Origin: Quercus robur
Lineage: Eukaryota; Streptophyta; Magnoliopsida; Fagales; Fagaceae
Assembly (NCBI RefSeq): GCF_932294415.1
Contig: NC_065538.1
Location: forward strand, 52,426,343 to 52,490,342
DNA length: 64,000 nucleotides
Direction of reading: 5' to 3'
The notes beneath the pieces were generated by a model. That model saw only the letters and a program-made list of their open reading frames with translations. It did not search any database and had not been told where the DNA came from. The position numbers and the translations under genes are program-made. This document shows positions 1 to 64,000 of the stretch, piece after piece; position 1 is the stretch's first letter; each line of letters begins with the position of its first letter.

Positions 1-1043
1 CTCAAAAAATTAAAAATCCAAGCAACTTGCCAAACAATGGCTGCTCCATAATATTTTTAGGGAGGTGGTCAAGAAAATAAATTAAAAAATTTAATAAAAA
101 TATAACTTGAATATATTGAGTTATCGACCTAAAAAAAAGAAGTATTATCATTTTCTCCTATGAGCTTTCATATTTCAAAATACTTACATGATAATTCATT
201 ATAAGTTATCATTATCTATCGTCAATCTACGTAGGTGTAACCATTTTATTTTACTAAATTTATATAACATTTTTATTTTTATATTGTTGTCATTAATCAT
301 TATCTATTTGTTATTGTTCTTATTTTAAATTAAATGGCAAAACTTTTTTTTTTATACAAGATAAAAATTTTACTCTAGCCTAATCTATGTGTATATGTGT
401 GTGAAACTCCCTCCTAGAGACTTGAATCCCGACCCTTACCCCCCACACTCCACAGACACTTATACCTGTGGAGTGACCAAAATGGCAAAACTTAACAAAT
501 TGACATTATATTAATTATTGACACACATTGCCACACTCATCCATACATTTTTTTTTTTTTTGAGAAGGTTTTCTATTCATAAATAATACACTAAGAGTCT
601 AATGGACTAATCAAATGGTTAAACAATTACTAAATTTACTATTCTTTATTTATTGTTTCTCAAAAAAAGAAAAATACTATTCTTTATTTATTGAATCACT
701 AACTTTACAACAACAAAAAAAACTATTATAGTATATTAACAATACACACATGTAATAAAACTATCGTATTTCATAAATATTAAAACCTTGATAGATTTCG
801 ATTGCAATTTTGATTACTAAAAAGTAATTGTAATTTGAAATTTTATTACTGACAAAGTACTTTTTTCTTAATGAAAAGATGCCGCTATTTTACAGCTAGA
901 AATTGACTAAAAATGTTTACAGCGAGTGGGCCCCAAAGTTTCAGCCGTAAACACGGAACAGTGCTTGAATTCGCGCATTTGCATGTGCCCCACCCCTAAA
1001 ACGGTTAGCAAAAAGTTCCTTACACTATCCTTCCTAAGACCTC
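1..1043 (+). repeat. Copy A of a tandemly duplicated promoter-like segment
   Basis: This AT-rich segment matches about 2290-3510 in the same order and orientation. Shared blocks include the 'ggctg(c/t)tccataatat' stretch (39-56 and 2355-2373), the 'ttatttattgaatcactaac' stretch, and the end of the segment, where 'gtaaacac(g/t)gaacagtgc' is followed by 'agcaaaaagttcc'. In copy B this last part lies directly before the CT-rich MCTP leader. Copy A is therefore probably the promoter of a lost or displaced tandem copy of the MCTP locus. No coding region is visible here. Copy A has gained a SINE (346-479) and is followed by a Mutator-like element at 1044. Confidence 0.65.
346..479 (-). mobile_element. 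SINE insertion (tRNA-derived type), minus strand
   Basis: The 134-bp body is flanked by perfect 14-bp direct repeats AAATGGCAAAACTT (332-345 and 480-493). The T-run directly after the left repeat is the poly(A) tail read on the minus strand. On that strand a pol III B-box-like motif, GGGATTCAAGTCTC, is visible. The tail region, GATTAGGCTAGAGTA followed by an A-rich end, resembles known plant SINE 3' ends. The paralogous segment at 2588-2601 has a single AAATGACAAAACTT and no insert, so it is the empty site. I found no clear A box, so the head may be truncated. Confidence 0.7.
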
Positions 1044-1327
1044 GGCGAAAATGGGTAATTACCCATAAAAAAACAAACTATTTAGTTAGTAGGATCCGTT
1101 TACAAACTATATATAATTTTAGCAACTCGAGTCTTAAAGACTCGATTTTGGGCCCCTAAATCGAGCGTCTAAGGCTCGATTTTCATGGGTTGTTCCTGTC
1201 TGATGTGGCACTTCTTCCACGTGGCGTCTACATGAAAATCGAGTTTCAAATACTCGATTTACATTTAAAACAAAAACAAAAAAAACCACAAGGGCAGCAG
1301 GAAAACCACAACAACGCGTTCATCAGG

Positions 1328-1358
<31 letters not shown>

Positions 1359-1887
1359 AGAGAAGAATGTGTTCATCAGAGAAGAAAGAAAAAAGAAAAA
1401 AAAAAAAACCCAGATCGCACCGCGAAGAGAAGAAAGAAAAAAAAAAAAAAAAAAAAACCCAGATCGCACCGCGACCTGGGTCGCACGGTGCGACCTGGGT
1501 CGCGCGGCGACCTGGGTCATCGGCCTAGATCTGTCGCGCGCGGCCTGTGTCACCTTTCCTTCTTCTTCTTCTTCTCTTTCTTTTTTTTCTTTCTTTCTTT
1601 CTGCCTTTTTTTCCGCTGTTTCTGCATTTTGGGTTGCATTTTGGGTCATTAATATTTTATTTTTGGGTTGGAAATCGAGTCTCTAAGACTCGATTTCCAT
1701 GTAGACGCCATCTGGACAAACTGCCACATCAGACAGGAACAACCCATGAAAATCGAGGCTTAGAGGGTCGATTTAGGGGCCCAAAATTGAGTCTTTGAAA
1801 CTCGAGTTGCTAAAAATATATATAATTTGTAAACGGACCCTACTAACTAGATAGTTTGTTTTTTATGGGTAATTACCCATTTTCGCC
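1044..1887. mobile_element. Non-autonomous Mutator-like element (MULE), 844 bp
   Basis: Perfect 9-bp target-site duplications TAAGACCTC lie at 1035-1043 and 1888-1896. Terminal inverted repeats of about 217 bp (1044-1260 and 1671-1887) begin GGCGAAAATGGGTAATTA. Both arms carry several copies of an ACTCGATTT/AAATCGAGT motif. A 9-bp duplication with long inverted repeats is diagnostic of the Mutator superfamily. The interior (1261-1670) has long A-runs, purine tracts and a GC-rich patch repeating 'cgacctgggtcg'. The reading frames through the interior are low-complexity Lys/Phe runs, and no transposase is visible. Confidence 0.9.
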
Positions 1888-1896
1888 TAAGACCTC

Positions 1897-2289
1897 GTAC
1901 TCTATAGTATCTGCCATTTCCCTTCTTGTAATTTGCTTGGTTGGTACACAAGACAAGAGTACAACTACAGAGTACAGACGCAAGCTTTGGTTCAAGACAT
2001 GTGACCGCGAGGCGTGAACATTGGCTCATGGTTCCCACACTTCCGCTTGAAGTCCAAGCCTTACTGACCCAAATATATGACATTATATGTGGCTAAGCCC
2101 ACGGATTACTACCACACGACTAAATGTCGAAACTGCCCTTCCTATCCAGTTGCTAATAGAGAGACGTAGATCTATTAAATTACCAACATAATGAGTCAAA
2201 TTGTACAAATACTGATATAAAAAGCTAGTTCTATAAAATAAAATGATAAACTAATATAAAGCTAGTTACGACGTGCCATTATTATGTAA
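1897..2289. other. Intergenic, no gene seen
   Basis: This sequence continues the segment interrupted by the MULE. Its first part (about 1897-2100) is less AT-rich than its surroundings. No reading frame with recognisable similarity and no RNA gene was found. Confidence 0.5.
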
Positions 2290-3510
2290 TATTAGTTATA
2301 ATGCATTTAAAATCCAAGAAACTACATTCTAATATATATATGTTGCCAATCAGTGGCTGTTCCATAATATGGAGGTTATTTAAAAACTTAAATTAGATAA
2401 AATTTAATTTAAAGTTTTTTGAATATATCACATTACCGTTAAAAAAATGAAATATTACAAAGTTAAATTGCTACATGATATTTCATTATTAGTTGTCAAT
2501 CTGCGTAATGTGACCAGTTTAACAAAGTTAAATTTATATAACATATTTATTTTTATGTAGATTGTTTTTATAAAAATATTTTAAATTAAATGACAAAACT
2601 TATCTCATTGGCATATATATATATATATATATTAAAAGCCAAAACTTAGAAAAAATCCAATTAGATTTATATTGGATTCTCAATTTTGCGCCATGTGCCC
2701 TATCTAATTTTTAATTTTTGTGCCAAATAAATTATTGAGTGTAAAATTGAAGAGATCTAATTCAATTAGATTCTAAATTTGATTTCAACTAGAGTCCAAT
2801 TTTACACCACGTGTTAATCTTTTTTTTTTTTAATTTTTGTGACAAGTGAATTATTGAGTGCAAAAATCGAAGAATATAAATCCAATTATATATATATCAA
2901 GAAACTTATATATTTTAGAAATGTATGGTTTAGAAAAAATGTAAGTTAATACTATATATAATTTAAACACATTTTTTAAAAAATGTATAATTTGAAACGT
3001 GTAATTGTGACTGTTTTTAGTTAAACATATGCATATAAACTAGATTACACACGAATTGTATTAATTATTGACTCACACTACTATACTCATCCATACATAA
3101 ATAATACAATAAGAGTTACTTAACCCAATGGTTGAACAATCACTAAATTTACTATTTTTTATTTATTGAATCACTAACTTTATAACATAATAACAATATA
3201 CACATATAATAAGCCTTTAATATTACATAATTATTAGAACTTTGGTACATTTTGATTGCAATTTAATTACTAAAAAGTTATTTGTTATTACTAACAAAGG
3301 TACCTTTTTTTTTTTTTAGGCAATAGCAAAGTATTTGAATATATTTATTAAACGAATAAAGTTTCTACTTTTTATAAAAAAAATTTCCAAAAATATTAAA
3401 ATTTCAGGTGTAAGTGGTGGATGAAAATTTACCAAAAATGTTAAAACATCATCGGTAAACACTGAACAGTGCAAAAACAGTAAGCAAAAAGTTCCCTCCA
3501 TTTCTTTGCT
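2290..3510 (+). repeat. Copy B of the duplicated promoter-like segment, upstream of MCTP
   Basis: This is homologous to 1-1043 and directly precedes the CT-rich leader of the MCTP gene, so it should hold that gene's promoter. It lacks the SINE found in copy A. It has about 450 bp (about 2602-3050) with no counterpart in copy A, which includes a short TA microsatellite and two related 'attattgagtg(t/c)aaaa' stretches. I see no strong TATA box at a sensible distance from the leader. Confidence 0.6.
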
Positions 3511-3563
3511 CTGTTTCTCTCATTCTGAACGGAGAGAACGAAGTCACTGTCTAATTTCTGTAC

Positions 3564-3600
<37 letters not shown>

Positions 3601-3712
3601 TTTTGCTTTTGGTTCATCTCCATCGTTTTCCTCTGAGCTCTCTCTCGGTTGCTGGGTTCTCTCGTGGTTTCTCTCTCTTTGGGTGTTTGCACACTCTCGC
3701 AGGTATCGTCTA
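3490..3712 (+). promoter_or_regulatory. Probable MCTP 5' leader exon with (TC)n tract
   Basis: There is an abrupt change from AT-rich to CT-rich sequence, with a (TC)n tract at about 3569-3597. This is typical of plant transcription starts and 5' UTRs. The segment ends in a plausible splice donor, CTCGCAG|GTATCG, near 3702-3712. It lies about 2.6 kb upstream of a strong acceptor placed just before the MCTP start codon. The transcription start itself was not identified. Confidence 0.5.
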
Positions 3713-6291
3713 CGTCTCCAACATTCGCTCTGGTTATGTTTAGTAGCTGATTTGTGGTATCGGGATTTAGTTTGTGTGTTTAGTTGTAGCTTGCGTTGCT
3801 AAAATGTTTCTGGGTTGAAGATTATATTTTATTTTATTTGTGTCATCTGCTGGTTGTGGCTTTATGGGCGTTACTCATAATCTTTTGTGTTGAATAAAAT
3901 TTGACTGCTTTTTTATATCAATGTTTGTCTAACTTTTGTTGTTTCAAAGTATGAAATCTATGTGAAGTATCATAGGAAAACACATGACTGATTTGAATGC
4001 CTAATGTAAGTTTGAAAAACCTGAAAGCTAAAGACTTTTTTTTTTTAATGAGGCTGTAACTTCAGATCACCCAATCCCTATGACAAAAGACCTGTCACTC
4101 CTATCCTATGTTTGTTAGCCTTTAGTTGAGCCAAACCTTGTTCTCTATTGCTCAAAAGCTTCTACTTTGTGGCCAGTTTGTACCAGAATACAGCCAAGGG
4201 AAGCCATTGCACCTACTGCTTGTTTACCTTTTTTTTAACCATCGACTTGGTCCCCAAGTTCCACTGCTGCACTACTACCAAAATTTTCAAGTGTAACCAG
4301 AAATCTGACTACCACAGTGATGCCTTATGAGATTTCCAGGGCCTTCTAAACCCTTGTTTCCTGAGAATTAACTGTTTCTGTTAAGTGAAATCACTGGTTT
4401 GAGGGCAGGGCTACCTATTAATGAGACGGAGAGCTCTAGCACTGCAGATGTACCATTGAATCCCCCTCCCACCAAAACACAAATAGTATCTGCAGTTATG
4501 ACTGATATAAATTTGACTAAGGTTCACTTTCTAAATAGCCAGGACACAACAAAGAGATATTGGTTGCATTTAACATTCTATACCAGTGAAAAAAATAGAT
4601 ATTATACAACCTTCAAAATTTAGGGTCATAGTAATACACATGGAGAGGAATATTGATCAGTAAATAGCAGATTTAGATTACGGAGATGAAGATTGTTATC
4701 AAATAGCAGATTCATATCCTGAAAAGGAGGCTGATGATGAGTTCTGCAGCTGGGTTCTCTGCAGATTTAGAGTGTAGTCTTTTGGATGGTTTTGGTAGAA
4801 AACTGAGGAACCAAGAGAGACCCATTTGATAAACAATGAGGTCTGACTGAACCCAATTAGGAGGAGATGAGTTTGTTTCGGCGGGAAGAGTTGAACCTCT
4901 GAAAGTGTAAACACCAAGGTTCCTGGAAATGGCATGAACCCACTATAAATAAGAACCCTCTCCTTGTTTTGTGATAAATAATAATAGGCTCCTGTAGTTA
5001 AAGTTTATAATGCTGGTTTTAGGCTTTTTATAAGGAATCGAATCACTCTGGGTATAATCCTTGTACATATTTTCATTAATATTTGTTAGTATTTCTCTAG
5101 TATATTCCTGAGTGCGGTCATGTGGTTAATGAAAGGTTTTGAGAAGTTAGGTAAAGCTAGGACTGATGGACTAGCCACTGCTTGTTTGAGTTGTTCAAAG
5201 GCTTCTTGAGTCTTGGCATCACAATGGAAAGAATCTTTTTTTAACAGGACAGTTAAATGTTGTGCTATCAATCCATAATTCTTAATGAATTTTCTATAAT
5301 ATCCTGTTAATTCAAGAAAACCCCTTAATGCTTCAACAGATTTTGGGGCAGGCCATTGCTGAATAGCAGTAGTTATTTGGGATCAGCCTTTGCTCCTTGG
5401 CCTGTGATGATATTACCTAAGTATTCCACCTCACTACTTAATTACTAATGTAATAGCTTGCCCTAAACACTTCCATTTAGGCAGCATCCATATTAACTTG
5501 AGTACTTTCCAGAGTATGTAAAAGTTCTGTTGTTGTTTGTTGGGAACCAAAGTTTTTAAATCTGGCTATTATCTAGAGTTTCTGCTGAATTAATTTTGAC
5601 TTTTCAAAAAATTGTGTCTCTATGGTTTTTCACAATTTTGTGCCCTATATATATATATATATATATATCCTGATGCAGTTATCTTAATAAATGCTGATTA
5701 TGAAGCAGAGAATATCCCAAACTTCATCTCTAGTTATGTTGTTAGCATTCCAAATTTAGCAGTGACGAGCTTCATGTGAATGGTGCTGGTAATGTCCATG
5801 TGGTCATAATTTCTTTGAGGCATCTCTGCTTCACATGCAGTGTGCTTCTTTGTAAAAAAACTTATTTTGTTTTTGCTAATACATCACTTGAAACTTAATT
5901 GGCATTAGATTTTGGTGTGTGATTCTGAATCTGTTTAAGTTTAACTTCTTTTAAAATTTAAACTAGTGTAAGGACATGTCTCATACTCCATGGGCAATCA
6001 GTAGGAAAAGGGGGACAGTATTCCAATAGATAGCAAAACAAAAGGGTATAAGTGGGGTTATTGTGATTAATTATGAACTTTCATTTGATCTGTACTGATA
6101 GGAACATAGTTACATAGCACGCAAATTGTTTGTTGGAAAAATCATATTTAGTCACCCTTAGAACTTGAATATCATGCATTACATCAATCATAATTACTTG
6201 TTGTATAGGGCTTTGATATAGTGTGTCTTTTCCTTTTTACCTAAATCCAATTTAATAGTTTCAATGTGTTGGTTTTGAAATTTTTTTGCAG
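3713..6291 (+). other. Probable 5'-UTR intron of the MCTP gene
   Basis: The sequence is T-rich and lacks convincing open frames. It ends in a polypyrimidine tract and acceptor, TTTTTTTGCAG (6281-6291), only 8 nt before the MCTP ATG at 6300. The likely donor is near 3702-3712. A decayed gypsy reverse-transcriptase fragment (5086-5560, minus strand) and a TA microsatellite (about 5649-5668) lie inside. Short frames at 4148-4330, 4399-4623 and 4699-4935 have no recognisable similarity. The intron call is inferred from splice signals only. Confidence 0.45.
5086..5560 (-). pseudogene. Decayed Ty3/gypsy RT-RNase H fragment
   Basis: On the minus strand a 61-codon frame (5271-5086) matches the junction between reverse transcriptase and RNase H of plant gypsy elements: AFEQLKQAV, then VLALPNFSKPF. 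Upstream, after frameshifts, are GYYRKFIKNYG and VEYLGNIITGQGAKADP, which correspond to the usual GYYRRFI and EYLGHIIS blocks. No LTRs or ends are visible, and frameshifts and stops show that it is a fossil. It lies in the probable 5'-UTR intron of the MCTP gene. Confidence 0.75.
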
Positions 6292-6299
6292 TTCTAACT

Positions 6300-8480
6300 A
6301 TGGAGGATTTTGCTATAAAGGAGACCACCCCCAACATTCCTGCCGCGAATGGTTCCATGCTGCCTGGAACTGCATTGGATATAGTCGAACAAATGGACTT
6401 TTTGTTTGTCAAGGTTTTCAATGCAAGAGGTTTTATAGCATTTGATGGTCCATACATTGCTAATCCTCAAGTGGTGGTGAATCCCTATGTGGTAGTGAAG
6501 GTTGGGAGATACAAGGTTGCCACCAAATATCTCAAGTCAAGCTTAGACTGTGCTGAAACTTTTGCCTTCAAGGAAGAACAAATTAACAGTGATGAAGAAA
6601 TTGAGATCCTTCTGAAGGATGGGGCTGCCATCACCATTGGGAAATTTTCTTTGTTGATCTCCGATGCTATTCGGCGGGATTCAGTTGGTACTTCATATGC
6701 ACCTTGTTGGTATGTGTTAAAGGATAGAAACAATAGGAATACAAATATGGAGGTTAATCTAACCTACTGGATGGGGACTCAAGCCGATGCAGAATTTGCT
6801 AGTTCTTGGCATTCGGATTCAGCTGTTGATATGTGTTGCATTCCTTTTACCCGTTCAAGACAATACCATTCACCAATTCTTTGTTATCTTAGAGTTAGTG
6901 TGAATGAAGCAGTGCTTAGAGGTAACAATGGGAATGGCGCAAAAATTTATGTGAAGGCCACACTTGGAGATGTCGCCAAGAAAACTAAGGTGTCAAATAA
7001 GGTGAATCCTAAGTGGGATGAGATTATTCTATTTGTTGTGGCTGAGCCCTTGGATGGATCATTAGTTTTGACAGTAAAGGTGCAACCTAATGGGGAGAGA
7101 AGTGTAATTATTGGGAGGTGCACAGTTCCCCTAGAAAATGTGCAGAAGAGAGAGGATGACACACCTATTGTTAGTGATTGGTATAATCTTGTGGGGCCTG
7201 AAGGAATGGTTGGGAAGTTTCATATGGGGATCTCCTTGGAGGGTGGATGTCACGTTTTTGATGAGTCGATCCATTACAGCAGTGATTTCAGGCCAACTGC
7301 AAATTCAGGGATACCTAGTATTGGGGTTTTACATTTGGGAATCTTGAATGCGGCTGGTTTGCGGGTAATGAAGCTGATAGAGAATCGAACAGATGCTTAT
7401 TGTGTGGCTAAATACGGGTCAAGGTGGGTGCGTACAAGGACGATTCTTGACAGTGTTGCTCCACAGTGGAATGAGCAATTTAGTTGGCTTGTCTATGAAC
7501 TATATACTGTCCTTTGCATTGCAGTGTTTGATAATTGTCACTTGCATGGAGGACCTGAGGCACTTCATCAACAGATTGGGAAGATAAGGATTCGGCTATC
7601 TACCTTGGAAGTGAATCATGTTTATACATTTTCTTATCCACTTGCAGTCACACGATATTCTAAGGTAAAGAAGATGGGTGAAATTCAGTTGGCAGTGAGG
7701 CTTTCTTCTTCTACATCTCTTATTAATAGGCTTCGTACATATTCACAACCCTTACTTCCCAAGATGCAGTGCTCTAGTACGTTGTCTGAATTCAAGCTAG
7801 ATAAATTGAAGAATGAAGCAGCTTCTTTGATTGTGTTGAGCTTGACCCGTGATGAGCCACCATTAAGAAAAGAGGTCATTAGCTATATGCTAGATGTCAG
7901 TGTAGAAACATGGAGCCTACAAAAAGCCATAGCCAATTATGATAGGGTCAGAATGGTTGTCATCAGTTTTCTTGATTGGTTTGAGAATATACGCAATTGG
8001 AGATTTACAATGATTTTTGTTTATGCCAGTCTGCTACTTGCGATTCTCTTTCCAAATATGCTATTACCTATCATATTTTTAGGCCTTGTTGGGGCTTGGC
8101 TTTGGCGATACAGAAAGAGGCCAAGACTTCCTCCTGATGTGCATATCAAATTGACTGGCATAGTTATTAACAGTAGATACGATCAACTGAGGGTCATTGG
8201 GAGGATGCAGACAGCTCTTGGTGAATTGGCAACTCTAGGGGAAAGGGTGGAGTCTTTGTTGAGCTGGCGGGATGGTCTAGGTTCATCCGTGTTTTTTGTG
8301 GTGTTTGTATTCTTATGTGTGGCTGCATTTTGCATAACATATGCCATTGGTTGCCGGTGGTTTATGGTCTTTCTTATGGTGCTTCTTGTGGTAAGGCTCC
8401 CAATACACCGTATTATTTCCATTTCATATCTGAAGAACTTTTTGGATAGGATGCCTACAAGAACCGATAGCATGTTTTGA
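6300..8480 (+). CDS. Multiple C2 domain and transmembrane region protein (MCTP/FTIP family)
   Basis: The product has 726 residues in one exon. The order is a short N-terminus with the family's LVEQM-like motif (DIVEQM, residues 27-32), then C2 domains at about 33-150, 193-312 and 342-470. A C-terminal phosphoribosyltransferase-C-type region (about 565-726) carries two hydrophobic segments (about 569-598 and 661-698). Family signatures visible are YWMGTQAD, DESIHYSSD, DAYCVAKYG, FDNCHLHGG, QPLLPKM, EPPLRKEV, YDQLR and LLSWRD, ending in RTDSMF. Plant MCTPs sit at the ER and plasmodesmata as membrane tethers; members such as FTIP1 and QUIRKY affect mobile-signal movement. The protein is shorter than the usual ~770-800 residues, mainly because the linker between the hydrophobic segments is reduced. 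C2-1 and C2-2 lack most acidic calcium ligands, while C2-3 keeps more. The start is supported by the acceptor 8 nt upstream. The particular family member cannot be assigned. Confidence 0.95.
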   Translation: MEDFAIKETTPNIPAANGSMLPGTALDIVEQMDFLFVKVFNARGFIAFDGPYIANPQVVVNPYVVVKVGRYKVATKYLKSSLDCAETFAFKEEQINSDEEIEILLKDGAAITIGKFSLLISDAIRRDSVGTSYAPCWYVLKDRNNRNTNMEVNLTYWMGTQADAEFASSWHSDSAVDMCCIPFTRSRQYHSPILCYLRVSVNEAVLRGNNGNGAKIYVKATLGDVAKKTKVSNKVNPKWDEIILFVVAEPLDGSLVLTVKVQPNGERSVIIGRCTVPLENVQKREDDTPIVSDWYNLVGPEGMVGKFHMGISLEGGCHVFDESIHYSSDFRPTANSGIPSIGVLHLGILNAAGLRVMKLIENRTDAYCVAKYGSRWVRTRTILDSVAPQWNEQFSWLVYELYTVLCIAVFDNCHLHGGPEALHQQIGKIRIRLSTLEVNHVYTFSYPLAVTRYSKVKKMGEIQLAVRLSSSTSLINRLRTYSQPLLPKMQCSSTLSEFKLDKLKNEAASLIVLSLTRDEPPLRKEVISYMLDVSVETWSLQKAIANYDRVRMVVISFLDWFENIRNWRFTMIFVYASLLLAILFPNMLLPIIFLGLVGAWLWRYRKRPRLPPDVHIKLTGIVINSRYDQLRVIGRMQTALGELATLGERVESLLSWRDGLGSSVFFVVFVFLCVAAFCITYAIGCRWFMVFLMVLLVVRLPIHRIISISYLKNFLDRMPTRTDSMF

Positions 8481-11400
8481 GATTGGGAATATTGCTGAAC
8501 TCTAGGAAGCTATTAGCCTCTCTGAATTCTGATGTCCCTTGGATTTTATTTGTTTTTACTCTAGTACAGGGGCATTTTTCTTTTATAAACTAAAGAGTGC
8601 CTTACCAGCAAGCTTTTTATATGTTGTGACAATGGGAGCAGAGCTGAAGCTGGAAGGCACGATAATGAATACTTGGTTAGTGAGTAGGATAACAGACTAT
8701 GCAATGCCTATGTCTTAAATGATTTTGGTGCTGACTACTTTTAAGATATTCTCTTTTAAAGTTTTTCTTTGCTTGTTAAATTTACAGATAGTTGCCTTAG
8801 GATGGTATAATTATGAACCATTTTTTAAATAATCTTTTGATATCAGTTTTTTGTGTGGACTCTGTCTAAACCTGTATGTCATTTATGAATGCTTGGTTTT
8901 TCTTATAAATGCACATCTTTAGAATTCACACTTAGTAGTATAAAATCATGACTTCAAAAATGTGACCTATTAGTGCTTTTACTGCCTCAGCATCTTCTTC
9001 AATTTGTTTGATAATGCCAGAAGCAATTTTCTCATTCTATCGCTTTTTATTACTTTGCATATTTACTAATCCTAGATGAAGTTACTAGGACATTAGCTAT
9101 AGCAAGGACATCAGCTCTAGCTCCTGTGAGGATGAGGAGAGTGAGTTGACATTTTTGCATTGAGAGGTGGCCTTGTGTTGGAAAGTCAACCTTGCTGAAT
9201 AAATAGTTACAATAAGATCATATTTTGTTGGTCCGGAGGCTGGTTTGACAAGAGATTCAGTTACCTCTCATTTTAACTTTCATCAGACTTCCATCTGATG
9301 ATTGTTGCGTGTCCTAATTTTTCCTAGGGATATTACAAATTTGACTGCATAAGACTTACAAATTTTTTACTCTACTGTTAATGCTTTGCCAAATCATATT
9401 TATTTCCATGACTGTTTGTAAGCCTTTTGTAGTAAATTGATAGTAGCTTCCACATTTTCCCCACTTTGTTCCTATCTATTATTAGCCTGTGCAAGGCATT
9501 GGCACAATACGTGCATCACAGAAAAATGACTTATGTGTTTTTTGTCGCTAGAACTCTTCCAAATTGTCTACCTCTCTTTACTTCTAAAGATGGGTAGAGA
9601 AATTTGTATCTAATTACCGTTTAAGGAATTGTAAGAAAGGAAATTGTAGAATGAGAATGTCTCCCACAGAAAGTGGCTGGGCATCTCTCTAAACCTCATT
9701 ACCTAATGTAGAAATAGAAGACTTCCTCACTGATACATAACTCTCTTGACGCTGTAATGTTCCCTCATGCCCAGCTTGCAAAGGTATGAAAATTGATTCT
9801 TGTTTAATCCTTGGCAAAAGCATCTTCCTGCTTATCAAATGACTTAATATAAGATGTTATTGTTGTTGGCTTATGTGAACTACACCAAACTAATATCTTT
9901 TCCAGGGACTCCAGCTTAATCCAATTCTGAAGTTGAAACCTTTGTAGTAGTGACTTCATGTAAATATAAAATAGATGAGTGTCCTCATTAATGGTCTTGG
10001 AAGAAGTGTTTTTTTGTACATGGTCAAACCTCTTGAGTTGAGAAACTAACTAATGTTACTTGAACAGATAACAGGGTTTTCAAGCTTTAAATATCTAGAA
10101 CTTACTTATTTCTCTTTATTTTCATTGATAATGTTGAAATGTGTTGCCTCATTTCCTTATGTGAAGGATTTCAACCATACACATGCAACTTTTTTGCTGA
10201 TTCCTCTTCCATCCTGGACCACCAATTTTACTGCCAGCTGTGTTTCAGCAGTAAATTTGAATCCCTTACAAAATGGAGGAAAAAAAAAAAAAAATTACAT
10301 GTACTCATGATTTAGACCTTTCTTGACCAAATTTTAGTTTTGTGGGAGTGTGATTATATATTTACTTATGTATTTTTACCCCCAAGGCCGCTACAGAGTG
10401 GTAATAATTCTTCCCCTACCCATAGTCAGATAGTCTTCCTTAACTCAGGTTAAGGCATGATCAATCCCAAGTCTTTGGTACGGGTCCAAGAGACTTTACT
10501 AGTTGAAGTAGATGTTATTCCCAAGCCATTAATTCCTTGGTGCAAGATTGTTTAAGTTCTTAAAATTCTTAAGTTGGTTTTATGCATGGTACACGATAGA
10601 TTCTAAAAAATGATAGTACATATGGAAGTTGTTATCAAGAGCTAAGAGATGATCAAGATTTTTTAATTTTTTATTTGAAGTACATGGTTGGGTGGTTTTT
10701 ACGTTAAACATTGATAAGGGAACTGACCGAGCCCCAAGGCTAAAGCAAAATCAAATCTGAAGGCTGTTATTTCAGAAATTCAGCTTCGGTCGGATTAGTT
10801 GATCAATTACATTCTAATTCTCTGTTTTGTGGTTGTAAGTAGTAATGTTGTAACAACTATCAATGGCCATTAAATTATCAACAATTTTCCAGTCTGTAAA
10901 AGATTGGCTTTTTTTGGCAAAAGAACTATCAATAGCCGTTTGCACCCCTCTATATTCCCAATTAAAATGCTCAGATTGGACTCCAGAGAGAATTTATTTT
11001 AGCAAGTCATCTGTTTGCTGAAATTTTCACCATAGCTAGTCCATAAAATGATTTGATATCCTGCTTGAGCACATATTACTCAAACCACATTGGTAGTTTT
11101 GGGTCATAAGTTTTGTGGTTTCTAGTAGCACAACATCACTCTGGCACTAAAAATCTATAATTTTGTGTATTTTTGCATCTAGTAAGAAGCTTATTTTGTT
11201 TGAGTTGTGTTTCTAGCAAGAAGTATAATATCAATATGGTTTCTGAATGGGATGACTATCATTGTTAAACATGGTCTCCTCTAGTGCCCCTTGCAGCTAC
11301 ATATCAGCCCTAGGAGCCCATTCATCTAAAGAATGACCATAAAAATATAAATACCTTCCCAGTATTCTTTTCAACAGTGATGTTTACGCAAATTGTTTAA

Positions 11401-12564
11401 TAAACTGGTCTCACACTCAATTATTGACTCAACACTTGTGGTTGGCATAACATGCTTCTCCTATGTTACCTTTCATACATACAATCCAAGTATATGGGTG
11501 TTTCTGAGTTGATTTCTTGCAGATGGTGTTATTGAGTATCTGGGATTTGATCATCAAAATAAGCAATGTTATTCATCCCTTACCCAATCAGCTTGGTCAA
11601 AATAGTCATTACTCCCACTATGAACTACCGGTATAGAAGAAAACTCGAATCATACAATTGATTTTGAAATTAAAACAAACTGCCTAGGCACACAAATGAT
11701 TTAGTAGTATTAATTGAATGATTATGATGGAAGTTCTTGTTGGGGGAAACTGAATAACAAGACTTCATCATTGATTTTAGGCATCCCTAAATTCTAAGAC
11801 AACTTTGTGAGATCTGCACTTTGATTTTGTACAGGTTTACATATTGTGTTTCATGTTTACTTAATTTAAAATTACCTGGGAAGTCAAAAAATTCGGAGCT
11901 GACCAGTTTGAAGGAAGCTACAGCTGCAAGCCCAAGTATTCCATAAATTTGTGACAGTCTTTGTCAAAGGATATGGTAAGTTCTTTTGAAATGTTATCCA
12001 AGACATAAATAAAACATTTGCCCCTCCTTGTCGGTACTGTGTAAGATCATTATCAATAAAAACAAAAAGTTCTGTGATTGAACTCTCCTACACTGGTATG
12101 GCATTCTAAAGCTATTGTCAAAATGTGGTGGTGAGTGATATATCATATATGAACATCCAGAAATCTGAAATCGCTGTCATTTTCAGATTAACATCATCAA
12201 AAATAACTTTTTTTTTTTTTAAATTTTTTTTTTTGTATGTGTATGATTGTATCTCAAGTTGAGGAACACGAAAAGAAGCCGTTTATTAGTCGGATAAAAT
12301 GTTGTCATTTAAATTTTCATCCAACTAATCGAAAAAAAAAAAAAGAAAAAAAAAAGAGAGGATTATTATTATTATTTTTCTTTCTTTCTTTCTTTCTTAT
12401 ATCTATAATTCTGAGGATTTGGATGGTAATAAAGTAAAATACACAATCGAAGAAGGTAGTTTTGTATTTTTGTTTTTTCAAATACCATTAAACCGAAGGA
12501 TAGTGACTCCAAAAAAAAAAAAGATAAGTGCTTTTAAATATATTTTTTATTCTATCTTTTATCT

Positions 12565-12622
<58 letters not shown>

Positions 12623-13032
12623 TTAAGTATAGTTTACTCTACCCAAAAAAAAAAAAAAAACCTTACGATGGTGCTTATTTATATCTTGAGCTTTTTTCCC
12701 GGTAATTTTTTTTTTTCAAAAAAATCAATTTAATCCTATAAATGGCTCACTTACTTTGGTAACTTCATCCAAAAATCACTCAAAACCTCCAACTTATAGG
12801 ACTTAAATTTTTTTTGGGTAAATTTATTGGAATAAATGATCATTTTCAAACTTATAGGACTAAAATGATTTTGAGTTATAATTACTAGACTAAAATGACC
12901 AATTTTAATTTAAGGGACTAAAATGATTTTTGAACAAAGTTAACGTGCGTAAATTGCATTTTGCTTCAGATGTACATTATGGACAAAACAAATGTGTACA
13001 ATATTATATACTTTTTGCAAATGTGTATGCTA
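8481..13032. other. Long non-coding stretch downstream of MCTP
   Basis: The first few hundred bases should contain the MCTP 3' UTR, though no single poly(A) signal stands out. The rest is AT-rich with only short, low-complexity frames (for example 10053-10310 and 12237-12733). I recognise no genes, RNA genes or transposon ends. It includes T/A-runs near 12210-12235 and 12330-12355 and a long TA microsatellite. Confidence 0.5.
12566..12620. repeat. (TA)n microsatellite
   Basis: This is an uninterrupted run of alternating A and T of about 54 bp. It is a simple repeat, likely variable in length and able to form cruciforms. Confidence 0.95.
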
Positions 13033-13350
13033 GGCTGTTCCCAGTTCGCTCACCGTTACTAGGGGAATCTCATAAGTTTCTTTTACTCCACTTATTGATA
13101 TGCTTAAACTTAGCAAGTAATCCCACCTGACTTGCGGTTGTGTTGGGAGCGCCACCGAGGCAACATGTTAGGGTCGGTGAGCCCTTGATTGGGCAATAGG
13201 GCGTGCACGACAAGGAACAAGGGTCGGCAAACCTCCAATTGTTGTGGTGTTCGTAGCCGAGGACTTATTTTTCGGCTAACAACGAGCGCGGGCGCATGAG
13301 AGGCCAACTTTCGCCCCCTCAGCAGGCGTGACGCCTAGGCAAATGTTGTT
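13033..13350 (-). pseudogene. Nuclear rDNA fragment: 5.8S 3' end, ITS2, 26S 5' end
   Basis: On the plus strand 13033-13130 reads as the complement of the 26S 5' end. It includes CTTATTGATATGCTTAAACT, the conserved site used for universal ITS primers, and the flanking GTTACTAGGGGAATC. The next about 200 bp (to about 13325) is ITS2-like and GC-richer than its surroundings, with a 'ttggcctct' motif on the minus strand. At 13326-13350 'gcgtgacgcctaggca' matches the 3' end of 5.8S, after which similarity stops. Many positions show C-to-T or G-to-A changes and ITS2 looks shortened, so this is a silent fragment, not a working rRNA unit. Confidence 0.85.
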
Positions 13351-14119
13351 CCTAAATTCATGCCATGATTTTAGAAAGGGTTTCCAACAAGCAATTCGAC
13401 ATTCTGAGCATTTTTCTAATTTTTATGATTTTCCCTATTTTTCGACATCTAAAAATCATTTAAAAAAATTTTGAATTTGGACCTGAAATATTTACTAATT
13501 CAAGGTTGGATTTGGCTTAGCATGTGTGCAAAATTTCAAGTCAAAATTTCAAGATTTGCTCAAAGAAGGCCATCATGTTTCCTCAACGAATCAATGTTTC
13601 TCAATGCTAGGCAGGATTCAGCAGCCCTTGAAAATTTGGATGATCCAAAACCTCCCACGCCGGTCGTACTCATAACTGCATCAAGTCTCCAAGGTAAACA
13701 ACTTTTGGTTGATAGAATAATGTAGGCAAGGAAAGTCAGCAAAATGGATCTGTAACCTCGAGAAAATGATTGGCTCTAGGGGCTAGGCACGAGGGTCCCA
13801 ATCTTGAATTCATCGACTGTCGGCAAATGTCCATAGAAAGGTCCATAGCCACATACTTATTTTTTAAAAAAATTCTATTCCAAACTGAAAAAGAAAATAC
13901 AAGCGAGAGACTGAGAGAAAACAAGTACCACGAGGGAAAGATGAAAAGGAATTTGAAAAGATAGTCAAAGAGTGCTTGAATTTTGGGAGGGAAGTGAATG
14001 GAGACAAGCAATGCGCCCCAGTCAGATGAGAAACAGTAATAGCCAGTTCATTGATTGACTCAAAGCATGGACCGATGCGGAATTGTCATGCCCTCAGAGA
14101 TGTCGTTGCCTAAGCCATG
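13351..14119. other. Unrecognised sequence next to the rDNA fragment
   Basis: Composition is more balanced than in the surroundings. Overlapping short frames (13471-13725 plus, 13560-13742 minus, 13736-14011 minus) have no similarity I recognise. It may be an old transposon or gene fragment. I see no ends or repeats that define it. Confidence 0.3.
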
Positions 14120-14239
14120 GCAACCCAGTGTGGACAGGTAGCCAAGGCAATGGCATGCACGCATAGGCCCTTGGAAACTCAGTGTGTGCACGCTGCCAAG
14201 GCCATGGCATGCATGCGTTCACGCTGCCATGGCCTTGGC
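14120..14239. repeat. Short direct repeat plus 15-bp perfect hairpin
   Basis: Two related units of about 40 bp share CAGTGTG...GCCAAGGC-ATGGCATGC (about 14130-14162 and 14180-14213). The second overlaps a perfect inverted repeat, GCCAAGGCCATGGCA (14195-14209) and TGCCATGGCCTTGGC (14225-14239), with a 15-nt loop. The block is GC-rich and full of NcoI/SphI-like CATGG and GCATGC palindromes, unlike the AT-rich flanks. Its function is unknown. Confidence 0.8.
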
Positions 14240-14250
14240 TGCATGCGTAC

Positions 14251-17002
14251 ACATTTGTTTATTCTATAATGTAAATCTTATATTCATAGAACAATGTCAA
14301 CCAATAATTTTTATTTTATTTATTAATGAAATGTTGATGTGACATGTTGCTATTAGAGTGGATAAAACAGGGGATTTGCACTTGACCCTTATCAAATGTA
14401 TTCTCAAAGACGAGAGCAAATGGGCATTTAAAGAAAGTTAAAATTTAAATAATATCATCAAAAGAGAGTCCAACATGGAATCTACCTCTTTAGTCATGTG
14501 TTTAAAATTTTTAGGAAATTCTATAACAAATTTTTTGGTCAACACTTTGTAAACACAAAATTTCAAATTTTAAATTAAATTTTTTTTTTTCATATTGATG
14601 AATAAGAGAGTACAAATCTCTATTTTTTTTTTTTTTATTCTATTGCAAAAGAATCCTCTGATTTAACCTTCTTTGATTCAAATACAATTAGAATTCAAAC
14701 ACTAAGTACGCTTCAATTTGGCTGGAAAATAGATTGAGAGTTGTCTAAAATGGAATAGCAATAAATCACTAGCTGTTTGCTTGTTATAAATTCTTCATTC
14801 TTCACATTTTTTGTGTGTTCTTCAACTGTTCTTCGCTTTGAAAATTTGTGTTGAAAGTTTTACGGAATTTTGGAGGCTTGACTCTATAGATCTTCATTGA
14901 TTTAGAGTCTTATGGAGGATTTTTGAGCTTGATTCCAGTTAAACTATATGATTTGGAAAGAATGACTTCAAAACTTTATGGAGGCTTTGAAGCTTAATTC
15001 CAGTAAAGTTTCAAAACTTTTGAATGTATTCCAATAAGATTGATGAGAGCTCCTATTTATAGAAGTATTAATGAGATTTAGTAATACAGGATTGATTTTG
15101 ACTAATAACACGTGCCACGGTTTAAATGGAGGGATTTTAAGTCTTGTTCTACAAGGGAAACAAGGCATCATTTTGATTAGCCAACTTGTCTTAAATTAAA
15201 ATTACACATGGTAGCATGTAATTATAACACGTCACTTTTAGATTAAAATATTAACACATATCAATGAGCGATTGACTCTTGGGTATTTTTTTTTTTTTTT
15301 TGTAATTTCTATTTAGTGACACGTGGAATATTTCCATCGGTCTTTGAATAAAAATAGTGGCTCTAAGTAGCATGTGACACTTTTGTAATTTGTCATTTTA
15401 CACACGTCAACAAATTTCTAACCCTAAAAGCCCAACTTCAAAGCTGTCCAAATTTCAGGAGACATCATGTTTTGGGTTCTTAAAGCCCCTTAAAATTTTA
15501 AATCTGTGCACAAGCCTTCAAAGAAATCAACAAAGAATTTCAAGATTGGGTTAAAAGTCCATGATTTTTCAAATCAACATCCATTTAAAAAATGACACCT
15601 CAAATTCTTAAAATTTTAAATGCCTCATCACTTCAAATTGGAATGAACATCTTAAGTGGTTGAAATTCAAATCTTTAGAAACTACCCCACTATTAGAATG
15701 AGCACATTAATACTCTGTTTGGGAGGAGGAAAAGAATTATTTAGAATATTCCTTTCATTCATTTGTTTGGGTGTTTTTATGGAAGGAATGGAAAGATCAC
15801 TTCCTTATTTGGGAGTTTAAATAGGAAGAAATGGAATGAGTATAATGGAGCCCTTATTCCTCCTCCTTTTTTTTTTCCTTCTTAAAACCTCAAATTTTTA
15901 TTCACTCAAATTGGGAATTAAATTATATTTAAAAAAATGTCCCTATACATTTTGCTTATTATTTAATGGGTATAATAGTATTATTGGTATAAAAGTATTT
16001 CATTCCATCTATGTTATTTGCACATAATGAATGTTGATACATAGCTATATCTATATACATCTAAAAGTTGAAATATTGTATTTATTGTTGTTACGCTCCT
16101 ATTGAGCCACATTAGCGGTCACATTATCTACCTATTTCCAACCATTTCTCTCCACTACATTCAACCATAATATCTCTTTTACCTTTTCATCTCTCCACTA
16201 TTTCCAACCATAATATCCCTTTTTATTTTCATTTTTCCACTACTTTTAACCTTAATGTTACTCTTTATCTATCCCTTTCACTTCCTTTTATTTCGGCTCT
16301 TCTTATCCTCATTCTATTACTATAAATGTTATTCTCTCCCTCATTCTAAACATATTTTTCCACATTAAAAAGGTTATTACTCTCTCTCTCATGTTTTATT
16401 TTTGTGTGAATTTTTTATATTTTGTATCTCTACTTTAGATTGATGAATTTATGTATTCTTTAGCATTCTAGTTTGGGTTGTTGCAATTTGATTTTGTGTT
16501 TTTAAGTTATTATCTTTTTTTCTTTTCTATGATTGTTAAATGTTATCCTATTGCATATAAAGATAGTTTACTAAATCAATGGATTTCAAATCCAAATCCA
16601 ATCCAAATGTTGCCATCCAAACACAACCTACATTTTTTTATGTACACAAACCACTTATTGATAGTGTTGAGACTAAGGGAGTTGATTTTTTACTATATTA
16701 CCTAGTATGATCAGTAAGTCTTGTACAGGTATATGGACCAAAATAGAAACAAGGCTGAATCATACTGCCCCAAATATCAGGGTGTTCATTGGCTTGTTTT
16801 GGCAATTTCACGGGATTTAGATAGTGTCTGGGGATTATTTGTTTTGGACTAGTTAGTACAAGTTAAAATCAGGGTTTTGAAATGTACGGGGATGGCCATT
16901 CAATATCTTTTTGATGAATCCATCACCAGTCAACACAGAGATACCCTTGAGGCTCCCTAATAATATAGTTATTTCTATTTTCAAAAAATATTAGTAGGAA
17001 GT
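14251..17002. other. AT-rich intergenic stretch, no gene seen
   Basis: This consists of T-runs and short non-coding frames. A minus-strand TATA-like sequence, CTATAAATAGGAGC (about 15050-15063), followed on that strand by leader-like sequence, suggests a decayed LTR. I could not find its ends. The stretches near 15715 and 16605 (TGTTTGGG and CCAAACACAA) look like MITE termini but cannot be paired with confidence. Confidence 0.4.
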
Positions 17003-17211
17003 ACATTTGTTTTTTGCAAGACCAAGATTTAATTCATCAGAATTGCACAAAAATTTTCAAAGCTCAGGGATCTTGAGAAATGCTTGATTTGCTACTATGA
17101 AATCTTACTAAAAAAATGATCTGAAGCTGGGCTTTAAATAATACCAATAGAAACATATTAACCATGTCATAAAAGGATCTTAAGTAAAAGAACCAATTTA
17201 AAACAGGAGAT

Positions 17212-18290
17212 ACTTTGGGCCCAAAGATCCAAAATTTCTTGGCTGAAACATGGTGACAAAAATACAAAATTTTTCCATTCCGAAGCATCACAACGAAGAC
17301 GGCGAAATCACATACAGGGTGTCACATATTTTGATGAAAATTGGGTGGAAGATGTGGAAGATATAGCTGGGGTGGCAGCCAATTATTTTGAGAACTTGTT
17401 TAAGGCAGGTACATGTCATCAGATTGATGATTGTCTCAATGCGGTGACCCACAAGGTGACTCCAGACATGCAACAGTTCTTGTCCAGTGATTTTACTGCA
17501 AAAGAGATCAAGGCAGGGTTGTTCCAAATGGGACCAACATAGGCACCTAGACCTGATGGTATGAATGCACTTTTTTACCAAAAATTCTGGCATGTAGTGG
17601 GTGATAATGTAGTTACTGCTGTGTTGGATTATTTGGTATTATGGTATATGATATTAATCATACTAATATTGCACTGATTCCTAAAGTAAAATCACCTGAG
17701 AAAATGTCTGATTTCCGGCCTATCAGATTATGTAATGTCATTTATAAAATTCAAAAGTGTTGGCTAACAGGTTGAAACAAATTCTTCCAAATATTATCTC
17801 CCCCACCCAGAGTGATTTTGTCCCAGGGCATCTCATCATTGATAATGTGCTAGTGACTTATGAGACTTTGCATACTATGCTTTCTCGGAAAAAAGGCAGA
17901 AAAGGATCACTTGCTTTGAAACTTGACATCAGTAAGGCATATGATCGGGTTGAATGGCCTTTCTTACAAGGCATAATGTCTAAGTTGGGTTTTCCAGAAA
18001 AATTGATTGGTTGGGTGATGGGATGTGTAACCATGCCTTCATTCTCTATTCTCATTAATGGGAACCGTATGGCAACATCCAGCTAACTCAAGGTATTCGA
18101 CAAGGTGATTCACTTTCACCATACATGTTCCTTTTGTGTGCGGAGGGAGTTACTCCATTATTAGCAAAGGCGAAACTGGAGGGTAGCATTAAGGGGGTCT
18201 GTATATGCAAAAGGGCGCCAAAAATCTCAAATCTAATGTTTGCTGATGACTCATTGCTCTTTTGCCGAGCCACACATAGAGAGATTGTGT
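17212..18290 (+). pseudogene. LINE reverse transcriptase, broken
   Basis: Pieces in shifting frames give the plant L1 order: KHGDKNTKFFH, then 17345-17542 (VAANYFENLF...KEIKAGLFQM). Next, 17757-18086 carries [24 protein letters not shown] and LKLDISKAYDRVEW. GIRQGDSLSPYMFLLCAEG and the catalytic FADD box (about 18238-18250, LMFADDSLLF) follow. Stops after 17542 and 18086 and small indels rule out a functional enzyme. It is the usual RT of plant L1 elements and resembles, but is not identical to, the LINE at 53.3 kb. Confidence 0.88.
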
Positions 18291-19829
18291 GATTAATGAG
18301 ATCTTGCAAACATATGCAAATGCATCTGGCCAATGTATTAACATGGAAAAATCATTGGTACACTTCAGTAGCAACACCCAAGACAAACAAAAAGCAAAGA
18401 TTGTGTCATCCTTGGGTGTGAAAGGGGTGGAGTTGTTTGAATCGTGTTTGGGACTACATACTTTGGTTGGATAGGCTAAATACCAAACTTTTTCTTTTTT
18501 AAAAGATCGAGTTTGGAAGAAATTACAATGATGAAAGGCAGGATGTTATCCAGGGCAGGGAAGGAAGTGCTGATAAAGGTAGTGGCCCAATAAATTCGCA
18601 CTTACACGATGAGGGTGTTTCAATTGCCTCTAAAATTGTGTGAGGAACTTAATGCATTATGTGTGAAATTTTGGTGGGATCAAGTTGGAAATGAAAGGAA
18701 GATACATTGGAAGAGTTGAGATAGGTTATCTCGGCCAAAGAATGAAAGGAAGATACACAATGGAGGTATGGGTTTCAGGACTTGAGATTGTTCAATCTTG
18801 TCATGCTAGACAAGCAAGGTTGAAGGATGTTGCATGACCAGGACTCACTTCTTTTCAAATGCTTCAAATCTAGACATTTTCCTCGACGCCACTTTCTAAA
18901 TGTGGTTGAATCACCCAATAACTCTTATGTGTGGAGAAGCATTATGTCAGCTATGCCAATTCTAAAGAGTGGATGCTATTGGTGAGTAGGGAATGGTGAA
19001 TCCATCAAAGTCCTTACGCATAAATGGATTCCAAATTATCTGACAATTAAAATACTACATCCAGCACCTGAGGTTGGGGAAGGGTGGATAGTCTCGGATC
19101 TCATTGATTTGGACTTACACTCGTGGAGAAGAGACATCATCATGACAAGCTTCAAAAGGGTTGATGCTGATGCAATCTGCAGAGTGCCTTTAAGCTGTAG
19201 ATATGATGCAGATGCAATTGTATGGTTGCACAATAAAAATGGTGATTATTCAGTCTGATCAAGATAACATGTAGCAAGAAAGGTATTGAGAATGAGAAGT
19301 GGGCCGAATGTTCCAGAGGTCCTAGGAGGCAGCAGATATGGAAAGCACTATGGAAGTTACAGGTGCCCAGTAAAATGAAGGTGTTTGGTTGGAGAGCATG
19401 CCATGATATATTGCCAAATCGTGCAAACGTTGCCAAAAGAAGAATCATTTTGGATAGCAACTGTCACTGCTACAAACGTCTCCTGAAACTGCAATACATG
19501 TGATATGGGGCTGTGTTGCTGCACAGGGTGTGGACAGGATGCTCCACTGCTTTGCAAAAATGCTCAACTAACCAGCTTGATTTTATGCAACTGTTTGAGT
19601 TCTTATTGGACAAGTTATCTGTTGATGAGCTTGAGCTTTTTCTTTTTCAAGCATGGACCATTTGAAATCAAAGAAACCAAGACGTGCATGGGGGACAGAT
19701 GAAGGATCCATGATGGCTGAATAGACAAGTAAGGGAATACTTGGAGGAGTACAAGAAGGCTCAGGAACATCTTGCAGTACCAAATGCAATGCCTATCAGA
19801 AGCATGTGGCAACCTCCACCACCAGAATC

Positions 19830-20308
19830 ACCAGACATGTACAAGCTGAACTTCGATGCAACTGTATTTTTTGTACCTGAACTGCTCTGGTTTTGGGGCA
19901 ATTATCTGAAATGCTGCTGGGGAGATAATGGCTGACATGTCTGTTAAGGGACCCTACGTGAATAATAGTGAAGAAGCTGAAGTTTTGGCATGCCAAAAAG
20001 CTATAGAATTCTCTATTAAAGCTGGTTTTTCAGAGTTAATGATTGAGGGTGACAATGCTAATGTGATGAGGGCAATCTCAAGTCCATTAGCTAATAAATC
20101 TTTGTTGGGACATGTATATGAAGACATTCGTAGCTATTTTGATGGTCTGCACTCGGCTTCCATTAGCTGGGTTAGAAGGGGGGGAAATATGATAGCACAT
20201 TTATTAGCTCAATATGCTAGGAACATCTCTGATGAAATGTATTAGTTGGAGGACTCACCACCACCTGCTGTGGCTACATTGGACCAAGATTCTTTACATC
20301 TTAATGAA
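19830..20308 (+). pseudogene. LINE C-terminal RNase H, broken
   Basis: The first catalytic block, KLNFDAT, lies near 19846-19866. After a frameshift 19928-20245 gives NSEEAEVLACQKA (Glu block), IEGDNANVM (Asp block) and the end WVRRGGNMIAHLLAQYA. The final peptide resembles the EDSPPPA...LDSL tails of many plant LINEs. Two breaks lie between the first and second blocks. The A-rich 3' end of the element follows. Confidence 0.85.
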
Positions 20309-21058
20309 TAAATGAGTTCTTCACTTTCAAAAAAATTTTAAAAAAAACCACGTCAAAGAGCTTGGTTAGAGAATGCTTCTTACAAAAGTTAGGGGATTCA
20401 AATGCTTGCTTTTTCCAAGAATGTCATTTCCAGAAAATGAATATTGGCTTTGAACTAAAGCAATTCTTCTCCTTTTTTTTTTTTTTTTTTGAGTCGCCTT
20501 CTCCTATCGGTAATGGATGGAGACATTGATTATATATAAACAAGAAGTTAAGCCACACAACAACAATAATTGAATGGGATAATAAAGTCCTCCCACGGAA
20601 TATTTATTTTCCAACTTAACTATTATAATTAAGTTCATTCCACAGTACTAGAGGACCATTTCACAAACCGAACATTAGGTAAAACAAAAATACTTACAAA
20701 GATTATCCAAGGATATACTTCTGAGACTTTCTGCAGTCTTTAAAAGGCGAATCTTCCCTGTAGGGTGAAACCAAATAATAAGGACTTCCATGTTACTATC
20801 TAATATCAAAGAGGATATATGAACAAGTACCATATACAACCCAAAGACACTCTTAAGCTTCAACTTCCTTTTTTTTTTTTTTTTGTGTGTGTGTGTGCAT
20901 GTGTTGGCCTCTTAAATGGAATCAATTATTGAAACATAAGGTTGTTCCATGATTATATTGTATTCACCATTTTGGTGTTGCTGCATCAACACTTCACACC
21001 TCTGTGGGAAACTGAAATTCAATTTTGTGTCCTTGTTATATGTATCTGACATCCCCTT

Positions 21059-22270
21059 GCAATTCAAACTATAAAAGATTTTCCCATTAAGAAGACTTCA
21101 CCTAACATTCTTGCCACAAATGGTACCATGCAACTTACAAATGCATTTTACCATCAAATATTTTATAGGTTGGTTCTAAAACATATAGTCAAACTTGGAA
21201 ACCACCAAGTTCCTTGACAAAAAGTCAAGTTTATAGTGAAATGAAACTTCTGCTTTTAAGTAAGAATAATGTAAAAATTAGGACTCACTCTCTAAATAGA
21301 AACTATGCTTTTATTGATTATCAATGAATGAATGTACATTTACTTCTAATCCTTTCCTTATATACAAGCTGAAGCTAAAACAGAAAAACTAACTGATTCC
21401 CTATTTCCAGGGAAGTTTGTTACAATCAAGAATCTACCTAAACATGTGTGCATTAATCAAATCGTAGAACTAATCATCTAATCGTAGTGTGGAATTGATT
21501 TTATCAAGTCCTCTATAACTTCATGACTCAATCTTGTTATAACTTCCTTTTGAGTCTTTTCCTGATGATGCAACGCAAGCTATGGTGCACTGAATTGCAG
21601 CTGTCCTTGATGCTGAGGTGCACTCTCTGTTGCACCTGATTGTACCCTGCCCTGATGATGAGGTGGACTCAGTGCTGCACCTGATGGTAGCCTGTCCTGA
21701 TGACTAGTGCATGCCATGCGCTTTGTACTCTGCTGCTGCTGAGGTTGGCTTGTACTTTTATCAAATAAATATATTCAAAGTGATCAAGTGGAGATTATTT
21801 TAAAGAAAGAACATGCAATAACTATTGATAAAGTTTTAATTATTGATCTGAATAGGAATAATAAGAATATTAAAATAGAGTTAAAATTGGCTTATTGGAT
21901 GGGTACACATGCAAATGCAGTGCGCGTTTTCAGTGCTTGGCATTTGAATTCAGAAGCTATTAATTGGCACTGCATTGCTTTTACAGGTTATGAATAATAC
22001 CATTCACCTACTCTATATTACCTTTGAGTTAATGTGATTGGCCAAGTTTTGGTCCTTAGAAGTACCAATGCAAAAGACCAATACATTTATGTGAAGACTA
22101 CATTTAGACTTGTGGCTAAGAAGACTAAGGTATCACTAATAACAATGTGAATCCTAATTGAAATGATAATATTGTGTTTGTTGTGGCCGAACTTTTTAGG
22201 GATCTTTAGTTGAGGTGCAACCTAATAAGGAGGGAAGTTTGATTTGGGAGGACACTTTTCTCTGCATTAG
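21059..22270 (+). pseudogene. MCTP pseudogene fragment, plus strand (copy 1)
   Basis: Alignment by eye to the intact gene starts just before its ATG ('gca(g/a)ttct/caaacta' next to 'agattttcc', 21059-21085). It runs through the C2-1/C2-2 region to the parent position near 7130. The longest frame (21788-21997) carries KLAYWMGTHANA and SAWHLNSEAINWHCIAFT, matching parent YWMGTQAD and SSWHSDSAVDMCCIPFT. Many stops and small indels, a lost ATG and a 494-bp solo LTR insertion (21270-21763) make it non-coding. It abuts a second MCTP fragment in the opposite orientation at about 22270. Confidence 0.85.
21270..21763 (-). mobile_element. Solo LTR, probably Ty1/copia, minus strand
   Basis: The 494-bp insert begins TG and ends CA and is flanked by perfect 5-bp duplications AATAA (21265-21269 and 21764-21768). 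The paralogous pseudogene has the empty site with one AATAA at 45533-45537. On the minus strand it starts TGATAAAAGTACAAGCC and has a TATATAAGG box (21356-21364). An AATAAAAGC poly(A)-type signal follows, and the end is ...TTTTTACA. There is no internal domain, so it is a solo LTR left by recombination. The copia assignment rests on size and layout only. Confidence 0.9.
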
Positions 22271-22790
22271 ATTGCACCCCATTCTTCAATGGGTGATCCC
22301 TCAAAAGTTTCTGCCACAACAAATATGATATTCTCATCTCACAAAGGAGTCACATTTTACTGGGCAATATCATAGCCTTTGGTCTAAACGTAGCCTTAGC
22401 ATAAACTTTTGAGTCTAAATACCAAATTCTGAATTTCAATCACATGAACTCTAAGGTACCAAAGAGTACATGATTGATATTGTTCTAACACCTTAAAGCA
22501 ATACAAACCCTATCAATAGGTCCTAGATTTGAATGCCCAGAAAATGGCTCTTCTACATGTGGCCCTATCCAAAAACCCAACTTTAAATCCATTTTATAAT
22601 ATACTTCTTATTCTTGTCTTTTAAAACTTTACCAATCACGTTATTAGTTACAACCACCCTATACTAGAAAAATCTCCAACTCTGTGTTATCACTTTGGAT
22701 ATGTTCTTGCTTAAAAGAAAAAAAAAAAGTTTAATTCCATTCTAGGCAACTTAGGACCAACAAACTCCCACATAACATCTGGAGTTCAAA
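22271..22790 (-). pseudogene. MCTP pseudogene fragment, minus strand (copy 1)
   Basis: Read on the minus strand, this has the MCTP order. It contains a block like the parent's EEQINSD (here QEHIQSDN...LEIFL), VLKDKNKK, KLGFWIGP (parent NLTYWMGT), then TLWYLRVHVIEIQNLVF at about 22470-22420. VYAKATF and a block matching the parent's VVAEPLDGS follow. Frameshifts and stops are frequent. The LWYLRVxVIE block fits the general MCTP consensus better than the intact gene's LCYLRVSVNEA, so the source was another paralogue. It meets the plus-strand fragment tail to tail at about 22270. Confidence 0.78.
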
Positions 22791-23177
22791 ATCTTAATAA
22801 ACAAAAACTACACGAAATAAAATGCATGTGTAGAGTACCTAGTACCGTTTGTGGGAATGATTCTAGGCAAAATCTACTTACTATAAAAATCTTTCATTAT
22901 TTTAACTTTGAACTATAAGACAGTGTTTAAAGTTCTAAACAACAATATAGATGTACTGCCCATTGAAACTATCCATCAAAATGGATTTAATGGGAAAAAG
23001 ACACACTAGCCTTTATTCTAAAGGTGTAGTAAATTCTAGAAAAATTATGTAAGAGGATTTTCCTTTTTAGACTAGACTTTTATATGGTTCAAAAATACCC
23101 ATAAACCTTACCTTTAACGAGAAAAAAACTACTCCATAAAGCCTCATCGCACGCACTTTGAGTGTGTGATAAGGCTA

Positions 23178-25130
23178 GTTGTATGCTAAGAGTTTTTAGC
23201 TTCTTCATAAAGTAATTTTTATATCATTTTTTTTTTTTATATATAGCCTTTTTGGTGGGTTCCACAGGTTGGAACTCTACCTCTAAAAACAAAAAAACAA
23301 CCAATTTTCTCTCAACAAAAATTAGTTAATCAATAAGGAATAATTTTGGCTTCACACATGTTTCAAGTTATTTTGGTCCAACCTATTATGTGATGACTAA
23401 AGAGATCATTCCTATGTAATTTTAGTCACATGAATGTTTTAATAATTCATGTAACTTATTACAAATAAAACACATGAATAATCTCATAAATCTCCACCTA
23501 GTAAACTTTGTACATTTAATAGAATACCATTAATTGGTTCTCAGCCTCTAATTAGGCTCATAATTTGTATCCAATGACTCATTAATGCAAGCCTCAATCC
23601 TTAAAAATATGCCAAGATCACGAGAGATCAAACAACAAATTTAAGTTTCTAAAAAAAAAAAACAGCAGATTTAAGTATGATTTCCAATGGAAAATTGGTA
23701 CTAAGTAATTCCATTTGATGTTTCTTTTATTGAGTATACCATTAATTATCACGTATATAAATTGACAAAGGAGTTTTATTGATTTTTATAAATTATGTAT
23801 ACTGTTTTTATTTGGGTCTTATTACTTCGTCATATTTGGTCCTTTAATTTTAGTAGATTATACTTGTGATTTATTTGAAGATCAAGTTAATTTTTTAAAA
23901 ATAATGAGCATATCAATTTTTTTATGATTTATTTAAGTCCATGTGTCATGGTTCCTTAAGTGCACTGGGCAAATCAAGTTTCAATCCACTATAGAGGTTA
24001 TTGCTAAAACCACCCCATGAACCCTAAAGACCCCGTATAAAAAGCTCACTTTCTCTGACCCAAAGCAAACCACTCCCCGTGAAATCCACCAATATCACAA
24101 GGCTCACACCAAAACTTGGACCTAAGCCCTTCCCTTTTTGGTTTTCAACTTCCAACATCCCTCATTTTCTACAGCCAAAAACCCCCAAAAATCAATCTCT
24201 CATTTTCTACACCTACCCTAAACTAACACAAGCTCTTTTCCTAAACAATCAACTATCTCCTCAAAGCACCAAAACAGCCACTCAATACCTTTAAACTCTT
24301 AAAGACACAAACCCATAGCTACTCAAAGCCCCAAAACACCACATTAACACCTTCAAACTCTCAAAGAAACAAACCCAACAACCCCAAAAGTAAACCCAGA
24401 GAAACCAAAGAAAAACAAAGCTAGAGGACCAAGAAATCCCTCCTTTTTCATATATGCCAAAAACCTTCAACAACCATTCTCAACAACAACAGCAACTACA
24501 AACACAAAACAGCAACAACCTTCCACCACAACTAGACCAATCCTCCAAAACTCTAGAAATAGAACCCAAAACCACAACAACAAACACTAAAGCACTCTCC
24601 TTTCTTTCACAAACCTTAAGCTATAGAAAAATCCTACCATATTCATATATACAAGACCCTAAACAATCGTTCTCAACAATAGCCAATAACAACAACAAAC
24701 AACAGTCACAAGAAACTTCACCAAGCCAAAATAACCAACAAGCAAAGACAATCACAAGCAACATCAAAGGCAGCAACTTCAACTGAAAAAAGAGAAAAGA
24801 GGATAGAGCATTGCAGAGACCACCCAATAATTTTTTCTCACTCTATTCTTACTCTCATTTTTCTTTTCTTTTCCAATTTTTGTTCAAGTCTAACCAAAAG
24901 TTTGTTCCTTTTTCAACTATCAACAGAGTAGATAAACAGAGCATCTTAAACAGCTAAAGAAACAAAGGGTAATGAACAAGAAAACAAGGGAGGTAACACT
25001 CAACCTTTTCCATAGCATTTTACTTTCAATCTGTGCAATGCTTCCTAACCTCTACATGTTCAAATACCTAGATTTGTACACACATACATATCATATTTAT
25101 TGTTTATTCACAAAAGCATGCATTTTTTTA
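23178..25130 (-). repeat. Inverted copy of the 26.7-30.6 kb segment (left arm)
   Basis: This segment is the reverse complement of sequence at about 26690-30600 and of 48240-51735. It is absent from the same place in copy 2. An insertion of about 2.1 kb (23052-25130) is flanked by a 31-bp direct repeat beginning AAGGTGTAGTAAATTCTAG (23021-23051 and 25131-25161). The first ~125 bp of the insert has no match in the arms. The arm lacks the about 1.55-kb insert carried by both other copies (28607-30157), so it was not simply copied from its present neighbour. It holds a TATA-like box, TATAAAAA (24036-24043), followed by a leader-like region and a Gln/Asn-rich frame (24454-24786) not preserved in the right arm. 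Confidence 0.85.
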
Positions 25131-25699
25131 AAGGTGTAGTAAATTCTAGAAAAATTATCTAAACAAAATAGTACTGTAATAACCAAATGGAATTATACAA
25201 ACACAAACAAAATCGTAGTGTAATAACCAAAGGAATTATACAAATACACGGTCTATAGTATTGCTAATCTATTCTAGAATGACATGTATAATCTATCCTA
25301 GGATGGCATGTGAAAAATGATAATTTACCATAGGATGACATGTGAATAATGAATAGCATGTAAAATCTATTATAGGATGACGTGTAAGCAATTTATTTTT
25401 AAAAGGCAAGACCAAAAGGGCATAGTTGAACATGTGATCGCATGACATTTACTATGAAAGTAAATTGCATAGGGAATTAAGTAAAACTTACTTCACTCCA
25501 TAGCATAGCATACCAAATGCAATTTTGCAATTCTTTTTCCCAAAGTATTTTACTTCATGCAAAAGGACCCAAGGAAATAACAAGAACACAAAGGTTAAAT
25601 TCCTACAAGGTGTGAAAACAAAACCATTTAACGATTTTCTTATTTTTTAAGGAATTATTTTTAGCAAAATAAGGATTGAAAATGAATTTTTGTGACCTC

Positions 25700-25960
25700 A
25701 AGGGCCTTTGTGCATTTTTGGGAAATTTTAGGGCTTAAAATGTAATTTTGGAAGAAAAAAAGGGTCAAAAACATAATTTTGTAAGAGTTGGAGGTTATAA
25801 ATATAAATTGAAAAGGTTTGGGATTGAAAACATAATTTTGAAAAAGATGGAGGGTTAAAATGTAATCTTGGAAAGTGTTGGGCTCAAAATTGGTGAAAGC
25901 TTAAAGGCCAAAACATGATTTTTGTGAAAATTTAGGGTGGAAGTGTAATTTCAGGTTGGG
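25700..25960 (+). repeat. Degenerate ~40-bp tandem repeats
   Basis: There are about six imperfect units built on 'aaaatgtaattttgg' with 'ggtt/agggtt' between them. The same array is present in copy 2 at about 47270-47520. It contains no coding potential. Confidence 0.6.
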
Positions 25961-26396
25961 CTTAGGATTGAGAGTGAGTTTAATTGCACTTGGGCTAAAG
26001 GCTTTTATTTAAATGGAGCTCCTAATTTTAGTTGGGCTTTGTGTGTAGGTTTGGTGGAGTTTGGGCTACTGTAGCTAAAGGGGATAAGGCTTTGAGTGTG
26101 TGTTGGATTTCAGTTGGGCCTAAGAGATTAAGTCTATTTTGTACACACGCAAATTGGGCTTTGATTCACAAATTGATCCAATCCTTACCTTAACTAAAAT
26201 CCTCCCCACCAATCACAACCTAGAAAATCTCCAATGGCCAATGAAATTAAGCCACCTAACCTAGATTTATCTCCCTAATCTCTTTATTTCTATTTCTATT
26301 TCTATTTTAGAACCCATCAGATTAAAATCCTAATCTCTTTCTCACAGTCTCATCAGTCATCGCCAACTCTCTTCCTCTCTTCACAGCAGAGCCTCC

Positions 26397-26567
26397 ATGG
26401 CCATGGCTGAAGCTTCTTGGCTGGACCTCCATGCCACCACCTTAAGCCACATGAACTACCAACGTGGTGTCTTTCTCCCTCTCCATTTCAAAGTGGGTTT
26501 CTCTATGGGTGTGAATTTGTGTATGTGCATTGAATTTGGGGCCTCGGGGTTTATTCAAAATGGGTAA
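26397..26567 (+). other. Small open frame of 56 codons, doubtful coding
   Basis: The frame starts MAMAEASWLDLHA in a good plant start context after a CT-rich leader-like stretch. Copy 2 has the same frame extended to 84 codons (47947-48201), with a few substitutions and a different end. I recognise no family. Conservation may simply reflect recent duplication. It could be a fragment of a gene or of a transposon leader. Confidence 0.2.
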
Positions 26568-26620
26568 TTTTTGTGTGTTTGGTTTAGGATTTTGGGGTTT
26601 CGGGTTTGCTTTGGCCATGT

Positions 26621-27560
26621 TGGTATGCTTGTGGGCTCCATGGTGTAGCTGTATGTGCCTTGTGTCTATGTATGTGAATGAAAGTGAGCTTTTGTGTTAA
26701 AAAAAATGCATGCTTGTGTGAATAAATAATAAATTTGATATGTATGTGTGAACAAATCTAGATATTTGAACATGTAGAGGTTAGGAAGCATTGCACAGAT
26801 TGAACGTAAAATGCTATGAAAAAGGTTAAGTGTTACCTCCCTTGTTTTCTTGTTCATTACCCTTTGTTTCTTTAGTTGTCTAAGATGCTCTGTTTTTGTG
26901 CTCTGTTGATAGTTGAAAAATGAACAAACTTTTGGTTAGACTTTGAACTAAAATTGGAAAAGAAAGAAAAATGAGTGTAAGAATAGAGTTAGAAAAAATT
27001 ATTGGGTGCTCTCTACAATAGTCAATCCTCTTCTCTTTTTTCTGGTTGAAGTTGTTACCTTTGATGCTGCTTGTGATTGTCTTTGCTTGTTGGTATGCTT
27101 GTGGGCTCTATGGTGTAGCCGTGTGTGTCTTGTGTCTATATATGTGAATGAAAGTGAGCTTTTGTGTTAAAAAGAAATGCATGCTTGTGTGAATAAATAA
27201 TAAATTTGATATGTGTGAACAAATCTAGATATTTGAACATGTAGAGGTTAGGAAGCATTGCACAGATTGAACGTAAAATGCTATGAAAAAGGTTAAGTGT
27301 TACCTCCCTTGTTTTTTTGTTCATTACCCTTTGTTTCTTTAGCTGTCTAAGATGCTCTGTTTTTGTGCTCTGTTGATAGCTGAAAAATGAACAAACTTTT
27401 GGTTAGACTTTGAACTAAAATTGGAAAAGAAAGAAAAATGAGTGTAAGAATAGAGTTAGAAAAAATTATTGGGTGCTCTCTACAATAGTCTATCCTCTTC
27501 TCTTTTTTCTGGTTGAAGTTGTTGCCTTTGATGCTGCTTGTGATTGTCTTTGCTTGTTGA
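26621..27560 (+). repeat. 470-bp tandem duplication
   Basis: Units 26621-27090 and 27091-27560 both begin 'tggtatgcttgtgggctc' and are nearly identical. Copy 2 has a single unit (from about 48172). Each unit includes a minus-strand frame starting MNKKTREVTLNLF (26857-26666 and 27324-27136). That frame also occurs at 48409-48191 and, on the plus strand, near 24972. The repetition comes from the duplications and is not evidence for a gene. Confidence 0.92.
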
Positions 27561-30500
27561 TTATTTTTGCTTGTTGAACTTTCTTGTGATTGTTGTTTGT
27601 TGTTGTTATTGGCTACTGTTGACTGCTGTTTAGGGTCTCGTATATACGAACAAGGTAGGATTTTTCTGTAGCTTAGGGTTTGTGAAAGAAAGGAGATTGC
27701 TTTTAGTGTTTGTTGTTGTGGTTTTGGGTTTTGTTTCTGGAGTTTTGGAGGGTTGGTCTAGGTGGAAGGATGTTGCGGTTTTGTGTTTGTAGTTGCCATT
27801 GTTGTTGGTTGTTGTTGAGAATGGTTGTTGAAGGTTTCTGGCATATACAAAAAATGAGGGATTTTTTTTGGTCCCCTGCCTTTGTTTTTCTTTGGTTTCT
27901 CTGGGTTTACTTCTGGGGTTGTTTGGTTTGTTTCTTTGAGAGTTTAAAGGTATTGAGTGGTTGTTTTGGTGCTTTGAGAAGATAGCTAATTGTTTGGGAA
28001 AAGAGATTGTGTTAGTCTAGAGTAGGTGTACAAAATGAGAGATTGATTTTTAGGGTTTTTGAAGTAGAAAATGAGGGAGTTGGAAGTTGAAGACCAAAAG
28101 GTGAAGGGCTAAGGTATTTTGGTGTGAGCCGTGTGATATTGGTGGATTTCAACCGTGGGAGTGGTTTGCTCTAGGTAGGAGAAACTAGAAAGTGAGCCTT
28201 TTATACAGGGTCTTTAGGGTTTGAGGGGTGGTTTCGGCAATAGGACCATTACCTCTACAGTGGATTAAAACTTCATCGGCCTAGTGCACTTTTAAGGAAC
28301 CATGACATTTGGACTTAAATAAATCACAATAAAATTTGACATGCTCATTAATTAAAAAAATTACTTTGATCTCCAAATAAATCATATGTATAATCTGCTA
28401 AAATTAAAGGACCAAATATGACGAATTAATAAGAACCAAATAAAAACAAGATACGTAATTTATAAAAATCAATTAAACTCCTTTATCAATTTATAAAAAT
28501 CAATTAAACTCCTTTATTAATTTATATACATGATAATTAATGGGATGCTCACTAAAAGAGACATCAAATGGAATTACTTAGCACCAATTTTCCATTAGAA
28601 ATCAAACTAAAATTTTAAGAATTATTGATAAAAAGCATTATAGATAATTTCCTTAATTAAGTAATATCGCACTTAATTCAAACTTAATCTTCACGCTATG
28701 CGCAATCAAATTACATGGAAGTTCATGGTTTTAAATATAGTACCAAAATTTATCCAATTACATGGTTAGATTTTAATTAAAATTCAATTAAATTTAATTA
28801 GCCTCATAAAAATGGATAAAAATCAATAACAAAAAACAAGGTTTAACTATTAAAACAATAAAATCCTTCAATTTAAAGCCAAAAAAAAAAAAATTCAAAA
28901 TTTAGAACTGGAAAAAATATGATATCAACCGTGGGAGTAAAAAACAATCAACAACTTTTCGTTGAGGTTCTAATAAAATCTACGCAACTAATTTCTAGAA
29001 TGAGGGAAATGATCTACAATGGGAAGTCTAAGCAACAAATTATAGATGAAAAGTGAGCGAATCAAACATATATAAGTGCATGGGAATGAAACTCCCTAAA
29101 TACGTGGGGTAAATTCTATAACTGAAAACCCTCAAAGCTATCTCTCTATATTCTTTTTCTCTCTCTTGTTCTTGTCTAAACTTTTTTCTCTCTAATTTTC
29201 CCAACCTCCCTCTCTCTTGCTCCCCTCCTCCTTTTATAGCCATTTTCCCCTCTTCCCTATTTTTCTAGCCGGTTTGCCCCCAACCGGATTTAGGGGATAC
29301 TTGTCTCATCCATCCTCTACTCTGTCACCTTTTGATCATGAAGGAGGACTTTTGGGAATATTTCTACTGTTTAGGCCAGTCATTTAACATTGAATGTGGC
29401 TAACATTAGATGAGGGGCCTCATTAATGCAAAGGTGATTGCTACATTGGTTCCCGTGTCCTCTTTGTTATGTCTCTTGTGGTAAGTTTGAATAAAGGGGA
29501 CACCTCATTTAGAAGGAAACTAGTTGTGGCACCTTCATTACTTCGGGAAAAGGGTTCTACATGTCACCTCAGTAATTGACCTTGGGGAAGGAAGTCGTTA
29601 CAAATTTCCACGATGGTAGGCCTAGATGGCTTCTTTCTACTTAGTAGGCTATTTTATTTACCGCCATACTCCTTGGGCCGAGCTTGCAGTCATCCCCCAC
29701 TTCAACAATTACCAAATCAACTACTACAAGCTTAAGAACCAATAAGAAAAAGAATCTAATAAAGAAGAAAAATTACCAATACTGGCTTGCTTGGTGTATT
29801 TGTCACACAAGGCAACACAATAATACTTAATGTGATTATGTGGAATGGTCATGTTTATAATGTTTATCATATTGATGAATTTTGACTTTTATATAATGAT
29901 TTTTATAAGCCTATTTAGACTTCACGTATATTTATCTTTAAATTATGGGTAATGCTAGAAATACAAACTTTTTTACAAAATTTTTTATAAACTACTGATA
30001 TGATATGTGGTTATTATTTAATGATAAAATGATATTAATAGTGGGGTTAGATGAAAACCAATAAGAAGTTGGCCACACTAATACTTTGTAAAAATATTGT
30101 AAAATAATTTGTGATTGTAGCATTACTCTTAAATTATAGGAACCGATATCATGATTCACATTAAATTTGTTGTTTTTTTTTTTTTTTTAAGAAACTTAAA
30201 ATTGTTGTTTGATCTCTCATGATCTTGGCATATTTTTAAGGATTGAAGAAAGTTTACTATGTGGAGATTTATGAGTATATTCAGGTGTTTTATTTTAAAT
30301 AAGTTACACAAATCATTAAAACATTTATGTGACTAAAATTACACATGAATGATCTCTTCAGTCATCACATAATAAGTTGGAGCAAGATAACTTGAAACAT
30401 GTGTGAAGCCAAAATTATTCCTTATTGATTAACTAATTTTTGTTGAGACAAAACTAGTTTTTTTTTTTTTTTTTTGAGGTAGATTTTCAACCTATGGAAC

Positions 30501-30600
30501 CCATCAAAAAAGCTATATGGAAATCAAAAAATAAATAAATAAACAAATAAACAAATAATATAAAAATTACTTTATGGAGACTCTTAGCATACAATATGCT
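26690..30600 (+). repeat. Right arm of the inverted repeat
   Basis: This pairs with 23178-25130 in opposite orientation across a spacer of about 1.56 kb. It contains most of the 470-bp tandem duplication and a 1.55-kb insert not found in the left arm. Read on the minus strand it has a TATA-like box near 28200 and leader-like sequence. Its Gln/Asn-rich frame is broken early here. If transcribed through, the two arms could form a long imperfect hairpin. Confidence 0.85.
28607..30157 (-). mobile_element. Insert of about 1.55 kb, possibly an old LTR
   Basis: The insert is bounded by comparison with the left inverted arm, which lacks it. The same insert is present in copy 2. On the minus strand it has a TATA box (TATAAAAGG, complement at 29230-29238) followed by an AG-rich leader (about 29040-29220). 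That layout fits an LTR or retroelement leader. I found no clean TG...CA ends and no target duplication, so the class is uncertain. The minus-strand frame at 29243-29040 is low-complexity Arg/Glu and not a convincing gene. Confidence 0.4.
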
Positions 30601-32341
30601 ACTTCTTTTCAAAGGACCAAATTATCATTTACTCATACCCAATACCACCAATTAAATCACATTCCATATTATTACCATATGCCATTGACACAATACCATA
30701 CTATATCACAAACATAGACACAATCTTTACTGTTATTTCTACTGAGACCACACATACATCCTCAAGATGAACCACAATACCCATAAAAAAAAATAAAAAA
30801 TAAAAAAAGATGAACCACAGTTAGTTAACGTGTGTGGACATTGTCACATGATGCCTTTCAAAAGGGTTTTGGGAAAGAAGATTGTTTTGAAAGTTTGTCT
30901 TGAAAATCATAAATTTTTTAAAAAAATGTGAGGAGTCATAACTTATTTTTAATTTTTTGAAAGGAAAAAACAAAGTAAGAAATAAAAACAATTTTTATTT
31001 AGAAAATAACACAATGATTAAAATGGTCTAGGACAAGTTTGAGGGATAGATTCCATGGTGAGAAGGTGTGAGGCACCCACACACGTTAGGATTATCCACC
31101 GGTCTCGACTAAATAAGTAAAGGTTAGTAAATTGATCTAATTATTCAATAAGCACTAAATTGATCAAATTTATTTCATCAAAAAAGTGAGTAGTAAATGT
31201 TTTAGTATGGTAGCCTAAAACTAAATTGAGAAAAAATAGAAACAAAGCAATAATGAAATTAACCAGTGCGAGTAGTTAAAAGAAAATAAAATTTTTTACT
31301 AGAAGTATCTCTAAATAGTTATTTGGAGTTAGATTTATAAGTTATTTAGAACCAATATTTGGGCTTTAATCACTGTCACAAAAATAGCATGTGATTCAAA
31401 TTAGTTCGTGGGCCTAAAAAAGAAATCAAGGAGCAATTATTTCAAACAAAACCTATCGTACATAACTAGCCTAAACAGAACCCAACCCATTATCAAGCCA
31501 ATGGTGTAGAATAATAGTCTGTAGACTTCTGATACTCTCTCCCCACAACGCCAACGGTACCACTTGAAAGAGAGAGATGTGTTTTTTTTTTGTTTGACGC
31601 AGCAGGGCAACAGTTCACTGCAAATGTAACGGCAACAGTGCACGCCTCACAGTACAATGCTCATTTTTTTCATTATTTTTTTATCTTCTGTTTTTTTGGG
31701 AAATAATTATAAGCTCTTTTTTTTTTTTTTTTTTGAGAATGAGGAAATAATTATAAGCTGGCTCACTATAATTTTTTTTTTTTTTGGGGGTCAAGAAGTT
31801 AGGTAAAGTAATTTTTTCCCTCACCCTTGTGTTTGTGTTTGTTTCTTAAAAAAAAAAAACGTTTCAATCTACTTATTTTATTTATCTTTTAGCTTTTGTA
31901 CTTTTAAAGAAAAAAAAAACTTTTAGTAAAAAGGCATATAACTTGTTTCCAAGAGAACAAAAGAGTCAAACGTTCTTTTAAGAGGACAAGAAATAAAATG
32001 AAGATTTCTGCATATTTTTTGAAATTGAGAGTTTGATAAAAGTAGAGGTGAAGAAAGATTGAATGATAAAATAAAAATATGAATAAAAGTAAAATTAAAA
32101 GCAAAGTTAATACAATAAATAATAGATAGATTTAAGAGTTTATGAGCATAGTTCAATAAATTTATTATTGGGATGAGGCACATGTAAAATGATACGCATC
32201 ATAATTGAGGAATGAAATAACCAAATAGGGTTTGTACACCATGGTTTTTATTTATGCCACTGCTTGTGATTTCCATTTTGTTATTTGTAAAATGCAATGT
32301 TAGTTATTTTATAAAACAAGTTGTCAAATTTCATAACCAAA

Positions 32342-33780
32342 TGAGATGTTTTGATAAGTTTAGGCATGGGTTTAAGGAGATGGGTTTTGGACATGGATGG
32401 GTCAAGAAGTTGGGCATGGGCTTGAGTCCAGGGTGCTACGTGGGTCTATGACTTGTTTGGGCTATTTGAGTTGAAGTTATTGGGTTTGTAGTTTTGTTTG
32501 AGCTGTTTAAGTAGATTTGGGTTGGGTATGGATTTGGTATGAAGGATATGCTAATAATAGGATTCTGGGCATGGCGGGTCGAGATTGTAAAATGAATTGT
32601 TCAATTCTTGTATTTCTAATTGGTTCTTGTTCAAGAGTCATGAGTACTTTAAAAGTTCAAAACTTAAGCAGCTTGGTCAGGGAAAAAATAAATTACGCAC
32701 CTCAAGAGTCAAGTCTAATATTCTTTTCCACAAGAATGTTAGGCCACACATTAAATCTGGTTTGGCAGCAATGATGGGGTTGAAAATTGCATATTCCAAT
32801 ATCGAATAGCTTGGTCTACCGTCTACCTTTGCAAGTCGGCAGTCCAAAGAGAAAAAAAAAAACGCCTATAATGGAACTAATTGAGAAAGTAATGAAGAAG
32901 TCCTCAAATGAAAGAAAACCCCAATTATTACTCAACAAAATCTTTTTTTTTTTTTTTGGGTTAAATTCTAAATATTACTCAGTAAAATATTTAAATTAGT
33001 AGATGAAAATTTTGGGCTATTAATTACCTTGTAGAAGTAGTAACTAAGCCCTTTTTCTCACTAAAAAAAAAAAAAACTAAGCCCCGAAATTTAGGCTGTA
33101 GATAAAAATCTCTATCGTGTGCACTTTATCTGACTCTCTCTTTCATATTTGTATGAGTTTTAAACTCTAATCTATGAGTCCTACGTACTAAAAAAAATCG
33201 AAGAAGCTATCTGTCTCTATTTCTCTCACCAAAAAAAAAAAAAAATCCAAATTTGAAATTAATTACTTGAAATATTTTCTCCTTGCAAGTTGCAACCCTC
33301 ACGGCAACTCATTGCACAAGTAAAGCAATTTTTTTTTTCTTTTACAAATTTTCTCTATGTTACTGTAAATGGTATCAGCTTGTGGAGTGATTTTAATTTT
33401 TCTCTTCTTCATACTCAATTCCTACCTATGGAGTGTTAAGTTTTTACTGTTTAATATTGGTCATGTTGCCTTTTTATTTTAACAAAGTAATGAAATTTGA
33501 GACAATTTTTCTATACCACAAACTTTGTCACAATTTGCACATATGTTATCTTATGATCCGATTACATTATCATACATGAATTCACCACTGGTACTTGGTG
33601 AAAAGTAATCCAATCACCAATTAACACGTGTGCAAGTAATGACAAGATATATGTATCAAGATTTTCAGTTTACTAATATGAAAATCTCCCTTTTATCTCC
33701 CTTTGTAGCCTGGTAGAGTTCACTTATTGTACTAGACTAGTAGTGTAGTGTTCTAGTTCTAGATTTAATTAATTAATTAA

Positions 33781-33812
<32 letters not shown>

Positions 33813-33907
33813 TTAAGTAAAAGAAGAGTCAAATGAAGGAGCAAATGCTATGTTTGTTTTAGGCCTTGTTCTATTTTTTTTTTTTTTTATGAGAAACTTG
33901 TTCTATT
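32342..33907. other. Unique spacer after duplication copy 1, no gene seen
   Basis: AT-rich sequence with several A/T-runs and a (TAAT)n-(TTA)n microsatellite at about 33763-33813. Short frames at 32254-32999 have no recognisable similarity. No RNA genes or element ends were identified. Confidence 0.5.
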
Positions 33908-33916
33908 TTAAAAGTA

Positions 33917-35253
33917 GGCGAAACTACACTGTTGGTCCCTGAAGTTTACCCTGTGTGCGCAATTGGTCCCTCAAGTTTGAAGCGAGCATAATTAGTCCTT
34001 TAAGTTTTAAAACTAAGTTGTATTGGTCCTTTTACTAACTGCTTTTAACGATGTTACTTACGTGGCTAACGGAACAATGACTTGGCATTTTTTTTAAATG
34101 ATGTGGCATGTTTTTAATTAAAAATTTAAAAAAAAAATAGTTTTCCCGTGAGATGAAATTGAAAAATCATATTGACCGGATTAAAAACAAATCTGGATTA
34201 AAAATAGATCTTTGAGAAAGCTCCTCTGATCTAGTCATCGATTGGGCTGCTCTTGGAACCAGCGCTGGTTTTCTTAGGCAAGAGCATGTTGTGAATGTTG
34301 GGCAAAACGCCACCGTTTGTGATGATCATAGACCCAAGAAGCTTACTCAGTTCCTCGTCGTTTCTCACCACCAACTGGATATGACGTGGCACTATGCGTG
34401 GCTTCTTGTTGTCTCTCGCTGCATTCCCAGCCAATTCCAAAACCTAAAAAAAATGAAAAATTCACCGCACAAAACTTCTTTTTAAAATCGATAACAAAGA
34501 AGTAAACTTTTACTTTTAAAAGAAACGAAAGTAACATAATTTGTAACTGTCAAAAACTGTAAACTGACCTCGGCAGCAAGATACTCGAGGACGGCGGGTA
34601 GACAGGGGCGCCACCGCCAACGCGTTCGGCGTACTTGCCAGTTTTGAGGAAACGAGCGATACCGCCGACGGGGAACTGGAGACCGGCCTTGCTGCTCCGA
34701 GATGTGCTCTTCTTGGCGGTGCCTGCGGCAAGAGATTTGCCTCTTCCGGCCATTGAAGAAAGCGAGAGAGACAAAAGGGACTTTTAGGAATCGAAGAAGG
34801 TTTGAAAGGGAACTGAATGCGTTTGTGAGTTTCTTTGAATAGTGTGGAATGTGAGAGAAGATGAGTTGGGGTGCTCTTAGATCCTTCTCTTCAATCTCAG
34901 ATCCTTTCTTCAATCTGATATTCTGGCTAGCCAAAATGATGCCGCTGGAGCAAATCCTTCGCCTACAATGCAGTCGCTATGCTTTGATGATGGTGGATTG
35001 ATCATTGATAGGAATTTAAAATATCATGTGGAAACTATTTTTTTAATTTTTAATTAAAAACATGCCACATCATTTAAAAAAATGTTAAGTCATTATTCCG
35101 TTAGCCACGTAAGTAACACTGTTAACAGCAGTTAGTAAAAGGACCAATACAACTTAGTTTTAAAACTTAAGGGACTAATTGTGCTCGCTTCAAACTTGAG
35201 GGACCAATTACGCACACAAGGTAAACTTCGGGGACCAATAGTGTAGTTTCGCC
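33917..35253. mobile_element. Pack-MULE carrying a histone H2A gene, 1337 bp
   Basis: Perfect 9-bp target duplications TTAAAAGTA lie at 33908-33916 and 35254-35262. Terminal inverted repeats of about 235 bp begin GGCGAAACTACACT and are nearly identical (33917 to about 34155 and about 35015 to 35253). The interior holds a two-exon histone H2A gene on the minus strand and no transposase. Long inverted repeats, a 9-bp duplication and a captured host gene define a Pack-MULE. A second short captured piece may lie at about 34920-35010, which I could not identify. Confidence 0.93.
34231..34753 (-). pseudogene. Histone H2A pseudogene with intron, captured by a MULE
   Basis: Exon 1 (34753-34569) begins [20 protein letters not shown] and continues with the H2A N-tail and first helices. 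Intron 34568-34444 has a GT donor and AG acceptor. Exon 2 (34443-34231) reads [33 protein letters not shown] and [10 protein letters not shown], ending in the plant-type tail PIDD. A 4-bp deletion near 34600, in the APVY-LAAVLEYLA segment, shifts the frame. The Arg of the PVGR-IARF signature is Gly, and AERVGAG has become AERVGGG. A working product is therefore not expected. The retained intron shows capture from genomic DNA, not from mRNA. Confidence 0.93.
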
Positions 35254-35423
35254 TTAAAAGTACTAATTCTATTTGATTTCATTAGATAAATGTTATTTTA
35301 TTTTAAAATAAAGTATGGATAAAATTAGAATGTGAGATAAGGTCCAAAAAAACCTGGAATTTTAATATTTTACTAACATTCCCTTTAATATATGTGGGGG
35401 CCAGTTAATTAGGAAGTATTGTT

Positions 35424-36189
35424 AACACATTGTTAACTAGGCCTGTGGCCGGATCCGAGGACGTTAGACCATCCGAAGAGGTCCAGATAAGATTATAAGG
35501 AGAACGGAATGAAGAGAGGAGTAGAGACAATATGAGAAAGGTCAAACAAGTGTTCGAGAACAAAAGCTCTCTCGGCAATATGTGCCCGAGGTCGATCTGA
35601 GTGCCACATCATCACGGACTTACTTCGGAGTTACATCATCACTAAGGGTTAATTGTCGGACAAAGGATAAGAAAGGAAAAGGGTAACAAATATCTTCAAA
35701 AAGCTGCTACCTCTGCATTAAATGACTCCCAACCAACTCTCTGGCCACATTAATGTAGAAGTGACGTCTGAACAATGATCAAATAGCCTTACAGCTACTA
35801 GTTGATGGTTTTGGGAAGTGCTAGATGAGACAGGAACGAGTTCTCCGAATCTAACCTACACATGTGTGGTAGGGACGGCACCAAGGCTGAAATATATAAT
35901 ATGAAAAGATGTACTAAAGAAAAAAGTGCATAAAAAAACGAAGAAAGACAGGAACTCTTGTACAACTTGATCATTCAACAAAACCATATGATATGTACTA
36001 CTTGGATTATTCTGAGGATAGATTTTCTAATCTGAATTGTGTCTTGCAGTCTGAAACCACTAAATCTAATTGTTTTTTCTTCTGGGATAGATCTAGTTCT
36101 CCCATCCACGCTCTACAAATTTATTGTTTGGGCCGCTTGGGTTTGAGCCCAATCCTGTTTTGGAACCAATCCAATTTCAGTCCTTACAA
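35424..36189 (+). mobile_element. Possible solo LTR, about 0.77 kb
   Basis: A stretch of more balanced base composition begins TGTTAAC and ends ...TTACA. It has a TATA-like AATATATAATATG (about 35886-35898) followed by transcribed-leader-like sequence. Copies of 'gaggtc' and 'cacatcatca' give it the look of a gypsy LTR. No matching target duplication could be found, and the start is ambiguous because TGTTAAC occurs twice (35424 and 35435). No internal domains lie nearby. Confidence 0.4.
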
Positions 36190-36872
36190 TATATAATAAT
36201 AAATAAATAAATAAATAAAACCTAACTCTACATATTACAAATTTAAAAAGAGATGTTATACAAAAAAGATTTAATAGTAATTATGCATCATAAAGAATGA
36301 AAAAAAAAAATTTCTAACTTAAAAATATTATATTGAAAGTTAATAGCATCAATAGTTTAATCATATCAGGATTCAGGTTGTAATCTTTACTTTTTGCTTG
36401 AATAATATCTCACATTAGCCCAGTTAACTTGAGATATTAACTCCATCAATTTAGTTGTTATTTGGTACTTAGCTCGGTAATCGACATAGTGTAGTTGACG
36501 CAGTAACCATCGATACGAAGGAATCACCTTTCATAAAAGACAAAAGGCCTCTTTGTTGACGCAAGATGGAGCCATAAGCTCTTAGAAAGAAAGTTAAATC
36601 ATGAAATCAAAGGCTTAATTAACGTAGCCTATGATCAAATCAATGCCCAAAATTAAAATTAAGTACAAAGAAGGTCCATTGCTAAAGGCAAGAAAAAATT
36701 ATTTCTACTGGATTAGCCAGAGCTCCTTCCAATTGAAAAAGAAGATATGACTTGCCAGAAAAATGACAATTCAAAAGATTTTTGCAGAGCCTTCTATAAA
36801 TTCTACCCTTCGGGTAAAGTCTATTCAAGTCTCTAATAATCTTCATTGTCTCATTGTTTTGCTTCAATACCT

Positions 36873-38186
36873 TTATCTCTTAGGTACAAGGATGTCGAAG
36901 TCACTACCAGTCCATTCAGCAACTTGATCTGGGTCTTTAAATATTTCAGTTCCCAAATCAACAGACATCCATTGCCTCCTAGCTGGAGGAGTACCAGGAT
37001 CCTGGAAATGAAGTTTTTATAACTATGGTTAGCATTTAATCCTCAAGAATTATAACCATATGGAGAATGTATGACATTCTACTATTATTCTGTTCTGTTC
37101 TTCACCTCTGTTTCCTCCAAAAGCAATTGGACCAATTAATATTTGATAACAATCTCTTCTATATATATATATGATAACAATCTAGCTAGTACCACTCAGA
37201 ACATTAGGAAAACTTTTGGAGCCAATTCATTAATGTGCATTTCTATCTACCTAAATGAATTTGCATAGGAGAAAAAAAAATACAAGTTATACAAATTTTT
37301 ATTTTTTAATTGCTCTAAAGTAATTTCTTCATTCCCTTGTATAAAAAAGGGGTAAAATACTATTTTAGCTTTTAAATTTTACTAAAAGTTTTTTTCACAT
37401 TCCTAAATTTTAAAATTTTTTTTTTTTATCCCTAAACTATTGAAAAGTTTGTCTTCATCCTAAACTAATAAAATGTTTTATTTATGTCATAAAACTTTTA
37501 TAAAAAATTTTCATCCCTAAACTATTGAAAAAGTTCTTTTTTTAACCACTATATTTGTCTCTAAACTATTGAAAAAACTACAAAGTTCATGAATGAAAAA
37601 AGAATTTAAAAAAAAAAAAAACAAACAAACAAACAAACTAACAAATGGGTGAACAAGGAGACAATCAAACCTGGTAAAAGAAAAGTGATTGTGACAACCT
37701 CCCAACATCAAGTTCCCATGTCCTTGGATCCCCAATCCAACCCTCCCCTTGCTTAGTAGGGTACCCATACTCACCCCAAACTGGGTGTGGCAAAATCTGC
37801 AATATCTCTTGAGGCTGAGGATTGCTATATGGATCACACAAACTGTAAGGTGCCTCAAGATGCTCTGCATTTCCTGGTGAGCAATGCAAGTGATAAGCTG
37901 CATAAGGAAAGTTGGTAGTATCATTTCGATGTATGCGTGTCCCATTAGGGAATGTGTAGTAAGGTGGGCATGCATTGAGGCTTTTTGCTTGGCACCATGC
38001 GCTTGCATTTGGATTTATGATCATTTCATTGTATCGAGTGACATCTGAAGTCACATCACCATCACATGGCTTGCCATTGTTCTTCCAACAACTTCCAATG
38101 TCTAATAGGTAGAATTGGCTACTTGGACCACCACCTTTAATCACATTCAAGGTGAACCTCACCTTAAAATTAGGTGATTCTGGAAT
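36873..38186 (-). CDS. Last two exons of a DUF7705-like gene (5' part not found)
   Basis: Exon 38186-37671 encodes IPESPNFK, then a conserved stretch with KGGGPSSQFYLLDIGSCWKN, PPYYTFPNGT, NDTTNFPYAAYHLHCSPGNA and GWIGDPRTWELDVG. Exon 37001-36873 adds DPGTPPARRQWMSVDLGTEI and ends FDILVPKR before TAA. Both junctions are phase 0, with an AG acceptor at each exon and a GT donor at 37670. The sequence resembles the C-terminus of a plant family of unknown function (DUF7705, from memory) with several conserved Cys and N-glycosylation sites, likely secreted or membrane-bound. Both exons are open, but I see no upstream exons before the hAT element at 39.5 kb. It may be a 3' remnant, or a gene with a distant 5' part. 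Confidence 0.7.
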
Positions 38187-39499
38187 CTACATAGTTAGTA
38201 TATTAAGTACATTATTAAGATGTTATCCATTTGAAATAAATATATTTTATGAACTTAGATTAAATGTTATATATTTAAAAGTAAATCCAATTTCATGTTA
38301 CTTAAATAACGTGACATTTTATATATTATCAAATTTAAGAAATAAAATCTTAACCATGTAATGGATTATCTCTATTTCAAATGAAATTAAAAGGGTGTAT
38401 GTATAGGCCCAACAAGCTTAGGCTCCCACTTACTTTACTTGTCTAGCACACATATTCTGCATCTATAAAGGCAGTCTCTTGTACTTTGATCAACAAAGAA
38501 AATATAATACACATTTCGTCCCTCTCCTTTCTTTTACCTTATATTCAACAAAGAGGATCCTATTTCACATTAACCAAAGATAAAAAAAAGCCTATAATGG
38601 AACTAGTTGAGAAGTAACAGAAGAAGTTGTAGGAATAAATTCTCTCGTTTGATAACGTATTCATTTGATAACTTCATGTATGTTATGGTTTAATAAGATG
38701 TTATGTGTCCTTAAAATATTGGTTAATGAAGAAGTAAATTTCCTAAGTAACTCCAACTTTGATGGACAAGTGGAGGTTATAGATACAAGAAAGTTGGTCA
38801 TCTCTCTACCTATAAAAAAACATTCAATTACCCTATCAGATACACTGAATAGTTAAAGAGAAAAGAGGGTCAAGGGAGAGAAACCAATTCTATAAGAATT
38901 AAGTGCCTTTTATACTAAGACTTCAACTTAATAAAATTTCAACAATGGATCAAAGTAAACTTTATAATTAATTTGTGTAGTTGTGAAATCATAATAATTC
39001 AAAATCCTAAAATTTATATTATGGTTGTTTATAATCTAACAACATAAAGAAAACATTTACATATAGTATTAGAGCTTGTGTTTTAGAATTATCATGTTTT
39101 CCATTAAAAGATTTATAAACAATTATAGTTTCCATTATCATGACTGTGATTTTGAATTTGTGAAAACAATTAAAGTATTCTATATGAACTTGGATCGAAT
39201 TTGGATAATATGAACTTTGTTTTTCCATTAGTTAATAAATTTTGGGTATTACGGATTTTTACGATATTTGGTTCTAATTTATTTAAGGGAAATGCTAATG
39301 GATGTCCTTAGGACAGTGATTAATAATCTATTTAAAGAAAATTTTTATAGAAAAAAAATTAATATTTTGACAGTTTTTTCTATTTTCCATAAAAATGGTG
39401 TCGAAACTTTCCTAAAATAGATTATCAACCATTGCCCTAAAAACAACTGTTAACATGACCATTTATTTAATTGTTTCTTTAAAAATTAACAACTTTAAT
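38187..39499. other. AT-rich stretch upstream of the DUF7705-like exons
   Basis: No further exons of the neighbouring gene are seen. Two patches, 'tctataaaggcagtctcttg' (about 38461-38480) and 'ctacctataaaaaaa' (about 38805-38820), look like TATA boxes or LTR remnants. No ends could be set. Confidence 0.35.
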
Positions 39500-39507
39500 G
39501 TTTAATG

Positions 39508-40984
39508 CATGGTTTTAAAAACCGGACCAGATCGGACTAACCTAACTGGTCAGCTCAACCGATTCAACCGGGAACCGGCCTTCAATCCGATCCAGTTATG
39601 GGTAAAAACCAGAAATAGCTTAAAAATCAGGAAAATTTGAAAACCGGCCGGTTCAACGGAGAACCAAGAATCGGCATGGTCAAACCGATTACTTATCAGT
39701 TGGGATTTTCTGACTTTTTCCCAGCCTAAAACTACATCGTTTTGGCCAGGAACCTAACAACTAACCCTAAAGTCCTAACTCCTAAACACTCTCACAGTCT
39801 CATGCCTCTCTCAAGCTCTCTGCCTTACTTTGTCTGCCTCACGCACGCGACATGCCTCTCAATTTTTTTTTCCCCTTCTCATCGACTCATCCTCACGACA
39901 TTTGAAGTGTTCTCTATTCTAGGTTTTTTTTTTTTTTTTCTTTTTTCCTTCACGGTCTCGCCAAGACATTTGAGCTCTACTCTTTACTTCTTGGCTTCAT
40001 CAGGTAATATTCTTTTCTTTTGATTTTGATTTTGATCATTTTCTCAGTTTTTTTTTTTTTTTTTTTTTTTTTTCATTTCATTTCTCTCAGCTTCATCTCA
40101 TATTCTCCGTTCATGTTCTCGACTTCATCTCAGGTTCTTCGTTCTGTGACTTCACTGGTAAGTGGTAACTTCTATCATTAATTCTCATTTCAATTATTAG
40201 TTTACAAAGTATGTTGTGGATTTTGTGTATGTTGTGGATTTGATTTACAGAGCATTTGTGTTTGTGAAATATAATTTACAGAGTACCATACATAATTTAA
40301 TTAGACTATTTATGATTTATGAGAAATGATTATTAGAATCATTATTTCATTTATTGTTCTTTGGTTTTGAAATTTGTATAGATACGGACATTGAAGTGAT
40401 TGAGGATGATGATGACATCAATTTGGAATCATTTGGTGATGAACTTGATGCTCCTCCCGTATTTAGAGATAAAAATCATCCTATTCAAGTTGAAGATGAA
40501 GAAGATGAGAATGAGGATGATGATAATGATGCTAGTGGTGGAGCATTTTGTTCACATGAAGATATTGATTTCAATTTTCTTCATAACAAACGAGGCTTGA
40601 GTCTTAAAACTTAGTAGTTGTTTGTTTAAAACTTTAAAACTTATTTGCTATTTGCCATTTGGATGTAATTTAATGACTAATGAACTTACTTATTTGGTTT
40701 TGTTGAAAGTTTATTATGTGATAATTGTATTGTAAGGTTATTATGTTAAATTCTTTAAAAAGATGTTATATACTTATATACTTGTATTTTTTTTTAAAGG
40801 AAACATATTTATTACTATTGGTTTGTTAATTTTAGTATATTAAAAAATTATTAATTATTTATATAATTTAAATAAATAATAATTAAATTATTTATAACAT
40901 CACCAGTTCGATTGGGGTCCGACTAGAAAACCGGTAATTAGCCCCTTTTTCGGTTCTATCATCATACTTGTTTTTAAAACCTTG
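39508..40984 (+). mobile_element. hAT-family DNA transposon, internally deleted, 1477 bp
   Basis: Perfect 8-bp target duplications GTTTAATG lie at 39500-39507 and 40985-40992. The termini are related: CATGGTTTTAAAAACC on the left, and CAAGGTTTTAAAAACA for the right end read inward. Subterminal 'accgg(t)' motifs are frequent on both sides. The interior has a CT-rich leader-like segment (about 39780-40030) and one acidic exon near the right end. Most of the transposase is gone. An 8-bp duplication with short inverted repeats is the hAT signature. Confidence 0.88.
40381..40614 (+). pseudogene. Acidic C-terminal exon of a hAT-type transposase
   Basis: After an acceptor-like TTTGTATAG the frame reads DTDIEVIEDDDDINLES, then VEDEEDENEDDDNDASGG, and ends GLSLKT. 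Strongly acidic C-terminal tails are common in plant hAT transposases. The dimerisation and catalytic regions are missing. The assignment rests mainly on its place inside the hAT element. Confidence 0.5.
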
Positions 40985-41203
40985 GTTTAATGTTAAAAGC
41001 TCAAATCTTAAACTTGAGAATAGAATATCGTCTGACACTCATGAATAGTTATGGTATAAATTCTTTTATACTTTGAGATTGTCAGTTATTGTTCATTATT
41101 AATTTTTCTGTCTTATGTACACTTTTTACATGCAACAAATGTTGAATTGTTGAATTTAGTTTATTTAATAATGTAATAAACTACAAATATTATCAAAACT
41201 ATA

Positions 41204-41347
41204 GGCCCGTTTGGTACATATGTTTAAATACATGTTTTTAGTTTTTAAACAATATTACACATACTTTTCACATATTTTTTTACCCACACATATTTTCAAA
41301 AAATACAGATAACGTTACTAAAACAACATTACCAAATGGACCCTATA
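41204..41347. mobile_element. MITE, about 140 bp
   Basis: The ends TAGGCCCGTTTGGTA and, inward from the right, TAGGGTCCATTTGGTA form imperfect inverted repeats. The interior is AT-rich. This terminus is common among plant hAT-type MITEs. The target duplication is unclear because CTATA overlaps both ends. Confidence 0.6.
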
Positions 41348-41501
41348 ACTTACTGTTCTATCAAATATTTCCTTGATGCCTTTTATGAGAGAAGGAGCTT
41401 ATTTATTTTGATGTAAACATGTATAGCACAAACGTTTATATCAGTATTGCTATAATGTATCCCATTAATTTAATGTTTATGCAAAGCCATTAATAATTTT
41501 G

Positions 41502-41740
41502 ATTTTTTTTTTTTTTTGAGAATCAAGACCTTGAAACTTTATTAAAATCAAATCAGCCGTGGTCAGCAAAAATTACATGAGAAAGGTGTGGAGGAACATC
41601 CTCCGTCCACACCGAAAAACCTCTAACATGTCTAGCACGTTTAGCTAGGTTGTGTGCTACAGTGTTACCAGTTCGACCCACATGCGAGTACTTGATACCA
41701 AAGTGACCCAATCAGAAAGACACTTAGATAACAAGTCAAA
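41502..41740 (-). mobile_element. 3' end of a LINE, minus strand
   Basis: The T-run at about 41502-41517 is an A tail on the minus strand. Reading upstream from it gives SHVGRTGNTVAHNLAKRARH and VWTEDVPPHLSHVIFAD before a stop. These match the RNase H C-terminus of plant L1 elements (compare WVRRGGNMIAHLLAQYA in the LINE at 17-20 kb). It is a heavily 5'-truncated copy of about 240 bp. Confidence 0.8.
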
Positions 41741-42280
41741 ATAACTGAAATATAACACATTCCTTATTGTTAAAAATTAATAACTTCGCTAATCCCAATT
41801 TTTTAATCACAAGAATATTAGGTTGGAGTGATTAATAAATTGGAATAAAATAGTTAATGAATATTAATGGTTGAGATTGAAAAGAATACCCAAAAGTAAC
41901 CCAAAAGTAACAGACCAATTTAACTATGAATATTTCATTAATTAGTCTTATTAGGTAAAAGAGAATCATCACAATTGTTTAATAGTTTACCATAAGAATA
42001 GCCCAAAGGTAATCATAAATCATTGTTTAAATATGTGTTTCATTTTGGTTTATTGTTCCTTAATCGATAACAATTAGCATTAATGAAGTGAGCATATATT
42101 ATTACTTTGTTTGCAGTATCAATCATTGTTTCACTACATTTGCATGCTTCGTCTATTCTCATGCTAAATGATATGATCTAAGGATAACAATTTTGTGCCT
42201 CCAACTCTAAGTTATCCATTTTTGTTTATCTTTTGTGTTATCTTTGTTCTTCCTTTATTATTTTGTGTATTATTCCCAAC
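41741..42280. other. Unique spacer before duplication copy 2
   Basis: AT-rich sequence without a recognisable gene, repeat or element end. Confidence 0.4.
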
Positions 42281-43176
42281 ACATTTGTTTTTTGCAAGAC
42301 CAGGATTTAATTCACCAGAATTGCACAAAAATTTTCAAAGCTCAAGGGTCTGGAGAAGTGCTTGATCTATTACTATGAAATCTTACTAAAAAAAATTATT
42401 TGAAGTTGGGGTTTAAATAGTACCAACAAAACATATTAACCATGTCATAGAAGGATCCTAAGTAAAAGAACCAATTTAAAAACCACGTCAGAGAACTTGG
42501 TTACAGAATGCTTCTTGCAGAAGTTAGGGGCTTCAAATGATTGCTTTTTCCAAGAATGTCATTTCCAGAAAATGAATATTGGCTTTGAAAGTTTACCAAA
42601 AAAAGAATATTGGCTTTGAACTAAAGCAATTCTTCTCCTATTGGTAAGGGATGGAGACATTGATTACATATATAAACAAGAAGTTAAGCCACACAACAAT
42701 AATAATTGAATGGGAACTAATAAAGTCCTCCCACTGAATATTTATTTTCCAATTGAACTATTATAATTAAGTTCATTCCATAGTACTAGAGGACCATTTC
42801 ACAAACCGAACATTAGGTAAAACAAAAATACTTACAAAGATTATCCAATGATATACTGCTGAGACCTTCTGCAGTCTTTATTAGGCGAATCTTCCCTGTA
42901 GGGTGAAACCAAATAATGACTTCCACTGTCTAATATCAAAGAGAATATATGAACAAGTACCATATACAACCCAAGGACACTCTCAAGCTTCAACTTCCTT
43001 TTTCTCTCTTTGTGTGTGTGTGTGCATGTGTGCATGTGTTGGCCGCTTAAATGGAATCAATTATTGAAACATAAGGTTGTTCCCATGATTATGTTGTATT
43101 CACCATTTTGGTGTTGCTGCATCAACACTTCTCACCACTAGGAAATTGAAATTCAATTTTGTGTCCTTGTTATATG

Positions 43177-45296
43177 CTATGTTGCACGGACACGGACACA
43201 GAGATACGGCAATTTTTGAAAAATAAGGACACAACATGGCGGAGACACGGCGGTTAAATAATTAATTATATTTTATATTTAGGCATATTTTTAAATATTT
43301 TTAGACATAAAATACGTTTATGTCTAGCATTTAAATTATGTAAGAACTACAAATAACTAAACTAACACCCAAAGTAGTAAAATAATACACTATATTTAAC
43401 TTTAATAAATAAATAAAACTATAGCAGGACACACAAAAACAAAAATCACTAAATTCATGATAAATATTATAATTTATAAGGCAAAACAAAAGGCTGAGTA
43501 AAGAAATACATTAACTGTGACTGTGAGTAAGGGTGTGCAAAAAATCGAAGAACCGAAAAAACCGCTTCAAACCGATCGAACCGATGCAAAAATTTCGGTT
43601 CAGTTTCGGTTTTATCATATAAAAAACCGAAAATTTTGGTTTGGTTTTCGGTGGCAATTTCTAATAGACTGAACCAACCAAATCGAACCGAAATATATTA
43701 AATAATAATTTGTACTAAATATTTTAACAAAGTACCTGGTATCCTAGCGGCAAGGACACAGGCTTATCTCCCGTCAGCCCAGGTTCATCAAGAGAGAACA
43801 TCAAGAAGCAAGAAATAAAGAGAATCAAGAACCAAGAACAAGATTCAGAGAGAATCAAGAACAAGAATCAAGAAACCCACCCAAAGATCCAGAGAGAAAA
43901 CATCATCAAACCCCGTTGTCGCCGCTGCCTGGAGTCTGCCACCTGGGTTCAATCGTTGCCGCCTCCTTCGCTGTCGCCGCCTCTCTGGTTTGATTTTTCT
44001 ATCTTCGTGGTTTGGGTTTTGTTCTTTATGGGTTTCTGTTTGGGTTTCAAGGTTTCTAGGTGTTTGGGTTTTGTTCTTCGTGGTTTGGGTTTCGTTCTTC
44101 GTGATTTCTAGGTTTCAAGGTAGAAGAGAAGGTTGTGAGTTTGGCTTCACCGGTACGCTTCTTCGCCGTTCTTTTTTTTTTTTTTTGGGTTTTGTGTTTG
44201 CTACTTTGCTTGGTGCTTGGTGTTTGTTGGTGTTTGGGTGGTGAGAAAACGTGGGAAAGCAAAGGGATTTTCTGGGTTTGTTAATTTTTTTTGGGTTTGT
44301 TAATATTTTTTGGGTTTGTTAATTTTTTTTTTCTTTGTTTGCTTTCTTAGAAAATAAATGATGAGGAAACCGAAAAACCGACTGAAACCGAAATCCAACC
44401 AAAACTGACGGATTTCCAATTATTTCGGTCGGTTTCGATTAAGAATTTCACAAACCGAAAATTTCGGTTTCGGTTGGCCAACACTTACAAAACCGACCAA
44501 AACCAAACCGACACACCCCTAATTGTGAGAGTGGGATTAAAAAAAAAAAAAAAGTGTTAAACTTATAACTTATATAAATGAGTAACAGTACTGAACTGCG
44601 TACACCCATTACCATTCAGTCACCAAAGGGCTTTGCTTCTCCTTCTTCCTCACACTCTTTAACAGTTTCAGAAAGAGGGTTCAAATTGTGCATGGTTGGG
44701 TGGTTGCCCCTCTCTAAACCCAATGATTTCACCAATTTGGCCCTTCAAATCAATCACCCAAGACCCTTCTCTTCCAAACCCATTACCATTTAGTCACCAA
44801 AATTAATATCCGAAGGAAAAAAAAAAAAAAAAAAAACAAAAACACAAAGAGAGGAGGTCGGACCTGTTGTCCACGTCGAGAGAGAGAGAGAGAGAGATTG
44901 CCGGAAGGGACAGGCTATGGCGTCACTCGACATCTATGGAGCTCACCGATTGGCCCGATCTAGCTCCGGCGAGGGATAGAGGGCAGCGACAGAGGTCAGA
45001 GGGAGGGTGGGTTGAAAACTTGAGAGGTGGGTTTTTCAAAATGACTTCTCAGACTCAAATCTGTGATTTTCTTCTTTTTTTTCTTCACTACTAGCGTGTC
45101 GGCCGCGACAAAGCCACGTCAGAGCCATGTTGGCGCGTGGCGGAGAAACGGGAAAAAATAAATAAATAATAATAATAATAATAATAAATAAATAAATAAA
45201 AAGGACACTCGCCAGACACTGGAATCTGGCGAGTCGTACCCGTTCCGGTGTCCGACACCGACACGACGCCAAAAATGGCGTGTCCGTGCAACTTAG
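43177..45296. mobile_element. hAT-like DNA transposon with 8-bp target duplication, 2120 bp
   Basis: Perfect duplications GTTATATG flank it (43169-43176 and 45297-45304). The empty site is 21035-21042 in copy 1. The ends CTATGTTGCACGGACACG and CTAAGTTGCACGGACACG (right end read inward) match at 17 of 18 positions. No transposase is visible. The right part has a GC-rich, AG-rich stretch with a (GA)n tract (about 44878-44897) and an (AAT)n/(AAAT)n run (about 45160-45200). It hosts a nested element at 43528-44521. The superfamily is inferred from duplication length and inverted repeats; the terminus is not one I can name. Confidence 0.88.
43528..44521. mobile_element. Nested non-autonomous hAT-like element, 994 bp
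   Basis: It sits inside the larger element between ACTGTGAG (43520-43527) and ATTGTGAG (44522-44529), an 8-bp duplication with one mismatch. The ends TAAGGGTGTGCAAAAA and TTAGGGGTGTGTCGGTTT (right end read inward) and many 'accgaaa/tttcggt' motifs near both ends fit a common plant hAT family. The middle (about 43730-44260) is less AT-rich and may be captured sequence: a 'gccgctgcctgg' and 'gtcgccgcctc' patch, then TG-rich sequence. No transposase is seen. Confidence 0.8.
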
Positions 45297-45314
45297 GTTA
45301 TATGTATCTGACAT

Positions 45315-46029
45315 TCCCTTGCAATTCAAACTATAAAAGATTTTCCTATTAAGGAGATTTCACCTAACATTCCTACCACAAATGGTATCGGTACCATGCA
45401 GCCTACAAATGCATTTTAACGTCAAATATTTTATAGGTTGGTACTAATACACTTAGTCAAACTTGGAAATCACCAAATTCCTTGACAAGAAGTCAAGTTT
45501 ATGGTGAAATGAAACTTCTACTTTTAAGCAAGAATAAATATATTCAAAGTGATCAAGTGGAGATTATTCTAAAGAAAGAACCTGCAATAACTATTGATAA
45601 AGTTTTAATTATTAATCTAAATAGGAATAATAAGGATATTAAAATAGAGTTAAAATCAGCTTATTGAATGGGAACACATGCAAATGCAATGCGGTGCTTG
45701 GCATTTGAATTCATAAGCTATTAATTGGCATTGCATTGCTTTTACAGGTTAAGAATAATACCATTCACCTACTCTATATTACCCTTGAGTTAATGTGATT
45801 GACCAGGTTTTGATCCTTAAAAGTACCAATGCAAACCCATACATTTATGTGAAGACTACATTTAGACTTGTGGCTAAGAAGACTAAGGAATCACTAATAA
45901 CAATCTGAATCCTAATTGAAATGATAATATTGTGTTTGTTGTGGCCGAACTTTTTAGGGATCTTTAGTTGAGGTGCAACCTAATGAGGAGGGAAGTTTGA
46001 TTTTGGGAGGACACTTTCCTCTCCATTTG
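45315..46029 (+). pseudogene. MCTP pseudogene fragment, plus strand (copy 2)
   Basis: This is the paralogue of 21059-22270 and carries the uninterrupted pre-insertion site of the solo LTR at 45533-45537. The frame 45482-45667 gives VEIILKKEPAITIDK, matching parent IEILLKDGAAITIG, then stops just before the YWMGT block. Further stops and frameshifts follow. It ends near the parent position 7130 and abuts the minus-strand fragment at about 46029. Confidence 0.85.
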
Positions 46030-46520
46030 ATTGCACCCCATTCTTCAATGGGTGATCCCTCAAAAGTTTCTGCCACAACAAATATGATATTCTCATCTCA
46101 CAAAGGAGTCACATTTTATTGGGCTCGTAGCCTTAGGTCTAAATGTAGCCTTAGCATAAACTTTTGAGTCATTCACATTGTTACCATTAAATACCAAACT
46201 CTGAGTTTCAATCACATTAAGGTACCAAAGAGTATGTGATTGATATTGTTCTAACACCTAAAAGCAATACAAACCCTATCAATAGGTCCTAGATTTGAAT
46301 GCCCAAAAAATTCCTATCCAAAAACCCAACTTCAAATCCATTTTAATATACTTCTTAATCTTGTCTTTTAAAACTTTACCAATCACGTTATTAGTTATAA
46401 CAATCCTATATTAGAAAATTTTCCAACTTTTTTTTTCTCATTTTGGATATGTTCTTGCTTAAAAGAAAAAAAAAAAAAAAGTTTGATTCCATTCTAGGCA
46501 ACTTAGGACCAACAAACTCC
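46030..46520 (-). pseudogene. MCTP pseudogene fragment, minus strand (copy 2)
   Basis: This is the paralogue of 22271-22790. On the minus strand it shows LWYLNVIETQSLVFNGNN followed by SKVYAKATF, aligning to parent LCYLRVSVNEAVLRGNN and AKIYVKATL. It keeps a GGTAACAATGTGAATG stretch close to the parent that copy 1 has lost. Stops and indels are frequent. Confidence 0.78.
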
Positions 46521-47269
46521 TATAAAACATCTGGATAAAATGCATGTGTAGAGTACCTAGTACCATTTGTGAGAGTGATGCTAGGAAAAATCTACTTACT
46601 ATAAAAATCTTTCATTATTTGAACTTTGAACTATAAGACGGTGTTTAAAGTTCTAAACAACAATATAGATGTACAGCCCATTGAAACTATCAAAATGGAT
46701 TTAATGGGAAAAAGACACACTAGCCTTTATTCTAAAGGTGTAGTAAATTCTAGAAAAATTATGTAAACAAAATAGTAGTGTAATAACCAATGGAATTATA
46801 CAAATACATGGTCTATAGCATTGCTAATCTATTCTAGAATGACATATATAATCTATACTACGATGGCATGTGAAAAATGAAAATTTATCATAGGAGGACA
46901 TGTGAATAATGAAGAGCATGTATAATCTATTATAGGATGACATGTAAACAATATATTTTTAAAAGGCAAGACCAAAAGGGCATAGCTGAACATGTGATCA
47001 CATGACATTTACTACAAAAGTAAATTGCATAGAGAATTAAGTAAAACTTCACTCCATAGCATAGCATATAGCATACCAAATGCAATTTTGCAATTCTTTT
47101 TCCCAAAGTATTTTACTTCATGCAAAAGGACACAAGGAAATAACAAGAACACAAAGGTTAAATTCCCACAAGGTGTGAAAACAAAACCATTTAACAATTT
47201 TCTTAATTTTTAAGGAATTATATTTTGGCAAAATAAGGATTGAAAATGCATTTTTGTGACCTCAGGGGC

Positions 47270-47520
47270 CTTTGTGCATTTTTTGGAAATTTTAGGGCTC
47301 AAAATGTAATTTTGGAAGAGAAAAGGGTCAAAACATAACTTTGTAAAAGTTGGAGGTTAAAAATATAAATTGAAAAGGTTTGGGGTTGAAAGCATAATTT
47401 TGAAAAAGCTGGAGGGTTAAAATGTAATCTTGGAAAGTGTTGGGCTCAAAATATAATTGGTGAAAGCTTAAAGGCCAAAACATGATTTTGTGAAAATTTG
47501 GGGTGGAAGTGTAATTTTAG
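47270..47520 (+). repeat. Degenerate ~40-bp tandem repeats (copy 2)
   Basis: Counterpart of 25700-25960, with the same 'aaaatgtaattttgg' core. Confidence 0.6.
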
Positions 47521-47946
47521 ATTGGGCTTAGGATTGAGAGTGAGTTTAATTGCAAGTGGGCTAAAGGCTTTTATTTAAATGGGGCTCCTAATTTCAGTTG
47601 GGCTTTGTGTGTAGGTTTGGTGGAGTTTAATTGCAAGGGGATAAGGCTTTGAGTGTGTGTTGGGTTTCAGTTGGGCCTAAGAGACTGAGCCTATTTTGTA
47701 CACACACAGATTGGCTTTGATTCACAAATTGATCCGATCCTTACCTTAATTAAAATCCTCCCATCAACCACAACCAAGATAATCTCCAATGGCCAATGAA
47801 ATTCAGCCACCTCACCTAGCCTTATGTCCCTAATCTCTTTATTTCTATTTCTATTTTAAAACCCCATCAGATTAAAATCCTAATCTCTTTCTCACAATCT
47901 CATTAGTCATCTCCAACTCTCTTCCTCTCTTCACAGCAGAGCCTCC

Positions 47947-48201
47947 ATGGCCATGGCCGAAGCTTCTTGGCTGGACCTCCATGCCACCATCGCAAGCCAC
48001 ATGAACTACCAACGTGGTGGCTCTCTCCCTCTCCATTTCAAAGTGGGTTTCTCTGTGGGTGTGAATCTGTGTATGTGCATTGAATTTGGGACCTCGGGGT
48101 TTATTCAAAAATGGGTATTTTCTGTGTGTGTTTGGTTTGGGATTTTGGGGTTTCGGGTTTGCTTTGGCCGTGTTTGTATGCTTGTGGGTTCTATGGTGTA
48201 G
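47947..48201 (+). other. Small open frame of 84 codons, doubtful coding
   Basis: The frame starts MAMAEASWLDLHA after a CT-rich stretch, as in copy 1. Here it stays open to 84 codons with a hydrophobic, Cys/Gly/Val-rich second half. The C-terminal part differs in length between copies and I recognise no domain. Treat it as unproven. Confidence 0.2.
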
Positions 48202-48239
48202 CCGTGTGTGTCTTGTGTTCATGTATGTGAATGACAGTG

Positions 48240-51200
48240 AGCTTTTGTGTTAAAAAAATGCATGCTTGTGTGAATAAACAATAAATATGATATGTATGTG
48301 TATACAAATCTAGGTATCTGAACATGTAGAGGTTAGGAAGCATTGCACAGATTGAAAGTAAAATGCTAGGGAAAAGGTTGAGTGTTACCTCCCTTGTTTT
48401 CTTGTTCATTACCCTTTGTTTCCTTAGCTATCTAAGATGCTCTGTTTCTGTGCTCTATTGATAGCTGAAAAAGGAACAAACTTTTGGTTAGACTTTGAGA
48501 AAAAATTATTGGGTGGTCTCTGCAATGCCCTATCCTCTTTTCTCTTTTTTTGGTTAAAATTGCTGCCTTTGATACTGCTTGTGATTGTCTTTGCTTGTTG
48601 GTTATTTTTGCTTCTTGAAGTTTCTTGTGACTGTTGGTTGTTGTTGTTATTGGCTACTGTTGAGAACGGCTGTTTAGGGTCTCGTATATATGAAGAAGGT
48701 AGGATTTTTCTGTAGCTTTGGGTTTGTGAAAGAAAGGAGAGTGCTTTTAGTGTTTGTTGTTGTGGTTTTGGGTTCTGTTTCTGGAGTTTCGGAGGGTTGG
48801 TCTGGTTGTGGTGGAAGGTTGTTGCTGTGTTGTGTTTGTAGTTGCTGTTGTTGTTGGTTGTTGAATGTTTCTGGCATATATGAAAAAGGAGGGATTTTTC
48901 TTGGTCTTCTGGCTTTGTTTTTCTTTGGTTTCTCTGGGTTTACTTTTGGGGTTGTTGGGTTTGTTTCTTTGAGAGCTTGAAGGTGTTAATGCGGTTGTTT
49001 TGGTGCTTTGAGGAGATAGCTGATTGTTTGGGAAAAGACTGTGTTAGTCTAGAGTACGTGTAGAAAATGAGAGACTTTTTTTGGGGTTTTTGGAAGTAGA
49101 AAATAGGGATGTTGGAAGTTGAAAACCAAAAGGTGCAGGACTAAGGTCCAGATTTTGGTGTGAGCCGTGTGATATTGGTGGATTTCAGCGGTGGCAGTGG
49201 TTTGCTCTGGGTAGGAGAAAGCGAACCTTTTATACAGGGTCTTTAGGGTTTGAAGGGGTGGTTTTAACCATAAGACCATTGTTTATTAACGATAGCCCCG
49301 CACACGTTAGCAAAACTCTTGTTATAATTACCTCTACTGTGGATTAAAACTTGATCTCTACTGTGGATTAAAACTTGATCTGCCTAGTGCACTTAAATAA
49401 ATCACAATAAAATTTGATGTGCTCATTAATTAAAAAAAAAATTAATTTGATTTCCAAATAAATCACATGTATAATCTACTAAAATTAAAGGAGCAAATAT
49501 GACGAAGTAATAAGACCCAAATAAAAATAGGATACATAATTTATAAATATCAATTAAACTCCTAAATCAATTTATATAACGTGATAATTAATGGTATGCT
49601 CAATAAAAGAGACATCAAATGGAATTACTTAGTATCAATTTTCCATTGGAAATCATACTAAAATTTTAAGAATTATTGATAAAAAGCATAATGAATAATT
49701 TCCTTAATTAAGTAATATCGCACTTAATTCAAACCTAATCTTCATGCTATGCGCAATCAAATTACTCGGAAGTTCATGATTTTAAATATAGTACCAAAAT
49801 TTATCCAATTACATGGTTAGATTTCAATCAAAATTCAATTAAATTTAATTAGCCTCGTAAAAATTGATAAAAATCAACAACAATAAAACAAGGTTTGACT
49901 ATTAAAACAATAAAATCCTTTAATTTAAATCCAAAAAAAAATAAAAAAATTCAAAATTTAGAGCTAGACAAAATACGATATCGACTGTGGGAGTCAAAAA
50001 CAATTAACAACTTTTTGTTGACGTTGTAATAAGTTCTACACAACTAATTTATAGAGGGAGGGAAATGATCCACAATGGGAAGTCTAAGCAACAAATTATA
50101 GATGAAAAGTGACTGAATGAAACATATATAAGTGCATGGGAATGAAATTCCCTGAATATATGGGATAAATTCTATAACTGAAAACCCTCAAAACTATCTC
50201 TCTATATTCATTTTCTTTCTTTTGTTATTGTCTACACTCCTTCTCTCTAATTTTCTCAACCTCCCTCTCTCTTGCCCCCCTCCTCCTTTTATAGCTATCT
50301 TCCCTTCTTCCCCTTTTTTCCCAGCTGGCTTGCCCCCAGCTGGATTTGGGGGATACTTATCTCATCCATCCTCTACTCTGCCATTTTTTAATCATGAAGG
50401 AGGAGGACTTTTGGGGATGCTTCTACTGTTTAGGTCAATCATTCAGCATTGAATGTAGATAACATTAGGTGAAGGGCCTCATTAATGCAGAAGTGATTGC
50501 TGCATTGGTTCTCGTGTCCTCTTTGCTGTGTCTCTTGGGGTAAGTTTGAATAAAGAGGACACCTCGGTTTAGAAGGAAACTGCTTAGTTGTGGCACCTTC
50601 ATTACTTCGGGAAGAGGGTTTTGCATGTCACCTCAATAATTGACTTCAGGAAAGAAAGTCATTACGGATTTCCACGGTGGTAGGCCTGGATGGCTTCTTT
50701 CTACTTAGTAGGCTATTTTACTTACCACTATACTCTAGGTTAGGCCCATCTCTTAGGTTGGTTTCTTGAGCCTTTGTCCTCAAGCCAAGCTTGCAGTCAT
50801 CCCCCACATCAACAATTACCAAAAACAACTGCTACAAGCTTAAGAACGAATAAGAAAAAGAAACTAATAAAGAAGAAAAATTACCAATACTGGTTTGCTT
50901 GGTGTATTTGTCACACAAGGCAACTCAATATACACAATAATACTTAATGTGTTTATGTGGAATGGTTATGTTTATAATGTTTATCACATTGATGAATTTT
51001 GACTTTTATAATGATTTTTAAAAGCCTATTTAGGCTCCATGTACTAAATTATGAGTATTGCTAGAGATAAAAATTATTTTATAAAAAATTTTACAAATTG
51101 CTAATGTGGTGAGTGTTTTTTGTTAAATGATAAAGTGATATTAATAGTGGGTTTAGATGAAAACCAATAAGAAGTTGACTACATCAATAGTTTGTAAAAA

Positions 51201-51735
51201 TGTTGTAAAATAATTTGTGACTGTAGCATTACTCTTAAATTACAAGAATCGATATCTCAATTCACATTAAATTTGTGGCTGTAGCATTATTTTTAATTTG
51301 TTGTTTGATCTCTCATGATCTTGGCATATTTTTAAGGATTGAAGCTTGCATTAATGAGTCATTGGATACAAATTATGAGCCTAATTAGAGGCTGAGAACT
51401 AATCAATGGTATTCTATTAAATGTACAAAGTTTCCTATGTGGAGATTTATGAGACTATTCATGTGTTTTATTTTAAACAAGTTACATGAATCATTAAAAC
51501 ATTTTTGTGACTAAAATTACACATGAATGATCTCTTTAGTGATCACATAATAGGCTGAAGCAAGATAACTTGAAACATGTGTGAAGTCAATAGTTTGTTT
51601 TGTTTTGTTTTGTTTTTTTTTGTTTTTTTTTTTTTTTGAGGTAGAGTTTCAACCTTTGGAACCCACCAAAAAGGTATATAAAAATCAATAAAAAAAATGA
51701 TATAAAAATTACTTTATGGAGAAGCTAAAAACTCC
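48240..51735 (+). repeat. Third copy of the arm sequence (direct to 26.7-30.6 kb)
   Basis: Matches the right arm of copy 1 without the 470-bp tandem duplication and with the 1.55-kb insert (about 49668-51290). On the minus strand it carries the Gln/Asn-rich frame MPETFNNQQQQQLQ (48877-48674) and a TATA-like box near 49230. It also has a small tandem repeat at about 49331-49383 ('ctctactgtggattaaaac' twice). Confidence 0.85.
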
Positions 51736-52570
51736 TAGCATACAATATGCTACTTCTTTTCAAAGGACCAAATTATCATTTACTCATACCCAATACCACC
51801 AATTAAATCACATTACAATATTATTTTTAATTTTTTAAAAGGGAAAAACAAAGTAAGAAATAAAAACCATTTTTATTTAGAAAATAACCCAATGGATCAA
51901 AATGGTCTAGGACAAGTTTGAGGGTCAGATTTTGTTGTGAGAAGGTGTGAGGTACTCACATACGTCATGATTATCCACCAATCTCTACTAATTAAAGGTT
52001 ATGTAATGTTTAATTAATTATTCAATAAACACTAAATTGATCAAATTTATTTCATCAAATCAAGCGGGTAGTAAATTTTTTAGCATTGTGGCCTAAAACT
52101 AAATTGTAAATAATAAAATAATGCAATAATGAAATTAACCAGCGCGAGTAGTTAAAAGAAAATAATTTTTTTTTTTAATAGAAGTATCTCTAAATAGTTA
52201 TTTGCACTTAGATTTATAAGTTATTTAGAACCAATATTTAGGCTTTAATCATTTTCACAAAAATAGCATGTGATTCAAATTAGTTCGTGGACCTAAAAAA
52301 GAAGTCAAGGAGCAATTATTTCAAACAAAACCTAACCTACATAACTAGCCTAAATAGAACCCAACCCATTATCAAGCCAATGGTGTAGAATGGTCTGTAG
52401 ACTGCTATACTCTCTCCCACGCCAACGGTACCATTTAAAGAGAGATGTTTTTTTGTTTGAAGCAGCAGGGCAACAGTACACTGCAAATGTAACAGCAACA
52501 GTGCATGCCTCACAGTACAATGCAAATCTTTTTCTTTATTTTATCTTCTGATTTTTTGGGAAATAATTAT

Positions 52571-52755
52571 GGGTTGTGTTAACGGACACCGAAAGGTGTC
52601 GTTAATAACAAATTTTTTTGTAGCTTTTAGCAGTAACAACAGTTTTATTGGCAGCTTTTTGCAGTTTTTTTAATATATTTTTTGGCAATTTTTTTGATGA
52701 CTTTTTTTCTTTTTCTTTTTTAAGTGAGACCCATATAGGGAAATATTTTTTTAAC
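52571..52755. mobile_element. 185-bp MITE-like insertion
   Basis: It is flanked by AATTAT (52565-52570 and 52756-52761). The empty site is 31705-31710 in copy 1. It starts GGGTTGTGTTAACGG and has an internal short hairpin, GGACACC/GGTGTC, near its left end. A similar GGGTTGTGTTAACGG start recurs at about 52780, followed by 'gttgacaacaac'. The right terminus is not an obvious inverted repeat, so the class is open. Confidence 0.65.
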
Positions 52756-53324
52756 AATTATAAGCTCTTTTTTTTTTGGGGTTGTGTTAACGGCCGCTAC
52801 AAGGTTCCCGTTGACAACAACTTTTTTTTTTTTAGAAGACAAGAAAAAATTGAGAGTTTGATAAAAGTAGGGATGAAGAAAGATTGAATGATAAAATAAA
52901 AAATATGAATATGAATAAAAGTAAAATTAAAAGCAAAGTTAACACAATAAATAATAGATAGATTTGAGAGTTTATGCACATAGTTCAATAAGTTCATTAT
53001 TGAGATGAGGCACATGTAAAATGGTATGTATCATAATTGAGGAATGAAATAGCCAAATAGGGTTTTTACACCGTGGTTTTTATTTATGCTACCGCTTGTG
53101 ATTTTCATTTTGCTATTTGTAGAATGCAATACACAGTTATTTTATAAAATAAGTTGTCAAATTTCACAAACAAAAGCTCAATATTCGTTTAAAAGGAAGC
53201 AAGGTTTGGGTTGCTTCATTCATTCTCTAAGGGATTTTTTGTTGTTGAAACATCTATGTTATTTTTAAATATAAATATTAAATGTTAACATAAATTTAGA
53301 ATATGAAAATTTAAAATTGTAGAT

Positions 53325-54780
53325 TGAAATTTTATTTCTTAAAGCTTAATTCTAATGCAGTTCTTGATTGTATAAGCACTGGTAATATCTTGCAAAGCAT
53401 TAATTACTCTCATATCACTTTGATCCCAAAAAGAAAGAATCCAAAAATCATGTCTCATTTTCGACCTATCAACCTTTGCAATGTCATCTTCAAGATTGTT
53501 TCCAAAGTCTTAGCCAATAAACTTAAGCAGATCCTGGGCAATATTATTTCTGAGTGTTAAAGTGCATTTGTAGTGGATAGAGTGATCACAGAAAACATCC
53601 TCATCTCCTTTGAAACTTTGCACTATATGAAGTCCAAACGCCAAGGAAACACTGCACATATGGCTCTCAAGCTTGATATGAGTAACGCCTATAATAGGGT
53701 TGAATGGAATTATCTAAAGGCTTTGATGTTAAAGATAGGGTTTCATCCAAAATGGGTTGATCTGATCACAGCAGGGGTCTCATCCGTATCTTACTCAGTA
53801 TTGGTAAATGGAGTTCCTTTAGGCTTTATCAAACCCTCTAGAGGCATTTGTCAAGGGGATCCTTTGTCACCCTATTTATTCCTACTATGCATCGAAGGAT
53901 TCTTGGCGCTATTTAGGAATGCTGCTCACCATAGGGATTTACATGGAGTTAGCATTTCATGGAATGGGCCTTAGATTACCCATCTGTTATTTGCAGACGA
54001 CGACTTACTCTTCTGCAATGCTTCTTTATCTGAATGTCGTATTATCAAGGAAATTTTTCATGATTATGAACTTGCATTAGGACAAAAGATAAATTGTGAT
54101 AAAAGCTCCACTTTTTTTTAGCACCAACACCTCCCAATCATTAAGGGAGGAGATCAAGCACTTCCTAAATGCTAACTCTAATGAGTCCCTAGAAAAGTAT
54201 CTTTGGCTAGCTACCACCCATAATTGGCAAAGGAAAGAAGCAAGCATTTGTAGATATCAAGAGAAAAATTCAATCTAAGCTTTGTGGTTGGAAGGGGAAG
54301 CTATTATCACAGGCCAGCAAGGAGATTCTCATTAAATCTGTGGTTCAAGCTATTCTAGTATATGTTATGAATTGTTTTCTTTTTCCAATTAATGGGCCTA
54401 TGTGATGACATCAACTCCATGATAGGGGCAATTCTGGTGGGGTCAAAAAAAATGAAGGGAAGAAAATAAATTGGCTGAGTTGGAAGCATATGCGTTTAGC
54501 AAAAAAGGATTGAGGATTGGGGTTTCGGGACCTCAAATGCGTTAATATAGCTCTATTGGCTAAATAGTGCTGGAGGCTTCTCCATAATCAGGATTCTTTG
54601 TTCTATAAAGTTTATAAAGCGAAGTATTTTCCCAACACATCCTTTCTTGAAGTTGCTGTTCCTAGTCACTCTTCCTATGCTTGGAGAAGCATTACTTATG
54701 GGTGACAACTTATCATTCAAGGCAGCCGATGAAGGGTAGGTAATGGTTCTTTGATCAATCTCTGGGCAGACAGATGGCAT
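53325..54780 (+). mobile_element. Second decayed L1-type LINE
   Basis: One main frame (53324-53974) is broken by single stops and carries RT blocks: ITLIPKRKNP, HFRPINLCNVIFKIVSKVLA, LKLDMSNAYNRVEW and GICQGDPLSPYLF. The catalytic FADDD box follows right after a stop at 53972-53974 (about 53985-54005). Broken pieces up to about 54780 match the region after RT (FWWG, AWRSI-like, RVGNGS). RNase H and the A tail were not found. A short tandem duplication of 'tggcatacccttgccaatat' type lies at about 54775-54850. It begins about 150 bp after duplication copy 2 ends. Confidence 0.85.
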
Positions 54781-55271
54781 ACCCTTTCCAATATTTTCTA
54801 CTTACTATTTGAGTTTGTGTAGGTGGCATACCCTTGCCAATATTTTCTGTGTGATGGCTAGCCAAAGAAAAGTCCTCTTTGGTTGATTCATTTATTCTCT
54901 CTTCATTTCCTGGTGCAACATTCCAAGGATGCAATGGATTGAGTGTCAAGTATCAAGTAAAATTAATAATGGCTTTGGGATACTAGCTGCAATTCAATTA
55001 AGTCTTATGTTTCTTGGTAGAAATGATAAGCATACCTGGTCACTTATCCATATGGCGATCTTTTCCACGTTCACTGCTTGCTCATCAAGCTGACCAGTGT
55101 TTTTTGTAATCTCTTCATGAGGTATAGTCGTCTTCTTGAATCGTTTAACAAACAATTTGTGAGGAAGGTTCATCAACTGATGCATGCATCTCGTGTTCTT
55201 GTTTGAGTTCGGCTGACAAGGTTTTTAGGCCCGTTGTAATTATCAAAGAAGTGGTACATTGTATATAAGTC
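54781..55271. other. Unassigned sequence between LINE and gypsy LTR
   Basis: This may be the remaining 3' part of the LINE or its flank. No frame or end could be assigned. Confidence 0.3.
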
Positions 55272-56560
55272 TGTTGAGGTCTAAAAAAAAGGTCATAGTG
55301 AAATAAGCCCAAAAAAAAGAACAAGTCCAGCCCAAAAGGAAAATTCAAGCTAAGCCCAAAGTAATAGATACGGGAGACCCATGAGGGAATAAAAGAAAGG
55401 CCCAGAGGATCCTAAAGCCCAGAAAAAAGAAGCATAAAAAAAAAAAAAGAGGACCACGGCAAAGTATAAGAAGCAAGGATCCTCAGGAACCATCAATAAG
55501 CACAGATCCCTTCAGGCACAAAGAAAAAGGAAGACTGGGACAGATCGATAGAAAGAAGACAGAAGAAGAAAATAAGAAATAAAAGCAAAATGCGAGCGAC
55601 CTCTCATGGCACAGACAGAAAAGGCCTCGGGGAACCAAGACAGGGAAGAAGAATGATAACAAACGACTTTCAAAAATGGCAGAACAGGATTCCGCCCAAA
55701 TAGGAAAGAAAAGAAAAAGTGGAAGACGCCAGAAATGGGGATGCCGAGAAGGGCATACCTCAGCACGTCCCAAAGAAGATGGCCAACCAGAAGCTTTCAA
55801 AAGAATTAGAACTGAGAGAAGGAAAGAATGAGAAAAAACGGAAAAGGGACTTACCGAGACGATGGGGACAGGACATGCTTTGTTTGCAAAAGAGCAAAAC
55901 AGGGGAACCAATGGTTCCCCGGGAAGCCCAGAAAACTCTATTATAAAAGGAGGGGATGGGTTGTGAAGAAGAAAGCGGAGAAAAAGAGAGAAACACAAGA
56001 AAGAATAAATTCTCCAGGAAAAAACTATCAGAAAAATCGAGAGTGAAGAGAAAATACTAAGGGAAAAACAAATATTGCTTCCCAGTATCCTGTAAAAGCC
56101 ACTATTGCACATACTCGGATTCAACGAGAATCAAACTTTGCAAGTTTTGAAGGCTGAAATAGTCATTCAAGACTGCAATTTTTGAGCTTGATTGAACCTT
56201 GTATCACGTCTTAGTGAGCTTTCTGTAATCAAACAGATAATGTATTAATAAAACATTGCCTCATATTTCCCAAGATCCCCACAGCATTAATTTTTTTTAT
56301 CGCTTTGCTAATCCTGTTTCTTTCCTTCTGAATTTACCTTGTTAATTTTTGGCACTCTTCGATGTCCTTGTTAATTTTTGGCACTCTTCGATGTCCTTGT
56401 TTGTCATTTTCTTTCTATTGTCAGGAGTATTCTCTGCATTTCACTTGATTCTTAAACAGCTCGTTAGCTGCGGTGAGTCAAGGCCCGGTCCACCAAATCC
56501 TCCTTTTCATTTAGGCCCGGGATCCTTGGGCCTGAGTGTCACGAAAAGGGCACTCTCACA
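55272..56560 (+). repeat. 5' LTR of the gypsy element
   Basis: The 3' boundary is firm: ...CTCTCACA ends at 56560, three bases before the primer-binding site. The start is proposed at TGTTGAGG (55272), giving about 1.29 kb; it needs the 3' LTR for proof. Inside are a TATA box (55942-55948), an AATAAAA signal (56247-56253) and a 29-bp tandem duplication at 56337-56394. Confidence 0.65.
55942..55948 (+). promoter_or_regulatory. LTR TATA box
   Basis: TATAAAA followed by GGAGGGG, about 300 bp before the AATAAAA signal. This is the usual U3/R layout of an LTR promoter. Confidence 0.7.
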
Positions 56561-56563
56561 TTT

Positions 56564-56582
56564 TGGCGACTCCGCTGGGGAC
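56564..56582 (+). other. Primer-binding site, tRNA-Arg type
   Basis: TGGCGACTCCGCTGGGGAC is complementary to the 3' end expected for a plant tRNA-Arg (...GGAGTCGCCA). An Arg primer is reported for Ogre-type Tat elements. It starts three bases after the LTR end. Confidence 0.8.
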
Positions 56583-56621
56583 TGGGCAAAGAAGAAGGAA
56601 GAAGCAACCCCTTCACAGAGA

Positions 56622-58847
56622 ATGCCGCCAAGACAAAGAAACAACAAAGGAACTAATGTGCCACCTACGGCCTCTGAGCCCGTAGGAGAAAACGAGGTAG
56701 CTTCCAGGCAAGGAGGTGGGATACCCTTGGTAGAACAGGAGGTTGTGTCAGAACAAAGACACGCAAGGCAGGAACCAGACCTCATGGCCAGGATGACGGC
56801 AATGTTAAAGGATCTGGAGCAAGAAGTTCGTCTTCTCAAAGAGGGCAGGACACAAGAAATCAGAAACAATGTTCCCCCTACTGGCCACCAAGATGGGACG
56901 CAGCCAGAAGAAGGGTCAGCAGTGGGAGGAAGAGCCAACCCTCAGTACTTGACACTGGCAGATGTCAATGCCCTCCTGGAGCAAGAAAGGGAAAAACTCT
57001 CAGGGATCCCCAAGCAATTCTCTCGGGATCCCCCGTTCCCTCCAGAACTTCTTGGCAAACCATACCCTAAGGGGTACGAACCCCCAAAGTTCCATCCTTT
57101 CGATGGGAGGAACGGAAGTACCGTGGAACATGTGAGTAGGTTTGTCCACACCATGGGCCCCTATGCAGGAGACAGAGAATTATGTCTGAGGGAATTCGCC
57201 AAATCCTTAGTGGATAGGGCATACACTTGGTACACCACGCTGAGACCCGGGTCCATCAAAACCTGGGATGAGATGATGGAAAAATTCTGCGCCAAATATT
57301 ACCCTGGTGAAGACAAAATCACTTTCCAGAATCTGCAAATGGTGAGGCAGAGACCTGGAGAAGATCCTGTTCAATTCATTAAAAGATTTGAAGATGTGTC
57401 CCTAGACTACTATGGGGACCATGAAGAAAAGGAGCTCGTGCAAACCTGTATAGCCAACATGCTTTTTGATTATAGGCTCAACCTTGAAAATCTATGTATC
57501 GCGCAGTTTGCTGACCTGTTACAAAGAACCAGAAGGACGGCGCAAACCATGAGGACAAAAAGGCTGCCCGCATCCCAAGCTATGACAGCATCAGTAGGAG
57601 AGAAAAGGAAGAGACCAGATGGGAAGGTGTTCGAGGAACCACCAGTGATCCCATGTACAGCTGAGGAGTTAAGCCATGTCCTAGACAAATGGATTGGAGA
57701 TAGGGTTGTTAGGCCATTCACTGTGTCCAGACCACCAACTGAAGAAGAAAGGAAGAACCCTTTATTTTGCAGAATCCATAATTATGTCAAGCACTCCACC
57801 AAGGATTGCTGGACCCTTCGCAGACTTTTCCACAAAAAGTTGAGAGAAGGAACCCTGGAGCTCACTCAGAAGGAGCCGGAAGTGCAGAGGAACCCCTTGC
57901 CTAACCACAAAGGAAAAGGGGTGGTAGCAGTAGTAATACATGGGAACCCGGCAGAAGCAGGAGAATCTGAAGGATCCTTCCACCCAAGCACAGTCAGGAC
58001 CCTCCAGAAGAATCCTAAGTTCAGGTCACTATTCAATCAATTAGGATTCGGACCAAAAGCAAGAAGGGTGGCCACAGAGTCTCTCATGAGCATAGCAGCA
58101 GATTCAGGGATGGAATGCTTTACAGCTGAGTCACATGCTAGTCGAGCTTTCCTAGAGACAATCAATGCAATAACCTTCACTGATGAAGACATGGAGATTG
58201 AGCACCCAGACCACCGTAGACCCCTTTATCTAATGGCCACCATAAACGGCGTTCAAGTCAGAAGAGCACTGGTGGATACGGGGGCATCACTCAATCTCAT
58301 AGTCTTGAGTACCCTGGAAGCTGTTAGCTTAGTTGACAGAAGGATCCTGGGGGCTCCCATGGAAATAACAGGATTTGGAGGATCGGTGGAATCAATAGAA
58401 GGATACGTGCAGCTAGCCTTAAGGGTAGGGCCAATAGTAGCTTTGACAAGGTTTCATGTGATTAATACAGAAGTTTCTTATCACGTGTTGTTGGGACGCC
58501 CGTGGCTTCATAAACATCGCCTTATTCCATCCACGTTCCATCAATGCATTAAAGGGAGACTGAATGGGAGGCCCATAAGGATCCCTGCCAACCATAATCC
58601 TTTCAGCCAGGGAGAAGTGAACTTTGCAGAAACAATGTTTTATGATGAGTTGGAGCGAGATGATGAGAACCCCGCCCCGGGGACCTCAGGGGCACCTATC
58701 CTAGAAGAAGAAGAAGGAGGAAGGGGCACCCGTGACCTGAGGAACCTTCTAGAAAGAAAAAGACAAAAGAGGGAGCCCAGCTCTTCAGGATCCCGAGAAT
58801 GTGTGGTGGTGCGGGAACCTGGGGGAAGACTGATCTATCGTTTGTGA
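56622..58847 (+). CDS. Gag-protease polyprotein of the Tat element
   Basis: I take the ATG at 56622 (MPPRQRNNKG) because the open frame upstream reads through the LTR and primer site. The product is about 741 residues. A coiled, charged N-terminal part is followed by the retrotransposon gag domain (about 57100-57530; DRAYTWYTTL, WDEMMEKFCAKYYPGE, PVQFIKRFEDVSLDYY). The aspartic protease comes next: active site DTGAS at 58275-58289 and LLGRPWLH near 58485-58510. A zinc knuckle is not obvious. It ends in a TGA at 58845-58847, in the same frame as the downstream pol, so readthrough or splicing would be needed to join them. Confidence 0.9.
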   Translation: MPPRQRNNKGTNVPPTASEPVGENEVASRQGGGIPLVEQEVVSEQRHARQEPDLMARMTAMLKDLEQEVRLLKEGRTQEIRNNVPPTGHQDGTQPEEGSAVGGRANPQYLTLADVNALLEQEREKLSGIPKQFSRDPPFPPELLGKPYPKGYEPPKFHPFDGRNGSTVEHVSRFVHTMGPYAGDRELCLREFAKSLVDRAYTWYTTLRPGSIKTWDEMMEKFCAKYYPGEDKITFQNLQMVRQRPGEDPVQFIKRFEDVSLDYYGDHEEKELVQTCIANMLFDYRLNLENLCIAQFADLLQRTRRTAQTMRTKRLPASQAMTASVGEKRKRPDGKVFEEPPVIPCTAEELSHVLDKWIGDRVVRPFTVSRPPTEEERKNPLFCRIHNYVKHSTKDCWTLRRLFHKKLREGTLELTQKEPEVQRNPLPNHKGKGVVAVVIHGNPAEAGESEGSFHPSTVRTLQKNPKFRSLFNQLGFGPKARRVATESLMSIAADSGMECFTAESHASRAFLETINAITFTDEDMEIEHPDHRRPLYLMATINGVQVRRALVDTGASLNLIVLSTLEAVSLVDRRILGAPMEITGFGGSVESIEGYVQLALRVGPIVALTRFHVINTEVSYHVLLGRPWLHKHRLIPSTFHQCIKGRLNGRPIRIPANHNPFSQGEVNFAETMFYDELERDDENPAPGTSGAPILEEEEGGRGTRDLRNLLERKRQKREPSSSGSRECVVVREPGGRLIYRL

Positions 58848-60878
58848 AGGTGCGCGGGACCCGAATGCATTGTGCAGGAAGGTCCTGGACCACCAAGCTG
58901 CATGATGGCCCAAGAAGGAATCCCAGAAGAACCAGTTAAGGAGGCCCAGATTCAGCCTGAGGAAGAATTAAAGGAAATAGATTTGGGGACAGAACCAGGA
59001 TCCCGAAAACCTGTCTTCATTAGCAGTCAATTGGTGGCTCAAGAAAGAGAACAACTGGTAACCTTGCTTCAAAAATACAGAGATGTGTTTGCATGGACCT
59101 ATGATGAGATGCCTAGTCTAGACCCAGGGTTGGTAATCCATTCTCTTAATGTGGACCCAGGAATGAGGCCAGTAGTCCAACCAGCTAGGGTCTTCCACAC
59201 TGAGGTAGAAGCTCAAATAGTTCAAGAGGTCAAGAAATTGCTAACAGCTGGTTTCATCAAACCCATCCAACACCCAAAATGGCTTTCCAACATTGTACTT
59301 GTGAAGAAGAAAAATGGTCAGATTCGTTGCTGTGTAGACTTTCGCAACTTGAACAAGGCATGTCCTAAAGATGAATTCCCCTTGCCCAATAGCGACCTCC
59401 TTGTAGATTCAGCTGCAGGAAAGTCAATGTTCTCATTTATGGATGGGTACAGTGGATACAACCAAATCCGCATGGCAGCCAAAGATGCAGAGAAGACGGC
59501 ATTCAGAACTCCGATTGGGAACTTTTACTACACTGTAATGCCCTTTGGCCTAAAAAATGCGGGGGCTACATATCAGCGGACCATGACAGCCATTTTCCAT
59601 GACATGATGCATGAGGAGATGGAAGATTATGCAGATAATATTGTGGTCAAGTAAAAAACCAGAACAGGACATTTCCAAGTACTTGAGCAAGTCTTTGAAA
59701 GATGCAGGAAGTACAAGTTACGTATGAACCCCATGAAGTGCGCCTTTGGAGTGTCTGCTGGAAAGTTCCTTGGGTTCCTGGTACATCACAAAGGCATAAG
59801 CGTGGACCCAGCCAAGGCCACAGCTATCGCCACGATGAGAAGACCAACTATTGTCAGGGAACTCAAAAGCTTCCTGGGAAGGGTCTCCTATATTAGGAGA
59901 TTTGTGCCTGGTTTAGCCTCAGCTACCACAGGCCTATCCAAACTGTTGAAAAAGGGGAATGAATTTACCTGGGGGACAGAGCAGCAGGAAGCTTTTCAAA
60001 GAATTCAGGGCGTTATGAATCATCTGCCCACCCTCCAGGCACCAGTACGTGGGCGACCTCTGTTGCTATACTTAGCATCAAACTCTCAGGCAATAGGAGC
60101 TTTGCTGGCACAAGAAGATGACCAAGGAAATGAGCAGCCTGTATATTATGTAAGCAGAACACTCAAGGATACCGAGACCAGGTACCCCAAAATAGAGAAA
60201 GCCTGCCTAGTGATCATTTATGCATCCCAAAGGTTGAAGAGGTACTTCTCAGCTCACCAAATCCTCTTGGTAACCAAGTCCCACCCCATAAAAGCACTCC
60301 TACACCAGCCCTTTCTCACAGGAAGGATAGCACAATGGCTAGTGTTGCTCTCACAATATGATATAGGTATAAGGACTCCCAAGGCTGTCAAGAGCCAGGC
60401 CATAGCAGATTTGCTAGCTCAATTCCCAGGAAAGGAGGAAGGCCCGCTGAGCGAAGAAATCCCTGGTGAGGTAGCAGTGATGGAGATCCCAGGGAAGAAA
60501 TGGACCATGAGGTTTGACGGGTCGGCTACAGCAACTTCAAATGGGGTAGGAATTGTACTAAGCTGTGAAAATGGGGATATCATGCCCCTGTCTTTCAAGC
60601 TTGGTTTCTCATGCTCTAATAATGCAGCTGAGTATGAAGCATACTTAACTGGGTTGAATATAGCACTCAGCATAGGAGTGAAACATATGAGAGTATTGAG
60701 AGATTCCAATCTTGTAGTCTCCCAAGTGAAAGGTGACTTTGCATTACGGGAACAAAGCTTAGCAACCTACAGGACTTGGGCACAAAGGCTAGAGATGGAA
60801 TTTCAGACCTTCAGCATAGAATACACTCAAAGAAGTGAAAACATGTTTGCTGATGCGCTCGCCACCCTGGGATCCTAA
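58848..60878 (+). pseudogene. Pol N-terminal part: RT, RNase H and archaeal-type RNase H
   Basis: This is in the same frame as gag. RT blocks are GFIKPIQHPKW, CCVDFRNLNKACPKD, FMDGYSGYNQI and MPFGLKNAGATYQR. The active-site box normally YVDD is YADN (59628-59639), so a catalytic Asp is lost. A TAA at 59652-59654 then interrupts the frame, which reopens directly (CRKYKLRMNPMKCAFGVSAG). RNase H lies at about 60055-60315. The second RNase H (about 60500-60875) has FDGSA, NNAAEYEA, RDSNLVV and FADALA, covering the four acidic positions. It stops at TAA 60876-60878, and another in-frame TAG lies at 60921-60923. Confidence 0.9.
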
Positions 60879-60923
60879 ATACCATTTAATGGGAGGGATA
60901 CGCTGATAAAAATAGGAAGGTAG

Positions 60924-62570
60924 GAACATTCTACTGTAAGGATTCTCCAAGGGATGTACCCCGGAGAGTCCAAACAGTGGGACTGGAGGGACAAAGTCAA
61001 AGAAAAGATGAAAGAGGTAGGGAACATCAAAGAACTAATGGATTACACTCAGGTAGAAGGAGAATTGTATAGAAGGCTGCCAGGAGGGATACTGTCCAGA
61101 TGTATCACCGAGAAGGAAGGAAAGTCGAAACTAGAAGAATTACACGTCCAAGCATGTGGAGTTGCAGAAAAGGTCAGCCTATACAGAAGGATGCAACGCA
61201 TGGGGTATTACTGGCCAGATATGGACAAGGAAGCAGCAATCATACAGGGGAAATGCCAGGAATGTCGTTTGGCAATTGATAAAGAAGAAAGCTACGCGGT
61301 GTTTATTGCAGAAGATTGGCGGGTTCCTTTCATAGGATACCTGGCTCAGGGGATCCTGCCAACCGACAGGAAACTGGCCCACAAGCTCAAAAAGCTAGCG
61401 TGCAGGTATTTCCTGCAGAATGACATTTTATTCAAAAAGGGATACCATGGGGATCCCCTCAGGTGCCTAGGACCAAAGGAAGCTAGAGAAGTAGTCAGAG
61501 AGGTACACTCTGGAGATTGTGGAAGTTACCCAGGGAAGAGAAGGCTGTGCAAGCAGTTACTGTTGTTAGGATATTACTGGCCAACGATGAAAAGGGACTC
61601 TGAGGAGCTGGTCAAAACATGTCATGCTTGCCAAGTCTTGGGAGATGCAATTCACACTCATCCAAATGTCCTACAGGATATGACGACGCCATGGCCTTTT
61701 CATACTTGGGGGCTTGATCTTATAGGACCTATAAACCCTCCATCCAACGGTTATATATGGATCCTAGCAGCCACGGAGTACTTTACAAAATGGGTAGAGG
61801 CCATCCCTTTGAAAAAAGCTACTGGAGCAACTGTGGCAAATTTCATTCGAGACCACATCATTACAAGGTTCGGGATCCCCAGAAGATTGATCAGTGACAA
61901 TGGAACCCCATTCATAAACAAAGATATGAAGGGATTAACTGAAGCATACCACATCAAGCATAGAAGATCTACCCCATACTACCCACAAGGAAACGGCCAA
62001 GCTGAAGCTACTAATAGGGTAATGTTGAAAATCCTTAAGAAAATGAAGCATGAGTATGGAGGGAAATGGAGTGACCATCTGGCAGATGTGCTTTGGGCAT
62101 GTAGAAGCTCTGTAAAGACAGCCACAGGATTCTCCCCATTCTCCCTGGTCTATGGAACAGAAGCCATCAGCCCCGTGGAGTTAGTCATTCCTACACCAAG
62201 GGTAGTTCTGGAGGAAAATCAAGGAGAAAGTGAGGACGCAAACAATGAAAAGAGGCTAGCAGATCTGGAAGGGGTAGAAGAAGAAAGAGAGCTGGCCAAG
62301 AAAAGGAGCTAGAGATACCAGCAAAGAATGACCAGAGCATATGTACAAGCAGTACGCCCAAGAGTGTTCACTGAAGGGCAATTAGTACTAAGAATGGCGG
62401 AGCACGTGAGGAGGAACCTGCCAGGGCCCTCCAAGTTCACCCCAAAATGGGAAGGACCCTACATCATCAATGCAGCTCATGAGAGTGGGTATTATTACCT
62501 TGCCAAAGAAGATGGGACAGTCCTGACAGAACCCATAAACAGGAAATAGCTGAAGCAATACTATGCATAA
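60924..62570 (+). pseudogene. Integrase part of pol
   Basis: Two successive modules of similar design lie at about 61060-61260 and 61400-61650. Each has LYRR/LFKK, RC-L, H-x-x-x-CG, GYYWP-M and C-x2-C. The second His of each zinc-binding motif is replaced. The DDE core follows: WGLDLIGPI (first Asp), ISDNGTPF (second Asp) and PQGNGQAEATNR (Glu). Then come WADVLWACR-like and SLVYGTEA blocks. A TAG at 62310-62312 interrupts it. The C-terminal domain (GQLVLR, GPSKFTPKWEGPY) resumes in frame. After a TAG at 62547-62549 the natural-looking end LKQYYA is at 62570. No chromodomain is present, as expected for Tat. Confidence 0.88.
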
Positions 62571-63366
62571 GGACAAGGGGATCTCGGTACCTCAGGGTCC
62601 TTTTACCAGCTTCACTATCTGCTAAGTTCTTTTTTTTTTTTTTTTTTTTTTTTCAGCCTTTATCATGAATTCTGGTCTAAGATAATTTTGTTCAGAAACA
62701 TGTGATAGATTGACACTTTGTGGTCAATACTGCACCAAATGATTTTTTCTTTGTTCCTTAAAAATGACCATGTCTTAATGAAGTTCCTGTTTCTTCAACA
62801 TTTAAATCTTTCTGTAAATACTGCAAAGACCAAATTCGGATAGATTTAAGGAAGAATACCTGAGTCAAAAAAAAAAAAAAAGAGAGTATGTAATACCCTT
62901 TTACATATGGCCCAGGATCCACTTCACAAATAATTTCAGATATCCCACAAACAGTTCCAAGTGCATAGGTCTAGGATCACAGAATAAAAGCAAAGTATCT
63001 AGGATACCTAGCCTAGCACTTGGCAAAAGGGGAACCTGTCAAAGTTCATGAACTGGGACCGTATCTCAAAAAAAATAATACATAGGAAAGGATACCAGCG
63101 TACCCAGTTCAGTACTTGCATAATAGATTACCGGGTACCTGGACCAGAATTTACAGAGAAGCCTGTGAAAACCATGGTCCAGGACTCAGGAAAGAAAAGA
63201 GTCATAGGAAAGAAAAGGCAATATATCAAAGAAAAAGACAGATTCACATACTAAGAAATGAGAAGCAGTTTTGAAACACAAAAAAAAAAAAAAAAGCAAA
63301 GAGTAGAGCAATGTTCAAAAAAAAAACTTATACAACCCCAAATTGTTTATGTAAATCTAAAATAAG
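62571..63366. other. Element 3' untranslated spacer
   Basis: Between integrase and the antisense ORF are a T-run (about 62630-62653) and several A-runs (about 62867-62881, 63280-63295, 63318-63327). Short repeats resembling 'ggatacc(t)agc' also occur. A plus-strand frame at 63048-63254 has no recognised similarity. No polypurine tract with a following LTR is seen, so the 3' LTR lies beyond. Confidence 0.5.
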
Positions 63367-64000
63367 CTAAGGAATGAGGCCGGCCAACAGGGAGGCATCC
63401 GGAGAAATAACAGGCACAGTCAAAGTAGAAAGGATCCTCTGCCGCTTGACCTTCAAGTCTTGTAAAACCTTGTGAGCATGAGCCAAAGCTTCCTCAGCAG
63501 CAGCTATCTCAGTGTCTATACTCTTGAATGATTGCCTCTAAAACAGCATATGAGCCAGCAGACGCAAGTGATCCAGCAAAAAAGACAAATTGAACTTGGC
63601 CTCCAGAAGGTCTTGCACCACCCCTCTCCACTCCAGAAGCTTTTCTTCAGACAAAGAATCTACAGAGGAATTCCTCAGGGAAACCAGCACGGCACACATC
63701 AACTCCATCAAAATATTGCCTAGAAAGATGCCTCCCCTAAAGCCACTGGTGAAATTCCCGTGACTCTTGAGCAAACTCTCTAGCAGCGGCAGGCCTTCCA
63801 CAGGAACAGAGAAGCGTAGGAAGCTGCCATAAGAAGACCCAAAAACATGAAAGTGGCTGGCAGGAAGACTGTTAAATTCCAAGAGATCAAAGCGAGTCAG
63901 GAAGGAGGAAAGCCCTGAATCAAGATCTGAGGCAGCCACTTTCGAGGCATCCCCCATCACTGTGTCACCACTTGCAGAGACAGGGGGACTCGCAACCTTT
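63367..64000 (-). pseudogene. Antisense ORF of the Tat element (5' end outside window)
   Basis: On the minus strand a frame is open from the window edge, through SASGDTV and MGDASKVAASDLDSGLSSFL, to a TAG at 63540-63538. It resumes in the same frame for 56 codons (RQSFKSIDTEIAAAEEALAH...LLAGLIP) to a stop at 63369-63367. Joined across that one stop it is over 200 codons. It is Leu/Ser-rich, with a heptad-like helical C-terminal part (EIAAAEEALAHAHKVLQDL). Extra antisense ORFs between integrase and the 3' LTR are known in Tat-lineage elements (for example Grande). I cannot assign a function. Most codons look maintained, with a single nonsense change. Confidence 0.7.

Follow-up and report, generated by a model that had tools for sequence, protein, structure and literature searches.

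The window analysed here, a stretch of 64,000 nucleotides from the oak Quercus robur, carries one complete gene of the MCTP family, whose members are described as membrane tethers at plasmodesmata (PMC6680132), together with two palindromic units made of decayed MCTP fragments. The complete gene has the following position.

6300-8480, plus strand, complete MCTP gene, a single open reading frame of 726 codons

Its product shows C2 and PRT_C domains above cut-off and belongs to the plant MCTP family, which bears out the preliminary description of an intact relative at this position. The second C2 domain scores 47.3 bits (codons 196-296) and the third 58.3 bits (codons 342-448); the first, at 16.8 bits, falls below the Pfam cut-off of 22. 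Among the best 120 of 2420 matches in a protein search, its closest relatives were found in Quercus rubra (94% identity) and Castanea dentata (93%), a Quercus robur protein was 91% identical over 89% of the query, and after these identity falls to 49%, for a Castanea sativa protein. Judged from its sequence, the frame is a strongly diverged member of the family, and very similar full-length proteins in two genera suggest that it is a retained gene. By eye, an acidic segment preceding the last membrane region is present in protein P0004 and absent from the 6300-8480 MCTP and from P0001-P0003.

The two palindromes lie in two larger collinear blocks, A and B, and are made up as follows.

17003-32341, block A of the segmental duplication, collinear with B apart from private insertions
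42281-53174, segmental-duplication block B, collinear with A
21057 to about 22995, palindrome of unit A, MCTP fragments tail to tail
21057-22251, plus strand, plus arm of unit A, a pseudogene covering about positions 1-819 of the coding sequence (CDS) and containing a 479-nt insertion
21270-21748, A-only insertion of 479 nt within the plus arm, not in B, carrying a 45-bp tandem repeat
22252-22995, minus strand, minus arm of unit A, a pseudogene running from about CDS position 806 to the start codon and then, judging by B, into gene-upstream flank
45319 to about 46722, palindrome of unit B, MCTP fragments tail to tail
45319-46010, plus strand, plus arm of unit B, a pseudogene
46011-46722, minus strand, minus arm of unit B, a pseudogene whose upstream flank matches 6219-6266
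43177-45296, insertion present in B only, its ends near-inverted and bordered by an 8-bp target duplication, GTTATATG, at 43169-43176 and 45297-45304, where A represents the empty site

The arms were searched by blastn with the CDS of the 6300-8480 gene, the gene itself being masked. Both plus arms were matched (21852-22251 in A, E 2e-43; 45621-46010 in B, E 4e-39), as were both minus arms (46285-46053 in B, E 1e-14; 22356-22252, E 3e-9, and 22542-22435, E 4e-7, in A) and also N-terminal pieces, so that in each unit a plus-strand fragment does run into a minus-strand one, as had been noticed before. Plain tblastn was weaker on the minus arms, giving E 9e-5 for minus B and, in a permissive run, single pieces only for minus A (E 0.45 and 2.3). 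In a frameshift-tolerant protein alignment the minus arms score 149-188, against at most 38 for 20 dinucleotide shuffles of each minus arm and at most 34 for the opposite strand; chance similarity is thereby ruled out, and the minus-strand segment passes as MCTP in a protein search.

The minus arms are longer than first described. In A, comparison of arm with arm extends the start-codon-proximal piece to 22905, and alignment with B sets the limit at about 22995; in B, gene-upstream sequence extends to 46722, not 46520. The flank of minus B matches a stretch 34-81 nt upstream of the gene ATG that could be 5'UTR, intron or promoter, and the presence of such gene-upstream DNA argues that at least minus B came from genomic DNA; a retrocopy (processed pseudogene) origin would be less likely for this arm. 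Plus and minus arms alike reach the start codon and end near codon 269-273. The arms had been thought to span the first and second C2 domains: the N-terminus and a degenerate first C2 are indeed present, and the second (codons 196-296) is covered over only about three quarters of its length. Stops and frameshifts occur in four of the four arms, which marks all of them as MCTP pseudogenes.

Self-comparison of the window revealed that the collinearity of A and B continues far past the palindromes, so that the palindrome was copied along with its surroundings and its presence twice in the window, already reported for the unit itself, follows from one collinear segmental duplication. Block A holds private insertions at 17204-20342, 21270-21748 and 23053-25204. 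The B-only insertion at 43177-45296 we take to be hAT-like from the length of its target duplication. Since there are several insertions and repeats around the units, one might suppose that a Pack-type mobile element captured the MCTP pieces and moved them. A-B homology, however, runs collinearly past the palindrome edges, and the one clear element found in a non-exhaustive scan of the edges, that at 43177-45296, adjoins the palindrome and is missing from A; capture of this kind is very improbable.

Five ENA/Logan proteins, all five of the candidates, match the plus-arm ORF of A with 85-94% identity. By residue type, P0123 and P0124 are A-type and P0125-P0127 are B-type, so both units seem to be present in other assemblies, and this suggests that the A/B duplication predates the lineages of those assemblies.

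Block A also contains a second inverted duplication: the A-only segment 23053-25204 is largely an inverted copy of 26697-30543 in the same block (23669-25129 against 28613-27171, 81%; 24734-25132 against 27094-26697, 92%). A 467-bp tandem duplication at 26618-27559 is about 96-97% identical. Short, related ORFs rich in Gln, Asn and Thr (24454-24786; 48674-48877, minus strand) are repeated across both blocks and orientations, and a Pfam search of the one at 24454-24783 returned no match.

The two steps, inversion and duplication, are well separated in age. The A and B palindromes are about 94-95% identical, plus and minus arms 67-77% depending on the alignment, and the arms and the 6300-8480 gene 64-72%. 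Over 363 trimmed columns, the K2P distance is 0.34-0.37 between arms and 0.05-0.06 between A and B. The high divergence between arms that had been suspected is thus substantiated by both identity and distance, and its excess over the A-B divergence indicates a palindrome several times older than its duplication. Beyond the palindrome the A-B distance is 0.08-0.11 in aligned blocks, with the exception of 88 aligned right-flank positions without any A-B difference. Across positions of intact codons, A-B differences are even (13/13/13 in the plus arm, 8/11/13 in the minus arm), with no codon-position bias.

We consider it probable that the locus represents a dead, duplicated inverted MCTP pair, a judgement that does not extend to how the arms came to be joined. 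Long ago, a local MCTP copy would have become a partial duplicate inverted tail to tail, whose two arms would then have decayed. The duplication of a block, today 11-15 kb long, would have followed much later and produced units A and B, which would have acquired different insertions. The units most likely lack present function, either as protein or as hairpin RNA. The general kind, an old inverted partial gene duplicate that was later copied, is already known; the palindrome offers a well-preserved record of an inverted gene duplication followed by a segmental one.

The palindrome itself may have been made by one foldback (snapback or template-switch) event within the second C2 domain. In gene coordinates, the plus arm ends at about CDS 819 and the minus arm at about 806, only 13 nt apart and both inside the second C2, and the few nucleotides by which the plus arm is longer, at the palindrome centre, still align to the gene. 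Such near-coincident truncation points favour a single foldback or template-switch event. They weigh against the idea that two neighbouring tail-to-tail MCTP paralogues were fused by a deletion that took both 3' parts, the arms being different old genes: if independent and uniform, truncations this close in a 2181-nt CDS would coincide in an estimated 1% or so of cases. A stop at codon 239 common to all four arms likewise speaks against fusion. It is one of eight changes shared by plus and minus arms among 20 strictly polarised shared changes, where plus and gene also share eight and minus and gene four; several of the plus-minus changes, the stop included, are G-to-A, a kind of change that recurs easily in plant DNA. 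Shared patterns on the trimmed columns are similarly divided (47 plus-minus, 47 plus-gene, 22 minus-gene).

Other observations fit better with fusion. The minus arm has evolved faster than the plus arm (47 against 22 changes in a relative-rate test, p 0.0035), which is unexpected if the arms were born together, and it keeps a Trp codon absent from both plus arm and gene. This Trp, at codon 195, is shared by all six outgroup proteins used, in agreement with the earlier remark that the minus arm is closer to the family consensus there. In AU tests of protein trees, all three placements were accepted, namely the arms as sisters (0.58), plus arm with gene (0.54) and minus arm with gene (0.26); a tree that joined the minus arm to P0004/P0005, the closest MCTPs after these, was rejected (p 3.5e-5). 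The arms belong to the neighbouring gene's own divergent sublineage, which supports the local tandem MCTP origin that had been proposed. Overlapping deletions of about 20 codons (near codons 117-140) have apparent breakpoints that differ between arms; they were consequently dropped as proof of a single origin and are compatible with fusion. On balance we regard fusion as doubtful, and prefer foldback by roughly two to one.

Foldback and template-switch inverted duplications have been described (PMC10766183, PMC4689423), and the oak palindrome resembles them in its short centre and nearly symmetric junction. It differs from them in that its arms are not demonstrably sisters, and a parental 10-bp inverted repeat with at least 8 matches, looked for in the present gene, was not found at the junction. 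The CDS has 34 such repeats, of which the nearest begins at position 819-821 and has its centre about 20 nt past the junction; a weaker junction match of about 7/10, seen by eye, was not counted.

A palindrome of this kind could in principle be transcribed, with hairpin siRNAs or miRNA-like products lowering MCTP mRNAs as at the soybean I locus, a possibility that had been raised for these units. For both strands the predicted structure is a foldback over almost the whole length, with energies of -308.1 kcal/mol in A (z -16.0) and -275.1 in B (z -12.9) for the plus strand, and -326.7 in A (z -14.2) and -311.2 in B (z -13.3) for the minus strand. MIRNA genes are recognised by a stable foldback and by a precisely processed 20-24-nt RNA; the predicted folds agree with the first of these and lend the silencing idea some support. 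Since any palindrome folds well, hairpin energy by itself was rejected as evidence of function. As a whole, the hairpin bears no mark of constraint on its pairing: A-B change is not reduced at arm-paired columns (34/604, against 11/250 unpaired, p 0.51), and the plus-strand hairpin has no excess of G·U-compatible differences (29 against 38 in A, p 0.33; 26 against 42 in B, p 0.07, with a tendency towards the minus strand). A search of the whole 64-kb window gave no Rfam match at the gathering threshold, though a match is not required of a new MIRNA, and the ORF across the B junction gave no candidate among 5.8 billion proteins.

Soybean offers the closest comparison. At its I locus, inverted CHS1-3-4 clusters (GmIRCHS) are described beside related functional genes in segmentally duplicated DNA (PMC6710647, PMC13051633), and the oak locus likewise has inverted copies near a related functional gene in segmentally duplicated DNA. 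The two soybean clusters are reported as 10.91-kb perfect inverted repeats, and the siRNAs acting on CHS7/8, the 82% similar targets, as bearing one or two mismatches (PMC3804491). In contrast to these near-identical arms, the oak arms are only 67-77% alike and resemble the gene at 64-72%, with a longest exact gene match of 13-15 nt. Alignments of 21 nt to the 6300-8480 gene with 3 mismatches number 16 for plus A, 9 for minus A, 13 for plus B and 12 for minus B; those with at most two mismatches, the range described for the soybean siRNAs, number seven, all overlapping and all from plus B with 2 mismatches. By analogy with the tolerance of soybean CHS, an siRNA effect on the 6300-8480 gene may occur despite the mismatches. 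Taken together, the low similarity to the gene, the short exact matches and the unconstrained hairpin go against a silencing role, which we judge very unlikely. Among the papers listed on MCTP and small RNA, none dealt with such a locus, judged by titles or abstract openings, and among those listed on Quercus with inverted, tandem and pseudogene topics, mostly about chloroplast genomes, no title concerned this locus.

One feature keeps the silencing reading, weak as it is, alive. Three tracts around the palindrome centre are concerned, given here in the coordinates of A.

22148-22226, plus strand, 5' tract of the inner stem, 79 nt, identical in A and B
22227-22269, plus strand, palindrome centre or loop, 4 of 43 positions different between A and B
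22270-22359, plus strand, 3' tract of the inner stem, 90 nt, identical in A and B

In the five aligned blocks, the two longest runs of A-B identity (90 and 79 nt) are these two tracts, which face each other across the centre. The inner stem has no A-B difference at 169 positions, compared with 65/1226 in the palindrome and right flank and 295/3573 in the other four blocks. A post hoc permutation that allows for symmetric placements gives p 0.0185, and the contrast of stem and loop, picked after the data were seen, p 0.0015. An identical stem with a diverged loop (0/169 against 4/43) counts against non-function, and since the loop differs, it is improbable that a single conversion tract spanned the centre. 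Further identity runs occur off the stem, of 78 nt in the right flank and of 64 and 67 nt in other blocks, so that patchy divergence by chance, or gene conversion, is also a reasonable explanation.

Should the stem be functional, the locus might be a hairpin small-RNA locus on the way from an inverted gene copy to a MIRNA gene, in which the inner stem (the part encoding the conserved FVVAE motif), retained in both units while most of the duplicate decayed, would yield antisense small RNAs tuning Fagaceae MCTP genes; we give this very little credence. Plant MIRNA genes that arose by inverted duplication, some of them pseudogene-related, have been described (PMC3237417), and the oak units share with them a foldback derived from a fragment of a protein-coding gene or pseudogene. 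They differ from such genes in that the inverted unit is 1.4-1.9 kb long, gives no sign of constraint save in the inner stem and is known from sequence alone. If the inner stem did yield small RNAs, the locus would stand halfway from inverted gene copy to small-RNA gene; the sister units A and B would provide a built-in comparison, and the targets would belong to a family of membrane tethers at plasmodesmata.

Elsewhere in the window, an LTR retrotransposon at 56349-62312 has long open frames for gag-protease, reverse transcriptase and integrase, with reverse transcriptase ahead of integrase, the domain order of Ty3-type elements. A reverse-transcriptase fragment at 53573-53974 is LINE-like by eye. 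Finally, the ORF at 37665-38162 (minus strand) matches the DUF7705 profile, which has 464 positions, from position 262 to 424 (E 2e-100) and may be a single exon of an uncharacterised plant gene.
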